A program made the position numbers and the translations under genes. The notes beneath the pieces are model-generated. The model made no database searches and was not told the DNA's origin. It saw only the letters and a program-made list of their open reading frames with translations. A stretch of 64,000 nucleotides of DNA from assembly GCA_028641055.1 (NCBI GenBank), contig CM054063.1:50531827-50595826 (forward strand), given 5' to 3'. The DNA is from Alopecurus myosuroides. Lineage: Eukaryota; Streptophyta; Magnoliopsida; Poales; Poaceae. Below are positions 1-64,000 of the stretch, in pieces (within the stretch, counting starts at the first letter, position 1; every line of letters begins with the position of its first letter).

Positions 1-180
1 TTGATATATTATTTGTATTTTTAAGATTTTAAAATGAATTAGTATTATTGTTCTTCATTTTTTATTTATTTGAAATTCAAACAATAAAGAAATGTGGCAT
101 CGACTAACATGTTAATAAGATTGATATGATACTACTATCACATACATGCGTGAGAAACACTTGGATGCGGGACGGGATGG

Positions 181-243
181 AACTCGGAAGTTAAGCGTGC
201 TAGTGCTAGAGTAGTGGGAGGATGGGTGACCGAGCGGGAAGTT
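181..243 (+). pseudogene. 5S rRNA-like fragment with internal control region
   Basis: This stretch matches the middle and 3' half of plant 5S rRNA. GAAGTTAAGCGTGCT corresponds to the A-box region, AGAGTAGT to the intermediate element and AGGATGGGTGACC to the C box, followed by GGGAAGT. The 5' part of the 5S gene is replaced by unrelated sequence and the 3' end diverges after about 243, so it is not a full gene. It may be a sequence captured by the neighbouring CACTA element or the 5S domain of a Cassandra-type TRIM. I did not find TRIM ends around it. Confidence 0.6.
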
Positions 244-297
244 TGACCATGAGTAAGTAATTTGACTAGAGATAATCTTAGTTAGACCAAATGAATT

Positions 298-368
298 AAA
301 GGGAGTGAAAAAAAAGGGAGTGAAAAAAGGGAGTGAGGGAGTGAAAAAAAGGGAGTGAAAAAAGGTGA
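298..368 (+). repeat. Short tandem repeat GGGAGTGAAAAA
   Basis: Five imperfect copies of a 12-15 base unit (AAGGGAGTGAAAAA) stand head to tail, with variable A-run length and one shortened copy (GGGAGTGAGGGAGTG). It lies between the 5S-like piece and the CACTA subterminal motifs. Confidence 0.75.
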
Positions 369-417
369 GAAAAATAATTAGAAACCAAATGAATTAAAAA
401 AATTACGAAATAAATCT

Positions 418-600
418 AGTCCCGGTTCATGTGGCCAACCGGGACTAAATGTCCTCCGCCTCCCGGCTCCGCCACCCGCCCACGTGGACGGGCCTTTAGT
501 TCCAGTCCGTAAGTGGCGGGACTATAGGCGGGGGCCTTTAGTCGCGCGTAGCTAGTCCCGGTTGCCCGGACGGGATTAATGGGCCTGGCGAACCGGGATT
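418..600. repeat. CACTA subterminal inverted motifs (CCGGGACT)
   Basis: CTAGTCCCGGTT at 418-429 is followed about ten bases later by AACCGGGACTAAATG, so the two form a small inverted repeat. Further CTAGTCCCGGTTG and AACCGGGATTGAAGG copies stand near 555 and 590. Dense alternating motifs of this kind are the usual transposase-binding subterminal region of CACTA elements. Confidence 0.65.
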
Positions 601-744
601 GAAGGCCTTTTTTCTACTAGTGCGGGTACAGTTAGCACCGATTCGAGAAGTTTGTAAGAGCACCCACAACTCTTTGATGCCAGTGCTGGCGCTTATTCGT
701 ACATAGGGGCACATCAAACCTCAATAGTTGCATATCGCCAAAAT

Positions 745-1581
745 ATGTCTGGATATGCTGCCTCTCCGGAGACGCCTGCAGCCAAATCGCACTTTATTGG
801 CATGGTGCGGTCTGAGATCGCCAAAAACACGGAAGATGATAGTCCCGTGGAACAGGCAGAAAATACCAATCCCATAGATAAGGTGGAAGATTTGACATCC
901 GGCAGTCAGGCGATGAACTCGGAAGCTGAGTTCATACTAGATGCTATTGAGACAAGGTTGGACTCGGAAATCGGATCTTCAAGGTACAACACAGATTCTG
1001 AGGATGAGGATGAAGATGAGGACGCTTTCAAAAGAAAGGTGAAATCCATGCAGGGAAGCTTTCATGAAGTACTCATGGCAAAACCAACTAGAAAGTCAGA
1101 TGCCAAAGAGGAAGAGGAGGAAGACCCTAGGACACCTCCCCCAGATAATGAGGAAGAAGGAGAAGAGGGGGACTAGTAAGTGAGTCTGACTTATCCTGAC
1201 GTCAAGGAATTGACGGAAGATGAACTAAACAAAAAACCTCCATCCTCCAAAAAGAAAAAGAAGTCTGTCAGAAAGCTGCTATCCACATCCCTGAAGAAAA
1301 AGATGGAAAGATTGGCAGACATAGACAACCAAAACCTGGAAGTTGGAGGCAGCAGTGGCGTAAAATTGGCGGAGAATAAAATGACTGAGATCCATGTCCC
1401 ACAAATATCGGACCAGGAGGAAATCGATCTGATCCAGACCTCGGTAGCACGTGATGATCCACCAGAAGTGATGGAAGCTAGCAGACAAGCAATTATGCGG
1501 CATCAGCAACATCTATTCCAAACTCGAGAAAACCTTCTTAAAACTCATGCTGACATTAAAATACAGCATGAAGAAATCTAG
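745..1581 (+). pseudogene. Tat-1 gag N-terminal region, broken
   Basis: Two open segments in one frame (745-1176 and 1180-1581) are separated by the stops TAG and TAA at 1174-1179. The first starts near an FIGMVR motif (residues 17-22) and becomes very acidic, with a run of alternating D and E around residue 85 and another E-rich tail. The second is lysine-rich and predicted helical (PPSSKKKKKSVRK). Tat-3 retains a matching IFIGMVR motif at the N-terminal side of its pol ORF, which supports assigning this to the gag N-terminus. The product would be the start of the capsid precursor. The true start codon may lie in the missing 5' LTR. Confidence 0.5.
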
Positions 1582-1708
1582 GAATACGAGCACCGGAAAT
1601 GATCTGGAATAAAACCTACAAGGTTACCCGGAATTTCAAAACCGGAAGAACTGGCACCAAAATAGCTGTTTGCACACCCGTCTTGGCTAAGGCAAGTTAA
1701 CATCACAA

Positions 1709-2388
1709 ATGCTAAGGGAGAACGCATATACAAAACTGCAAGTGAAAACGCAGAAGCCGCGTTCGCCGTCCTTAACTATGACTTGTACTCCAATGACGAA
1801 AAGTTGCAGGGAGTGTATGCTTTCTTGGGAAAAGCATTACAACCGCAACAACAAGGTCAAGCACGTTATGGCAAGTTACATGACGATTCAGCCTTGTGCA
1901 AAACTGCCACGTGCGCGGCTGGAGCATCTGAACAAGGCGAACCCGGAGATTCAGGTGGTTCGAAGGAAATGAAGGGAGATCCGAAGAAGGACAAGAAAAT
2001 CCCGGATAACAAGGATGAAGCATCTAGAACAGGATACCATCTGCCAAAAGGCGAAAAAAATACAAAACTCCGCACCGATAAGGATCGGGAAGGGAAAAAA
2101 CGGAATGAAGGAAAAGCAATGCCGCATCCGAGATACCCGGCAGATAAAGTTGAAAGATATGATCACCCTCACAGACGTGAGAGCTCTCGAACCCCTCCTA
2201 GAAATAAGGAATGTGCGAGGAGTAGAACTCCACCTCACTCCAAGGGACGGGATACCGGAAGAAATTACAATGATCCCAGAAAAGCGTATTCACGCAACAA
2301 TGCACTAGAGCGGAGCAGATCCCCCTGTGTTCATTCAGCTGGAAGGTATTCCGCACACGACGATAAGGAGGAAAGAGACGATTTATAG
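1709..2388 (+). pseudogene. Tat-1 gag central basic/RS-like segment, broken
   Basis: An open segment (best frame 1783-2388) encodes a basic protein rich in K, R, S and P. It carries short repeated SRTPPR/SRTPPH motifs around residues 130-155 that look like an arginine-serine nucleic-acid-binding tract. It sits between the acidic N-terminal gag piece and the gag core, with frame changes on both sides. I recognise no named domain. Its position and composition fit a disordered linker of a Tat gag. Confidence 0.4.
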
Positions 2389-2559
2389 TTTGGCCCAAAG
2401 TGTTTCACCGATAGGATACGGAGAATCAGTCTACATTCTGGCTTTCCCAAAGTCAGGCCAACTTATCAAAAATATACCAGAAGTAGAAACCAAGATACAT
2501 GTCTCTGTGATTAATATAGTGCCGTCCAGATCAACAAAGGAACAGACCTGGAAGGCGTA

Positions 2560-3212
2560 AAATTTTCCCTCAATGTTGCTGGATGGAGCTCATGACTAGA
2601 TTAATGGTATCCCGTCAAGAACAGTGGACAGCTGGGAGGATATGGCTAGAGTTTTCGCTCAACACTTCTCGGGGACGTACAAACGCCACAAGAGCATCAA
2701 TCAGCTGAACCGTTGTGTCCAATATGAGGATGAGTCGTACGTCGACTTTATTTCATGCTGGACAACAATGAAGAATAGTTGCTCTGGAGTAAGTGATGCA
2801 CAAGCAATGCATGCTTTGGAACCGGTCTCGTACCGTTCATGGTTAGTTTGAAAGAGCACAGTGACTTATGTTCTATGCTCACACCCGCCAATGAGCACGC
2901 AGCGGCCGAAGACGACATTAGAGAGAGAGGCCGAAGCATTGATGCTTTGGTCCAAGCTAAAAAGGCGTCTCATTCTGAAAAGAAGGCTACTCAAGAAGCA
3001 CAGCCAAATCCCAAAGAAGTAAATATAGCTTTTGGAAAGGACAATGGCAGCAGATAGAAGGGCAAAAACACAGAAAGTCGGGAGCCTGTCTCCTACTCCA
3101 AGGAAGTGTGGGAAAATATTAAGTCGGAATCCTGTGTCCACCATTTGCAATTTGGGAAACCAACCCATACAAACACGCAATGTCGTCTTAATAAGCACAT
3201 GAAAGGCAGCGC
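2560..3212 (+). pseudogene. Tat-1 gag core and remnant nucleocapsid, broken
   Basis: The segment around 2620-2850 has the retrotransposon gag core pattern: SWEDMARVFAQHFSG, then a conserved glutamine region (VQYEDESYVDFISCW), where intact relatives have Q-x-x-x-E-S-L-x-x-F-x-x-R-W. A frameshift separates it from 2839-3057. After a stop, a C/H-rich stretch near 3133-3205 (CVHHLQFGKPTHTNTQC) may be a decayed zinc knuckle. This gag core is exactly the part missing from Tat-2 and Tat-3. Confidence 0.6.
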
Positions 3213-4145
3213 ATGATCTGGAAACAGAGGAAAGAATTCCAAAAGGAAGTTCAACAAAAAAAGCCAGAAGCTGACACAGATGAAAGCGAGTTTGATACTG
3301 GTCACAAAATCCAGGAACAACAACGGAAAGGCGAACCCAAGTTCCCGAGAGTCGGCGGAGAATGTAACCTAACTTTCTTTGCGACTCCATCGGCTAAACA
3401 TGAAAAACGAACGATGCGAGAAATCAACGTGGTCGTGCCTCCAACCCCAAAGTACTTGAAGTATTCAAAGACTCCAATTATATGGGATCAGTCAGATCAT
3501 CCCGGTAATATCCTGGAATCCGACACACATGCCTTAGTTGTAAGTCCTATTGTTCAAAACAGTAGTCTCAAAAGGGTGCCGATGGATGGACGATCAAGCA
3601 TCAATATCATATACTTGAGTACTTTGGAAAAGTTGCACCTCTCAAAAACCCAGCTCAGGCATAACAATGTGTGTTTTTGCGGTATTGTTCCCGGTAGGCA
3701 AGCACAGACCCTTGGAGAAATTTCCCTAGAAGTAACCTTCGGAAAGGCAGAACACTTCCGCCAGGAGATGATTTCGTTTGAAGCAGTATCGTTCGAAAGT
3801 GTATACCATGCAATACTCGGACGTACGACTTTCGCCAAATTTATGGTAAGGTCGTGCTACATCTACAACAAGCTTAAGATGCCAGGGACAGAAGGCGGAG
3901 TAATCACCGTTGAAGGAGATTTCAAGCTGGCAAACGAGCTGGAGCGGGGTAACGCCCTTTGCGCCGAGCAGGTAATAAGGAAGGAAGAGTTGAAGGAGCT
4001 GGCTAAACAGGTTTCGCCGACAGAAATGCCCAGAGGAAAAGAAAGCCGAAAGTCGATCGACAGCTTCAAAGCATCTCAGAACAAAAAGCAGGTCATACTG
4101 GATCCCAAAGATTCGACAACATTGTCGTTGTGGGAACATGAATGA
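3213..4145 (+). pseudogene. pol: Tat-1 aspartic protease region
   Basis: An open segment of 310 codons. Residues 75-100 match the conserved pre-protease block of Tat elements (TPKYLKYS...IIWDQSDHP). The protease active site appears as MDGRSSINI, where Tat-3 has MDGGSSINI, so the flap-side glycine is replaced by arginine. YHAILGRTTFAKFM and the KMPGTEGGVITVEG strand follow as in intact relatives. The protease would release gag and pol products in the virus-like particle. The segment ends at a stop at 4143 before the reverse transcriptase, and the frame is broken on both sides. Confidence 0.75.
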
Positions 4146-5132
4146 CTAACGCATATGAAAGCACGCTCATCAAGTTCCTCCGTGAGAATTAAGATATTTT
4201 TGTTTGGTGTCCTTCCAATATGCCAGGTGTACCAAGGGAACTTGTTGAGCACCAATTAAAGATTATTCCAGGATCAAAACCCGTCAAACAAGGTATCCAT
4301 TGTTTCGATGGAAGAAGATGGAAAGCTATTCGCAAGGAAATTATCCGACTTTTAGCAGCTGATTTTATCCGGGAAGTTATACAGATTGATTGATCTGCGA
4401 ACCCATTGCTAGTCCCTAAGAAGGATGCTATTATTCTTAGGATGTGTATAGATTACACCGATCTGAGCAAGTTGTGCCCAAAATATAGGTTCGCGTTACC
4501 GCGAATCGATCAAATAATAGATGTCGTTGTTGGCTCTAAGCTTTTATGCTTTTTGGACGCTTATTTCGGATATCATCAAATATGCATGATAGTATAAGAC
4601 CTAACAAAAAACCTCTTTCATAACACCCTATGGAACGTAGTATTACATAACCATGCCTTTTGGCATGAAGAATGCTGGAGCAACATACCAGTGGTGCCCG
4701 CAGAGATGCTTGCATGATCAAATAGGTAAAAACATCCATGTTTACATGGACGATATTCTCGTCATTTCCAAGGAAAAGCGTACACTCCTTGAAGATCTAC
4801 GGGAAACCTTTGACAATCTTTGCATTTACAAAATAAAGTTGAATCCATTAAAGTGAGTATTCGGGGTTCCCTCAGGAAAGATTCTAGGTTATATCGTTTC
4901 TCACAGAGGAATAGAGGTAAACCCGGAAAAGATCAAAACAATCTTAAACATCAAAAGACCTACGTGTCTAGAAGTTGTCCAAATATTGACGGGTTCTGCA
5001 ACCGATGTAAGAAGATTCATAAGTTATCTTGGCGATAAAGCTCTGCCATTATACAAATTGTTGAAGAAATCCGACAAACATGAATGGACAGAAGAGGCAG
5101 ATAAAGAATCAACCTAACTAAAGGAAACTTTA
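4146..5132 (+). pseudogene. pol: Tat-1 reverse transcriptase, multiply broken
   Basis: Reverse transcriptase motifs are spread over several frames: PGVPRELVEH, CIDYTDLSKLCPK, LPRIDQIIDVV, FLDAYFGYHQI (4406-4597), MPFGMKNAGATYQ and the catalytic box VYMDDILVIS (4653-4856). The frame is interrupted by at least four stops, for example in place of a tryptophan near 4391, near 4597 and at 4854, and by small indels. The catalytic aspartates are still visible, but no continuous domain could be made. Confidence 0.8.
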
Positions 5133-5960
5133 ATGAAAGCTCAAATTTTGGCATCCCCAAAATACGAAGAACCCATGTTACTGAATCTTACAGTAACAAA
5201 TAGGGTTATAAGCGTAGTGGTAATCGTGGAAAGACGGAAAAATGAGCAAAGTATTCCAGATCAATATCTAGTGTACTACGTCGGCGAAGTATTATCAGAG
5301 TCAAAACAAAGGCATCCACGATATCAAAAGCTGGCATATGGCGTATTTTTTGCATCTGGAAAACTCCGCCATTATTTCCAAGGACGTTCCATAACAGTGG
5401 TAAGAAAATCAACACTAGGGGATATTATAAACAATGCGGACGTAACCGGCAGAGTAGCCAAGTGGGGCATTGAGCTCGCTGCGTTCGATATTAAGCACCG
5501 ACCCCGGACGTCGATTAAATCTCAGGTGTTGGCATATTTTGTAGCTGATTGGACAGAAGGAATGGAAAACACGCCAATGCTAGAGTCAAAATATTGGATC
5601 ATCCATTTTGATGGATCCAAAAATGAAGGAAGCCGCTAGCGCTGGCGTGGTGCTTAAATCTCCAAAAGGAGACACAATGGAGTATGTATTACAAATTCAC
5701 TTCAACGCCAGCGGCAATATGGAAGAATACGAAGCATTGCTTCATGGCTTGCATATTGCAAAATAAATAGGCGTCAAACGCATACTTCTCTATGGAGACT
5801 CGGATCTAGTAAAACACCAACTGAACCAGACATGGGATGCCAAAAGCCCCATAATGGTTGAATATCAGAGAACGGTCGACGAGTTCGTCATTTGCTTTCT
5901 AGGATTAGAGGTACATCATGTCAAAAGAGAAGAAAACTGGAACACGGTTGTCTAGCCCGA
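5133..5960 (+). pseudogene. pol: Tat-1 connection (gRNH-like) and archaeal-type RNase H
   Basis: Residues 1-130 of the open segment 5133-5639 correspond to the degenerate first RNase H/connection (MLLNLTVTNRVISVVV; YYVGEVLSESKQRHP). A second RNase H begins with WIIHFDGSK at about 5590. After a frameshift near 5636 it continues in another frame with the blocks for AEYEALLHG (here MEEYEALLHG) and GDSDLV. A stop codon interrupts it at 5764-5766. Two RNase H domains in tandem are the hallmark of the Tat lineage. The domain is inactive as it stands. Confidence 0.75.
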
Positions 5961-6189
5961 ACGGGCTTGGAAAGAGTAAAAACATTGCCACCTGGTGTAT
6001 TCGTCCAACATTTGTACGAGCCATCATTAAAAGGAGGATATGTCGATTACCTCTTAGTTTCCGAGTGAATAAAAGTTCTGCTTATAAAACCGGATTGGAC
6101 AGTTCCATATCTGAACTTTTTAGTCGATCAGAAGTTCCCGGATGGAGCAGACGAGGTCTTGCAAAGGGAGATAAAGCGTTGATGCAAAG

Positions 6190-7282
6190 GATACACGTAA
6201 TCAATTGTTACCTGTATAAATGTAGTACTATAGAAATTTTCCAGCGTTGCATTTCGCCGGAAAAAGGACGACAAATACTGCAGAAAATTCATGTCGGAGA
6301 TTGCGTACATCATGCTCAATCAAAAAGGCATAGTTAAGAAAAAATTTCAGACGGGGTTTTTCTGGCTTACAGCCAAGACAGACACAGAGCACATAGTTAA
6401 TACATGTGCCGGATGTGAGCACTATGCCAAACAGACAAATATGCCGGCTCAAGCACTAAAGACTATACCCATAACATGGCCATTTGCGGTCTGGGGGATA
6501 GATACGATGGGGCCATTCAAAACTGCAAGAGGCGGATTCACGCATCTACTCGTTCCAGTAGATGAATATACCAAGTGGGTGGAGGAAAAACCCATCAAGA
6601 AACTTGACGGTGTGACTGCTAGATACATATTCATGAGATATGGCGTCCCACATAGCATAATCACGAATAACCGGGAATTCGCCTAGATATTGCATCTGTA
6701 GCGCACCCACAATCCAATGGCCAGGTTGAACGAATGAATAGTTCAACCCTGCAAGGAATACGCCCAAGACTCGAAACTCCTCTTCATACAACAGCTGGAG
6801 CATGGGTAGAAGAACATCCTTCCGTGCTTTAGAGTATTCGGACGACGCCAAATAGATCAACAGGGCAGACACCTTTCTTCTTGGTCCATGGTACGGAAGC
6901 AGTGCTTCCAACGGACATGATCCATGATAGCCCAGGAGTGCAGGCATACGTTGAGTCGGGTGCCGAAAGTGCGTGTTAGGATGTCGTCGATATTTTAGAA
7001 GAAGAGCAAGAACTTGTGTTGCAAAGAACCGCCATTCATTAGCAAGGTTTGCGTCGATATCATAGCCAGAAAATCAAGCACCGTTCTTTTAAAAAAGGCG
7101 ATTTAGTGTTAAGATTGATACAGGACAGAAAGCACAAGCTAGCCCCAATCTGGGAAGGATCGTTTTTCATTAGCAAGGCTATGAAAAATGTGTCATATTA
7201 CCTTGTACATATTCGGGACACAGAGGATGATCTGAAAATCTCGAATCGCAAGAGGAAAACACGCATAGATGTAGAAATATGA
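6190..7282 (+). pseudogene. pol: Tat-1 integrase, broken and partly deleted
   Basis: The N-terminal zinc-binding region is seen as EKGRQILQKIHVGDCVHH and CAGCEHYAKQ. The catalytic core follows: WGIDTMGPF with the first Asp, and PHSIITNNREF, where intact elements have TDNGTNF, so the second catalytic Asp is lost. Sequence between the second and third catalytic residues is shortened and out of frame near 6685. The C-terminal part (KGDLVLRLIQDRKHKLAPIWEGSFFISKA, 7049-7282) is readable. This enzyme would insert the cDNA, but the remnant is non-functional. Confidence 0.8.
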
Positions 7283-7911
7283 GAGATAAACAGGCGTTGG
7301 AGCATACAGCAGTTACGTCCCTTCTATACTTAGTTCAATTCTATGTAAACATTATTGACATCATGAAATAAAGTTATCGGAAATACAGTCATTTCATTTT
7401 CTCTCTCTCTTTTTTTTTGTTCAAAGCATGTTCCTTTTTTATATTTCTCAATGATCTTCCAATTTGCTTCAATGTTAACCCGAATTTTTCCTGCATGCTT
7501 GGGGTTATAAAACTGAATGCTTTTAGCCTAGGAAGGCTACAGAATACTAGATTGTGCCTGCGTGCCTGGAGTTCCTATTTCAAATTCCTTGTTATTCCTA
7601 AGAATTATCTGATTGTTTGTTTTGTTGGGTCAGTTCATCTAGTAAGTAAAGTGCCAAGGTATAATCCATGATTCCGAGTTTCGAATGATTGGTTACTTAA
7701 CCAATTCACTTGCGTGAACATTGCATACTTTTGGAGTCACTTCAACACACTAAGGAAAGTCAAAACATAAAAACCAGAGAACTTAGAAGAAATGAAGTTA
7801 AAACTGTTAAACTTGCAAAGCTGAATTTTACGGCAAATGGATAATAATGTTTACAAAAAATACAGAATGCATTACACATGAATTTTACATCACAAGAGTA
7901 AGTAATGCATT
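7283..7911. other. Tat-1 spacer between pol and antisense gene
   Basis: About 630 bases without a credible reading frame. It contains a pyrimidine run (TCTCTCTCTTTTTTTTT) near 7400 and AT-rich sequence. It is the meeting point of the sense pol and the antisense gene, so both 3' untranslated ends should lie here. Confidence 0.5.
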
Positions 7912-10771
7912 CTAGTGGCTATGTGCTATGCATGTTAAGGCGGCATCCATGAAGTCGTCATGTTCGTCTTTGTTGCTTTCACTCGTATTCTCTGGACTTG
8001 ACAAAATTTCTTCCTCCGGGTAGAATGTGGAGGTAGAGGCCATCCGGGCTATCTTGGAAGCATCCCCCTTGATAGATTTGAAGATTTCCTCCCTTAGTCT
8101 CGGTATATCTCTGGGGAGTAATGGTGGCGACACGCCAAGACTTGGCGGTGGTGTAGTGCATTTTCATAAGCCCTAAGCCCATGCGCGCTCCACCTTGGGC
8201 GGCAGACTTGAGCCAATTCTCGCGTTGGTTGGGAACCTCAACAAATGCTTCTAGAAGCCGACTAGCTTCTGAGAACTCGTCGATTTTTTCCGGAATGTAC
8301 TTACTAATAAGTAGCATTTCGGCGTTCTTCAACTCGGTGACAAAGGTCCCGAAAGCCCGGATGCGATCGATCCGAGAGATGAGAGGATTTCCCTCTGTTA
8401 CAAAAAACTAAGGAGAAAGTATGAGAAATCCATATGGGAAAAAGAATGCATTCGGTTAAAAAAAGTAAAACTTGGTAAATGATCACAAAAGCTTACCAGG
8501 CTGAAAAGAAAATAACCCAAAAATTTCACGTGAAAATTACTTAAGGGAAAATTTGCAAGCTCAGAATCAAAATACAAGGAAAGAATAAGATGCTTACCGG
8601 CACTCTGCTTCAGTTGGTTCTGAATCTCGAAAATTTCTGAGTCTTTTTCATTCAGAATACCAAGAAGGGATTTCACCTCTTGGTTTTCTATGGTAAGTTT
8701 ATCAAAAACTTCCACGTTAATGGTTTCGGCAGTTTGCTCAAAAGCATACAAAGGAAAAGACTTGTTAAAAAACAACGAGCAGATAAAAGATGAAAAATAT
8801 TAACACAAAAAGTATGCTTTTGTCTTAATACTTGGGGGTTAGAGATAATACCTGGATAATCCTTTGCAAACCGCTCAGCATTTCCGTGAAGTCCTTGGCG
8901 TATTCCGAGAAATAAATTCCCATATGGTGAATTCCGTCTTAGATAACCTGCTGAGGCAAGAATGTGTAATTATTCCGAACAACTAATCCTCCTTTTTGCC
9001 AGGGACGAATCAAGGGCGCTCGGGTAAACTGCTTTTTTCCCACGGATGCATGTACCCCCGTTCATCAAAGCAAGCCTCTTGCTTTACCTTCAAATTGTCG
9101 TCAAACTGAGGAATTGCTCGACTTGATGGGCGAGGGAAGGGCCTCCTTCCTTAAAATTCTCCGCCCTTTCCCGCGCGTCTGTAGCAGGCGCATCGGGCTG
9201 GCTGGATTGTCTTGGAAGGGAAAACTCACACTCCTCTTGAGGAGCCGAGTGTTTTTCACCACCTGCCACCGGTGTAACTGGGTTAGTAGCAGGGGAAAGC
9301 TGAGGCCCCCTAAGAGCAGTAGCCTTATGTTTCTTCTTGCCTTTTCCCTTCAAAGCAACGAGAGCAAGACTAAAAGGAAAAGAAAATCCGAGATTAAAAA
9401 TCTGAGAAAAATATTCAAGAAAAGTATGCAAAAGAAAAAGTTTGAGTCTTTTACCTAGAAGTGGCGACGATAGCTCCGTCAAGATCTATTACCTCGGAGG
9501 ACGGAGGAATCTTCTTCCTTTTGCGTCCACCGACCGAAGAAAATTGGGCTTTTAGTTCTGCCTCCTCTGCAGCAGAGACAAGATAAGTTGCTAAGAAAAA
9601 TCATCCATGAAAAGCAAAGTATAAATACCTCCCCGAAAGAAAAAATCTTACCTTGGGAGGAGGATTTTTGGCATTGAACATGGGAAGGCTTTCTTCATAT
9701 TGGTCACGTGTTGCCACCAAATGATTGACGCGCTTCCTGAATTCCTTCTTGGTCAAGGACATCTTTGTCACCCTCATTGTATCGTTCGGATCTGTATACT
9801 CACACCAGAGGCGGCCGCGGTGAAAGGCAAGCCGGTCAGAGGAGGAGAGGAGACGAAGAATTTCGAGATCCGTTTCTTGATCCGCAGCAGTTCCGGAGGG
9901 AGAACCTGGACCGCGTCCAATGACCAGTTGTCTCTAGGAGTGGCGGCGGAATTCTCGAGTGCCGGAATGACCGTTTCCTTTCCAGGAAACGGAACATCCG
10001 AATGATAAAAGAACGAGCCCATCCAGAATTTGACGGACTCGGAATTTCTGATTTTTGGGTACCATTCATCTCTAAACCTACGTAGGTTGAACGAAATGGT
10101 CCCGCGGGTGGGGAGAACACCGTCAGAGGTGTTTTGGTTCACACTGAATCAATATTGGAAAAATTCCAGCCTGGGTTCTATGCCTAAATAGCCCTCGAAG
10201 AGAGCCTGAAACCCGGCTATGTAGAGGATGTAGTTTAGGGGAAGGTTATGAGGCTGAACCCCGTAGTGATCAGGACCTGGATGAAAAAGGCAGAGGGGGT
10301 AAACCCATACCTCTAAGGGCATGGTAAGCGAGGATTACCCTTTCTCCGTCTTTCGGAGAGGGATCCATGTCTTCATCGTCGATTCGCCACTTGTCCTTGA
10401 TGACGAACCCGTCATTCTCCAAACTCTGTATCAGAGTCAGCGATGTATTGCACTGACTCCAACTGCTAGAGTCGCCGACTCCTTCTTCGCCTCCGGTGGC
10501 GGTGACGGTCGTCTAGTTTCACCGCCGCGGCTAGAAGATTCCCCTCCCCAGATTTGGAGACGGAAGGAGGAAGAAGGGAAGCGGAGGACATCAGAGGCAT
10601 GGTTCTGGCTGCGGATCTTGGATCTCCGCCAGCCGATGCGCTCGCGGGGATCTCCGGTGCGTCTGTGGAGGTGCTTGGAGGAACTTGGGGAGCAGATGGA
10701 GAGAGGTTTTCCGCCGCCAGCTTGGGGTTGACAGTGGCTTCAGTTGCGCGAAGAGGGATCCCAGATGCCAT
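7912..10771 (-). pseudogene. Tat-1 antisense gene (Transposase_28-like), decayed
   Basis: On the strand opposite to Tat-1 pol, fragments of a larger gene run from an ATG at 10771 down to 7912. The first open block (10771-10466) is alanine/serine/proline-rich. Around 10267 the minus strand encodes HYGVQPHNLPLNY followed by EGYLGIEP, matching HYGLRVFDIGPNS and ESYLCIPP in Tat-3 and HFGIQPHHLPPNA and EAFLGVRP in Tat-2. The block 10142-9774 continues the same domain (RFRDEWYPKIRNSESVKFWMG). Later pieces (9482-9090, 8775-8398, 8332-7912) are charged and helical, like the coiled-coil part of the other copies. Frames change between blocks through introns and mutations. Function is unknown; family membership is inferred from these motifs. 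Confidence 0.65.
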
Positions 10772-10944
10772 GTTTCGGTGGGCAGCCGTGGAAAGGAGCT
10801 CAGGCCACCGATGGTTGGGAACTCTGGTGAGGTTTCGTGCTCGGTTGTTTTCCTTTACTCTCTCAAAGTTGCTCGTGCGTTTGGGCTATGGGGAGTTCGA
10901 GGGGAGAGTGAGGAAGAAGAAGGTAAGGACGGCTCAAGGTATGC

Positions 10945-10952
10945 TATTTATA
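10945..10952 (-). promoter_or_regulatory. TATA box of Tat-1 antisense gene
   Basis: TATAAATA on the minus strand, 174 bases before the antisense ATG at 10771. The identical octamer stands in the same relative place in Tat-2 (52808-52815) and upstream of the antisense gene in Tat-3 (29081-29088). Confidence 0.6.
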
Positions 10953-11331
10953 GCCATTTTGTGCCAAGATTCGTCCCAACGGCTATTTTAGCCGTTGGAT
11001 GATCGACGCGTGTTTCGCCAAGAAAACCGGCAAACATGGAGATGGGGTGATAATGGCTATCTCCTTGTTTCTCGCGAAAAATCTGTCAGAGATACGGTTT
11101 CAGTCATTTGAGTGAAACCAAACGTTCGTGATGTAAGCACGATTTCATCACTCACGTCACAGTTCCTTCTTTGCGAAGATTCGTGGAAAGAATGCCGAAT
11201 TTTGAAAAATCCGAGTTTGGCATAGGAATTTTCGATAAAAGAAGATTCAAGACAAAGCACCGACTTTTATGAAAAGAATACAAATCCGCAAAGGACGACA
11301 AGATAAAGTCTTAATTCTTTTTGGGGGCTAC

Positions 11332-11897
11332 TGTCGGATATATGCCAATTAGGGTTATGTCCGGCATTGTCTGAAGGCCGGATTACCAGGGTGGCCCATA
11401 GGCAATGGAGCGAAGTCCATTGGGAGGCCCAGTAAGGTGACGCACAGGAAGCCGGATTCCAGAAGAACCCGGACGACGGCCCAAACTTCGTGTGACTTGG
11501 GTAAGAAGCTGGATTCCTTACTTTCCAAGTTTAGATACTTTTCGTAGTCTTCTAGGTTTCCTTCCTGTAAGCCCTAGTACGGCTATCTATATAAAGCCGA
11601 ACGGGAGCGAAAGAGATAACAAAAGAGAGAATAGAGGTTCCACTAGCTAGAAGCCAACTCGCCGGGAAGTTAATCCTCGCCGAGTTAGCGAAACCATACT
11701 CACAATTGTACTCTGTATACTTGAGGCTGCATCCCAGATTTTACTGAGATTGCAGGAGTAGAAACGCCGCCTAGTTGCATCGTATCGAACCTGGGTAAAT
11801 TGTGTCCTCGTTTCCAGTACTCCGACGTTTCCACCCACGGTTCTATCAGTAGGTTTATGGCACCCCCGTGCATGATCCTGACTATGAAGTCTCGACA
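11332..11897 (+). repeat. Tat-1 3' LTR with preceding polypurine tract
   Basis: Starts TGTCGGATATATGCC directly after the polypurine tract TTTTTGGGGGCTAC (11318-11331) and ends CTATGAAGTCTCGACA, the same CGACA end as the Tat-2 and Tat-3 LTRs. A TATA box (TATATAAAG) stands at 11588-11596. Its partner LTR is not in the window, so the boundary rests on the TG...CA ends, the tract and the family pattern. Expected target duplication after it: ATGAC. Confidence 0.75.
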
Positions 11898-13217
11898 ATG
11901 ACCATCCAACTGTTCGATGATGAGGATGACAAAGGAGTAGAGAACGTGGCTAAAGTTTTTGTCACAATTTAGAGAAACCTCATGTCCACCACTAAGGTAA
12001 TCTTGAACTCCTTGCAACTCTTTCATAACTAGCACATGTACAGACGCTCTTAAATACATAATATTTTAGTCATGATCCATGAAAATAAGAATTGATATAT
12101 TCAAAATTCAAAACTAGTTTTAACTCCTTAGTTTTGTAGATTACCTTTTGAAGTTCCAGGCTGCACTAGAGCAACGCTTCACAAGGCTATATTTCCAATT
12201 GGAGATATTTTTCTCTTATGTTTGAGAATAATGGCTGATATACTAGGGAGATGCATAAAGAAGTGTGCATGTACCATGAATCTGAGGAGTGCTACCAAGT
12301 GTCAGATCTTCGGTATTTCATGCATATGATCACAAAATGAGAGAATCTACTAAGAGCACTAGTGCAAAGTTTTATCTTATTATTATTTTAGGTATTTTGC
12401 GTTTCAATTAATTGTTCATTAATGGTATAATTTTTATTCTTTGGTACTACTTGTCAATGAAACCTTATATGTTTCCTTTTATAACAGGATTCCAAACAAA
12501 GTTTTTCGTGGATATCGTGTGGCTACAAATCGTGGCATAGATCATCGTATGATTCAATTCCTAGGGTGTACACACTATATCTAGAGGAAGATGCGGAAGA
12601 ATATGAATTGTGGTATGGGTTGTCACATTTCTGCATCCATAAAGACATCAAGCACAAATCTACTATTCTTGTGACGGTGGAGGTTAGACAGCTCTTCATC
12701 GGTCTTCAAATCATTGCATTGTTTGAAGGCAATGAATATAGAATAAAGCTTTTTGGTAGTTGCAGTTGCGTCTGATTTCTTGGCAATGTGCCTGTTGCAG
12801 TACAAAACTATTTGTGGCGTCTAAATATATCGCCATGTTCTGTAAACTTTCGATCGATTCCAACGTATATATAGTTCTTGTTTCGCAATACACGGTCAAA
12901 GCTCTATCATTTTTCACGCCCAACCAACTATAACACAGAGCCGGACGCACATACCAGCAGAGACTGGCCTAAAAAACTACCCGTCTCCGGAGCAACGACC
13001 CCCTAAGCCAGTTGCTATTACCATACACATAGAGGCTTGGGTGTGTCGACCACAATTTTGAACCGACGACAAAAATGGGTCATTGGAGCCGGTTATTTCT
13101 TTTCGAGCCGGCCTGTTTGAGAAAAATGTCTAAGGGGTGAATTTCCCTCATGATGTTCGTTTTTCTGTGCAAAGCTGACTACGGGCATCGACTCTAATAC
13201 TTGGTTTTTTACTAGTG
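11898..13217. other. Unassigned mosaic ending in a CACTA-like terminus
   Basis: About 1.3 kb of mainly AT-rich sequence with no long frame. The last bases, GGTTTTTTACTAGTG (13203-13217), form the reverse complement of CACTAGTAAAAAACC, a CACTA-type terminal repeat. Upstream there are paired AGCCGG/CCGGCT motifs (13085-13115) that could be subterminal repeats. I could not find the opposite terminus: CACTAGTGC at 12358 is similar, but its flank does not match. The rest is left unassigned. Confidence 0.35.
12488..12775 (+). other. Possible captured exon, unidentified
   Basis: A splice-acceptor-like TTTATAACAG ends at 12488. It is followed by a stretch with the base composition of coding sequence, although the longest frame (12566-12775, 69 codons with LEEDAEEYELWYG and HFCIHKDIKHK) starts after an in-frame stop in the same block. 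I do not recognise the product. It could be a gene fragment carried by the CACTA-like element that ends at 13217. Confidence 0.2.
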
Positions 13218-13737
13218 GTATTTTTGCACACATTCTTACAGCATCTCCATCGCCCCTCCCCCCTAAGAGGCCCCCCAAGACAACTTTTTTTGTCGACATG
13301 CCATTTTCTCCGACTCCCCCTCCCCAGGACATTGATTGCGTCGGTTGGGCTGAAAATTTGACCGGTGAACCCAAGCTGAACCAATCCCACCGAGGGAGCT
13401 TGTTGGCACCAGTGGAAGTGAAATTGCACATGGGTCTACACTATCGACAAGATCGGACGATTTTCCTGTTGTTTCCCTGTTTTCCTCCTCTTTCCCCACC
13501 AACCCCCACCTTGTTGCTGCTCCCGCCATTTCCTTTGCCGGTTCAACAGATCCACCCGCCGCGCCATGCCGATGAAAAGGTACAAGCAACCTCACCCCAC
13601 CATCGCTCCAGACAAGCCAAGGCTTCACAAACGCCAACTAGAAGACCGACGTTGAGCGCAGCGCGATGGCACCATCGATCGTAGAAGAAGGGAACATAAC
13701 AAGAAGGCCAGGGACATGGCGGTGGTGGAGGAGAAGT
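13218..13737 (+). other. Pyrimidine-rich, gene-leader-like fragment (possible Harbinger end)
   Basis: A CT-rich, GC-richer block (GCATCTCCATCGCCCC; later TTTCCTCCTCTTTCC) leads into an ATG near 13565. The block further on (13670-13737) reads as a basic helical segment. This resembles the 5' part of grass PIF/Harbinger elements, which begin with GCATCTCCAAC-type ends, but I could not find matching terminal repeats. It is cut by the LTR fragment that starts at about 13738. Confidence 0.25.
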
Positions 13738-14480
13738 TTTGGAGGTATGCCTTAGAGACAATAATATTCAGTTATTATTCTATCTCCAAGTTCAGAATCA
13801 AGTTCATTCTGAATGCTACAACCGCTATAGAACTTGAAATGTGAGTTTTCAAAGGAAAATCTTTGTGCGGGTGTGAAGATCTAAAAAATAAGATTTCCAA
13901 ATATTGTATCTAAGATTAGCTTTTGTTCTGTGAGATGATCACATTTTCATGATCATGGAATTATAATAAATTCTAGCAAAACATAAGAGCTTATTATTAG
14001 GTAACAATAGTACTGAACCGACCGAAGTGTACGTTGTTGCTAAAAGAGACTAAGCAATCATTATGTGTTTTAGCAAATACGTATGAAGTTAACATTGACT
14101 ATAATTCCTATATTATGAGAATATCTAGTGAACGCATGATCGAAATTTATACCTTGGATATCATCAATTGTCTTGCCGTAACTGGGGACTATAAAGGTAA
14201 TATCTGGGTATGATCTAGAAAGTGTAATGGAACCGAGATCGTTCAAGACTAGTACTTAAATCCTCTAGACGACAAAGAGATACATTAATTCTTTGGCCCT
14301 CTCAGTATCACCGATAACATATCGTCTAGCCATACAAAGTGTGATCTTATCAAAGGGTCATCGAGGATATGGATGAGTAAAGAGAACGATATCGGTAAAT
14401 GAGTTGGACACCATTGTGCATGTGTCTTCAATGGTCCTGATAACTTTGATGACATCATAATCTATCAACGGACCACGAGT
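13738..14480 (+). repeat. Degenerate copia-type LTR fragment
   Basis: Begins TTTTGGAGGTATGCCTTAGAGACAATAATA, a mutated form of the TGTTGGAAATATGCCCTAGAGGCAATAATA start of Angela/WIS-type copia LTRs. An internal stretch (CTGGGGACTATAAAGGTAATATC, about 14180) also matches the usual LTR pattern. No internal coding follows, so it is a truncated or solo LTR. The right boundary is approximate. Confidence 0.45.
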
Positions 14481-15599
14481 CTAGCCGGGTGGTTCTCCAA
14501 TTAAAGGAGCACTCCCGAAGGTATCAACATGGAGGAGCATGGTTGGTTTATCAACTCAGTTTACCCATGCCCATGTTTGATCACAACAGCAGCTCCGATT
14601 CCGCTTTGGACACCCTGGCCGTACCGAGGGAGGGAAAACCTCTAGACCTGAGTGATCCATTTTGCATCATCAAGATCATCATCGTCAACATCCTCACCAC
14701 CATCACCATCACGCTCACCGTCCACCTTCATCCGGCTGTACCAATTAGGTTTCTTTATCGTTGTTTTCCACTAGATCTCTCTCCCGGTGTGGATTACTTG
14801 TTAGTAGTTGATGCCTATGAGATTTATCGGTGTTTGCACTTTATGACCAGATTGTTATTCATCATTATATAACTTCTGATTATGATCCATATGATGTCAT
14901 GTGAGTAGTTTATTTAGTTCTTGAGGACTTGGGAGAAGTCAAGATGTTAGTGGTGGAATTATGTTGAAGTAATATCTGATGGTTTGATATATAAGTTGTG
15001 GTGTTATTCTTCTAGTGGTGTCATGTGAACGTCGACTACATGACACTTCACCTTTATGGGCCTACGAGGATGCATAGTGTATTTGGATACTAATTGTGGG
15101 GTTGCCGGAGTGACATAAACCTTAACCCCGTTAGGAAATCGATGCACGAGGGAGTGTAGGATCCCAGAGTTTAAGGCTATGGTTAGATTTATCTTAATTA
15201 CTTTTTGTATTTGCGGATGCTTACGAGGGGTATAATCACAAGTATTTATTAGTCCTAGTTGGGCGGTGCATTAGCGTAGGTTCACCCATAGAACACCTAC
15301 AAAAAAAATTAATCAATTGTATGAAACAAAAGCACTTGACGAAGTTCCCATGTTTCCTCGAGAACGTTTGGTAATCATAAGTAAAACAACCGGCTTATCC
15401 TTTGCTCTCAAAAGGATTGGGACACTCGCTGCAATTATATTCACAGCGTTTTATTTACTCGCACACTATTTATCTTCTATATCAAAAACCACAAAAAACC
15501 TGTTTGCTAGTGTTTGCAGTGAATCCTCTATCCAACCTGCTTGTCAACACCTTCCGCTCCTCGTTGGGTTCGACACTCTTATTTATCGAAAGTACTGCA
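14481..15599 (+). repeat. 3' part of an Athila-type gypsy LTR (Sabrina/WHAM-like)
   Basis: The last 450 bases carry phrases I associate with Triticeae Sabrina/WHAM LTRs: GCTTATCCTTTGCTCTCAAAAGGATTGGGACACTCGC in two pieces near 15390-15425, and CTCCTCGTTGGGTTCGACACTC near 15560, followed by TTATCGAAAGTACT. Nothing after this, such as the primer site, is present, because Copia A is inserted at 15599. Family assignment comes from memory of sequence style. The left boundary is approximate. Confidence 0.5.
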
Positions 15600-16931
15600 T
15601 GTTGGCATGCATAGAGATGAACAAAAAAAAATCTACGCGGTACTACCAAGATCTATCCGAGGTAGAAGGTCACGAGGATTACCACTAGACGTGCATGTGC
15701 GGATTATCGAAGAAGCACAGCGATGTAGTGTAGCCCCACGATCCGATCCAGCCGATCAAATCCCGTGATTGTCGAAGTGCTGATCGTACAACACCTCTTC
15801 CGGTATCCACACATACGAGGAGGAGCTCCGACAGCGAACTGCTAGGTCTGGTTTGGAGGCTGGACTGAGTGGGGCTAGGGTTCCAAACGCATGGGAGTGG
15901 AAAACATCTGTACGTTGGGCAACCTTCGCCCCCTCCTTATATAGGGAGTGGGAGTGGGCTGCACAACGCTTGTGGCCCATTCACTCCGTAATTCCAACTC
16001 ACTAATTCAGTCCATTTCCGATCCAGGTCCAACCCGACCAATATATTTGCTCCCTCTCTTAAGTGTGCGACCCTGTAGGCTCATGGCGACTTGGACACGA
16101 TTGGAGTCCGACTCCCAATCGGTCAACCGGTAGAGGATCCTAGCAGAACATGCTGACTCCAAAGTGCCATAGAGTCATATGACAACATACCTTCCAATGT
16201 GACTTTCATCTGAGTCTCTTTTGCCTCACGATATACCTTTTCGAACTATAGGTGAATTATCGTCATCCCGTAAATAGCTCAACTCTCTTCTCGGTCTGTG
16301 ATATATGATTCATCTGACTAACTCTTAGTCAATAGACCTAGTTAACACTTAACGAGTCACGCATGGCCATGCTTCCCGAATCATATCACTTGAGAGGGCC
16401 CAGAGAATATCTCTCCAGTCGGAGGGGCAAAATATCATCTTGATTATCCACATCACGCAGCTTGCTTCTCATTCGGCCCGCACTTTGCCTTTATAAATGC
16501 CTTGTCACGGAACGTCGTTAGACAGAACCTAAATCGGTGATCCACAACTCGGACTATGCGACAACCTCAGGTCTAAGGATTACATTGATTGAGACATGCA
16601 AATGACGACTAACTCGTTGCATCTCAATATGGGTCAGTCCGACTTGCTAAACTCTTTAGCCGTGTCTATGATCGTTGGAATGGCATCGCCATGCCCATCA
16701 CAAGTGGAACCGAGTCATCAATCAACACTCACGTTAGTCTAAGGTGTGTGTCCAGCACAACCTTAATGACCAAGGACAATTTAGCATGAACAACATGAAT
16801 ACGTAGTTCCACAATCGAATCACATATTCAATGACATATATCAGATGTTCAAAACAAGGACTACTTAATAACTTTATGAATACATTTGGAATTACATCAT
16901 ACATGATTTCCTCTAGGGCATATTCCCAACA
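15600..16931 (-). repeat. Copia A 3' LTR (1332 bases)
   Basis: On the minus strand it begins TGTTGGGAATATGCCCTAGAGG at 16931, immediately after a polypurine tract (CTGCAAGCGGGAGAC), and ends GCCAACA at 15600. A minus-strand TATA box (TATATAA) stands at 15937-15943. The left flank CTGCA (15595-15599) is the presumed target duplication. It cannot be checked because the 5' LTR is outside the window. Confidence 0.8.
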
Positions 16932-16966
16932 GTCTCCCGCTTGCAGTAGAGTCAATCATCTCGACA

Positions 16967-17503
16967 TCATACGGCTAAAAATCGAATGCACATACCTCTC
17001 ATGTGCGCCTCATGCTTTGGTTGTGGTAGCGCCTTTGTCAACGGATCTGCAATGTTTTCATCTGTGTGTACTTTGCATAACTTGATATCACCTTGTTCGA
17101 AAAACTGGCGAATGAGGTGGTAACACATGAGTATATGTTTGTTGTTCTGGTGTTGTCTAGGTTCCTTGGCTTGTGCGATAGTACCATTGTTGTCACAATA
17201 TATGTCCAATGGATTGGACGCGCCCAAAACCACACCAAGATCCATCAAGAGGTTCCTGATCCAAACAGCTTCCTTTACAGCCTCTGAGGCAGCAATATAC
17301 TCAACTTCTGTCGTACATGCAGACACGGTATCTTGCTTGGAACTCTTCCAGCTCATAGCTCCTCTGTTCATGACAAACAGTATCCAGACTGCGAACGAGA
17401 ATCATCTAAGTCGGTGAGATAACTCGCATCCAATGTAACCCTTTACATTGAATTCCTCATCACCTCCATAAACTAGGAACATGTCCTTAGTCCTTCTCAA
17501 GTA
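16967..17503 (-). pseudogene. pol: Copia A RNase H
   Basis: The minus-strand frame 17371-16967 encodes the copia RNase H C-terminal half: WKSSKQDTVSACTTEVEYIAAS with the catalytic Glu block, DIYCDNNGTIAQAKEP with the Asp block, and KVHTDENIADPLTKALPQ, the usual end of copia pol. The upstream part is shifted in frame and is interrupted by the Stowaway element at 17504-17625. It would degrade the RNA of the RNA-DNA hybrid but is broken here. Confidence 0.85.
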
Positions 17504-17625
17504 CTCCCTCCGTCCGAAACTAAATGTCACAAAGTTTGACAAAAGTGGATGTATCTAACACTAAATTGTGTTAGATACATCCACTTTTGTCAAACTTTGT
17601 GACATTTAATTCCGGACGGAGGGAG
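17504..17625. mobile_element. Stowaway MITE, near-perfect hairpin
   Basis: Starts CTCCCTCCGTCCG and ends CGGACGGAGGGAG, flanked by the TA target dinucleotide on both sides (17502-17503 and 17626-17627). The two arms are almost fully complementary around a centre near 17565 (GGATGTATCTAACAC against GTGTTAGATACATCC). Both features are diagnostic of Tc1/Mariner-derived Stowaway MITEs of grasses. It sits within the pol frame of Copia A, so it arrived after that element. Confidence 0.95.
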
Positions 17626-17627
17626 TA

Positions 17628-18616
17628 CTTAAGGATGGTTTTAACCGCTGCCCAGCGGGTTTCGCCAGGGTCAGCCTGGTAGCTGCTCGTTACACTTAGA
17701 GAATAGGAAACATTCGGCCTTGTACAAATCATGTCATACATCATGGATCCGACTGCCGAAGCATACGGGATCACACTCATCCCACTTCGCTCATCTGTCG
17801 TCGAAGGACACTAAGTCTTGCTTAGTTTTACACCATGGGACATCGGTAAGAACCCCTTCCTAGACTCTTCCATATTGAATTTCGTCAATACTTTGTCCAG
17901 ATATGTACTCTGATTCAATCCAATGATCCACCTTGATCTATCTCTATATATTCCTATTCCCAGTATGTAAGTCGCCTCACCCAAATCCTTCATTGAGAAA
18001 CTCCTTTCCAATGATTATTTGGTTTCTTGCAACATCATGACATCATTTCCCATCAGTAATATGTTGTCCACATATAAGATTAGAAAATTTACATTGCTCC
18101 CACTAAACTTATTGTATAAACAAGAATCATGATCGCTCTTGATGAAACCAAACAATTTGACTATCTCATCAAAGCGAATGTTCCAACTCTGAGATGCTTG
18201 CTTCAACCCATAAATAGATTTATGAAGTTTGCATATTTGTCAGTGTTACCTGGATTAACAAAACCTTCGGGTTATATCATATACATGTCCTCAGTTAAAT
18301 TTCCATTAAAGAAAGCCATCTTGACATCCATCTACCATATCTCATAGTCGAAATAGGCTGCTATGGCTAACATGATCCGAACTGACTTATGCATCGCTAC
18401 ATGCGAGAAGGTCTCGTCGTAGTCAAATCCTTGAACCTGTCGGAACCATTTCGCGAGAAGTCGTGCTTTATAGACGGAAATATTTCCATCCATATCATTT
18501 TTCTTCTTAAAGACCCATTTGCACTCGACGGGTCTTGCACCGTCTGGCAAATCAACCAAATTCAAAACTTGATTTTCATCACGGACTTTAAATCGGATCT
18601 CATTTCTCCAAGCCAT
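17628..18616 (-). pseudogene. pol: Copia A reverse transcriptase, broken
   Basis: Pieces in several frames: 18616-18332 (KWVFKKKNDMDGNISVYKARL, YDETFSHVA, MLAIAAYFDYEIW), 18206-18015 with LYVDNILLMGND, 18011-17811 (FSMKDLGEATYILGI) and 17780-17571 (IPYASAVGSMMYDM). The catalytic box is YVDN instead of YVDD, so the second aspartate needed for polymerisation is lost. Frameshifts separate the pieces. The order and spacing are those of a normal copia RT. Confidence 0.85.
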
Positions 18617-18623
18617 GACTCGG

Positions 18624-20039
18624 AATCAGATCCCACCATCGCTTCCGAATAAGTTGCCGTCTCATTACTGTCTAACAATAAAACATCACGAGCATTTTGT
18701 AATCTCGCAGATCTCTGTGGTTCAGATGCTGTACTGGCGTAGGTACCACGACTGGCTCAGCCTCCAAGGCCCTCGCCGACTCGCCCCTAGCCGGTTCCTC
18801 TCGAATTTCTTCGAGTTGCCCTGTGCTCCCACTGACTCCCTGACTGAGAAACTATTTCTCAAGGAAGTCACCGTTCCGAGCAACAAACACTTTGCCCTCT
18901 TCTTGGTTGTAGAAGTAGTACCCCAAGGTTTCCCTCGGATACCCCCACGAAATACACTTATCCGACTTGGGCGTGAGCTTGCCCGACTGAAGTCGCTTGA
19001 CAAATGCTTCACAACCCCAAATCTTAAGAAAAGACAAACTTGGCCTTTTGCCAGTCCACATCTCATGCGGTGTATTCTCTACTGATTTTGATGGTACTCT
19101 GTTTAGTGTGAACGCTGCAGTTTCTAGACAATAACCCCAAAATGATAAAGGTAGATCTGTCTGACTCATCATTGATCGTACCATGTCCAAAAAGGTCCAA
19201 TTTCTCCGTTCTGATACAACGTTCCTCTATGGTGTACCCGGCGGAGTGAGTTGAGGAACTATTCCACAACTCTTTCGATGGTCATAAAACTCATGGCTCA
19301 TGTACTCGCCTCCACGGTCCGATCGTAGAAACTTTATTTTCTTGCCGAGTTGATTTTGTACCTCACTCTAGAATTTCTTGAATTTCTCAAAGGCTTCCGA
19401 CTTGTGTTTCATTAAATAGATATATTCATACCTGCTCAAATCATCAGTGAAGGTAATGAAGTACTCATAACCACCTCTGGCTGTCGTGCTCATTCGACCA
19501 CATACAACACTATGTATTAGTTTCAACAAGTCGGACGCCCTTTCACAACTCATTGCAAAAGACGTCTTGGTCATTTTGCCGAGTAGGCATGATTTGCATG
19601 TCTCAAATGAATCTAAGTTGAACGAAGTTAGAAGTCCATAATCATGGAGCTTATTCATGCGCTTCCAACTTATATGACCAAGCCGACAGTGCCAAAAGTA
19701 TGTCATATTTAGATCATTTGGTTTCAACTTTTTCACATTTATGCTGTAGACCAATTCACTATCAAGATTCAAAATAAACAATCTGTCCTGAACGGGTGCA
19801 AAGCCATGAAACATATCTTTCAAATATAAAGAACAACCATTATTCTTAATATTAGAATCATAAGCTTGTCTCATCAAACATGAGGCAGAAATAATGTTTC
19901 GACTAAGCACTGGAACATAATAACAATTATTCAGCTCCATTAAAAATCCTAAAGGTAAATAAAGTTGCATCGTGCCGACTTCCAACGCATCAACTCTCGC
20001 CTTGTTGCCGACCCGAATATCAACCTCTCCTCTTGCCAC
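18624..20039 (-). pseudogene. pol: Copia A protease end and integrase, broken
   Basis: The frame 20039-19368 covers the protease C-terminal part, the GAG-pre-integrase block (FWHCRLGHISWKRMNKLH; CKSCLLGKM) and the start of the integrase core. The first catalytic region reads HSVVCGRMS, where the related Copia B has HTDVCGPMS, so the first Asp is missing. Downstream pieces 19269-19063 and 19190-18852 hold the third-residue region and the C-terminal stretch (LPLSFWGYCLETAAFTLN; EKCI-type end). Several frameshifts are present. Confidence 0.85.
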
Positions 20040-20043
20040 GCTC

Positions 20044-20357
20044 CTAGTTCTTACCAGTTCCTGAGTTGAAAGTCACACCTCCACTCTTGGCTCTGTCAGC
20101 CAAATACTTGGTGCAGTTCTTCTTCCAGTGGTCATCCTTCTTGCAATAGAAGCAATTGGATCCTGCTGTAGTAGATGACTTAGTCGTTGAGGAAGCTCTC
20201 TGAACAGAGCCATGGGTGTTTCCTCCTGACTTATCCGTCTTCCTCTTGGTCCAAGAAGTCTTCTTGAACTTAGCCTTATTCTGCACCATCAACATTTGAC
20301 TGGCGCCATCAGCCTCTGCCGTCTTGAGCATCCCATGTAATTCAGTGAGCTTCTTAT
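20044..20357 (-). pseudogene. gag: Copia A gag C-terminal part with zinc knuckle
   Basis: The minus-strand segment encodes a lysine-rich stretch and a CCHC-like knuckle, CFYCKKDDHWKKNC, the nucleic-acid-binding motif of copia gag. It joins across Tat-2 to the N-terminal gag piece at 54226-54696: the reading frame meets at the CTTAT duplication. Confidence 0.85.
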
Positions 20358-21170
20358 TGTCGGGGGGTTACCCCCGAGTAGGGTAAAAGCAAGTGCTAAG
20401 GGCAAGATCAGAAGAGACGCATGGCAGAGTAGCTGGCTACCCGGTCGACTGCTATTCGGCCGTACACACTGATGGCCAGGAGGAAGAATTAAGGAAGTTA
20501 TTCTCCTCCGAGTAGAGGAAGTGGTCCGAGTAGAGATGGCGGTCTCCTACTCGGGCCAGAAGTCAAAGGAGCCGTTCTGACACAGGATCCCGCGTATCCT
20601 GGGTCCGTACTGCGGCACTGTTCATCTGCAGAGCGCGTGCTTGTCCGCGCCAGGGTGTCAGCAGGGCGTCGCAGGTTAGGGGGGCCTACCCCGTGACAGT
20701 GTCAGTGATAACAGATCAGCTTCTTGGTTTTGCACAACGACTTTACACACGAAGACAAGCTAGGAAGCCAAAGTGGTCAGCGGGAAGCTGGAAGTGTACA
20801 GTGTGCACACTATGTCGACATCTTGGTTGTATCCGGCTGGGCACCAGTATATAAGGTGCCCTGCCTCCTCCTGCGAGAGACACGACGCGACTAAGGGCTA
20901 CAGTTGCCTAGAGAGGAGAGTGGCTACTCGGTTGTAAGCATTACTTGTACTGTGGCTACTCGGTGAGACACGAATATAAAGAGAGGAAGGCAGGAGTAGG
21001 GGTTTACCTCCACACGAGGGCCCTGAACCTGGGTAGATCTTGTTGTTTGTAGTGCTAGTTTCATACTCACGCGGCTACTCGCTGCGTGATCCCTCCCCAA
21101 GCGCCTCCAACGTCCATCGTCCCCACATCTTTAGCCATCCTATGGCATCTGCCGTGACACCACCACGACA
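20358..21170 (+). repeat. Tat-2 5' LTR (813 bases)
   Basis: Starts TGTCGGGGGGTTACCCCCG and ends CACCACCACGACA. A TATA box TATATAAGG lies at 20848-20856 and is identical in the 3' copy. An ATG at 21142 begins a frame that continues out of the LTR into the primer site. Confidence 0.93.
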
Positions 21171-21216
21171 GTTGGCGCCCACCGTGGGTACCAAGAGCAT
21201 CACGAGAGCTATATGA
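21142..21216 (+). pseudogene. gag: Tat-2 LTR-initiated gag start, truncated
   Basis: An ATG near the LTR end opens a 24-codon frame that crosses the LTR border and primer site and encodes PPRQLAPTVGT, then stops at TGA 21214-21216. Tat-3 has the same arrangement with PRQLAPTVG but stays open into pol. I infer that this is the natural gag start, and that the deletion that removed gag in Tat-2 left the start out of frame with the protease. Confidence 0.5.
21171..21189 (+). other. Tat-2 primer-binding site
   Basis: GTTGGCGCCCACCGTGGGT follows the LTR end directly. The same sequence stands beside the Tat-3 5' LTR. TGGCGCC is a typical complement of a tRNA 3' end with CCA, but I cannot name the tRNA with certainty. 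Confidence 0.75.
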
Positions 21217-22064
21217 TCTTCACCTCTGAGCCCATTGACAAGCAGTCTCAGCACAGGCGTGCCATGGAGGTCAATGCCGTGATCCCCGCTGTTCCTCACT
21301 ATATGCACCGGTGCAACCAAGAGATCACGTGGACCAGAGCAGATCATCCTAAGGTGATGCCCAATCTGGGTAGCTATGCCCTGGTGCTGGATCCCACCTT
21401 TTTGGGCCCTCAGAAGAATGTGAAGTTCAGCAAGGTTCTAATTGACAACGGCAGCAACATTAACATTGTGTACAGAGACACACTTGAGAAGCTCGGTTTG
21501 GCCGAGAACATGCTGCTACCTAGCCAGACCACTTTCCATGGCATTGTGCCAGGAGTTTCTTGCAATCCGATTGGCCGAGTATGGATAGATGTGCTATTCG
21601 GCACCAGGGAGAACTGCCGCACAGAGAGCCTGCAGTTCGAGGTGGTTGATCATCAGAGCCCCTACCACGCTCTACTCGGCAGGCCTGCTCTGAGCAAGTT
21701 CATGGCCTCTACCCACACTGCATATCTGAAGATGAAGATCCCTGGCCCCAATGGCGTGATCACCATCTCTGGTGATTACAAGAAGTCCATGGAGTGTGCT
21801 TCTGCCGGTTCTCAGTTGGCATAATCCATGGTGATTGCTGCCGAGAAGAAGAAGATGTACGAGGTGGTGGCTATGGCGCAATCCGCGCAAGATGGTGCGC
21901 CTGGCATGCCGAGTTCCCAGCACGGGACGGCGTTCCAGGCATCTCAGGAGACAAAGAAGATCCAGGTTGACCCTGAGTTTCCCGACCGAGTTGCCATCAT
22001 TGGCTCCGGGTTGGGGGAGAAATAGGAAAGCGAGCTCATCCACTTCCTCCGTGAGAATCGGGAC
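21213..22064 (+). pseudogene. pol: Tat-2 protease and linker, two in-frame stops
   Basis: The frame begins almost at the primer site with the conserved pre-protease block (EVNAVIPAVPHYMHR; EITWTRADHP). It continues with the protease active site LIDNGSNINIVY (Asp in D-N-G) and YHALLGRPALSKFM. TAA at 21822-21824 and TAG at 22023-22025 interrupt the linker to the RT, both in the same frame as the rest of pol. The region between primer site and protease is only about 40 bases, so no gag is encoded. The protease domain itself is unbroken. Confidence 0.88.
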
Positions 22065-24356
22065 GTGTTCGCCTGGTTCAATGAGGATCTGCCAGGTGTC
22101 CCGAGGGAGTTGGTTGAGCACTCGCTACATGTGCGTCCTGACGCCAAACCAGTGAAGCAGGCTATGCGCCGTTTCAGAGATGAGAGAAGGAAGGCCATCG
22201 GTGACCAGATCACCAAGCTGTTGATAAGCAATTTCATCATGGAAGTGCTCCACCCGGATTGGCTAGCCAACCCAGTCATGGTTGAGAAGAAGAAGGAGGA
22301 CCCCAAGGCAGCTACCGCATGGCGCATGTGCGTCGACTACACCGACTTGAACAAGGCCTGCCCCAAGGATCCTTTTCCGCTACCTCGCATCGATCAGGTG
22401 ATCGATTCCACTGCTGGTTGTGAACTGTTGTCTTTCATAGATGCCTACTCTGGTTTTCATCAGATAGCTCTCAACCCTGCTGATCAAATAAAGACTGCTT
22501 TCATTACCCCGTACGGGGCTTATTGCTATCGCGTCATGTGTTTCGGGTTGCGGAATGCGGGTGCCACTTATCAGAGATGCATGCAAAAATGCTTGCATGA
22601 TCAACTCGGCAAAAATGTGCAGGTGTACATAGATGACATTGTCATCAAAACGAATAAAACACATACTCTGCTTAGTGACCTTGAGGAAACTTTCGCTAAT
22701 TTGCGTAAGTACAAGATGAAGCTGAACCCGAGTAAATGCACCTTTGGCGTCCCGGCTGGCAAGCTACTCGGCTTCTTGGTATCCAGTCGCGGCATTGAGG
22801 CCAATCCTTCAAAGATAAAAGCTATTGAGAGCATGTCTTTGCCGAGATCCCTGAAGGATGTGCAAAAATTCACTGGTTGCTTGTCATCTCTGAGCCGTTT
22901 CTTGGGCAGAATGGGCGAGAAGGCCCTGCCTCTGTATCAATTAATGAAGAAAAGCGAAAAGTTCGTCTGGACACCGCAAGCGGATGTGGCATTCAAAGAG
23001 CTAAAGGCAATGCTGGGTAGCGCTCCCATTTTGGCTAGTCCGCTACCCAAGGAGCCAATGCTGCTATACATTGCGGCTACCAATCGAGTGGTAAGCGTGG
23101 TGATCGTGGTAGAGCGAGAAGAAGAAGGCAAAAGTGTGCAGCGACCGGTGTACTATCTCAGTGAGGTGCTGTCCAGCTCCAAGCAGAACTACCCGCACTA
23201 CCAAAAAATGACTTACGGAGTGTACCTGGGCGCCAAGAAGCTAAAGCACTACTTCCAAGAGCACCCCATCACAGTGGTGAGCTCAGCTCCCATCTCGGAT
23301 ATCATGGGCAACAAGGAAGCGAGTGGCAGAGTAGCCAAGTGGGCAATCGAGCTAGCCACGTACGCTCCCGCGTATGCGCGAAGAGAAGCCATCAAGTCTC
23401 AGATTCTGGCAGAATTTCTTGTGGTTTGGGCTGAGGTGCAGTATGAGCCTCCTACTCCGGTATCCAACTACTGGAAGATGCACTTTGATGGCTCCAAGAT
23501 GAAGGAGGGCCTTGGTGCTGGCGTGGTGCTTACGTCACCCAAGAGAGATCAACTCAAGTACGTGCTGCAAATCCACTTCAAGGCATCTAACAACGTAGCA
23601 GAGTACGAGGTTGTGGTACATGGCTTAAAAGTAGCAAAGGAAGTTGGTGTGCAGCGCATCATATGCTACGGCGACTCGGATCTAGTTGTGCAGCAAGTTT
23701 CTGGCACTTGGGATGCTCTGGATGCCAACATGGCGTCATACCGCTTCCTGGTCCAAACCATGACGGGATTCTTCAAAGGCTGCGAGTTCCAACACATACA
23801 CCGAGCAGAGAACGAGGCGGCTGATGAGCTGTCCAAGTTGGGGTCTTCTCGGCAGTACATCCCGGCAGGGGTTGCTTTGGAGTATTTGAGAAAGCCATCC
23901 ATCAAGCCATCCCCCAGTTCGGAGTCCATCTTCGTTCCTTCTCTGCCTGATGAAGAAGCAGTTCCAATGGAGATTGACTGGGAAGGTGCAAAAGAGGACC
24001 CGGGGACTGCCGTCTCCATCCCAGGGACTGGCGCCTGCAACCCGGGGACTGCCCCTCCCTACTCGGGGACTGCTCCTCCTTACTCGGGGACTGCCCCCCT
24101 CAGCTCGGGAACTGTCACATTCCTTGAAGAAGTCCTTGCGAACCGTTCGGGGCTGCAGAGAGTCAACCCCAACCCAGAAAAAGACGCAGCGGTGGCTGTT
24201 CCGATGGAACTGGACGAACCAGCGTTTCCCGCACGGGAGACGCCGAGTTGGGCCATGCCCATATTATCCTTTATCAAGGACGGCACCCTACCAGATGACG
24301 AGGTTACCGCAAGGCAGATTCAGAGAAGATCCAAGGGCTACACCATCTTCAGATAA
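22065..24356 (+). pseudogene. pol: Tat-2 reverse transcriptase and dual RNase H
   Basis: A 763-codon open segment. RT blocks: CVDYTDLNKACPKDPF, FIDAYSGFHQIAL, FGLRNAGATYQRCMQ and catalytic VYIDDIV. Then comes the degenerate first RNase H (MLLYIAATNRVVSVV, no Asp where active enzymes have one). After it is the archaeal-type RNase H with MHFDGSK, AEYEVVVHG, GDSDLVVQQ and NEAADELS, so the four acidic positions are kept. It copies the element RNA into cDNA. A six-unit heptapeptide repeat follows at the C-terminal end. The segment ends at TAA 24354-24356, where Tat-3 has a glutamate (GELYKR). Confidence 0.92.
23998..24123 (+). repeat. 21-base tandem repeat with polypurine-like core
   Basis: Six units spaced exactly 21 bases apart, each with a GGGACTG-like core (near 24002, 24023, 24044, 24065, 24086, 24107). 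Translated they give a seven-residue repeat, P/S-G-T-A-P-P-Y, between RNase H and integrase. The core CTCGGGGACTG also appears outside pol, at about 25578 and, as CTCGGGGACT, at about 26000 and 27971. It resembles the tract GGGGACTAC/GGGGGCTA that precedes the 3' LTR in these elements. Confidence 0.85.
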
Positions 24357-25514
24357 GTGCTGCATAAAAGAAGTGCCACTGGCGTGTTGCAACGTTGTGT
24401 GGAACCGGAAGAAGGAGAAGAGATTCTGGTGGAAATACACCAAGGGGAATGCGGGCATCACGCCTCTTCTCGGGCTCTGGTCAAAAAGGCCTTTCGACAT
24501 GGCTTCTTCTAGCTCACTGCTTTGAAGAAAGCGGAAGATATCGTGAGGAAGTGCAACGGCTGTCAGAGATTCGCAAGTAAAATCCACATGCCTGCTTCCG
24601 AGTTGAAAACAATTCCTATCACTTGGCCATTTGCTGTTTGGTGTCTGGATATGGTTGGTCCCTTCAAACCGGCTAGAGGCAACATGACACACATTTTGGT
24701 CATGGTTGATAAATTCACCAAGTGGATTGAAGTGAAGCCTATTCGGAAGTGTGATGGAGCTACTGCTGTGAGTTTCCTGAAGGACGTGATCCTGAGATAC
24801 AGCTACCCGCACAGCATCATCACGGATAACGGCACGAACTTTGCTGAGGGTGCCATGGTGAGATTCTGCAGAGATAAGCATATCCGGCTAGATGTCGCGT
24901 CTGTCGCGCATCCCGCGTCCAATGGGCAGGTGGAAAGAGCAAATGGCATGGTGCTTGCAGGCATAAAGCCAAGGCTGATTGAGCCGCTGCTGAAAACACC
25001 AGGGTGTTGGTTAGACGAGTTGCCAGCGGTGTTGTGGAGTCTAAGGACTACCCCTAACCGGTCAACCGGCTACACACCATTCTTCTTGGTTTACGGGGCT
25101 GAGGTCGTGTTGCCAATCGACTTAGAGCATGACTCCCCCCGAGTAACCCTCTACACTGAGGCGGAGGCGAGAGAAGCTCGAGAAGATGACGTTGACCTGC
25201 TAGAAGAAGCAAGAGAGCTTACTCTGTCACGTTCAGCTGTTTACCAGCAAAATCTGAGGCGTTATCATAGCCGAAAAGTGAACCCAAGGGTTTTCCGAGA
25301 AGGAGACATGGTCCTTAGGCTCGTGCAGCGCACAGCCGGGATGCACAAGCTATCCCCTCCGTGGGAAGGGCCGTTCATTGTGAGCAAAGCTCTACACAAT
25401 GATGCGTACTATCTTGTAGATGTGCAACCATCACAGAAGAACAGGCCGGATAAAGCTGGGGAGGAATCCAAACGCCCCTGGAATGTAGCTCTACTTCGTC
25501 ACTTTCATTCATGA
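24357..25514 (+). pseudogene. pol: Tat-2 integrase, one in-frame stop
   Basis: Same frame as the rest of pol. Zinc-binding part: EIHQGECGHHAS...CNGCQRFA. TAG at 24510-24512 replaces the tryptophan of the HGFFWLTAL motif. From 24522 the domain is open: WCLDMVGPF (first Asp), SIITDNGTNF (second Asp), NGQVERAN (Glu), with the 35-residue spacing between the last two as in Tat-3. The C-terminal GDMVLRLVQR...HKLSPPWEGPFIVSKA follows. The frame ends at 25514 with the PWNVALLRHFHS tail. Confidence 0.92.
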
Positions 25515-26183
25515 GAAAAAGTGTGTATGTACCCTCTTATCCGAGTTAAACTCCTACTCTGCAATCTGAAATTGAACTCGGGGACTGCCCTCGTCCAAAT
25601 TTTTTCTAAGTGTTTCTATTCTGCTGTACCTTTGTCTACTCGGTTGCTACGCTTAGAATTTCAAAAGCATACAAAGTAGTGTGTTTATACTCACCGGACA
25701 CTCTGCGACTCTGCTGCTGTCCGCGACCCGGCTTCATGGCAAGCCAGAGAACAAGCCAAAGAGTCAATGAACACATAAAAAATTGCAAAGGGAAGGACGC
25801 GTGTGGCAACCGAATAGAGTGTTTTTTACTGTTTGTTGTTAACTTTTTCGGCTGTGTGGTGGGTAACGTTACTATGACTGCTTCCGAGTGGCTAAGTATT
25901 TGAAACTCCTACTTTGAACTCTTGTGACTCGAATACCAAAAAAGCAACAAGTTGCAGGTAAGAGCTGAGATAAAAAGGAAGAGTGGATGAAAAATGCAAC
26001 TCGGGGACTCGCATGATAACGTAACCTGGCATCGAGCCAAAGCTGCTCAAACTACTAAGTATAAAACTTCAAGTGGAATAAAAAACTGAGTAGCAACAAG
26101 AAGAGTGATTGTCTGATACATTTGCACCCGGCATTCCGGGGATCTGATAAAAAGTTTCAAGGCATAAGTATTGCAGGACAGAG
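25515..26183. other. Tat-2 convergent spacer (pol / antisense gene)
   Basis: About 670 bases with no credible frame between the pol stop on plus and the antisense gene stop on minus. It contains two CTCGGGGACT motifs (about 25577 and 26000). Both transcripts must terminate in or beyond it, so overlap is possible. Confidence 0.6.
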
Positions 26184-28249
26184 CTAGTTCGATGTAGCAG
26201 TGTTTTCCAAGTTGGCGTCGGCAGCGTGCGCTTCTGGATTGGCGGCAACTTGATCGGAGGTGGCGGTGGCCACCGAGATGGGGTCGGACTGGGCGCGGAG
26301 TAGCGCCGCGTCACCAAGTGTCGTCCCGGAAGATGAGCCCACCTCGGTAGTTGTACCCTGGGTGGCATCATGGCTCTCAGCTTCTTCGTCGTTACCCGCG
26401 GTGGCCTTGCTTTTCCCCTTCTCGGGGCTGGTCTCTTCAAAGCAGCCCAAGTCCTCTAACTCGGTCTCCTCGTCGTCATCTTCGTCCTCACCCTCACCTT
26501 CCGCGTCCGTATCAGGCTCGGTGAGGCCTTCGATGAAGCGCGCGGTATCCGCATAGGAGGCGATCTCATATGCGACTGCCTGGCGGCGAGTCACATACTC
26601 GGGATCCTTCTCCCACTTAGAGTCCCGGCGCATCTCGAGAATGGTGCTGAGATTGAGATTCTCGTACCAGATGCAAATGAAGAGCAGGAGCATGTCGGCG
26701 CCTGCCCGAGCTCCTGATGCTCGCCATTTCTTCAATTCGGCTTTGACGCCGTTCAGCTTCTCGGCAAGGGCGCGGATGGTTCTTGGCAACGGTTCTTGGG
26801 GCCAGAACAGCGCATGAAGCTTGAAGGCCGTAGATGCCAAATCAGTGCCCAAGCCCCTCAAACGCTGAACTTGTCCCTGCAGATTGGTGAAGCTATCTTC
26901 AATGGAAGCCTTGGTGTCCATGGGCAGTCCCTTCTCGGTGCGAATTTCTTGTGCCTTGGACAGAGCAGGCTTGCAAGCCGAGCAGAGGTCGGGGAAAATT
27001 TCTGAAAATGCTATCAGAAAGGATTAGAAACAGAGGCGGAAGCAGAGAAAAGATACAAATTAAGCCGCAAAGAGGAAGAAGGAATCAGGAAGGCGCAGAG
27101 AAGCGAGAACTTACTGTTCAGGTCGCAGAGTAGCGATTGCAGCTTCCTCTTCCACGACTCCTCGTCAGCAATGTGCTTCTCCTCGACCTTGCGGAACTCG
27201 GCCAGCTGGCTCATGAGGTCCACATTGCTCTTCTTCAGCAGCTCATTCTCTAGCTCGAGGGCTCTTTCCTTGGCCTTGAAAGCTGCCTCCATCTTGTCCT
27301 TCTCGGCGGTTATGTCTAGCACGTCCTGAAGGGCAGCCCTCAACTGGACTTGCAGCGGTTCCATCTCGGTGACGTGCTTGTTCTTGAGCTCCACCTCTAG
27401 GCCCTCAAGCTGCTGCTTCACCTCAGCAGGTTTCAAGCAGTCAAGGTGCTCCTCGCGGAACTTCTTGTACTCTTCTGCGGACAGAAACAACACGGTGAGC
27501 AGAGTAACCAACAGAAAAGAGATAAGCAAGCGGGAAGACGGCAACCCACCTTCCAGCTCTTTAATCTTGCTCTCGGCGGAGGCGCTGAAGACATGGCAGT
27601 GCTGGTGCTGCTCCTGCAGTTCTTTGAGTTTTTCTGCAGAGTAAACAGAGTTAGAGCAAAGAGCAAAATCCGGGCGTAAACACAAAACGCACTAACCGAA
27701 TAGCTAAAAGGATTACCTTCCATTGCAGAGAGCTGGAGGGCACGATCCACGGCTGCTTGCTCTGTCTCAGCATCAGTCTTGCGCTCCTTTTCCAGGGCCT
27801 CAAGGCGCTTCTTGGCAATGGCATGATTCCAGAGCAGACGCCGGTAAAGGATTGTTCTCTTCAAAAGGCTATTCTGAGAAGAAGAAAGAAAAGGAATTAG
27901 ATATTGTTTTGAAGATTTCGCCCGAGAAGACGGCAACTCGGCTGAGTACCCGTCTACTCGGCCCGAATCTCGGGGACTGGATGGTGGTTAAGGAGAAAGA
28001 GAAGGGTAGAAGAAGAAGGGAAGCGCAACTCGGAACAGGAAAAACACAACTTACAACATAGGTTTGCTCAAGGTCTTCTGCAGCTTTGCGGTGCACGAAC
28101 AGTTTCACGGCCAGCGTGCTAGTGGCGGACGAGATGGTCATTGGATTGTAGCCAATGTCCGCCTTGTTCCAGTCGGTGCGCCAATGGTCCAGCGGGCCCA
28201 AGGTCATGCCGTCCCAGGTCGGGTTGCAGAGGAAATCGCTCTCCCACAC

Positions 28250-28704
28250 TGTCGTGGGATAATCACGGCAGATGTTACCGGGGGTAACTGATCTTGGGGC
28301 AAGTCGACACAGGTATTCGGGAGAGTGTTTAGCTCGAAGGAAGACATGGCGGAAAGCAATCTAAGAACCGGAAAATAACTCGCCGGATCTCAATATGAAT
28401 TATGCTGGGTACTCGATAACAGGTGTTACAACTATATCTTGAATCTCTGGCAAACTAAACCTAGGGGCCGGTTTATAAAGCACCCGTACACCCCTAACTT
28501 GCCCTTCAAGGCACATCTTGGGTCCTACTCGAACTCCACATACAAGCCCTAACTTCCCTTACCGCAGCCCACAATCCGGGTTACGAATCTTACAAGCCTT
28601 TGGGCCTTCCGGTAATCTCTTTACCCCTAGCCGGATATCGCTCAACACACCTCGGGCCGGATTATATCTTGAAGTGGGCCTACCGGGTTACTATCCCCCC
28701 GTCA
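28250..28704 (-). repeat. Tat-3 3' LTR (455 bases)
   Basis: On minus it begins TGACGGGGGGATAG (28704) after the polypurine tract CCTGGGGACTAC (28705-28716) and ends CCCACGACA (28250). The minus TATA box TTTATAAA lies at about 28472-28479. It differs from the 5' copy at one base (CTCAACAC here, CTCAGCAC there). Confidence 0.95.
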
Positions 28705-29864
28705 GTAGTCCCCAGGATAGCGCGGGTTTCACGGATTCATCCTTGAAGCGCTCGCTATTCCCTGAAAAAGATACGAAACACCCAAGTTCATGGGGACCGA
28801 GTTAAATTGCTTCGATAGATGGCTAGGCACAGCTCCATGACGGCCATACGATAACTCGATTCCCCCCCGAATGCCTAACATGCCTTTCCAAATTTGAACC
28901 CTAAAATGCCAAGATTCCACTCACGATACCGGTCCCTGATATCTCGGGGTAGGTTACACTTCCTCCGCCAACGGAACATTTTATTCCATCCCGGGCGCAT
29001 GCACCACCAAATCCGCACGGATAATTACTGTCCCGTAGCTTCCGATTTTCCAGTCGCAGGGGTGAGCTCACCACCTCCCTTATAAATACCAATCGAAGGT
29101 AACCCTAGGCCTTTCACCTCACCTCATCATACCCTTTCTCCTCGCTCCCTCGCAATTTCCGCCGCCGGAGCTCGCGCACACTACGACAGATAAGACCACT
29201 GCCGGCCGCGCTCGACCTCGAGCTATCCCGCGCCGCCATCACGCATTGTCGTCGCATCTTCGTTTCTCTCATTGAGGGTCGTGGAACAATACTCAAGCCG
29301 CGCCTCACATCACCCTCATTTCGGACATCAATCTCTTTGGTAAGCCTCTCTCAATCATCCAATTGAACCTCGCAATTTCTTCAATTTGACTTGGATCGGA
29401 TCTGGATCAACCCGTAAATTACCTTTCCGGTATCGCCAAATCAAGCCGCTTCGGTAGACCTCAGCTCCTTTAAGCACCTGATGCGCAGTCGCAGTTTATC
29501 CCCTCACCTTTATCGACCATCAAACTTTATATAAGATCGCTCACAAGCCTTTTGATCGAGATCCATTCCACCTTGTTTTTTCCGCTTGTCTCATTATTAT
29601 CTGGAAAATCCTCTTTTTCCTGCTATTTCCTTCGCAATAAAGGTATGGGCAACCATCCATGTTCGCCCACCCCACCTCAATACGTAAGTAATTAACAATT
29701 TACTCAACCTCATCTGACACCCGGAAAATCCTCCACATTTAACATCGTAGCGCGTTATCCGAGTATTATTTTAGCCTTCGCATTGTCTTGATATTTCCAG
29801 ACTCGGACAATCTGATATTCCGACTCTTACTCCATACATCTCTTGTCCCTTGCAGGTCAACTCC
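28705..29864 (+). promoter_or_regulatory. Promoter and 5' leader of Tat-3 antisense gene
   Basis: No coding is seen for 1160 bases. A plus-strand TATAAATA at 29081-29088 is followed by C/T-rich leader sequence. A likely leader intron runs from GTAAGC at 29340 to CCCTTGCAG ending 29855, ten bases before the first ATG (29865, context CTCCATGGC). The intron is inferred from splice signals only. The polypurine tract of the element itself (on minus) is at 28705-28716. Confidence 0.6.
29081..29088 (+). promoter_or_regulatory. TATA box of Tat-3 antisense gene
   Basis: TATAAATA, preceded by CCACCTCCCT. It is the same octamer as in Tat-1 and Tat-2. The coding start is farther away here (784 bases), which the putative 516-base leader intron explains. 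Confidence 0.6.
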
Positions 29865-32800
29865 ATGGCTCCGAAAAGACAGGGAAGGCACCCGGCCCCG
29901 ACAAAGACCTCTCAAACCACTTCCGCCAACTGGGGTCAGTCTTCAACGACAAAGGCCAAGCTGGATGGGATGGCCGAGTTAGGAATCCTTCCTTCTCAAA
30001 AGGAGATACATTGGAGGGCTCCTGACGATGAGACCCGTCCCACTCCTGCCGGGAATGAGGTAATTTGTTTTACCGAGCACGTGATCCGGGGATTCCGTCC
30101 TCCGGGTCATTCTTTCTTCCGGGAAATCCTAAGCCACTACGGCCTCCGGGTGTTCGACATAGGGCCTAACTCTATGCTGAACATCACCCACTTCATAGTT
30201 TTGTCCGAGTCTTACTTATGCATTCCACCCAACCTAGCTCTTTTTATCGAGTTATTCCCATGCGAACCGTGCCGTGAGAGCAGTGACGGAGCACTTCTTA
30301 CCTGCGGCGGGGTATCCATCCAGCGCCGCAAGCACTCACTGATGCCAACTCTTAACCTGAATTCCCACGCTAGAAACTGGCAACTATCTTTTTTCTATTG
30401 TCATGACACTTCTCCGGATGGGGAGAGGAAATTGCCGGGTTACTCGGAGAGCCTCCTTGAGCCCTCCGAGTCTTTTAGTGCCTTTGCACCTGATCCTGAT
30501 AGGGAAGCGATTCAGCCCCTTCTGGCAAAACTAGCAGCCCTCTCGGCCCATGGCCTTCTTGGGCTTAATCTAGTAAAGACTTGGGTAGATTTCCGGGTTC
30601 AACCCAACTCTATTCGTTCGAAATTGCTACACGAGTACTCGGGTCACATCACGGACTCCCTCCGCTACTCCACCAAGAACTTCCCTGCTGGCAACACCAA
30701 CAAGACCATCAAGGGTTTCCTGATGGAGAGGCTAGATGTTATAAAGAACGCTACCGGGCTACCCCCGTTTACTCGGGAGAATCCCGCTCCAGCGGTAAGA
30801 CCTGACCCCCTTTCTCTTGTTTCAGCACTTTTATCCGCTATAGTCTCTAACCACTACTTGCATTTACTCGTTCACAGGCTGACGATCCCTTCTGGAAGGT
30901 CGAGAACTCTCCTCCCTCCCAAGACCCCGAAGAAGAAAACGAGTCCGTTGATGACGACGAGGGTACTCTTTCATAACCTTTATGCCTGCCTTTCATCTGT
31001 GCCACCTTTCTTATCACTCGTCCTTTCTTATCTGATATTTACTCGGCTTTCAGGGTCAGAGGACGAAGAGGAGGAGGAAGAAAATGACCCGGAAGCCACC
31101 GAGTCTGACCAAGAACCCCCAGTTGGAAACAAAAGGAAAGCTAGAGGGGTAGTTGAAAAGGTTCCCTTCTCTTCCATGTCTTGTGCGCCTTACTCCTTTG
31201 CCACTATGCATGAACTTAATGAGCGATTATCACATTCACCCTTCTTGAAGGACCCTCTCCCGACTAAACGTAGGGTGACCCGGAGTTCTCCGGGGAATGA
31301 TCCCCTTAACCCGGGCATCTCCACTTCACCCGCTCATCGAGCCAGTACCCCTCCAGCTCAACCTTCCCAATCTCCTCAACGTCATCCATCTCCTAGTCAT
31401 CCACTTGCCGGGCAATTTCGCGTACCGCAGCCAGTGCTTTTACCAACGTCATCCGCCTCCAGCTGCGAGCTTCCCCCGGACTATGCTGTGAACACCGGGT
31501 AAACTACCTTTACTTACATTCTCTCGCACTTGTTATCTTTCTTTTTTCCATACATTCCACTAATCAATGTCTCCTTTTTTCCCTTCAGCGCCACAGTTAC
31601 GCTGAGTGACCCGGATATTCCTGAAGCAGAAAGGCAGGGAGAGGAGAAGCCGAGTAATAACATGGACATTGAGGTTGAGGACGAGTCCGAGGACGGAAAT
31701 GAAGAAGACCCTTTTAAGGACCCACCTCCACCAAAAACTGCATCACCCCAGCCCTCTGAGGAGGTGGACGAAGATATCATTTTGGAGACCAAGTCGGGTT
31801 CTCCTAACCCGGACACTCAAACGGTCCGGGTTTCGACCCCCAGACCCGGAACAACCCTTCAACAGGAAGGCCAGTCTTCCGGCCCTTCTCGACTTCGCCC
31901 TGAAGACATGACCTTTGCTCAAATGCTAGATGCCCTCCATACCTTGAAGGGTGATGAAGAAAACATACTAGACGCCTTAATAACCAAGCACGAGGTAATC
32001 CCGAGTAGTACCAATTGTTTCCACACATAGTCCCCAAGTTCCGAGTAAATTACTAAGTAACTTGCTTGGAACTTTGTATAATGTTTCTGGCTAATCCCTC
32101 TTCATGCTTCCTTATAGGACTATGTTTCACAGTTGGAGAAGAAGCTGGCCAAGTCCACCAAGCGTATTGAAAAAGAAACGGCCCTTCGTGAAGCTGCGGA
32201 GACTGAAGCTCGCAGGTGCCAAAAAATGACGAAAAGGTACAGGAAAAGAGCTCACAAGGCTAAGGATAAACTGACAACACTTTCCGTGCAAATTGCTGAC
32301 GTTTATCGTACCGCGACTGGTAAGATTTTTAAATTTCACCTTTTTTATGACCCGGATTCCTTTGATATGAACCACTGTACTTGCTTACTTATTATCTTTG
32401 CTCCTTTGGCCTCTTTAGCAGGCCCAAGTGATGCTGCCCCCGAAGAAGATGACGCTGCTAAGCTAAAAACCATCAAAAATACTCTTCGCCAACTTTGCGG
32501 CGGAGTTAGCTGGATACTTGATGAGTTGCGACTGCCGGGTGTCAGGCCAGATAATATGAAGAGATTACTGGAATTCTGCTCCACAATCCCCGAGTGGATT
32601 TGGCACTGGAAACGGTCCTCCTGCCGATTTGGGGTAACCCGAGGGCTCGCGTTGGCTAAAGTCTACGCTCCCAAGCTAGAACTGGCCAAACTTATGAGCG
32701 GATTTCCAGAGTTCAACTTGGATGGGTCCAAATTTTTGCCAAAGGACTTCAAGGCTATTCAGAAAGAAGTCCGTCATCCGGCTAGCGTTATCGCTGATAG

Positions 32801-33050
32801 CTTAGAGATTGATGTGATTCTCCCTGCTTATGATGCTAATGACAAGATTGTCCAGGCGAACCGCCCCCAGCCGTACGATATGCTTGCCCGTTGGAGGGAG
32901 GAAGCAATCAAGATAAGGGACGAAGCTGCCAAGAAGGCTGATGCCGACTCTGCTCCTGCAACTTCGCAACCCGGGACTGCTACTGATCCGAGTGGCGCTG
33001 CCACCACCAGTGGCAACAAGGGCAAGGCCAAGATGGATCCTGCAGCTTGA
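29865..33050 (+). CDS. Tat-3 antisense gene, six exons, Transposase_28-like protein
   Basis: Exons proposed from GT-AG sites and frame: 29865-30794, 30878-30962, 31054-31498, 31589-31994, 32118-32319, 32422-33050. Introns are 83, 91, 90, 123 and 102 bases. Each junction keeps the frame and the sum (2697 bases) gives 898 residues with no stop. Residues about 60-310 form the core resembling Pfam 'putative gypsy type transposon' (FTEHVIRGFRPPGHSFF; HYGLRVFDIGPNS; NWQLSFFYCHD). Exons 3-4 are acidic and proline-rich. Exon 5 is a charged coiled coil, and exon 6 has a conserved-looking helical domain (GGVSWILDELRLPG; RFGVTRGLALAK). A basic tail may act in nuclear targeting. It runs tail to tail with pol. 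Role unknown; a start at 29865 is preferred as the first ATG after the leader. Confidence 0.75.
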
Positions 33051-34124
33051 AGTAATGAATATCGCCTATCATTCCATATGCGTCAGACGGTAAAGCGTTG
33101 TTAAAACAGCTTTATTATTTGTTTAAGCGGAGCGCCTGTGCTCTTTTGATACTTTAGGGTTTTTGTAATATTTTTGTTTAAACTCCCGATGCACTTTGCG
33201 CCCCTTTGGGCTTTTGATTAATGTGTCTTTGCACCCGCTTGTTCTTGATATCCACTTACTTTATTCTTGATACCTTGGACCTTTACTTTTTTTTTTATGC
33301 TTTCCTTGGCGAGACCCGACCTCCGGGTTTTGCTGGCATCTGGGGAACGGGCTTACACCCGGATCCCTAAGCCCCCGAGACCCGGATGCATGGCTCGTTG
33401 GAATTTTATCGGCTGGACAACGCTGTTTCTTCTTCAGAGCTCACAAGTCCCCCAGTCCGGGTTTCCGCGTCCAGGACACGTGATTGTTTCTTTTCAAGGA
33501 AACGAATCGCCTGTCGCTAAATGCCCAAGACTTCAGGACAGCTTTTTATGATGTTTGAAGTTATGCTTGATAATCGTTGAGTTTCCGGCTGCTAGCCTTA
33601 TACTCTGCATAACTTGTGGTTTAGATGACCCTTTCAACTACCTTGTACTATAAGCCGGCTTTCGCGTGGATACCATGTTGTTACATCAATACGAAAACGG
33701 GGTCAAGCAAGTCCCGTTTGGGTCTCATGACCGACATTAATCGTAAGCGAACGAATCATGCCACTTTGTTGCGAGTCACATCGAGCTTAAGTAAGAATAG
33801 CCGAGAAATTTGGACTTCTTTGTCCGGTTATAAGATTGTAGCCGCACTCGTTTTTTCGAGTGACCGGCCCCTATAACTCATTGGCATCAAGGCCGGGTCT
33901 TTTTTGAGTTTGCAGCTGTGCTTATAGGAGCAACCAGCCCTCAAGACCTGAATATGCACACCGTATAGATGACAATTGCCTCTTTTCCTGATAATCTCCT
34001 TTTTATTTGATATGAGAAAATTAGGCCAGCAAGCCGCCTCATTAAAAACCCGTCCAGTCCCCAAGGGTGCCCCGGATAGGAAAAGAGTGCGTCTGAAACC
34101 TGCTGCCTGTTACATCGTTTTCTG
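33051..34124. other. Tat-3 convergent spacer
   Basis: About 1.07 kb between the antisense-gene stop (plus) and the pol stop (minus). No credible coding. It includes T-rich stretches (33280-33300) and would contain both poly(A) sites, so the two transcripts probably overlap or nearly touch. Confidence 0.6.
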
Positions 34125-37100
34125 CTAAGTATAGTACGGACGTAGCTGAGCCACGTTCCATGGTCTATCTCTTTCTTGCATAGGTGCAGTAGTGTGAGCA
34201 GTGTCGTTGATTGTAGCCGATTCTTCTCTTGCATCTATCAAGTAATATGACCCATTATGCAGACTCCGGCTTACGATGAAAGGTCCTTCCCATGGTGGCG
34301 ATAGTTTGTGCTTTCCCTCGTTTGTCTGAACCAAGCGCAGGACCAAGTCTCCCTCTTGGAAGACCCGGCTTTTCACCCGCCGGCTATGATATCTTCTCAA
34401 GTCCTGCTGATATATGGCTGATCTTTCCAAGGCTTGCTCCCTTTGCTCTTCTAACATATCCACGGCGTCTTGCCGAGTCTTCTCGTTCTCCACTTCGACA
34501 TAGGCTGTCACTCTTGGTGAATCATGAATGATGTCGCTTGGTAATACTGCTTCTGCGCCGTAGACCATGAAGAAAGGTGTCATCTGGGTGGATCGGTTAG
34601 GTGTAGTATTGATACCCCAGACCACGGAAGGAAGTTCCTCAACCCATGCCCCAGCGGCCCTGATACAAGGAACCCTCAGTCGTGGTTTCAATCCACGAAG
34701 TAGCTCTTGGTTCGCCCTCTCCACTTGCCCGTTGGCTTGCGGATGTGCCACTGATGCTACATCAAGCCTGATTCCATTGCTGCCACAAAATTTTTCCATC
34801 TCTCCAAGGGACATGTTGGTTCCATTGTCGGTAATTATGCTGTGGGGGTATCCAAACCGGTATATAATTCTTTTCAGGAACTTGACTGCTGTGGCCGCTT
34901 CGCAATTGGTGACCGGCATAACCTCCACCCATTTGGTAAACTTATCAACAGCCACTAAAAGGTGCGTCTTCTTGCAAGGTGACATATGGAAAGGGCCATC
35001 CATGTCCATACCCCAAACAGCGAATGGCCAAGTTAATGGGATGGTCCGTAACTCCATAGCCGGCACATGAGTTTGGCGAGCGTACCTTTGACATCCGTCG
35101 CACCTTGCCACTATCCGTTCCGCGTCTGCTAGAGCTGTGAGCCAGAAGAACCCATGCCGATAGGCCTTGGCCACAAGGGACCTCGTGGACGCATGATGCC
35201 CACAATCACCTTCATGGATCTCCTTAAGGATCTGTCGGCCTTCTTCTGGTGTCACACAGCGCAAAAAGACTCCTGCTGCACTTCTCTTGTACAACTCCCC
35301 ATTGATAATAGCATATCCTTTTGCCCGCCTCACGATTTGTCTTGCTAGTACCTCCTGTTCTGGTAGTTCGCCCCGCGATAAGTAGGTCAGATATGGCTCT
35401 GTCCACTCGGGAACGTCACGTATTGTAGCCACGAGCTCCACATCCGGGTCTCGATTTGCTAGTTCTTCTTCAGACTCGGATTTAACTGACGGTCGCCATA
35501 GCTCGTCCAGGAAAACATTAGGTGGAACCGGCTCCCTGCGCGAGCCGAGTCTGGCGAGTGCGTCCGCCGCCTCGTTTTTTCTTCTGTCTATGTGCTCCAC
35601 TTCATACCCGGAAAAACACCCGGCAACCCTATCAACCTCCCTGCGGTACGCTGCCATAGTGGCGGCCTTCCTATCCCAGGTTCCTGATACCTGCTGCACT
35701 ACGAGATCCGAATCTCCAAAGCATCGTATCCTTTTAATGTTCATCTCCTTGGCTACCTTTAAGCCATGCAACAGAGCCTCATACTCGGCCACGTTGTTTG
35801 AACAATCGAAGTGAATCTGCAGCACGTAACTTAGTTTATCCCCCTTTGGTGATGTCAGCACCACTCCAGCTCCTGACCCTTCGTACTGCTTTGATCCATC
35901 GAAGTGCATGGTCCATGACTCGGAACTTGGAACTGCGGTAACCATTCCAGTGTGCGTCCAGTCGTTAACGAAATCAACCAAGGCCTGGGACTTGATCGCC
36001 GATCTGGGCTCGTAGCTGATATGATAATCTCCCATCTCTATTGCCCATTTGGCTATTCTTCCCGTTGCATCCGAGTTTCTGATGATATCCGACATTGGTA
36101 TTGAACTAACCACTGTTATGGGATGTTCTTGGAAATATGGCTTCAACTTCCGGCTGGCCATAAAGACCCCAAACACCCATTTTTGCCAATGTGGGTAACG
36201 CTGCTTCGCTTCCGATAACACCTCGCTGACATAATAAACCGGCCTCTGGACCGGGTAACCTTTCCCATCCTCTTTGCGTTCCACGACAACTACTGCGCTG
36301 ACGGCTCGGGGACCGGCTGCCACGTATAATAACATAGGCTCTTTAGGACCCGGCGCCGCTAGTACTGGCGCTTCAGATAACTGCTTCTTTAGTGCTTCAA
36401 ACGCCTCATCTGCCTCCTGATCCCATACGAACTTATCTGATTTCCGCAAAAGCCGGTACAAGGGTATTGCCTTTTCTCCAAGCCTGGATATGAACCGGCT
36501 CAAGGCTGCTACACAGCCCGTGAGCTTTTGAACGTGCTTCAAATTTTCCGGTTTCTTCAAGCTCTGGATGGCCTTGATTTTATCCGGGTTTGCCTCGATT
36601 CCTCTCTCGGAGACTATAAAGCCGAGTAACTTCCCGGCCGGAACTCCGAATACACACTTCGTTGGGTTAAGTTTCATCTGATACCTTCTCAAGTTTTTAA
36701 ACGTTTCCTTTAAATCATCAATAAATGTCTCTGCCTTCCGGGTCTTAATAACCACATCATCCACATACGCGTGCACGTTGCGCCCAATTTGATCCTCGAA
36801 GCACTTCTGAATACACCGCTGGTAAGTTGCGCCCGCGTTTTTCAATCCAAACGTCATGGTTTTATAGCAGAAGGCCCCAAAAGGGGTTATGAATGACGTT
36901 TTCTCCCAATCCTCCCTCTTGAGTTTAATCTGGTGGTACCCCGAATATGCGTCCAAGAAACATAGCAAGTCGCTTCCGGCTACCGCGTCTATGATTTGGT
37001 CTATCCTTGGCAGCGCAAACGGATCCTTTGGGCAATGCTTGTTGAGGCTCGTGAAATCGATGCACATCCTCCATTCATTTGTCTTTTTCATCACAAGAAC

Positions 37101-38492
37101 CGGATTTGCTAACCAGTCGGGGTGAAATACTTCCATGATAAAGCCTGCGGTTAATAGTCGCGCGATTTCCTCACCTATAGCTCTTCTCCTTTCCTCGTTC
37201 ATTTTTCTCAAACCTTGCTTCACAGGCCTGGCCCTGGGATCCACATGCAAACTGTGCTCTGCCAGCTCGGTGGGGATACCCGGCATGTCGCTGGGTGTCC
37301 AGGCAAACACATCCGCATTTGAACGTATGAACTCCACTAGAGCCTTTTCTTGCGCGCTTTCCAAATTGGACCCTATAGTGAACTGCTTGGTGGGGTCTCC
37401 TTCCACAAAATCTACTTTCTTGGTGTCTTGAGCCGCCTTAAATTTTACTCTTTCGTCCTCAGAATCTGGTCTTCTCAATGCTGTGCCATCATCCGGATTC
37501 ACCTGAGACCGGTAATATTTAAGTTCTTCCTTTCTGCAGGCTTGTTCAGCCATTACCGAATCTCCCTCATCGCATTCTGCTGCTATATCCCGGTTTCCAT
37601 GGATAGTGATGATCTGCTTGGGGCCTGGAATTTTTAACTGCAAATATACATAGCACGGCCTAGCCATGAACTTAGCATAAGCCGGCCTTCCGAACAATGC
37701 GTGGTAAGGACTGTGCAACCTGACCACCTCAAACGTGAGCCATTCCACCCGATAGTTATCTACCGACTCTCCGAAGGCTACTTCCAATGTAATTTTTCCT
37801 TCGGGGCGCGCCGAATGACCCGGCACGATTCCATGAAAAACCGTCGAACTTTTCTGTAGCTGAGATTCTTTGAGGTTCATGCGCAAGAAGGTTTCCCAAT
37901 ATAGGATGTTGATGCTGCTCCCTCCGTCCATCAATACCTTTCTCAATTCATAACCATTGACCTGTGGCGAGACTACTAATGCCAGGGTTCCGGGGCGCTC
38001 TATTCCTTCCGGATGATCCCTTCTGCTCCACGTTACCTCTTGCTCTGCCCATCTCAAGTATCCCGGAGTGGCCGAGGAAACTGAATCCACTGTCTGTTTT
38101 AACGCCTTTTTGTCCCTGTCGGAAGTCCCTGTAACATGCACATGATATTGTCCTTTTAAATTGAGCGTACGTACCATACCGATGAAGATACTGATTTGGC
38201 CAATCGACACCGTGGATCCGGATTCGAGGTGATCCGGCTCCAACTCCCACCCGGAATTGTCCACTATCCTTTTTCCTTCGTCATTGGAGTAGATCTCGCC
38301 GACGACAAAGTTCTTCATGTTCTTCCGAGCTTCTCCCGTGATGTAAACACCTTTGGACGCAGGCCCCACGGTGGGCGCCAACTGTCGTGGGATAATCACG
38401 GCAGATGTTACCGGGGGTAACTGATCTTGGGGCAAGTCGACACAGGTATTCGGGAGAGTGTTTAGCTCGAAGGAAGACATGGCGGAAAGCAA
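34125..38492 (-). CDS. pol: Tat-3 pol polyprotein, intact, gag core deleted
   Basis: A 1455-codon frame without stops. The first 36 codons lie in the LTR, then QLAPTVG is encoded by the primer site. Residues 95-110 keep the gag N-terminal FIGMVR motif. Protease Asp189 (MDGGSS), RT about 395-690 with YVDD at 576-579. The first RNase H (about 715-850) has alanines where the catalytic Asp is expected (LLYVAAG). The archaeal-type RNase H (about 860-985) has D865, E903, D927 and D977. The integrase has a zinc site around 1093-1134 (H, H, C, C), then D1163, D1222 and E1258, with exactly 35 residues between the last two. The C-terminus is PPWEGPFIVSR. It lacks a gag core and zinc knuckle, so particles would need gag from elsewhere. 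The start ATG could also be residue 5 or 59. Confidence 0.93.
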   Translation of the reverse strand: MLSAMSSFELNTLPNTCVDLPQDQLPPVTSAVIIPRQLAPTVGPASKGVYITGEARKNMKNFVVGEIYSNDEGKRIVDNSGWELEPDHLESGSTVSIGQISIFIGMVRTLNLKGQYHVHVTGTSDRDKKALKQTVDSVSSATPGYLRWAEQEVTWSRRDHPEGIERPGTLALVVSPQVNGYELRKVLMDGGSSINILYWETFLRMNLKESQLQKSSTVFHGIVPGHSARPEGKITLEVAFGESVDNYRVEWLTFEVVRLHSPYHALFGRPAYAKFMARPCYVYLQLKIPGPKQIITIHGNRDIAAECDEGDSVMAEQACRKEELKYYRSQVNPDDGTALRRPDSEDERVKFKAAQDTKKVDFVEGDPTKQFTIGSNLESAQEKALVEFIRSNADVFAWTPSDMPGIPTELAEHSLHVDPRARPVKQGLRKMNEERRRAIGEEIARLLTAGFIMEVFHPDWLANPVLVMKKTNEWRMCIDFTSLNKHCPKDPFALPRIDQIIDAVAGSDLLCFLDAYSGYHQIKLKREDWEKTSFITPFGAFCYKTMTFGLKNAGATYQRCIQKCFEDQIGRNVHAYVDDVVIKTRKAETFIDDLKETFKNLRRYQMKLNPTKCVFGVPAGKLLGFIVSERGIEANPDKIKAIQSLKKPENLKHVQKLTGCVAALSRFISRLGEKAIPLYRLLRKSDKFVWDQEADEAFEALKKQLSEAPVLAAPGPKEPMLLYVAAGPRAVSAVVVVERKEDGKGYPVQRPVYYVSEVLSEAKQRYPHWQKWVFGVFMASRKLKPYFQEHPITVVSSIPMSDIIRNSDATGRIAKWAIEMGDYHISYEPRSAIKSQALVDFVNDWTHTGMVTAVPSSESWTMHFDGSKQYEGSGAGVVLTSPKGDKLSYVLQIHFDCSNNVAEYEALLHGLKVAKEMNIKRIRCFGDSDLVVQQVSGTWDRKAATMAAYRREVDRVAGCFSGYEVEHIDRRKNEAADALARLGSRREPVPPNVFLDELWRPSVKSESEEELANRDPDVELVATIRDVPEWTEPYLTYLSRGELPEQEVLARQIVRRAKGYAIINGELYKRSAAGVFLRCVTPEEGRQILKEIHEGDCGHHASTRSLVAKAYRHGFFWLTALADAERIVARCDGCQRYARQTHVPAMELRTIPLTWPFAVWGMDMDGPFHMSPCKKTHLLVAVDKFTKWVEVMPVTNCEAATAVKFLKRIIYRFGYPHSIITDNGTNMSLGEMEKFCGSNGIRLDVASVAHPQANGQVERANQELLRGLKPRLRVPCIRAAGAWVEELPSVVWGINTTPNRSTQMTPFFMVYGAEAVLPSDIIHDSPRVTAYVEVENEKTRQDAVDMLEEQREQALERSAIYQQDLRRYHSRRVKSRVFQEGDLVLRLVQTNEGKHKLSPPWEGPFIVSRSLHNGSYYLIDAREESATINDTAHTTAPMQERDRPWNVAQLRPYYT
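38364..38382 (-). other. Tat-3 primer-binding site
   Basis: On minus, GTTGGCGCCCACCGTGGGG directly follows the 5' LTR end. It matches the Tat-2 site. It is also translated (QLAPTVG) in the pol frame. Confidence 0.8.
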
Positions 38493-38837
38493 TCTAAGAA
38501 CCGGAAAATAACTCGCCGGATCTCAATATGAATTATGCTGGGTACTCGATAACAGGTGTTACAACTATATCTTGAATCTCTGGCAAACTAAACCTAGGGG
38601 CCGGTTTATAAAGCACCCGTACACCCCTAACTTGCCCTTCAAGGCACATCTTGGGTCCTACTCGAACTCCACATACAAGCCCTAACTTCCCTTACCGCAG
38701 CCCACAATCCGGGTTACGAATCTTACAAGCCTTTGGGCCTTCCGGTAATCTCTTTACCCCTAGCCGGATATCGCTCAGCACACCTCGGGCCGGATTATAT
38801 CTTGAAGTGGGCCTACCGGGTTACTATCCCCCCGTCA
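38383..38837 (-). repeat. Tat-3 5' LTR (455 bases)
   Basis: Right-hand copy, same ends as the left copy (TGACGGGG on minus at 38837, CACGACA at 38383). The minus-strand TATA box TTTATAAA is at about 38605-38612, 113 bases upstream of the pol ATG at 38492, so that ATG would lie in the transcript. Confidence 0.95.
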
Positions 38838-41311
38838 CACACCGCGTCGATGAAGCATGCCCGGTCGATTATCTGCTCGAGCCCTGCGGACTGCACCTCA
38901 GTCTCTTGGGCCTCGCGCGAGAAGATCGAGAGGGACTTCTTCTTCTTTTCCGACAGCTTGGCGTCCACAGCTGTGGCCTTCTTGCCCTTGGTGAGCGCGG
39001 CCTTCTTATCGCCCGCGGTCAGTTTGATGCCATACTGCTGGGCCGTCCGCACCATGTAGGGCAGGTAGCCAGGCGGATCCTGAGCGCTCGATCCTGCGCC
39101 TACGCCAGCGGAACTGACAGGAGCACCTGCCCCAGCAGAACTGCCAGGAGCACCAATAGCGAGCTGCCCAGCTTTCGTGGCAGGCTTCGCGGGTAGCTTA
39201 GGCGGCATCATCTTGGCAGAATCCAGCGCAGCGTTGCGCGGTGGATTCTTGCGGACTGCGGCATCAGGCTGAGTAGCCTCCTTCTCGGTGGCATCTGTCT
39301 TCTTGATGTTCTGCTTGGCTGGAGGGCTTGCTGCGGCCTTCTCGGTGTTCTGTTTGGCTGGAGGGTTCACCAGGGTCTTGGCCTTCTTCGCTGGAGGGCT
39401 GCAGGCGGTAGGTGGAGCAGCCTGCTCGGTAGGCGGCACAAGGGGCTCGCTACCCGGCGCAGCATCCGGCTGCGCTTGGCTCTCCAGATGCTGCTCCACT
39501 ACAGTCGCCTCAACCCGCTGCTCGGCAGCGGGATCTGGTTGTACGTCTTCTTGCTCGTCTACCCGCGGCTGGGCCGAGGGGTCATCTCGGTCAGCAGCGT
39601 CAGTGTCCTGCTGCTCCTGGGTCTCTTCCCGCCGCTCAAGAGCATCATGATCCTAGTGCTCAGCGTCCCGTTCGGCGTTCTCCCCAGCTGAAGCAGCAGG
39701 GGGAGAAGGTGGGGTCTCGTCGTGAGCAGCATCCTGCGCATCCTCTTCTGCGCGGGCCTGCTGCTCCGTGTCCATATCTTCAACGCCACCGCCCGCGTCA
39801 GCAGAATTGGTGCCTGCTTCATCCTCCTTCGCGGGAGAGGGCGCGCGTGTCCCGTCCTGTGCGGCTGGCTTCTCGTCATCCTCATCAAGATCGATGAGGG
39901 ACTCAAGGTCAATGGGCGTTTTCTTCTTGGACTTGGCGGGGGCGGCAGCAGCAGCATCAACATCCAAGGGGGCGCTGAAGAGAAAAAGGGATTCAGGAAA
40001 AGAAGAGAGAAAGAAGAAACCGAAAAGCAGCGGTGGAATAAGGGATTCAGGAAAAGCAGTAACAGCAGATTATAACTTGGAAGAAAATCACTTACCCTGC
40101 ACGTGAAGGGGGTGGCCGTCTCCCATAGACCTGCTTGGTCCTCTTCTCGCCCTTCTTGGCCTTCTTGGCGGTGGGCTCTTGGGCACCGCTACCCGCCCTC
40201 TTCTGAGTGGTGGGAGCAGCAACTGCAACCGGATCCACGTCGAGGACGTCCTCGTCCTCTTCGTCAACATCAACGTCATCTGCAGAGTAGAGGAGAAGAA
40301 AAATTGAGAGGCAGAAAGAAAAGATGGGTTGCGCTACCCGCGACTAGAGAGGCAAACTCGGTCACCTTCTTCTTCGTCCTCGGACCAATCCCGAATGGAT
40401 GTATCGACGGAGCGCTTACCCCGCTGCACGGCGTGAGGGATACAGAGGGTATCCGCAGTATCGTAGGAGACCTCGTCGTCCTCTTTTCGATCTTCGCTCC
40501 AATTGGCCTCGAAGCGCTCCTCGCTCTCAGTAAGCTGGCGAGCAAGGCGCTGGAAATATAGGCAAGCAACACGAATCAGCTGAGAAGTATAAGGCATTCT
40601 ACCCGGCATGGCGTGCAAACACAAAGCACACGAAGCCTAACAGACACTAACGAGTACCCTAATCGACATGGCGTGCAAACACAAAGCATATGAAGCCTAA
40701 GGAATACTGCTGAGAGTCCTACTCGGCACAGAGTACGAATACTAAGCATACCTAGCTAGAAGGCTATCTACTCGGCGTCACTATGCAGGAGACGAGAGGT
40801 GAGGTACTAACCCGCTTAATTGGCTTCGTGCGGCTGTACGGCACGAAGCCGTACTGCCAGTTGTCAGTGAGGCCGGTGCTCATGATCGAGCGCGCCCAGA
40901 CGGCCACATCCGCGTTGCTGAGCTCGAATGTGGTGGTCCGGGTGCAATCTCTATTGCCGCCCATGTAGCACATGAGGTGCGCACGGCGCTGCCGCGGGAG
41001 CACTCGCCTGGAAATCCAGCAGGCAATGGGGTCGTCATTCTTGAGCCCCAATTCCTTCAGCTGGGCGAGGCGTGTGTTGACCTGCTTGGTGTCGCCTTCT
41101 AGCGGAGGCTTGTATCCCTAATTCTGCCCAGTAGGAGCAGTGTTGGTCCACCTGGGAGTTTGATCTGGTCCACGGGGGGCACTCCCTCCTCGGCAGAGAT
41201 GTTCTTCACGTAGAAGAAGGATCTCTGCCATTTGCGCACGGAGTCGAGGCCCTTGACGCGCGGATCGTTGGTCCCGCTGCGCTGCACCATCATAGCGCTG
41301 CCGGTCTCGGT

Positions 41312-44300
41312 TGTCAGACCCCGGACCCAGAGATATACATACTGTTATGTGCTCCTAGCCATGGACTCACAAGGGCTTCAGGGTTACCAGCCCCGGCCGC
41401 AACAAACAACGGCAGGCAGACCGGATTCATCGGCACATAGTCCGGATCCCCGGTCTACTACTCCTTGTATCCATGCTAGTCATAACCAACTATGCATACC
41501 CAAGAATCCACGAGTCGGATGAAACTGAAGGAACGGGACCAAAGTTATACAGAGCTGCTATGTGTCCAGAAAGTGCAACAACAATCGAGGGTTACTGGGG
41601 TTACCTCGCCCCAGGCCGATCAAATCGACAGGCGGGCTCGGACATGGATCATCGGCTCCACAACCCCTCGACTGCGACAACTATGCAGGCATAGCCAAAA
41701 CTGTATAACAATGAGCTCGAAACAACAACCGATCAAAGCAGCACTCTAGACATTGGAATTGTATTAAACAAGTGTTACTAGAGTATAGCTTACAAGCAGA
41801 GGTCACACGACCCAACATTACATCAGACAACGGAAGGCAAATTATGTTGCTAATCAACAAGAACCAGAAAGGCCTAAGAGGCCGCAACATAAGGCGACGT
41901 CCCAGCCCATAGATTCCAGGCTGCTACCTGGGAACTCCAAACCACTCGTCAATGTCCACGTCGAAACACCACCGAACTGAGGAACTCCACCTGAACCAAG
42001 TTGAAGCAAACATGAGTACGGGAGGTACTCAACAAGACTTAGTTAACCTATTATATATCTGCTTCTTTTGAAAGAGTTATGAAGGTTATTTTGCGTATAG
42101 CCATCTTTATTTTCCAATTTGAGGGAGGAATAGCACGTCTCATGGAGTATTTTGAAAACAGATGAGAAAGCTACTCAACTACTGATATCATCATCTTTTT
42201 AATCCACCAACTCATATCAGCACCTCGTGCTTCAAAGATCACCTCCTCCAGTTGTTCCGGTAACTCATGCTACAAGGTAACCCCTCTCGGCATCTCCGAG
42301 GAGGCATCCTTCATTCGTTATCAGCAAGTTTTAATCATTCCGTTTAAGTTGTCTATGATCACAGAATCCGTCACCAAGTCGTCCTTAACCGCGGACACGG
42401 CTTTTCGAAAAGATTAAACCCTGCAGGGGTGTACAACTTTAACCACACGTATCAACCAACTCTTAACGCCAGATCATTAGCACTATTCCGGGAAGTGCCG
42501 GCAGATGGAGGTCGACCACGATCTTTCCCTTGCTTCGCCTATTCCATGAGTCGCTCCGAGTAGAGATGGTCCGCCAATAGGGAGTGGCCATCTCCTGCCG
42601 GGTCTCTATCGTTGTGCGCAATGCTCGACGGTTACCTACCCGCAGAGCGCCGATACATCGCCACGTCCTAGTTTTGAAAAGGTTTTGATATCCCCGCAAA
42701 TACAAATGGAAAGCCCGAACTAGGCAACTCATGGAACAAACTAGGCAAGTTGAGACCGAGGGGAATCCAATCCCCCGTGTGGATGCACGATCAGTCTTGG
42801 CTCGAAGACGAGAACTCGCTCCTAGGGGCATGAACGAGACAACCACCACAGACCCTCTGTGGTCTCGTCATCCACACCTTTAAATCATATTATTCAAACA
42901 TCTCTTAACTTACCACTACTTCCTACCATACTAGATCATTTCGTAACTCTGATTCATCAACCGGATGGAGCAGAGATAACAGGCATGTATGACTAAGCAT
43001 GGCATATTTGAGGCTCTGGCGATACACACAAACAAATCCTATGTCTGCTAGGAGCATTGAATCATGATATCTGGGTTATGCAAATAAATAGGATAACTCT
43101 ATCTATTGACTCAAGGTACATTGGAATCGAATGCATTTGTACGAGAATGAAAAGTCTTTCGAAATCATATATGGGCAGATAAGAGGTTATGCTTGCCTTG
43201 GTCATAAGAAAATCAATGGAAATGTCTTCTCGGATAAGTGCTTGACTTGTCGGTTAAGATCAAGTATTCGTCATGGAGTTGTTGGCCTTCTCTTCGGAGT
43301 CACGTTCTACCGAGGGGGAGCAAACACCAAAACAAGGAAAACAACAATCAACACATGGCATCGATGCAATGCGCAATATGTATGCATGAGCAAGTTAATG
43401 CATTGAAATAAAGCACTAGACATGTTCATTGGGTTGCTAGGGTTCGTATAGCGAACATGCAATTTTACTGGAATTAACCCGGAATAGACCCCGGAGGGGG
43501 TTTCGGGCGATTATGAAGGTGGATACCATTTTAGTTGCTCAAATGGGTTCGAAAACATCATAAATAGGTTACATTTGTCATTTTGAGCAAAATGGTATAT
43601 AACTTTTAATTTTCTAATTTTGGTGAATAAAAACTTATTTTTTTTCTATTTTTAAATGAATTAACAACATTAAATTAATGTCCAAAATTCAACTTTGTCA
43701 AACATGGTTGAAAATTACATATTTGGAAAAAGTACATTTTTCTGAGCAAAACTATACTTTTACTTTATTTTTCTGATTAATGAAACAATAGTTATTGATT
43801 TTATAAACATTAAACATTTCTGGAATTATTAAATAGGGGATTATGACATCAGGCTGATGTCACCATGACATCACGTTACCCTGCTCTTCACAGATTCGAT
43901 CGAATTCGATTCAATTCGCGCGCCAACGAGAAATTGGAAGCCACCACGGGACAGAGGAGGCAAAGGCGAGTTGGAGGGTGGTGGCGCCGCCCGAATTGGG
44001 TCACCGGAGCAAGCTCGGTGGCGAGCAACCGCGGCGGCGGGACAGCGGATTCGTCGGGGACGAGCTACAGAGAGGGAGAGGACAGGGCGAGTGCACCGGG
44101 AAGCTCACCGAAGTACCAGGAGCACGTAGAGGTAGTCGAGGAGGTCCGGGAGGCAGCGGTGGCGCCGGAATCGCCGACGGCATCCGCCGGCCGGAGTTGA
44201 GGGAGGAGGCCCAATTCGGTGTCTCCCGGCCGTCCCGGGAAGCTCAGCTCGCCATAGAGGTAGAGGGGAACACAGGGAGCTCGGATATGCCCTCGGTTTT

Positions 44301-44871
44301 CTTCGAGGTGGCCTGTAGCGCCGGCGGCGAGCAGATTCCGGCGAACTAGGTTCGGTTCGTTTCCAGGACGAAACAGAGAACGAGAGAGAGAGAGGTAGTG
44401 CAGTGAGCTCGAGGAGGAGAAGGAAGGCACGGGGTTTCTCTGCATCTTCTTATCCGAGGGGGGGGGGAAGGAAGCAGGACGTGGCGCCGGCAGCGTACAG
44501 CAGCGAACTGCTTCTCTTCGTGAGGAAGAAGACAAAAGCAAAACTTCGAAAACCCCCTAGAGTCTCGGGATTTTACAAATTGGCCCTTTTCTATAGAAAA
44601 CTGCAAGAAAACAAGGTTTTCTAGGCCTTTTTGAAGGAATAAAATTTGGCAAAAATAATTTTTGGAAACCTCACAAAATTTCCAACAGAACCATGTCTTT
44701 GCTTTTCAAATTTGAAAATGTTTTTATAACAAATTTTGGGTGATCACTTTAAGTGGATTTTGGGCAAGTTTCATTTAAATTCAAAATTTAAATTGTTTCA
44801 AAATTCTTTCATGCATGAATGACATGAGCACAACACAACAAACCCTATTGTAGCAAAACAGGGATGTTACA
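41312..44871 (-). repeat. LARD-like element 3' LTR (3560 bases)
   Basis: Left copy; on minus it begins TGTAACATCCCTG after the purine tract next to 44872. A GC-rich block lies at about 43890-44500. The small reading frames inside are not conserved between the copies. Confidence 0.93.
43890..44500 (-). other. CpG-rich leader-like block inside the LTR
   Basis: In an otherwise AT-rich LTR, about 600 bases are GC- and CpG-rich and contain a CT-microsatellite (CTCTCTCTC on minus) and poly-C. The block ends against an AT-rich stretch and looks like a transcribed leader. The copy in the other LTR is at about 51230-51840. The 158-codon minus frame here (44541-44065) is shortened to 126 codons in the sister LTR, where the G run has one base fewer, so it is not a conserved protein. 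Confidence 0.45.
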
Positions 44872-47800
44872 AATCTACCCCCCCTTACAAGAATCTCGTC
44901 CCGAGATTCTCGAAGGAGAAGAAAGAAGGAACACCGGTCTGAATGATCTTCTCGAACCTTACGGTTCTCTTCTTGAAGAGGTTGATCCGTAGCATCTTGA
45001 AGTATTGAACGGACACACCTTAGGTAAGAGGGAAACTCTTAGGAAATGATCTTCACGAAGATCGAGTATCTCATGGCTAACTCATGACCAGAATGTTTGT
45101 AAAGAACTTTTGAGTTAACAGGCATGAAACACATCAAGATAACGGAGGGAATAGAAGACGGTTTCAAGTGTTCGGACGATTGGTCTTGAAAGGATTTAGA
45201 ATATGAGCTTTACACAAGACTTTAAATCCTTTTGGAAAAAGAAAAGTTGGACAACTTGTAACACCGAGGTTTCTTCAAACAGAAAACCAAGATGGAAAGG
45301 ATTGTCTTGGATACTAAAACATAATATCCACAGACGAGGGAAAACACGATAAAACACTGTAATCGTGCGTCAGAGAGAATTTGATACAAGATCATGTTCA
45401 CTCTTCGGAGTGGACACGGAAGATAACGGAACTTTCACTCCATTAAAGTTTGTCCAAAAATTTGTCAAAGATCGGGATGTTACTTCACAACAGAAGCTGA
45501 GTAACCGAAAGATGTGGAAACACCGTAACAAAGGAGGAATTCTTGATCACACCATTAGGATGGGTAACCAACGAGGGTTGAAACACCTGAAGTAGTAAGG
45601 AATCTCTTTCGTATCGTGGTTTGGGACATAACCATACATCCACCACCTGGTTGAGATCCCACGGCTGAAGTGACTGACAAATTCACACAATATGTGAGAT
45701 GAACAGATCTTCAAGTACAAACAACTTGAGGAAGGAAACTGATGAATGGCGGTTACGAAACACCACGAGATGTTCCCATGATGGATTTGTTTCCACTGAA
45801 AGAAAGGTTTGGAGGATTGGTAGACAGACATTGGAAAAAACAACTTTCAGGTTCTCCTTGATGTATTAGATACCAAGATTAGGTCTACGATAAGCCGTGA
45901 GTACATCTTCAAGTGAAAGTAGATCTCCGGTTTGGAAAAACGTTTAGGAAAACTTGTTGGAATGAGCCGCAGCAGAATTCTCATGGGGAGTGGCGGTTCT
46001 TAAAGATTCAAGGGGATATGACATTAGGTCTTCCGGCTAATTGTGTCAACCACAACATCAACCATGCCAGATTTTGAAAAGACCTAATTCATTACTCTTG
46101 AGGAAACACTAACCATCGTTGCTGCTTGAGATTCAGCTCTGGTTAGTGGGTTGAATAACTGAAACTCAGTATATCTGATCAAAGAGATTGCACCGGTTAT
46201 CAACGAGATACATTTACTAGATTCTCAAGATATGGACTATGATGTCAAGCTCAAGAGATGAGCGAGATTGCGGAGCTCATGTATTAGCAACTTGCGAAAG
46301 ACGGTTGCACCTACATGAACTACTTGTAAAAGAACACATCGGAGTCCTGGTTGGGAAGATGATAACAAAGATAACGAAGTTCTTAAACTTCCTCTCTTTT
46401 ACGAACAATCGGTCAGTGGCTTAGCGTGGATGCAAATTTCGTTAAGTGAATGGAGGTAAAAACCAACCATCTCAAGAATACTCCACACATGCATGACTGT
46501 CTGGGGATTATTCCCGAAGGAACAAGAAAACTTTACTCGAATCCACGACGACAACTTTCACCTTAAGCACATGAACTGGAGTAAGCCACTTCGAACATCC
46601 AGAACACAACTTCGTGATAACACAAAGTTGGTTCTCGAAAGTTTCCAACATTGTTACCAGTTGTTCAACATGAGCCTCTCGCAACTTGGAGAAAATAGGA
46701 ATGTCATCGATGGGCTCGAAAACACACTTATAAGACACTCCAAGAGGAGGGATTCATATGACATACGAACGAGGCAAGGTATTGGTCAGACCAAAGGACA
46801 TGAAGGTGTACTCGGCAAAATACCATGAGTAAAAACACAACCAAGATAATCCTTGAATCTGGCCTTGATTTGACGATAGCCCAAATCAAACCAAGGTTAG
46901 AAAGATAGCATGTCCATTCAGGAGATACTATCCTGCTTCAACACAAAGGAAACTAGGCATCCCTTAATAAAGGACCCAGTTAGGAGGAGCTCTTGTCTTT
47001 CAACTTTCCAAGTTGTTGTTTAAGCTCAACCTACTAGTCCAGGGTGTCTAGCGGAGTTTCTTGGAGAAAGGAGTAGTTCAAACTACCCTTTGTTTAGACA
47101 TCACGGTCAGGTAACAAACCTGGTGATACTTCTAGAAAGACAACCAGAATATCACAACCTACCGGTATGTCTCGAAGTTTGGAAGGAAACTTGCTTTTCA
47201 AAGCACCCGATAAGGTCTTGAGAGCTTTGGTATGAACCTAACTCTCTGATCAAGAATGTGCACCGGAATGAACGGATTTGGTAACACGGCCAACTTTAGT
47301 AGAGACCGGGTGACCGATAGTGCTAAGAAGGATACTGATGTTCCTTAGATTTTTCAGAGCAATAGGAATTGCTAAGAATAACTGATACACACCTCAATAC
47401 ACACCCAACCTTCTCGGGCATTTCAGACATGGAGGAAGGGTGAGTGAAGACGTGTAAGAGCATCACTTCATCAATAAGGACATGAAACTTAACACGACCT
47501 CTTGATATAAAGGAGTGTGATACTCGAAGATAGAACAGAATAGAAGTTAATGTAACTTCTTCAAACCGCGGACTACAAAACTTTGACGTGGTCCTGGAGA
47601 TGAACGAGGTACTGGAGTTTGTTTCTCCTGACATCCCAAGGTGGAATGTTTTGACGAAGAACAAGAACGAAGGCATTGGAAGAATCCAACACACCTATGC
47701 AACTTGGTTTCCAAACAACGGACGGAGACTTGAGAGCAACTAAAGATTAAGGACAGGCTCCGGAAAATCCAGAGATCACGTGGAATGCACAGGGTAATAC

Positions 47801-48651
47801 TCATTTGTAAAACCCATGCAAAAGAATTGGTACAGTGAAGTCAAGAACCAAGATGTGAGAATCATGAAGAACACTCTTGTTGCGATCCCTTCTTGATTAC
47901 AAGAGAAAACCTACGGCTATTGGAGTTGAAACTACCTAGCCATCCTGAGGTAGAAGATATTCCTCAGGATCCAAAGAAACAGAACTTGGGTTAAAGGTCA
48001 GCATCCTGTACTGATAGCGTGAGCATCACATGGTTATGAAACCACATGGTACAACCCACCACAACTCAGCACATTCCGGGACCTTCGGTTCAAGTCCAAG
48101 GGTTAGAAACCGAAAGAAAGGAGTAACTACTCTCTTAGTGTCTTAAAGGACACTATGAATAGCAATCACGAAGTATCTTTCAAAAGACAAACTTAACTCC
48201 GGAAGAATTTGGGCAGAGAATAACAGAAACATTCGAGATGGAAAGCGGATCTCGAGGTTCAGGATTTGGAACTTTGAAACATATAGGAATGTGGAATCCG
48301 GATAACTCTGAGAGATTAGGATGGGAAGGAAATCTCCCAGTTTAAGAGATTACGGAACACGGAACACACACGACTCTAGAAACTCATAACTAGGTCAACT
48401 TGGGTAAAAGACGTCCTTGCCAGAGAAGGCACCTAGTTTTGAATGACTAGAAGAGATAGCAAAACCTTTTCAAATAAAAACAGGTAAGGTGACCCAGAGT
48501 TAGAGCGATACCAGATAAGGAGTAAAAAGAATCCTAAGAAGGTTTTTTCACAACTCATTTGAGGTTTCAAGGTAGTTTTCACAATCACTAGACTCGACAT
48601 CGACCAAGCAGTAAGGTTTTCCTACAGGCAGTCCTGCTCTGATACCACTTC
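44872..48651 (-). pseudogene. pol: Internal region of LARD-like element, decayed pol
   Basis: 3.78 kb with no frame above about 125 codons. On minus, RT blocks are still traceable in different frames near 46960-46500: a GYRQIKA-type block (normally SGYHQIK), YTFMSFGLTNT and then DDIPIFSKLREAHVEQL with VDSSKV (46738-46508). They match Tekay/Del chromovirus RT order. Gag, protease and integrase cannot be read with confidence. Dense small indels and substitutions contrast with the near-identical LTRs, so the decay predates the last transposition. Confidence 0.7.
48636..48647 (-). other. Primer-binding site (initiator Met tRNA type)
   Basis: TGGTATCAGAGC on minus, four bases inside the LTR end at 48652. 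This is the common primer site complementary to initiator methionine tRNA in plant retrotransposons. Confidence 0.85.
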
Positions 48652-51600
48652 TGTCAGACCTCGGACCCAGAGATATACATACTGTTATGTGCTCCTAGCC
48701 ATGGACTCACAAGGGCTTCAGGGTTACCAGCCCCGGCCGCAACAAACAACGGCAGGCAGACCGGATTCATCGGCACATAGTCCGGATCCCCGGTCTACTA
48801 CTCCTTGTATCCATGCTAGTCATAACCAACTATGCATACCCAAGAATCCACGAGTCGGATGAAACTGAAGGAACGGGACCAAAGTTATACAGAGCTGCTA
48901 TGTGTCCAGAAAGTGCAACAACAATCGAGGGTTACTGGGGTTACCTCGCCCCAGGCCGATCAAATCGACAGGCGGGCTCGGACATGGATCATCGGCTCCA
49001 CAACCCCTCGACTGCGACAACTATGCAGGCATAGCCAAAACTGTATAACAATGAGCTCGAAACAACAACCGATCAAAGCAGCACTCTAGACATTGGAATT
49101 GTATTAAACAAGTGTTACTAGAGTATAGCTTACAAGCAGAGGTCACACGACCCAACATTACATCAGACAACGGAAGGCAAATTATGTTGCTAATCAACAA
49201 GAACCAGAAAGGCCTAAGAGGCCGCAACATAAGGCGACGTCCCAGCCCATAGATTCCAGGCTGCTACCTGGGAACTCCAAACCACTCGTCAATGTCCACG
49301 TCGAAACACCACCGAACTGAGGAACTCCACCTGAACCAAGTTGAAGCAAACATGAGTACGGGAGGTACTCAACAAGACTTAGTTAACCTATTATATATCT
49401 GCTTCTTTTGAAAGAGTTATGAAGGTTATTTTGCGTATAGCCATCTTTATTTTCCAATTTGAGGGAGGAATAGCACGTCTCATGGAGTATTTTGAAAACA
49501 GATGAGAAAGCTACTCAACTACTGATATCATCATCTTTTTAATCCACCAACTCATATCAGCACCTCGTGCTTCAAAGATCACCTCCTCCAGTTGTTCCGG
49601 TAACTCATGCTACAAGGTAACCCCTCTCGGCATCTCCGAGGAGGCATCCTTCATTCGTTATCAGCAAGTTTTAATCATTCCGTTTAAGTTGTCTATGATC
49701 ACAGAATCCGTCACCAAGTCGTCCTTAACCGCGGACACGGCTTTTCGAAAAGATTAAACCCTGCAGGGGTGTACAACTTTAACCACACGTATCAACCAAC
49801 TCTTAATGCCAGATCATTAGCACTATTCCGGGAAGTGCCGGCAGATGGAGGTCGACCACGATCTTTCCCTTGCTTCGCCTATTCCATGAGTCGCTCCGAG
49901 TAGAGATGGTCCGCCAATAGGGAGTGGCCATCTCCTGCCGGGTCTCTATCGTTGTGCGCAATGCTCGACGGTTACCTACCCGCAGAGCGCCGATACATCG
50001 CCACGTCCTAGTTTTGAAAAGGTTTTGATATCCCCGCAAATACAAATGGAAAGCCCGAACTAGGCAACTCATGGAACAAACTAGGCAAGTTGAGACCGAG
50101 GGGAATCCAATCCCCCGTGTGGATGCACGATCAGTCTTGGCTCGAAGACGAGAACTCGCTCCTAGGGGCATGAACGAGACAACCACCACAGACCCTCTGT
50201 GGTCTCGTCATCCACACCTTTAAATCATATTATTCAAACATCTCTTAACTTACCACTACTTCCTACCATACTAGATCATTTCGTAACTCTGATTCATCAA
50301 CCGGATGGAGCAGAGATAACAGGCATGTATGACTAAGCATGGCATATTTGAGGCTCTGGCGATACACACAAACAAATCCTATGTCTGCTAGGAGCATTGA
50401 ATCATGATATCTGGGTTATGCAAATAAATAGGATAACTCTATCTATTGACTCAAGGTACATTGGAATCGAATGCATTTGTACGAGAATGAAAAGTCTTTC
50501 AAAATCATATATGGGCAGATAAGAGGTTATGCTTGCCTTGGTCATAAGAAAATCAATGGAAATGTCTTCTCGGATAAGTGCTTGACTTGTCGGTTAAGAT
50601 CAAGTATTCGTCATGGAGTTGTTGGCCTTCTCTTCGGAGTCACGTTCTACCGAGGGGGAGCAAACACCAAAACAAGGAAAACAACAATCAACACATGGCA
50701 TCGATGCAATGCGCAATATGTATGCATGAGCAAGTTAATGCATTGAAATAAAGCACTAGACATGTTCATTGGGTTGCTAGGGTTCGTATAGCGAACATGC
50801 AATTTTACTGGAATTAACCCGGAATAGACCCCGGAGGGGGTTTCGGGCGATTATGAAGGTGGATACCATTTTAGTTGCTCAAATGGGTTCGAAAACATCA
50901 TAAATAGGTTACATTTGTCATTTTGAGCAAAATGGTATATAACTTTTAATTTTCTAATTTTGGTGAATAAAAACTTATTTTTTTTCTATTTTTAAATGAA
51001 TTAACAACATTAAATTAATGTCCAAAATTCAACTTTGTCAAACATGGTTGAAAATTACATATTTGGAAAAAGTACATTTTTCTGAGCAAAACTATACTTT
51101 TACTTTATTTTTCTGATTAATGAAACAATAGTTATTGATTTTATAAACATTAAACATTTCTGGAATTATTAAATAGGGGATTATGACATCAGGCTGATGT
51201 CACCATGACATCACGTTACCCTGCTCTTCACAGATTCGATCGAATTCGATTCAATTCGCGCGCCAACGAGAAATTGGAAGCCACCACGGGACAGAGGAGG
51301 CAAAGGCGAGTTGGAGGGTGGTGGCGCCGCCCGAATTGGGTCACCGGAGCAAGCTCGGTGGCGAGCAACCGCGGCGGCGGGACAGCGGATTCGTCGGGGA
51401 CGAGCTACAGAGAGGGAGAGGACAGGGCGAGTGCACCGGGAAGCTCACCGGAGTACCAGGAGCACGTAGAGGTAGTCGAGGAGGTCCGGGAGGCAGCGGT
51501 GGCGCCGGAATCGCCGACGGCATCCGCCGGCCGGAGTTGAGGGAGGAGGCCCAATTCGGTGTCTCCCGGCCGTCCCGGGAAGCTCAGCTCGCCATAGAGG

Positions 51601-52210
51601 TAGAGGGGAACACAGGGAGCTCGGATATGCCCTCGGTTTTCTTCGAGGTGGCCTGTAGCGCCGGCGGCGAGCAGATTCCGGCGAACTAGGTTCGGTTCGT
51701 TTCCAGGACGAAACAGAGAACGAGAGAGAGAGAGGTAGTGCAGTGAGCTCGAGGAGGAGAAGGAAGGCACGGGGTTTCTCTGCATCTTCTTATCCGAGGG
51801 GGGGGGAAGGAAGCAGGACGTGGCGCCGGCAGCGTACAGCAGCGAACTGCTTCTCTTCGTGAGGAAGAAGACAAAAGCAAAACTTCGAAAACCCCCTAGA
51901 GTCTCGGGATTTTACAAATTGGCCCTTTTCTATAGAAAACTGCAAGAAAACAAGGTTTTCTAGGCCTTTTTGAAGGAATAAAATTTGGCAAAAATAATTT
52001 TTGTAAACCTCACAAAATTTCCAACAGAACCATGTCTTTGCTTTTCAAATTTGAAAATGTTTTTATAACAAATTTTGGGTGATCACTTTAAGTGGATTTT
52101 GGGCAAGTTTCATTTAAATTCAAAATTTAAATTGTTTCAAAATTCTTTCATGCATGAATGACATGAGCACAACACAACAAACCCTATTGTAGCAAAACAG
52201 GGATGTTACA
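48652..52210 (-). repeat. LARD-like element 5' LTR (3559 bases)
   Basis: Right copy. Differences seen from the left copy: T for C near 48660, T for C near 49807, A for G near 50501, G for A near 51450, T for G near 52005, and one G fewer near 51800. Confidence 0.93.
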
Positions 52211-52623
52211 TCGGTCATGCCACGGCTGCTTTCCGCGCTACCCGGCTTGGACACGCTCTGCTTCCTGAAGAAGAAGTAACGCGCCCAGGTCATCGTCGTG
52301 GGTCGCACGCCCAAGAACGCCTCGCACACCACGGCGTGGTATGCGAGCATCACCATGGCGTTCGGCGGCAGGTGGTGCGGCTGGATCCCGAAATGATTGA
52401 GGAAGGAGCGGAAGAAATCCGACACGGGTAGCCCGAATCCCCGCGCGAAGTGCGCGAGGAACACCACGTGCTCGCCCGCCTCCGGGGTGGGGACGAGCTC
52501 GTCGTCGTGATGCCGGCAGCGGACGCCGGGAGGAACGCGCCTGGTGTTCACCAGCCACTGGCAGTCCTCTGCCGTGACCTCGGATCCAGCCCATCCGGCG
52601 CGGGCGTCATCATCGCGAGCCAT

Positions 52624-53329
52624 CGAGAAGGAGAGGAAATTGGATGGATATTTGGTGGGAATTGGTGGAAAGAGCTACCCTTTCGGCGTCGCGAGAGCTC
52701 GGCGCTGCAGTGAGAGGCACGGCGGCGAAGAGCTCGGTGGCGGCGGAGATGTGAAGGGGAAGGGAGAGAATGAAGGCAGGAAGAGGAGAAAGGAGTTACC
52801 GAGGAGGTATTTATACCTCCCCTCGGTTTGCCGTTACAGTCGAGGTTAGTGGGATCGGTCGTGGCAGAAATCGTGCGACATGGGGTGTGTGGGCCAGTTA
52901 GAAACGCACACAGCGCAGGAGGCGCGCGTAACGGCCGCAATTGATCCCACGACGCGATCGTGGGTAATTACTGCACTTGATGGGACCTAACGGGCCAGTG
53001 GGCCCAGGTCACAGTGATGGGCGCGCGGCCTGTCATATCCCGGGCACCGAGGCGTCGAGGGTACGGGAACGTGACACGTGCCCAGTTGCAATGCGGAAAG
53101 GCGGATTTGGTCTGCCAAGCCCAGATTCTCTCCAGAAATTCCGCAAAGTCCTTTTACTCGGCGACAGAGAAGAGAAGAGTCCCTATTCGGAAAAGAAGAA
53201 ACTCGAGACAGAATTAAGGGCTACTCGGAGGATCCACTCAGCAAACTAAGGCCCAAAGGCAAGATTGGTTTTTAAGCTGGCAGAGCCCAGTGAACAAGTT
53301 CGCAGGACTCCATCAGCTTCGGGGGCTAA
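52624..53329 (-). promoter_or_regulatory. Promoter/leader region of Tat-2 antisense gene
   Basis: About 700 bases between the antisense ATG (52623) and the 3' LTR. A minus-strand TATAAATA stands at 52808-52815, 185 bases before the ATG, with a purine-rich leader between them when read on plus. At the far end TTCGGGGGCTAA (53318-53329) is the polypurine tract of Tat-2. Confidence 0.6.
52808..52815 (-). promoter_or_regulatory. TATA box of Tat-2 antisense gene
   Basis: TATAAATA on minus inside GGTATAAATACC, a small palindrome. Distance to the ATG (185 bases) is close to that in Tat-1 (174). Confidence 0.6.
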
Positions 53330-54157
53330 TGTCGGGGGGTTACCCCCGAGTAGGGTAAAAGCAAGTGCTAAGGGCAAGATCAGAAGAGACGCATGGCAGA
53401 GTAGCTGGCTACCCGGTACTGGCTACCTGGTCGACTGCTATTCGGCCGTACACACTGATGGCCAGGAGGAAGAATTAAGGAAGTTATTCTCCTCCGAGTA
53501 GAGGAAGTGGTCCGAGTAGAGATGGCGGTCTCCTACTCGGGCCAGAAGTCAAAGGAGCCGTTCTGACACAGGATCCCGCGTATCCTGGGTCCGTACTGCG
53601 GCACTATTCATCTGTAGAGCGCGTTCTTGTCCGCGCCAGGGTGTCAGCAGGGCGTCGCAGGTTAGGGGGGCCTACCCCGTGACAGTGTCAGTGATAACAG
53701 ATCAGCTTCTTGGTTTTGCACAACGACTTTACACATGAAGACAAGCTAGGAAGCCAAAGTGGTCAGCGGGAAGCTGGAAGTGTACAGTGTGCACACTATG
53801 TCGACATCTTGGTTGTATCCGGCTGGGCACCAGTATATAAGGTGCCCTGCCTCCTCCTGCGAGAGACACGACGCGACTAAGGGCTACAGTTGCCTAGAGA
53901 GCAGAGTGGCTACTCGGTTGTAAGCATTACTTGTACTGTGGCTACTCGGTGAGACACGAATATAAAGAGAGGAAGGCAGGAGTAGGGGTTTTACCTCCAC
54001 ACGAGGGCCCTGAACCTGGGTTGATCTTGTTGTTTGTAGTGCTAGTTTCATACTCACGCGGCTACTCGTTGCGTGATCCCTCCCCGAGCGCCTCCAGCGT
54101 CCATCGTCCCCACATCTTTAGCCATCCTATGGCATCTGCCGTGACACCACCACGACA
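53330..54157 (+). repeat. Tat-2 3' LTR (828 bases)
   Basis: Matches the 5' LTR but is 15 bases longer because of a short duplication (CTGGCTACCCGGTA/CTGGCTACCTGGT near 53405-53430). About ten single-base differences are visible, for example near 53606, 53617, 53627 and 53736. TATA box TATATAAGG at 53834-53842. The end CACGACA is followed by the duplication CTTAT. Confidence 0.93.
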
Positions 54158-54162
54158 CTTAT

Positions 54163-54696
54163 CCATACCATGCATGTGGTAGTTCGAAATGAATGGACCA
54201 TACGCACTGGGAAGAGAGTTCAGAATTATATCGTTAATTGGGAAGCCGGCCTATCCAGAGACTGCATGCAACCAGTCATCCTGATTACATGCGGACTCAG
54301 TGGATGGCCGTCTTTGAGCTTACAGCCCATCAAAGCTTGTGAGACTTGATACCTCTCGGTCTTTGCCTGAGCCTGGAACATACTTTTGAGGATTTCGATC
54401 ATATCGTAGGCCTCAACATTCTCGAGTTGCTTCTGCAAGTCCGGTTCCATGTGTGCAAGCATAAGACAGCTAATTTCCGTAGACTCATCTCTAGTCTTAC
54501 GAGGCATTCATGACAGCGACTGTCACATCATCATCAGGCTCATCTGGAAGTGGAGTGTCTAGAACATGGTATTTCTTGTCATGCTTGAGGACTATCCTCA
54601 GTATATGATACCAGTTGGTGAAATTAGTTCCATTAAGCTTATTTTTCTCTAGGATTGACCTCAACGCAAAAGTGGACAACTGAGGAAAGTTGGTAG
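54163..54696 (-). pseudogene. gag: Copia A gag N-terminal part
   Basis: On minus, LEKNKLNGTNFTNWYHILRIV and VLDTPLPDEPDDD are the usual start of Angela/BARE-type gag, followed after stops by the piece 54507-54226 (LAHMEPDLQKQLE; LSPHVIRMTGCMQSL). Copia B cuts it within the first dozen or so codons at 54696, and Tat-2 cuts it at 54158. Stops near 54497-54505 (for example TAA and TAG after MNAS) show decay. Confidence 0.85.
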
Positions 54697-56346
54697 TGAA
54701 GGGTACGTTGCATAGAAAACAAAAAATTCCCTACGCTAGATAAACCCAAATTGCCAAGATCTAATCTATGAGAAGAAAGGCAACGGGGAGAAAGAGAGTC
54801 TTGAGATAACATACCCTCGAAGACTCAAAGTGGTACGAGAAAAATTCTCGTTGTTGGCGTAGTCGTACTCACACCGATCCCGAGCGAGAAGAAGTGCACC
54901 GCAATCCGGCGATGCCTCCGTAATCGGTCACACGTTCAGCTCGATGAAGACTTTCGTTCCCTCGATCCAGCGGGTTGCTGAAGTAGAGGATCCCCCGAAA
55001 TTCCAGCAGCACGACGGCGTGGTGGTGGTGAAGAATCCCACGCTCATGGCTTCACCAAGCCGGAGACCATGGAATGGAGCGGCGGGTGGAGGGACAAGGA
55101 AGTGGGAAGTGTGTGAAGAAGAGGGATCTCTCACCCTCCTTTTATAGGGGAGGGGGAGGCATCCCAAAGGGAGGGTGCGGCCAGCCATGGGTGCCCCCAC
55201 CCCTTCCTCTCTTCATGTGAGGGGAAGCCCCACTCACACCCACTCATATTTCTTTAATTTTCCACTTAGAAAATCCAAAGGTTTTTCTTTAATAAATAAA
55301 TAAAACATTTTTATTTCTTTATTTATATTTGTTAATTCCATTAACAAACATTTGCATGCAGCACCTTGAATCATTTGTTAATTCTATTAACAACCATTCG
55401 ATGAAAAACCCCTTGAACTATTTCAGTTTTCCCCGAAACAATTTCGGAGTTGTCCAAAATATTCTTCGGTATTCCGTATCCTCTCTAACGCTTCATCAAA
55501 CCTTAAGTGTGTCACCCTACGGTTCGCGAATATTATAGAAATGATCGAGACTCCTCTCCGATCAATAATCAACAGCAGGATCTGGAGATCCGTGATGACT
55601 CCTATATATTCAACGATGACTCTCGTGATCGTGTGAACCTTTCAACGTCGTAACGATTTCCTTTTGTCTCGCGATATTTTACTTTTCCGAGATCCGATCA
55701 TCAGTATCCACCATACCTTGTTTGATCTTGTTATCCGACAAGTACTCTTTTCTCGTTCCCATGATATAACATCCGTGTGATCATATCACGTGCTTGCAAG
55801 CGGTGTCGATGTGATATCACCGAGAGGGCCCTGAGTATATCTATCCGTCATATTGGATGGACAAATCCCATTCTCGATCCATGAGCTTCAACTAACACTT
55901 TCCGAATATCTAATGGCACCTTTATAGTCACCGTGTTACAGTGTGACGTTTGATGTCATTAAAGTATTCTTTCGGTATTAGTGATTAACATGATCTCATG
56001 GTCTAAGGAACAATGTTACTCCGAATGTAAGACATAACAACAAAACTAAACGACTTGATCATATTGTTATACTTAGTTAGGGTCTAAGTTCATCACGTCA
56101 TTTTCCTAATTACACGACCCCGCTATTAACAACATCCAATGTCTATGATCAGGAAACCTTGATCATCTGTTAATCAACGAGCTAATTAAAAGAGAGGCTT
56201 CACTAGGAACGTTGGTTTGTTTATTAATCACACATGTATTAATGTTTCCGGTTAATACAATTCTATCATGAGAAATAAACATCTATCATAAACAAGGAAT
56301 AACATAATAAACACTTTATTATTGCCTCTCGGGCATATTCCCTTCA
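54697..56346 (-). repeat. Copia B 3' LTR (1650 bases)
   Basis: On minus it begins TGAAGGGAATATGCCCGAGAGG (56346), next to a tract of the same type as Copia A (CAAGTGGGCGAC), and ends AACGTACCCTTCA (54697). Minus TATA box TATAAAA at 55140-55146. Confidence 0.93.
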
Positions 56347-56379
56347 GTCGCCCACTTGCACTAGGGGCAATAATCTATA

Positions 56380-58107
56380 TTACATAGTGATGAATCTAAC
56401 ACCCATTGAGTTCTGGTGTTGATCATGTTTTTCCCTTGAGAGAGGTTTAGTCAACGGATCTGCCACATTCAGATCCGTATGTACTTTGCAAATCTTCACA
56501 TCCCCATCTGCGACATGTTCACAGATGGAGTGAAAACGGTGCTTGATATGCTTGGAATTCTTGTGAGACCTTGGCTCCTTAGCATTGGCTATGGCACCAT
56601 TGTTGTCACAATAGATAACCATTGGATCCAACACACTCGGAACCACGCCTAGTTCGGATATGAACTCCTTCATCCAAACTGCTTCCTGTGTTGCCTCCGA
56701 GGTAGCAACATGTTCTGCTTCTGTTGATGATCTTGCCACCACGGATTGCTTGGAACTCCTCCAGCTTCCTGCTCCTCCATTCATAACATATACGTACCCG
56801 GACTGAGACTTAGAGTCATCCGGATCAGTGTCAAAGCTAGCATCGAAGTAACATCTTGCGACGAGCTCTTCTTCACCGCCATATATGAGAAACATATCCT
56901 TAGTTATTCTCAAGTACTTAAAGATATTCTTGACCGCCGTCCAGTGTTCCAAACCTGGATCGGATTGGTACCTACTAGTCAAACTAATAGCGTGTGCCAC
57001 ATCCGGTCTTGTACATAGCATAGCATACATGATAGAACCTATGGCTGAAGCATAAGGAGTCTTATTCATCCTTTGTCTATCTTCTGTTGTAGCTGGACAA
57101 TGAGTCTTACTCAACGTTTTGCCTTGCAACATAGGTAAGAACCCCTTCCTACTATCTTCCATTCTGAACTTCTTCAGAATCTTATCAAGGTATGTACTTT
57201 GCGAAAGTCCAATTATGCGTCTTGATCTATCCATGTAGATTTTGATGCCTAATATATAAGCTGCTTCACCGAGGTCTTTCATCGAAAAAATACTATTCAA
57301 ATAACCTTTTACGCTTTTTAAAAGTTCTATATCATTTCCAATCAACAATATGTCATCCACATATAGTACTAGAAATGTTACATAGCTCCCACTCACTTTC
57401 TTGTAAATACAAACTTCTCCGTATGTTTGGACAAATCCAAACCCTTTGATCCCCTTATCAAAACGGAGGTTCCAACTCCGGGATGCTTGCTTCAGTCCAT
57501 AAATTGAACGTTGAAGCTTACACACCTTGTCAGCATCCTTAGGATCAACAAAACCTTTGGGTTGCATCATATACAACTCTTCCTCAATGTCACCATTAAG
57601 GAACGCCGTTTTGACATCCATCTGCCATATTTCATAATCGTAAAATGCAGCAACTGCTAACATAATCCTAACTGACTTAAGCATCGCTACCGGTGAGAAA
57701 GTCTCATCATAGTCAACTCCCTGAATTTGTCGGAAACCTTTTGCGACAAGTCGAGCTTTATAGACGGTCACATTACCATCAGTGTCAGTTTTCCTTTTAA
57801 AGATCCATTTGTTCTCAACGGTCTTGCGGTCATTGGGTAAGTGCACCAAAGTCCACACTTGGTTTTCATACATGGATCCTATTTCGGATTTCAAGGCTTC
57901 AAGCCATTTGTTGGAATCTGGGCTCATCATCGCTTCATCATACGTCGCAGGGTCATCACCTCCATCTACCATGAAGTTTAATACGGGATCTCCGTACAGT
58001 TTAGGAGTTGTACGTTCCCTAGTTGACCTACGAGGTGCGGTAGTTTCCTCTTCTGGAGTTTCATGATTTTGATCATTAGCTCTCTCTTCAACTGACGGGG
58101 TCGGCAC
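56380..58107 (-). pseudogene. pol: Copia B RT and RNase H, open
   Basis: 575 open codons. After a proline/Glu-rich linker come the RT blocks NKWIFKRKTDTDGNVTVYKAR, YDETFSPVAMLKSVR, QMDVKTAFLNGDIEEELYM and catalytic LYVDDILLIGND, then the connection (IPYASAI-type block) and RNase H (VYCDNN-type block IYCDNNGAIANAK, ending VADPLTKPL). Both RT aspartates are intact. It continues from the integrase through a frameshift near 58105, so the polyprotein as a whole is broken although this half is open. The length is normal for copia. Confidence 0.9.
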
Positions 58108-59173
58108 GAAACAACTTCCGGCGCTGCGCTACTCGCCATTCCAAGAAGAGAAGGTTCAATAACCACGTCGAGTTCTACCTTCCTACTATTCACATCTTTC
58201 GAGAGAAACTCCTTCTCCAAAAAGGATCCATTCTTGGCAACGAAAATCTTGCCTTCAGATCTGTGATAGAAGGTGTACCCTATTGTTTCTTTAGGGTATC
58301 CTATGAAGACGCATTTTTCCGCTTTGGGTTCGAGTTTATCAGGTTGAAACTTCTTCACATAAACATCGCATCCCCAAACTTTTAGAAATGACAGGTTAGG
58401 TTTGTTTCCAAACCATAATCCATATGGTGTCATTTCAACGGATTTAGATGATGCCCAATTTAAAGTGAATGCAGCGGTCTCTAGTGCATAACCCCAAAAC
58501 GATAGTGGAAAATCTGTAAGAGACATCATAGATCGAACCATATCCAATAAAGTACGATTACTCCATTCGGAAACACCATTACGCTGTGGTGTTCCGGCAG
58601 GTGTGAGTTGTGAAACTATTCTGCATTGTTTCATATGCATGCCAAACTCCTAACTTAGATATTCACCTCCATGATCAGATCGTAGAAATTTAATCTTTCT
58701 GTTACGTTGATTTTCAACTTCACACTGAAATTCTTTGAACTTTTCAAATGTCTCAGATTTGTGTTTCATTAAGTAAATATACCCATATCTACTCAAATCA
58801 TCTGTGAAAGTGACAAAATAATGATATCCACCGCGCGCCGATACACTCATTGGTCCACACACATCAGTATGTATGATTTCTAGTAAGTCTGTCGCCCGGT
58901 CCATGGTTCCAGAAAACGGGGTACTAGTCATCTTGCCCATAAGGCATGGTTCGCATGTTTCAAATGATTCATAATCAAGTGATTCTAAGAGTCCATCAGA
59001 ATGGAGCTTCTTTATGCGTTTAACACGCATATGACCTAAGCGGCAATGCCACATGTAAGTAGCAATATCATCACTTAACTTAATTCTTTTGGCATTCACA
59101 TTATGAATATGTGTATCAATACTATTAAGATTCAAAAAAAATAAACCATTCTTCTCGGATGCATGACCATAAC
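58105..59173 (-). pseudogene. pol: Copia B integrase, one stop
   Basis: GAG-pre-integrase block (MWHCRLGHMRVKRIKKLH; CEPCLMGKM), then IHTDVCGPMS (first Asp), FLRSDHGGEYLS (second Asp) and, after a TAG at 58650-58652, TPQRNGVSE (Glu). LPLSFWGYALETAAFTLN and the linker rich in E and R follow. It inserts cDNA into host DNA. Catalytic residues are retained, but the stop and the frameshift at the end prevent a full product. The N-terminal side is cut by the hAT element at 59174. Confidence 0.9.
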
Positions 59174-60167
59174 CAGGGCCGGGCCCATGGGAGTGCCACC
59201 CGTGCGGCCGCACAGGGCCCTAAAATTTTGGGGGGCCAAAAAATTAGTTTGAAGTTCTCATGTCTAAGTCATAAAAAGGAACAAGTTACACTAAAGCATA
59301 CACGAATCTCTAGTGCAGCGGTCAGGATTAATCTTTCTGTTCCTCTAGGTACTGTTTTCGAATCATCCTTATCCTATTTTATTTCCTTTTGTCATAGCGA
59401 AGGGTACACCAAACAACGACCCATGAAAGTATGAAACAGGCATATACTCCACACAGCGAAGGGTACACCAGACATCGACTCATGAAACGCATATACGTAT
59501 AGGCCTGCAAAAACTGTTTGACCGGTTTGGCCATAGTTCATGTTTTTTTACTAAACTGAAGGTGGGATTAGATTTGTGACGTGAAATAAACTACTCCTGT
59601 CAGACGATTTACCACACTTTGACCCGATGTCAGTTTTACACACCCTACATATACATATCTATTTGACCTAGTATTGAATTTTTAAATTAAAAAATCCAGA
59701 TATTTTTCAAACAGTATCGATATTTCCACACAGCGATCCATGAAGACACGTATATACACAATCTATTTGAGCTACTCTTGAATATCTAAATAAAAATATC
59801 GGGTATATTTTTTTTAAATAGTACCAATATTTCTTGGAGAAAAACAATGTTAATTGTTATCTATCGGTTCTAAAGACCTAAAATAACTCACCTAGGCATA
59901 TGTAACTTAGCGAGGACCACCTTTTATGAGCACACCTTGTCGATCGACCCGATAATCAACGTTAGAAATCCGGCGAGAAGTGAGATCTAGTCCATCTTTC
60001 GTTCCTTCTTCGTGGCGCTTGCGACCGGCCACCGCCTATTGTCAATCGTCAATTTTCTAATCCCGTTGACACTTCTATACCGACCCGACGTAGGATTTTG
60101 ACAAAGAAAAAAGAGGGCCCATTTTCAATTTTTGCACAGGACCGCGGATTTTGCCGGCCCGGCCCTG
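59174..60167. mobile_element. Non-autonomous hAT transposon (994 bases)
   Basis: Perfect 12-base terminal inverted repeats CAGGGCCGGGCC, flanked by the 8-base target duplication ACCATAAC (59166-59173 and 60168-60175), as expected for hAT. Subterminal GGGGGGCCAAAAAATT and CGGCCGC motifs resemble Tip100-like hAT ends. No transposase frame is present (longest about 90 codons), so it depends on another copy. It sits in the pol frame of Copia B, and the flanking codons match once it is left out. Confidence 0.95.
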
Positions 60168-61364
60168 ACCATAACAGATATTATTCATATAAATCGAACA
60201 ACCATTGTTCTAAGACTTAAAGGAATAACCATTACGCATTAAGCAAGATCGAGAAACGATATTCATGGTTAATGCAGACACCAAATAACAATTATTGAGG
60301 TTTATAACTAATCGCAATGGTAGACGTAGAGGCAGCGTCCCGACGGCGATCACATCAACTCTTGATCCATTGCCGACGCGCATCGTCACCTCATCCTTTG
60401 CCAGTGATCGCTTATTCTGCAGCTCCTGTTTCGAGTTACATATGTGAGCAAACGAATCAGTATCAAATACCCAGGTGCTACTGCGAGTAGTAGTAAGGTA
60501 TACATCAATAACAAGTATATCATATATACCTTTGTTCACTTTGCCGGCCTTCTTATCTGCCAGATATTTAGGGCAATTGCACTTCCAATGGCCAGTACCT
60601 TTGCAATAAAAGCACTCAGTCTCAGGCTTAAGACCATACTTGGTTTTCTTCTCAGGAGCAGCAACAGATTTTCCACCCTTCTTGAAGTTTACCGTTGGCT
60701 TTCCTTTCTTTCCTTTCTTGAAACTAGTGGTCTTATTGATCATCAACACTTTATGTTCTTTCTTGATCTCCACTTCAGCAGTTTTAAGCATCGAGAGAAG
60801 CTCAGGAAGAGACTTCTTCATGCCTTGCATATTATAGTTCATCACGAAGTTCTTGTAACTAGGTGGAAGAGATTGGAGAACACGATGTATCCCTAGCTCA
60901 ATGGGAATCGTTATTCCCAAGGCTATGAGCTTATCAGCGTACGCAGACATCTTGAGTACGTGCTCACTAACAGAGCCGTTCTCTTCCATCATGCAGCTAA
61001 AGAAATTTTCTGAAGCGTCATAACTCTCAACTGCGGCATGGGTATCAAAAATCATTTTCAATTCTCCCATTGTGGCATAAGCAGTGTTGTTATCGAAACG
61101 TTTTCGCAGCTTTGGCTCTAATCCATAGAGGATGCCGCAATGAACTATATTGTGGTCTTCTTGTTGAGTCAGATAAACATTTTTATCTTCATCAGAAGCA
61201 TCATCAGCGGGCTGGTCACCTAGCGGTGCATCAAGCACATAGAGCTTCTTGCAAGCGATGAGGAGAATCCTCAGGTTAAGTGCCCAGTTGGTAAAGTTTC
61301 TCCCATTGTTCGCTAATTTCTCTCTCTCCATGAACATATTGAAATTGAAGGTAGGTGGTGCCAT
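60168..61364 (-). pseudogene. gag: Copia B gag and protease
   Basis: 384 open codons from an ATG at 61364. N-terminal gag block (NNGRNFTNWALNLRILL; LDAPLGDQPADD), UBN2-type middle region (LQSLPPSYKNFVMNY) and zinc knuckle CFYCKGTGHWKCNCPKY. The protease site is WVFDTDSFAHICNS, so the usual DTG has become DTD, which should impair the enzyme. TAG at 60210-60212 ends the frame about 35 bases before the hAT insertion. Confidence 0.9.
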
Positions 61365-62523
61365 GATCTACAACATATTTGCAAAGACTATTTAGACTAT
61401 GTTTATGATAAATTAAGTTCAAGTTAATTCTAAAATTATCCCATGAACTCCCACTCAAAAACAATATCCCTCTTAGTCGTCTTTAGTGATTACACGAACC
61501 AAATTCACTACATCGAAATCGATCATCACGTGAGACGGTGTGGTTGCAAAGGCGAACATCAACATGTTCATCATATCATCCATATGACTCATACTTTACC
61601 TTTCGGTTACGTGTTCTGAGGCCATGTCTGTACATGCTAGGATCGCCAAGTAGAACCGTAGTATTGCGTGTGTTTCAAGGCCATGTGTGTACGTGCTAGG
61701 GTTAAAAACACCCGTTGTATGCGAACGTTGAGTCTATCACACCCGATCATCACGTGGTGTCTCGAAACGACAAAATTTCTTAACGGTGCATACTTAAGGA
61801 AGAACACATTATTATCTCTATATTAAGTGAGAGGGATCATCTTATAATGCTACCGTCGCGATCTAAGCAAAATAAGATGCATAAAAGGATAAACATCACA
61901 TGCATGGATAATGTGATATGATATGGTCCTTCTTGCACTTGATCTCCATCTTGTGCATCATGGCATGATCTCCATCATTCCACCGGCGTGGCACCAAGGT
62001 TCGTGGCACCTCCATCTTGATTGTCCATTACAACATATCACATGAATATGATATACAACACGCAGGCCATAGAAATAAGACAACCATATGGCTTCAGCCG
62101 GTATGTCAATAATTTACAAAAGATATCATCTCATACATAACGTTTGTAATATTGACCATATCACATCACATGCCCTGCAAAAACAAGTTAGACGTCTCTA
62201 ATTTATTTTTGCATATTTTACGTGGCTTGGGCTTACGAGGATAGAACCGTTCATACCTACGTACAAGAACCATAATGTTGATAGAACATATTTTTAACAA
62301 CCCTTTGTAGATTAGATCTTAACTATAGTAGGAGAAACGGACACCCCCTTAGTCACGAGTGAGACAATTCTCGCGTACATAGTACACGTAAACTTAGTCT
62401 AGGGCACCTTCATCCTACTATGCCACTAAGATCATAAAATACTCAAAGAGGCAAAAACATGATCATCAACTCCCACATACTCCTATGTGTTCTACCCGTA
62501 CAATTCATCTACGCACAGATCCG
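61365..62523 (-). other. Copia B untranslated leader
   Basis: About 1.16 kb between the primer site and the gag ATG without a credible frame. An imperfect direct repeat of about 24 bases (GGCCATGTCTGTACATGCTAGG / GGCCATGTGTGTACGTGCTAGG) stands near 61620 and 61679. Long leaders are normal in BARE/Angela-type elements and contain packaging signals. Confidence 0.65.
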
Positions 62524-62535
62524 GCTCTGATACCA
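62524..62535 (-). other. Copia B primer-binding site (initiator Met tRNA)
   Basis: TGGTATCAGAGC on minus, one base from the 5' LTR (62537). Confidence 0.9.
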
Positions 62536-62536
62536 C

Positions 62537-64000
62537 TGAAGCGTACGTTGCATAGAAAACAAAAAAATTTGCTACGCGCGATAAACCCGAATGGCCAAGA
62601 TCTAATCTATGATATGAAAGGCAACAGGGAGAAAGAGAGTCTTGAGATAACATACCCTCGAACACTCAAAGTGGTACGAGAAAAATTCTCGTTGTTGGCA
62701 TAGTCGTACTCACGCCGATCCCAAGCGAGAAGAAGTGCACCACAATCCGGCGGTGCCTCCGTAAACTGTCACACGTTCAGCTCGATGAAGACTTCCGTTC
62801 CCTCGATCCAGCGGGTTGCGGAAGTAGAGGATCCCTCGGAATTCCAGCAGCACGACGGCGTGGTGGTGGTGAAGAATCCCACGCTCAGGGCTTCGCCAAA
62901 CCGGAGACAATGGAATGGAGCAGCGGGTGGAGGGAGAAAGAAGTGGGCAAGTGTGTGAAGAAGAGGGAGCTCTCACCCTCCTTTTATAGGGAGGGGGAGG
63001 CAGCCCAAAGGGGGGGTGCGGCCAGCCATGGGTGCCCCCACCCCTTCCTCTCTTCATTGAGTGGAAGCCCCACTCACACCCACTCATATTTCCTTAATTT
63101 TCCACTTAGAAAATCCAAAGATTTTTCTTTAAAAAATAAATAAATAAATTATTTCTTTATTTATATCTGTTAATTCCATTAACAAACATTTGCATGCAGC
63201 ACCTCGAATCATTTGTTAATTCTATTAACAACCATTCGACGAAAAACCCCTTGAACTATTTCAAATTTCCCCGAAACAATTTTGGAGCTGTCCAAAATAT
63301 TCTTCGGTATTCCGTATCCTCTCTAACGCTTCATCGAACCTTAAGTGTGTCACCCTACGGTTCGCGAATATTATAGATATGATCGAGAGTCCTCTCCGAT
63401 CAATAATCAACAGCGGAACCTGGAGATCCGTGATGACTCCTATATATTCAACGATGACTCTCGTGATCGTGTGAACCTTTCAACGTCGTAACGATTTCCT
63501 TTTGTCTCGCGATATTTTACTTGTCCGAGATCCGATCATCGGTATCCACCATACCTTGTTCGATCTCGTTATCCGACAAGTACTCTTTTCTCATTTCCAT
63601 GATATAACATCCGTGTGATCATATCACGTGCTTGCAAGCGGTGTCGATGTGATATCACCGAGAGGGCCCTGAGTATATCTATCCGTCATATTGGATGGAC
63701 AAATCCCATTCTTGATCCATGAGCTTCAACTAACACTTTCCGAATATCTAAAGCCACCTTTGTAGTCACCCTGTTACGGTGTGAAGTTTGATGTCATCAA
63801 AGTATTCTTTCGGTATTAGTGATTAACATGATCTCATGATCTAAGGAACAATGTTACTCCGAATGTAAGACATAACAACAAAACTAAATGACTTGATCGT
63901 ATTGTTATACTTAGTTAGGGTCTAAGTTCATCACGTCATTCTCCTAATGACATGACCCCGTTACTAACAACATCCAATGTCTATGATCAGGAAATCTTGA
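62537..64000 (-). repeat. Copia B 5' LTR, cut by window end
   Basis: 1464 bases of the right-hand LTR, ending AACGTACGCTTCA on minus at 62537. TATA box TATAAAA at 62981-62987. By comparison with the other copy about 190 bases remain outside. Confidence 0.93.

Follow-up and report, generated by a model that had tools for sequence, protein, structure and literature searches.

This analysis indicates that a 64,000-nucleotide stretch of Alopecurus myosuroides DNA (hereafter, the window) likely carries a spliced antisense TRP28 accessory gene, with a product of about 900 amino acids, inside a young and apparently gag-less Retand element of the Ty3/gypsy type. The original prediction had placed there a six-exon antisense frame with five GT-AG introns and 898 residues, and we were able to reproduce it exactly: the model lies on the plus strand, opposite to pol, and yields 2697 nt and 898 amino acids with a single terminal stop. 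A permissive splice-aware ORF search reached 2973 nt on the strand of the gene versus 351 nt on the opposite strand, and the same search on 100 dinucleotide shuffles gave a maximum of only 780 nt. The 2973-nt ORF retains some in-frame introns and is not identical to the six-exon model.

The host element extends from 28250 to 38837 on the minus strand and is flanked on both sides by the target-site duplication GTGTG (28245-28249 and 38838-38842). Its two minus-strand LTRs (3' LTR, 28250..28704, TG...CA; 5' LTR, 38383..38837) are each 455 bp long and differ by one mismatch, the extra gap in the BLAST LTR-LTR alignment arising because that alignment overruns the LTR ends. The single difference across 455 bp, at a grass substitution rate of 1.3e-8 per site per year, puts the age of the insertion at about 0.08 My, a point estimate with a wide error. 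Two bases past the 5' LTR, the minus strand reads TGGCGCC, a PBS-like motif that we take to be the PBS, and the purine-rich sequence TGGGGACTAC lies ahead of the 3' LTR. The pol frame (34125..38382, minus strand) is open from the PBS to its stop and encodes RT, RNase H and integrase in the order required of the Retand lineage; a DGGSS motif within it, taken by itself, presumably marks the protease. The same frame is also open further upstream, from an ATG at 38480 within the 5' LTR, through the PBS and on to the stop at 34125 (minus strand), and pol could start within the LTR in a gag-less element. A Pfam search of the pol ORF, in which the first 480 amino acids were searched down to matches with E values of up to 1, found no gag family, and besides the antisense gene there is no ORF of at least 150 amino acids in 28705-29774 or 33051-34124. 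Because no gag coding region of the sort that an autonomous LTR retrotransposon possesses was found, the element is probably non-autonomous. Pol had been described as equally intact to the antisense gene; it is indeed open, but intactness holds for pol only, in an element without detectable gag. The antisense TRP28 coding sequence sits between pol and the 3' LTR, as expected of a Retand element, and the distance from pol to the 3' LTR is 5420 bp, inside the Retand range of 2,933-6,566 bp (PMC11963269). Judged by its architecture, the element appears to belong to the Retand lineage of Ty3/gypsy.

Other repeats surround it in the window. The pair at 20355-21170 and 53327-54157 is 97% identical and in like orientation, with a plus-strand pol (22026-25514) between its members, and probably represents the LTRs of an older element that hosts the present element and another as nested insertions. 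Direct repeats of 3560 bp at 41312-44871 and 48652-52210 are 99.83% identical and probably serve as the long LTRs of a different young element, likewise nested, and those at 54697-56162 and 62537-64000, which are 94.5% identical and reach the window end, are probably the LTRs of a further one.

The gene itself begins with coding exon 1 (29865..30794), which opens at the ATG at 29865, encodes the TRP28 domain PF04195 and is followed by intron 1 (30795..30877; 83 nt, phase 0). Coding exon 2 (30878..30962), intron 2 (30963..31053; 91 nt, phase 1), coding exon 3 (31054..31498), intron 3 (31499..31588; 90 nt, phase 2), coding exon 4 (31589..31994) and intron 4 (31995..32117; 123 nt, phase 0) come next, all on the plus strand. 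Coding exon 5 (32118..32319) encodes a coiled-coil-like segment with basic clusters, intron 5 (32320..32421) is 102 nt long and in phase 1, and coding exon 6 (32422..33050) supplies the conserved C-terminal region and the stop. Upstream parts, which like the lack of gag were absent from the original prediction, include a TATA-like sequence, TTTATATAAG, at 29526..29535 on the plus strand, where a 13-base stretch is identical in 30 of 35 copies; it is a candidate for the box that drives the antisense gene. A terminal part of a leader exon (29645..29683) precedes a leader intron (29684..29855; 172 nt, GTAAGT...CCTTGCAG), whose length is 172 nt in 35/35 copies and whose GT and AG are present in 53/53. 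The leader exon includes an in-frame upstream ATG at 29645 that would give a 914-aa product and whose frame is retained in 35/35 copies. Since amino-acid variants occur in 29645..29683 and 11 of its 39 sites are variable, versus 40 of the leader intron's 172 (35 copies), this stretch appears to be under no extra constraint, and the 914-aa product is best regarded as possible. No polyadenylation-like hexamer of the three types sought occurs in 33051-33700.

If the gene is real, its splice sites and frame should persist in other copies of the element, and they do. A DNA search with exons 5-6 returned 3593 candidates, of which the best 40, matching at 99-100%, were scored. The spliced frame is intact in 31 of these 40 (the window counted), and all ten coding-intron dinucleotides are present in 35 of them; one copy, L012, combines an intact frame with TT at the intron-4 donor. 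Another 20 copies with the exact exon 1-intron 1 boundary were taken by hand, in order, among the listed matches of 320 (none of them on contig C7), and the frame is intact in 13 of these, including two with products of 892 and 897 aa and one, L073, with a GG acceptor. The copies were thus chosen either by exon 5-6 similarity or by an exact exon 1-intron 1 match. Rate tests used 35 of the 40, leaving out the truncated or rearranged L013, L023, L025, L026 and L031, and the joint alignment holds 53 near-full-length copies after L069 (frame intact) and L076 were dropped for long gaps. Across these 53 copies and six introns, the leader intron counted, all but three of the 636 splice dinucleotides (633) are GT or AG, in keeping with the expectation that splice sites are conserved in other full-length copies. 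The three exceptions are the L012 donor and an AG>GG change at the intron-1 acceptor in both L073 and L077, which is perhaps independent in the two because they differ at 114 sites. Frameshifts or stops affect 10 of the 53 copies and no lesion recurs between copies, as expected if new copies descend from parents with a working gene; the 53 are a small part of the family. Between 29500 and 30700, the window copy together with L010, L011 and L014 (and L070 in exon 1) forms a haplotype that differs by about 5-10% from most other copies, the window copy and L010, L011 and L014 being only about 1-4% diverged outside this interval. Its fixed differences in exon 1 comprise 23 synonymous and 9 nonsynonymous changes, and its confinement to this stretch suggests exchange between subfamilies through recombination or template switching.

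Proteins from other grasses provide a second view of the exon junctions. A protein search with the spliced product found two wheat proteins, and a search with one wheat relative found 65 proteins (itself counted), including proteins of wheat, Aegilops and barley. A profile of 25 long grass relatives, made without the window's own sequence and with P0066 excluded from the relatives, aligns to the product in one stretch from residue 19 to 850 (319 bits), exon 2 included. When the relatives are compared with genomic DNA, homology ends at 30797 (donor at 30795) and restarts at 32406 (the acceptor ends at 32421 and exon 6 begins at 32422). In most relatives with the motif, NPAPA runs straight into A(D/N)DKFW; the corresponding window sequence across the exon 1-exon 2 junction is NPAPA|ADDPFW. 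In P0053, P0054 and P0055, 26 codons, with V first and Q last, are inserted at the NPAPA junction ahead of the common downstream sequence, an insert that we interpret as a translated intron 1 located in exactly this position; P0053 also seems to contain intron 2 read through. The intron-5 place is precisely where P0024 and P0025 part from the family, and the wheat models P0003, P0021 and P0027 do so a few residues ahead of this place. P0048, whose 845 aa are encoded on a contig of 4258 bases, is without the intron-1 insert; its contig would be either a cDNA or an intron-less relative, and such a relative may exist. Residues 20-318 as a protein query gave no match, though wheat relatives of that part exist, presumably a limit of word-based searching, and a scan with exon 1 found no relatives among viral contigs. 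One wheat protein, P0066, named as a DRM2-like DNA methyltransferase, is 66% identical over 12% of the TRP28 family query and probably reflects a gene prediction that runs into a neighboring element, or else a real fusion.

These comparisons bear directly on whether there is a spliced gene at all. The region could hold several separate antisense ORFs with the introns being mere gaps between them; an ORF Finder survey lists antisense ORFs one by one (PMC11963269), and some of the introns here are open in one frame, so that an ORF finder reads through them. However, the relatives fuse the exons into one protein with the exon 1-exon 2 junction at the corresponding residue in gene models, unspliced relatives have an insert at that very junction, and 633/636 splice dinucleotides are kept. 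We therefore regard separate ORFs as very unlikely and favor the single spliced gene.

The original prediction also held that the gene is probably selected, and the variation among copies bears this out. In the 35-copy set, 97, 77 and 193 of 899 sites each are variable at codon positions 1, 2 and 3, and 61 of 399 sites are variable in intron interiors. The NG86 mean pairwise dN/dS is 0.21 for these copies and 0.149 for the window copy compared with 31 more distant ones, both far below the value near 1 that would have spoken against selection. In a spectrum-matched test, each change was redealt among sites of like base and methylation context in 2000 simulations. With 53 copies, 77 of 213 shared variants are nonsynonymous versus 145.9 expected (odds ratio 0.26), as are 205 of 367 singletons versus 255.6 expected (odds ratio 0.55), and 0 of 2000 simulations were as low in either case, although the test ignores kinship among copies and these fractions are not formal probabilities. 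An earlier 35-copy run gave 56/149 nonsynonymous shared variants versus 102.2 expected and 121/232 nonsynonymous singletons versus 160.7. By exon, the depletion of shared nonsynonymous variants was matched in 0, 2, 4 and 0 of 2000 simulations for exons 1, 3, 4 and 6; exon 5 is borderline (57/2000), and exon 2 has just 5 shared variants (1102/2000). The antisense gene is under purifying selection, and the stronger constraint on shared than on private variants fits selection acting at or between transpositions. A 1.2-kb RT piece of pol was compared in 17 copies (18 of the 34 other rate-set copies were taken, of which 2 had no match, leaving 16 and the window); of its 25 shared variants none is nonsynonymous, of its 46 single variants 21 are, and pol looks at least as constrained as the antisense gene.

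Selection on codons also weighs on the proposal that the antisense RNA itself is functional, as double-stranded RNA or through interference with genomic RNA, and that its coding capacity is incidental. RNA-level regulation has been raised in a review (PMC7264820), but nonsynonymous changes and shared frame lesions are depleted among copies and codon position 3 is the most variable (193 versus 97 and 77 of 899), which makes an RNA-only function very improbable. An additional role for the RNA beside that of the protein is compatible with the same data.

Further information on the history of the coding gene comes from other elements in the window, whose decayed antisense TRP28 genes (minus strand, 10470-9921, 52599-52273 and 41374-40821) are 26-31% identical to the intact gene over aligned pieces. 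One relic has a GT donor at 9651 (GTAAGATTTT), paired with an acceptor, CTGCTGCAG, whose last base is 9567; another has a GT donor at 40811 (GTTAGTACC). Both donors lie at the place homologous to the start of intron 1. The family profile aligns to within at most three residues of the donor at 40811 (36.0 bits) and up to the donor at 9651, a weak match of 6.8 bits. Given the place it has in common with unspliced relatives and these two relics, intron 1 appears to be old and its position conserved. Introns and a TATA box are typical of cellular genes and might suggest recent antisense capture of a host gene, but the relatives in older elements of the window share the intron-1 place and antisense TRP28 ORFs occur in 61/63 Retand clusters (PMC11963269). 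Recent capture is therefore extremely unlikely, the window relics with intron 1 at the homologous place speaking against it; a capture in the ancient past is compatible with them. That the antisense protein substitutes for the missing Gag, as the retention of the gene in an element where gag was not found might hint, is the least credible idea of all and is opposed by Table 1 of PMC11963269, in which most TRP28-bearing clusters also have GAG.

The product of the spliced gene is related to Transposase_28, as the original prediction had suggested: Pfam places TRP28 (PF04195) in exon 1 with 70.2 bits (cut-off, 26.2). The protein also holds an acidic stretch and basic clusters, and Pfam gives one coiled-coil-like match below threshold, with more such matches in P0048. 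The predicted layout is an N-terminal TRP28 domain, an acidic linker with basic clusters, a coiled-coil-like segment and a conserved C-terminal region. Structure predictions are of low confidence (mean pLDDT 47.9 and 52.8), and a comparison of profiles with solved structures gave nothing below an E value of 0.016. By analogy, the protein may be a nuclear regulator of the element of some kind, a proposal that we consider evenly balanced; it could act in transcription control, anti-silencing or nuclear delivery of cDNA.

How could introns survive in a retroelement? A genome search with the 36 bases of the intron-less exon 1-exon 2 junction, allowing at most 3 mismatches, gave 0 matches, versus 320 for the exon 1-intron 1 boundary at equal length. 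If copies without intron 1 exist, they differ by more than 3 mismatches in these 36 bases. It had been argued that the introns are kept because the genomic RNA is made from the other strand, and these counts, which concern the exon 1-exon 2 junction only, are consistent with that idea. In the mechanism we propose, which builds on established retrotransposon biology, the gene's own TATA promoter would start an antisense transcript on the strand opposite to pol, and removal of the leader intron and the five coding introns would give an mRNA for the protein of about 900 aa. A working promoter and spliced RNA are what the sequence features predict. Genomic RNA is transcribed from the opposite strand; in it the introns would be reversed, unrecognised and carried along by reverse transcription. 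The antisense mRNA would begin inside the element, without LTR ends and PBS, and its spliced form would make no new elements. The introns would thus persist because they are unspliced in genomic RNA and because spliced antisense mRNA is not turned into elements. We think it rather probable that the antisense TRP28 gene of Retand elements was ancestrally multi-intron and that its introns, from a time before these grass families of elements split, have passed through many reverse-transcription cycles, shielded only by strand asymmetry. The provirus would then combine an intron-less sense genome with an intron-bearing gene of cellular type, and splicing may mark the accessory mRNA and separate it from genomic RNA.

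Retand antisense ORFs have so far been catalogued as separate ORFs with no function assigned. Should these ORFs prove to be exons of a single conserved gene, current annotations capture only fragments of it, and the protein, about 900 aa long, needs to be studied whole. The introns also offer a clean molecular tag, as a read across a junction would derive from accessory mRNA and not from genomic RNA or DNA, and the role of antisense genes becomes testable by asking when and where they are spliced and what their loss alters. The element is, in addition, a natural example of introns enduring in a retroelement.

Antisense ORFs were expected from what is known of Tat elements, and the expectation holds, though their generality had been underrated: Vicient (2025) reports antisense TRP28 ORFs in 61/63 recently active Retand clusters, describes A. 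myosuroides families that have no gag, and predicts a role in DNA binding (PMC11963269). The present element resembles A. myosuroides clusters 7a-7c, 7i and 7j of that study in host, in having no GAG and in carrying antisense TRP28 between pol and the 3' LTR, and its dimensions (LTR 455, internal 9678, POL-3'LTR 5420) lie within theirs (454-481, 9480-9685 and 5279-5433, respectively; PMC11963269). Unlike our gene model, the genes of those clusters are described as ORFs from ORF Finder, and the word "intron" is absent from the main text of the study (PMC11963269). Maize Grande gene23 is likewise an antisense gene between pol and the 3' LTR with its own promoter (here predicted) and has a nuclear product, a likeness drawn by description only; in contrast to the intron-bearing gene of the window, no mention of splicing was found for gene23 in the 2020 review that describes it, which itself calls for a search for antisense and spliced transcripts (PMC7264820). 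Among the open-access papers searched, none that describes introns within antisense genes of plant LTR elements came to light. Thus, antisense TRP28 ORFs are known already, and it is the multi-intron structure that looks new. HTLV-1 HBZ and other antisense retroviral genes also pair an antisense gene with a nuclear regulatory product (PMC11963269), an analogy that we draw for the working of the gene and not for its sequence. Ogre and EVADE, called notable exceptions to intron-less plant LTR elements in a review of December 2025 (PMC12786077), share with the window element the presence of introns within a plant LTR element, but there the introns are part of the sense transcript and influence the gag-pol products (PMC6317226, PMC12786077), whereas those of the window are GT-AG introns on the antisense strand and belong to an antisense gene.
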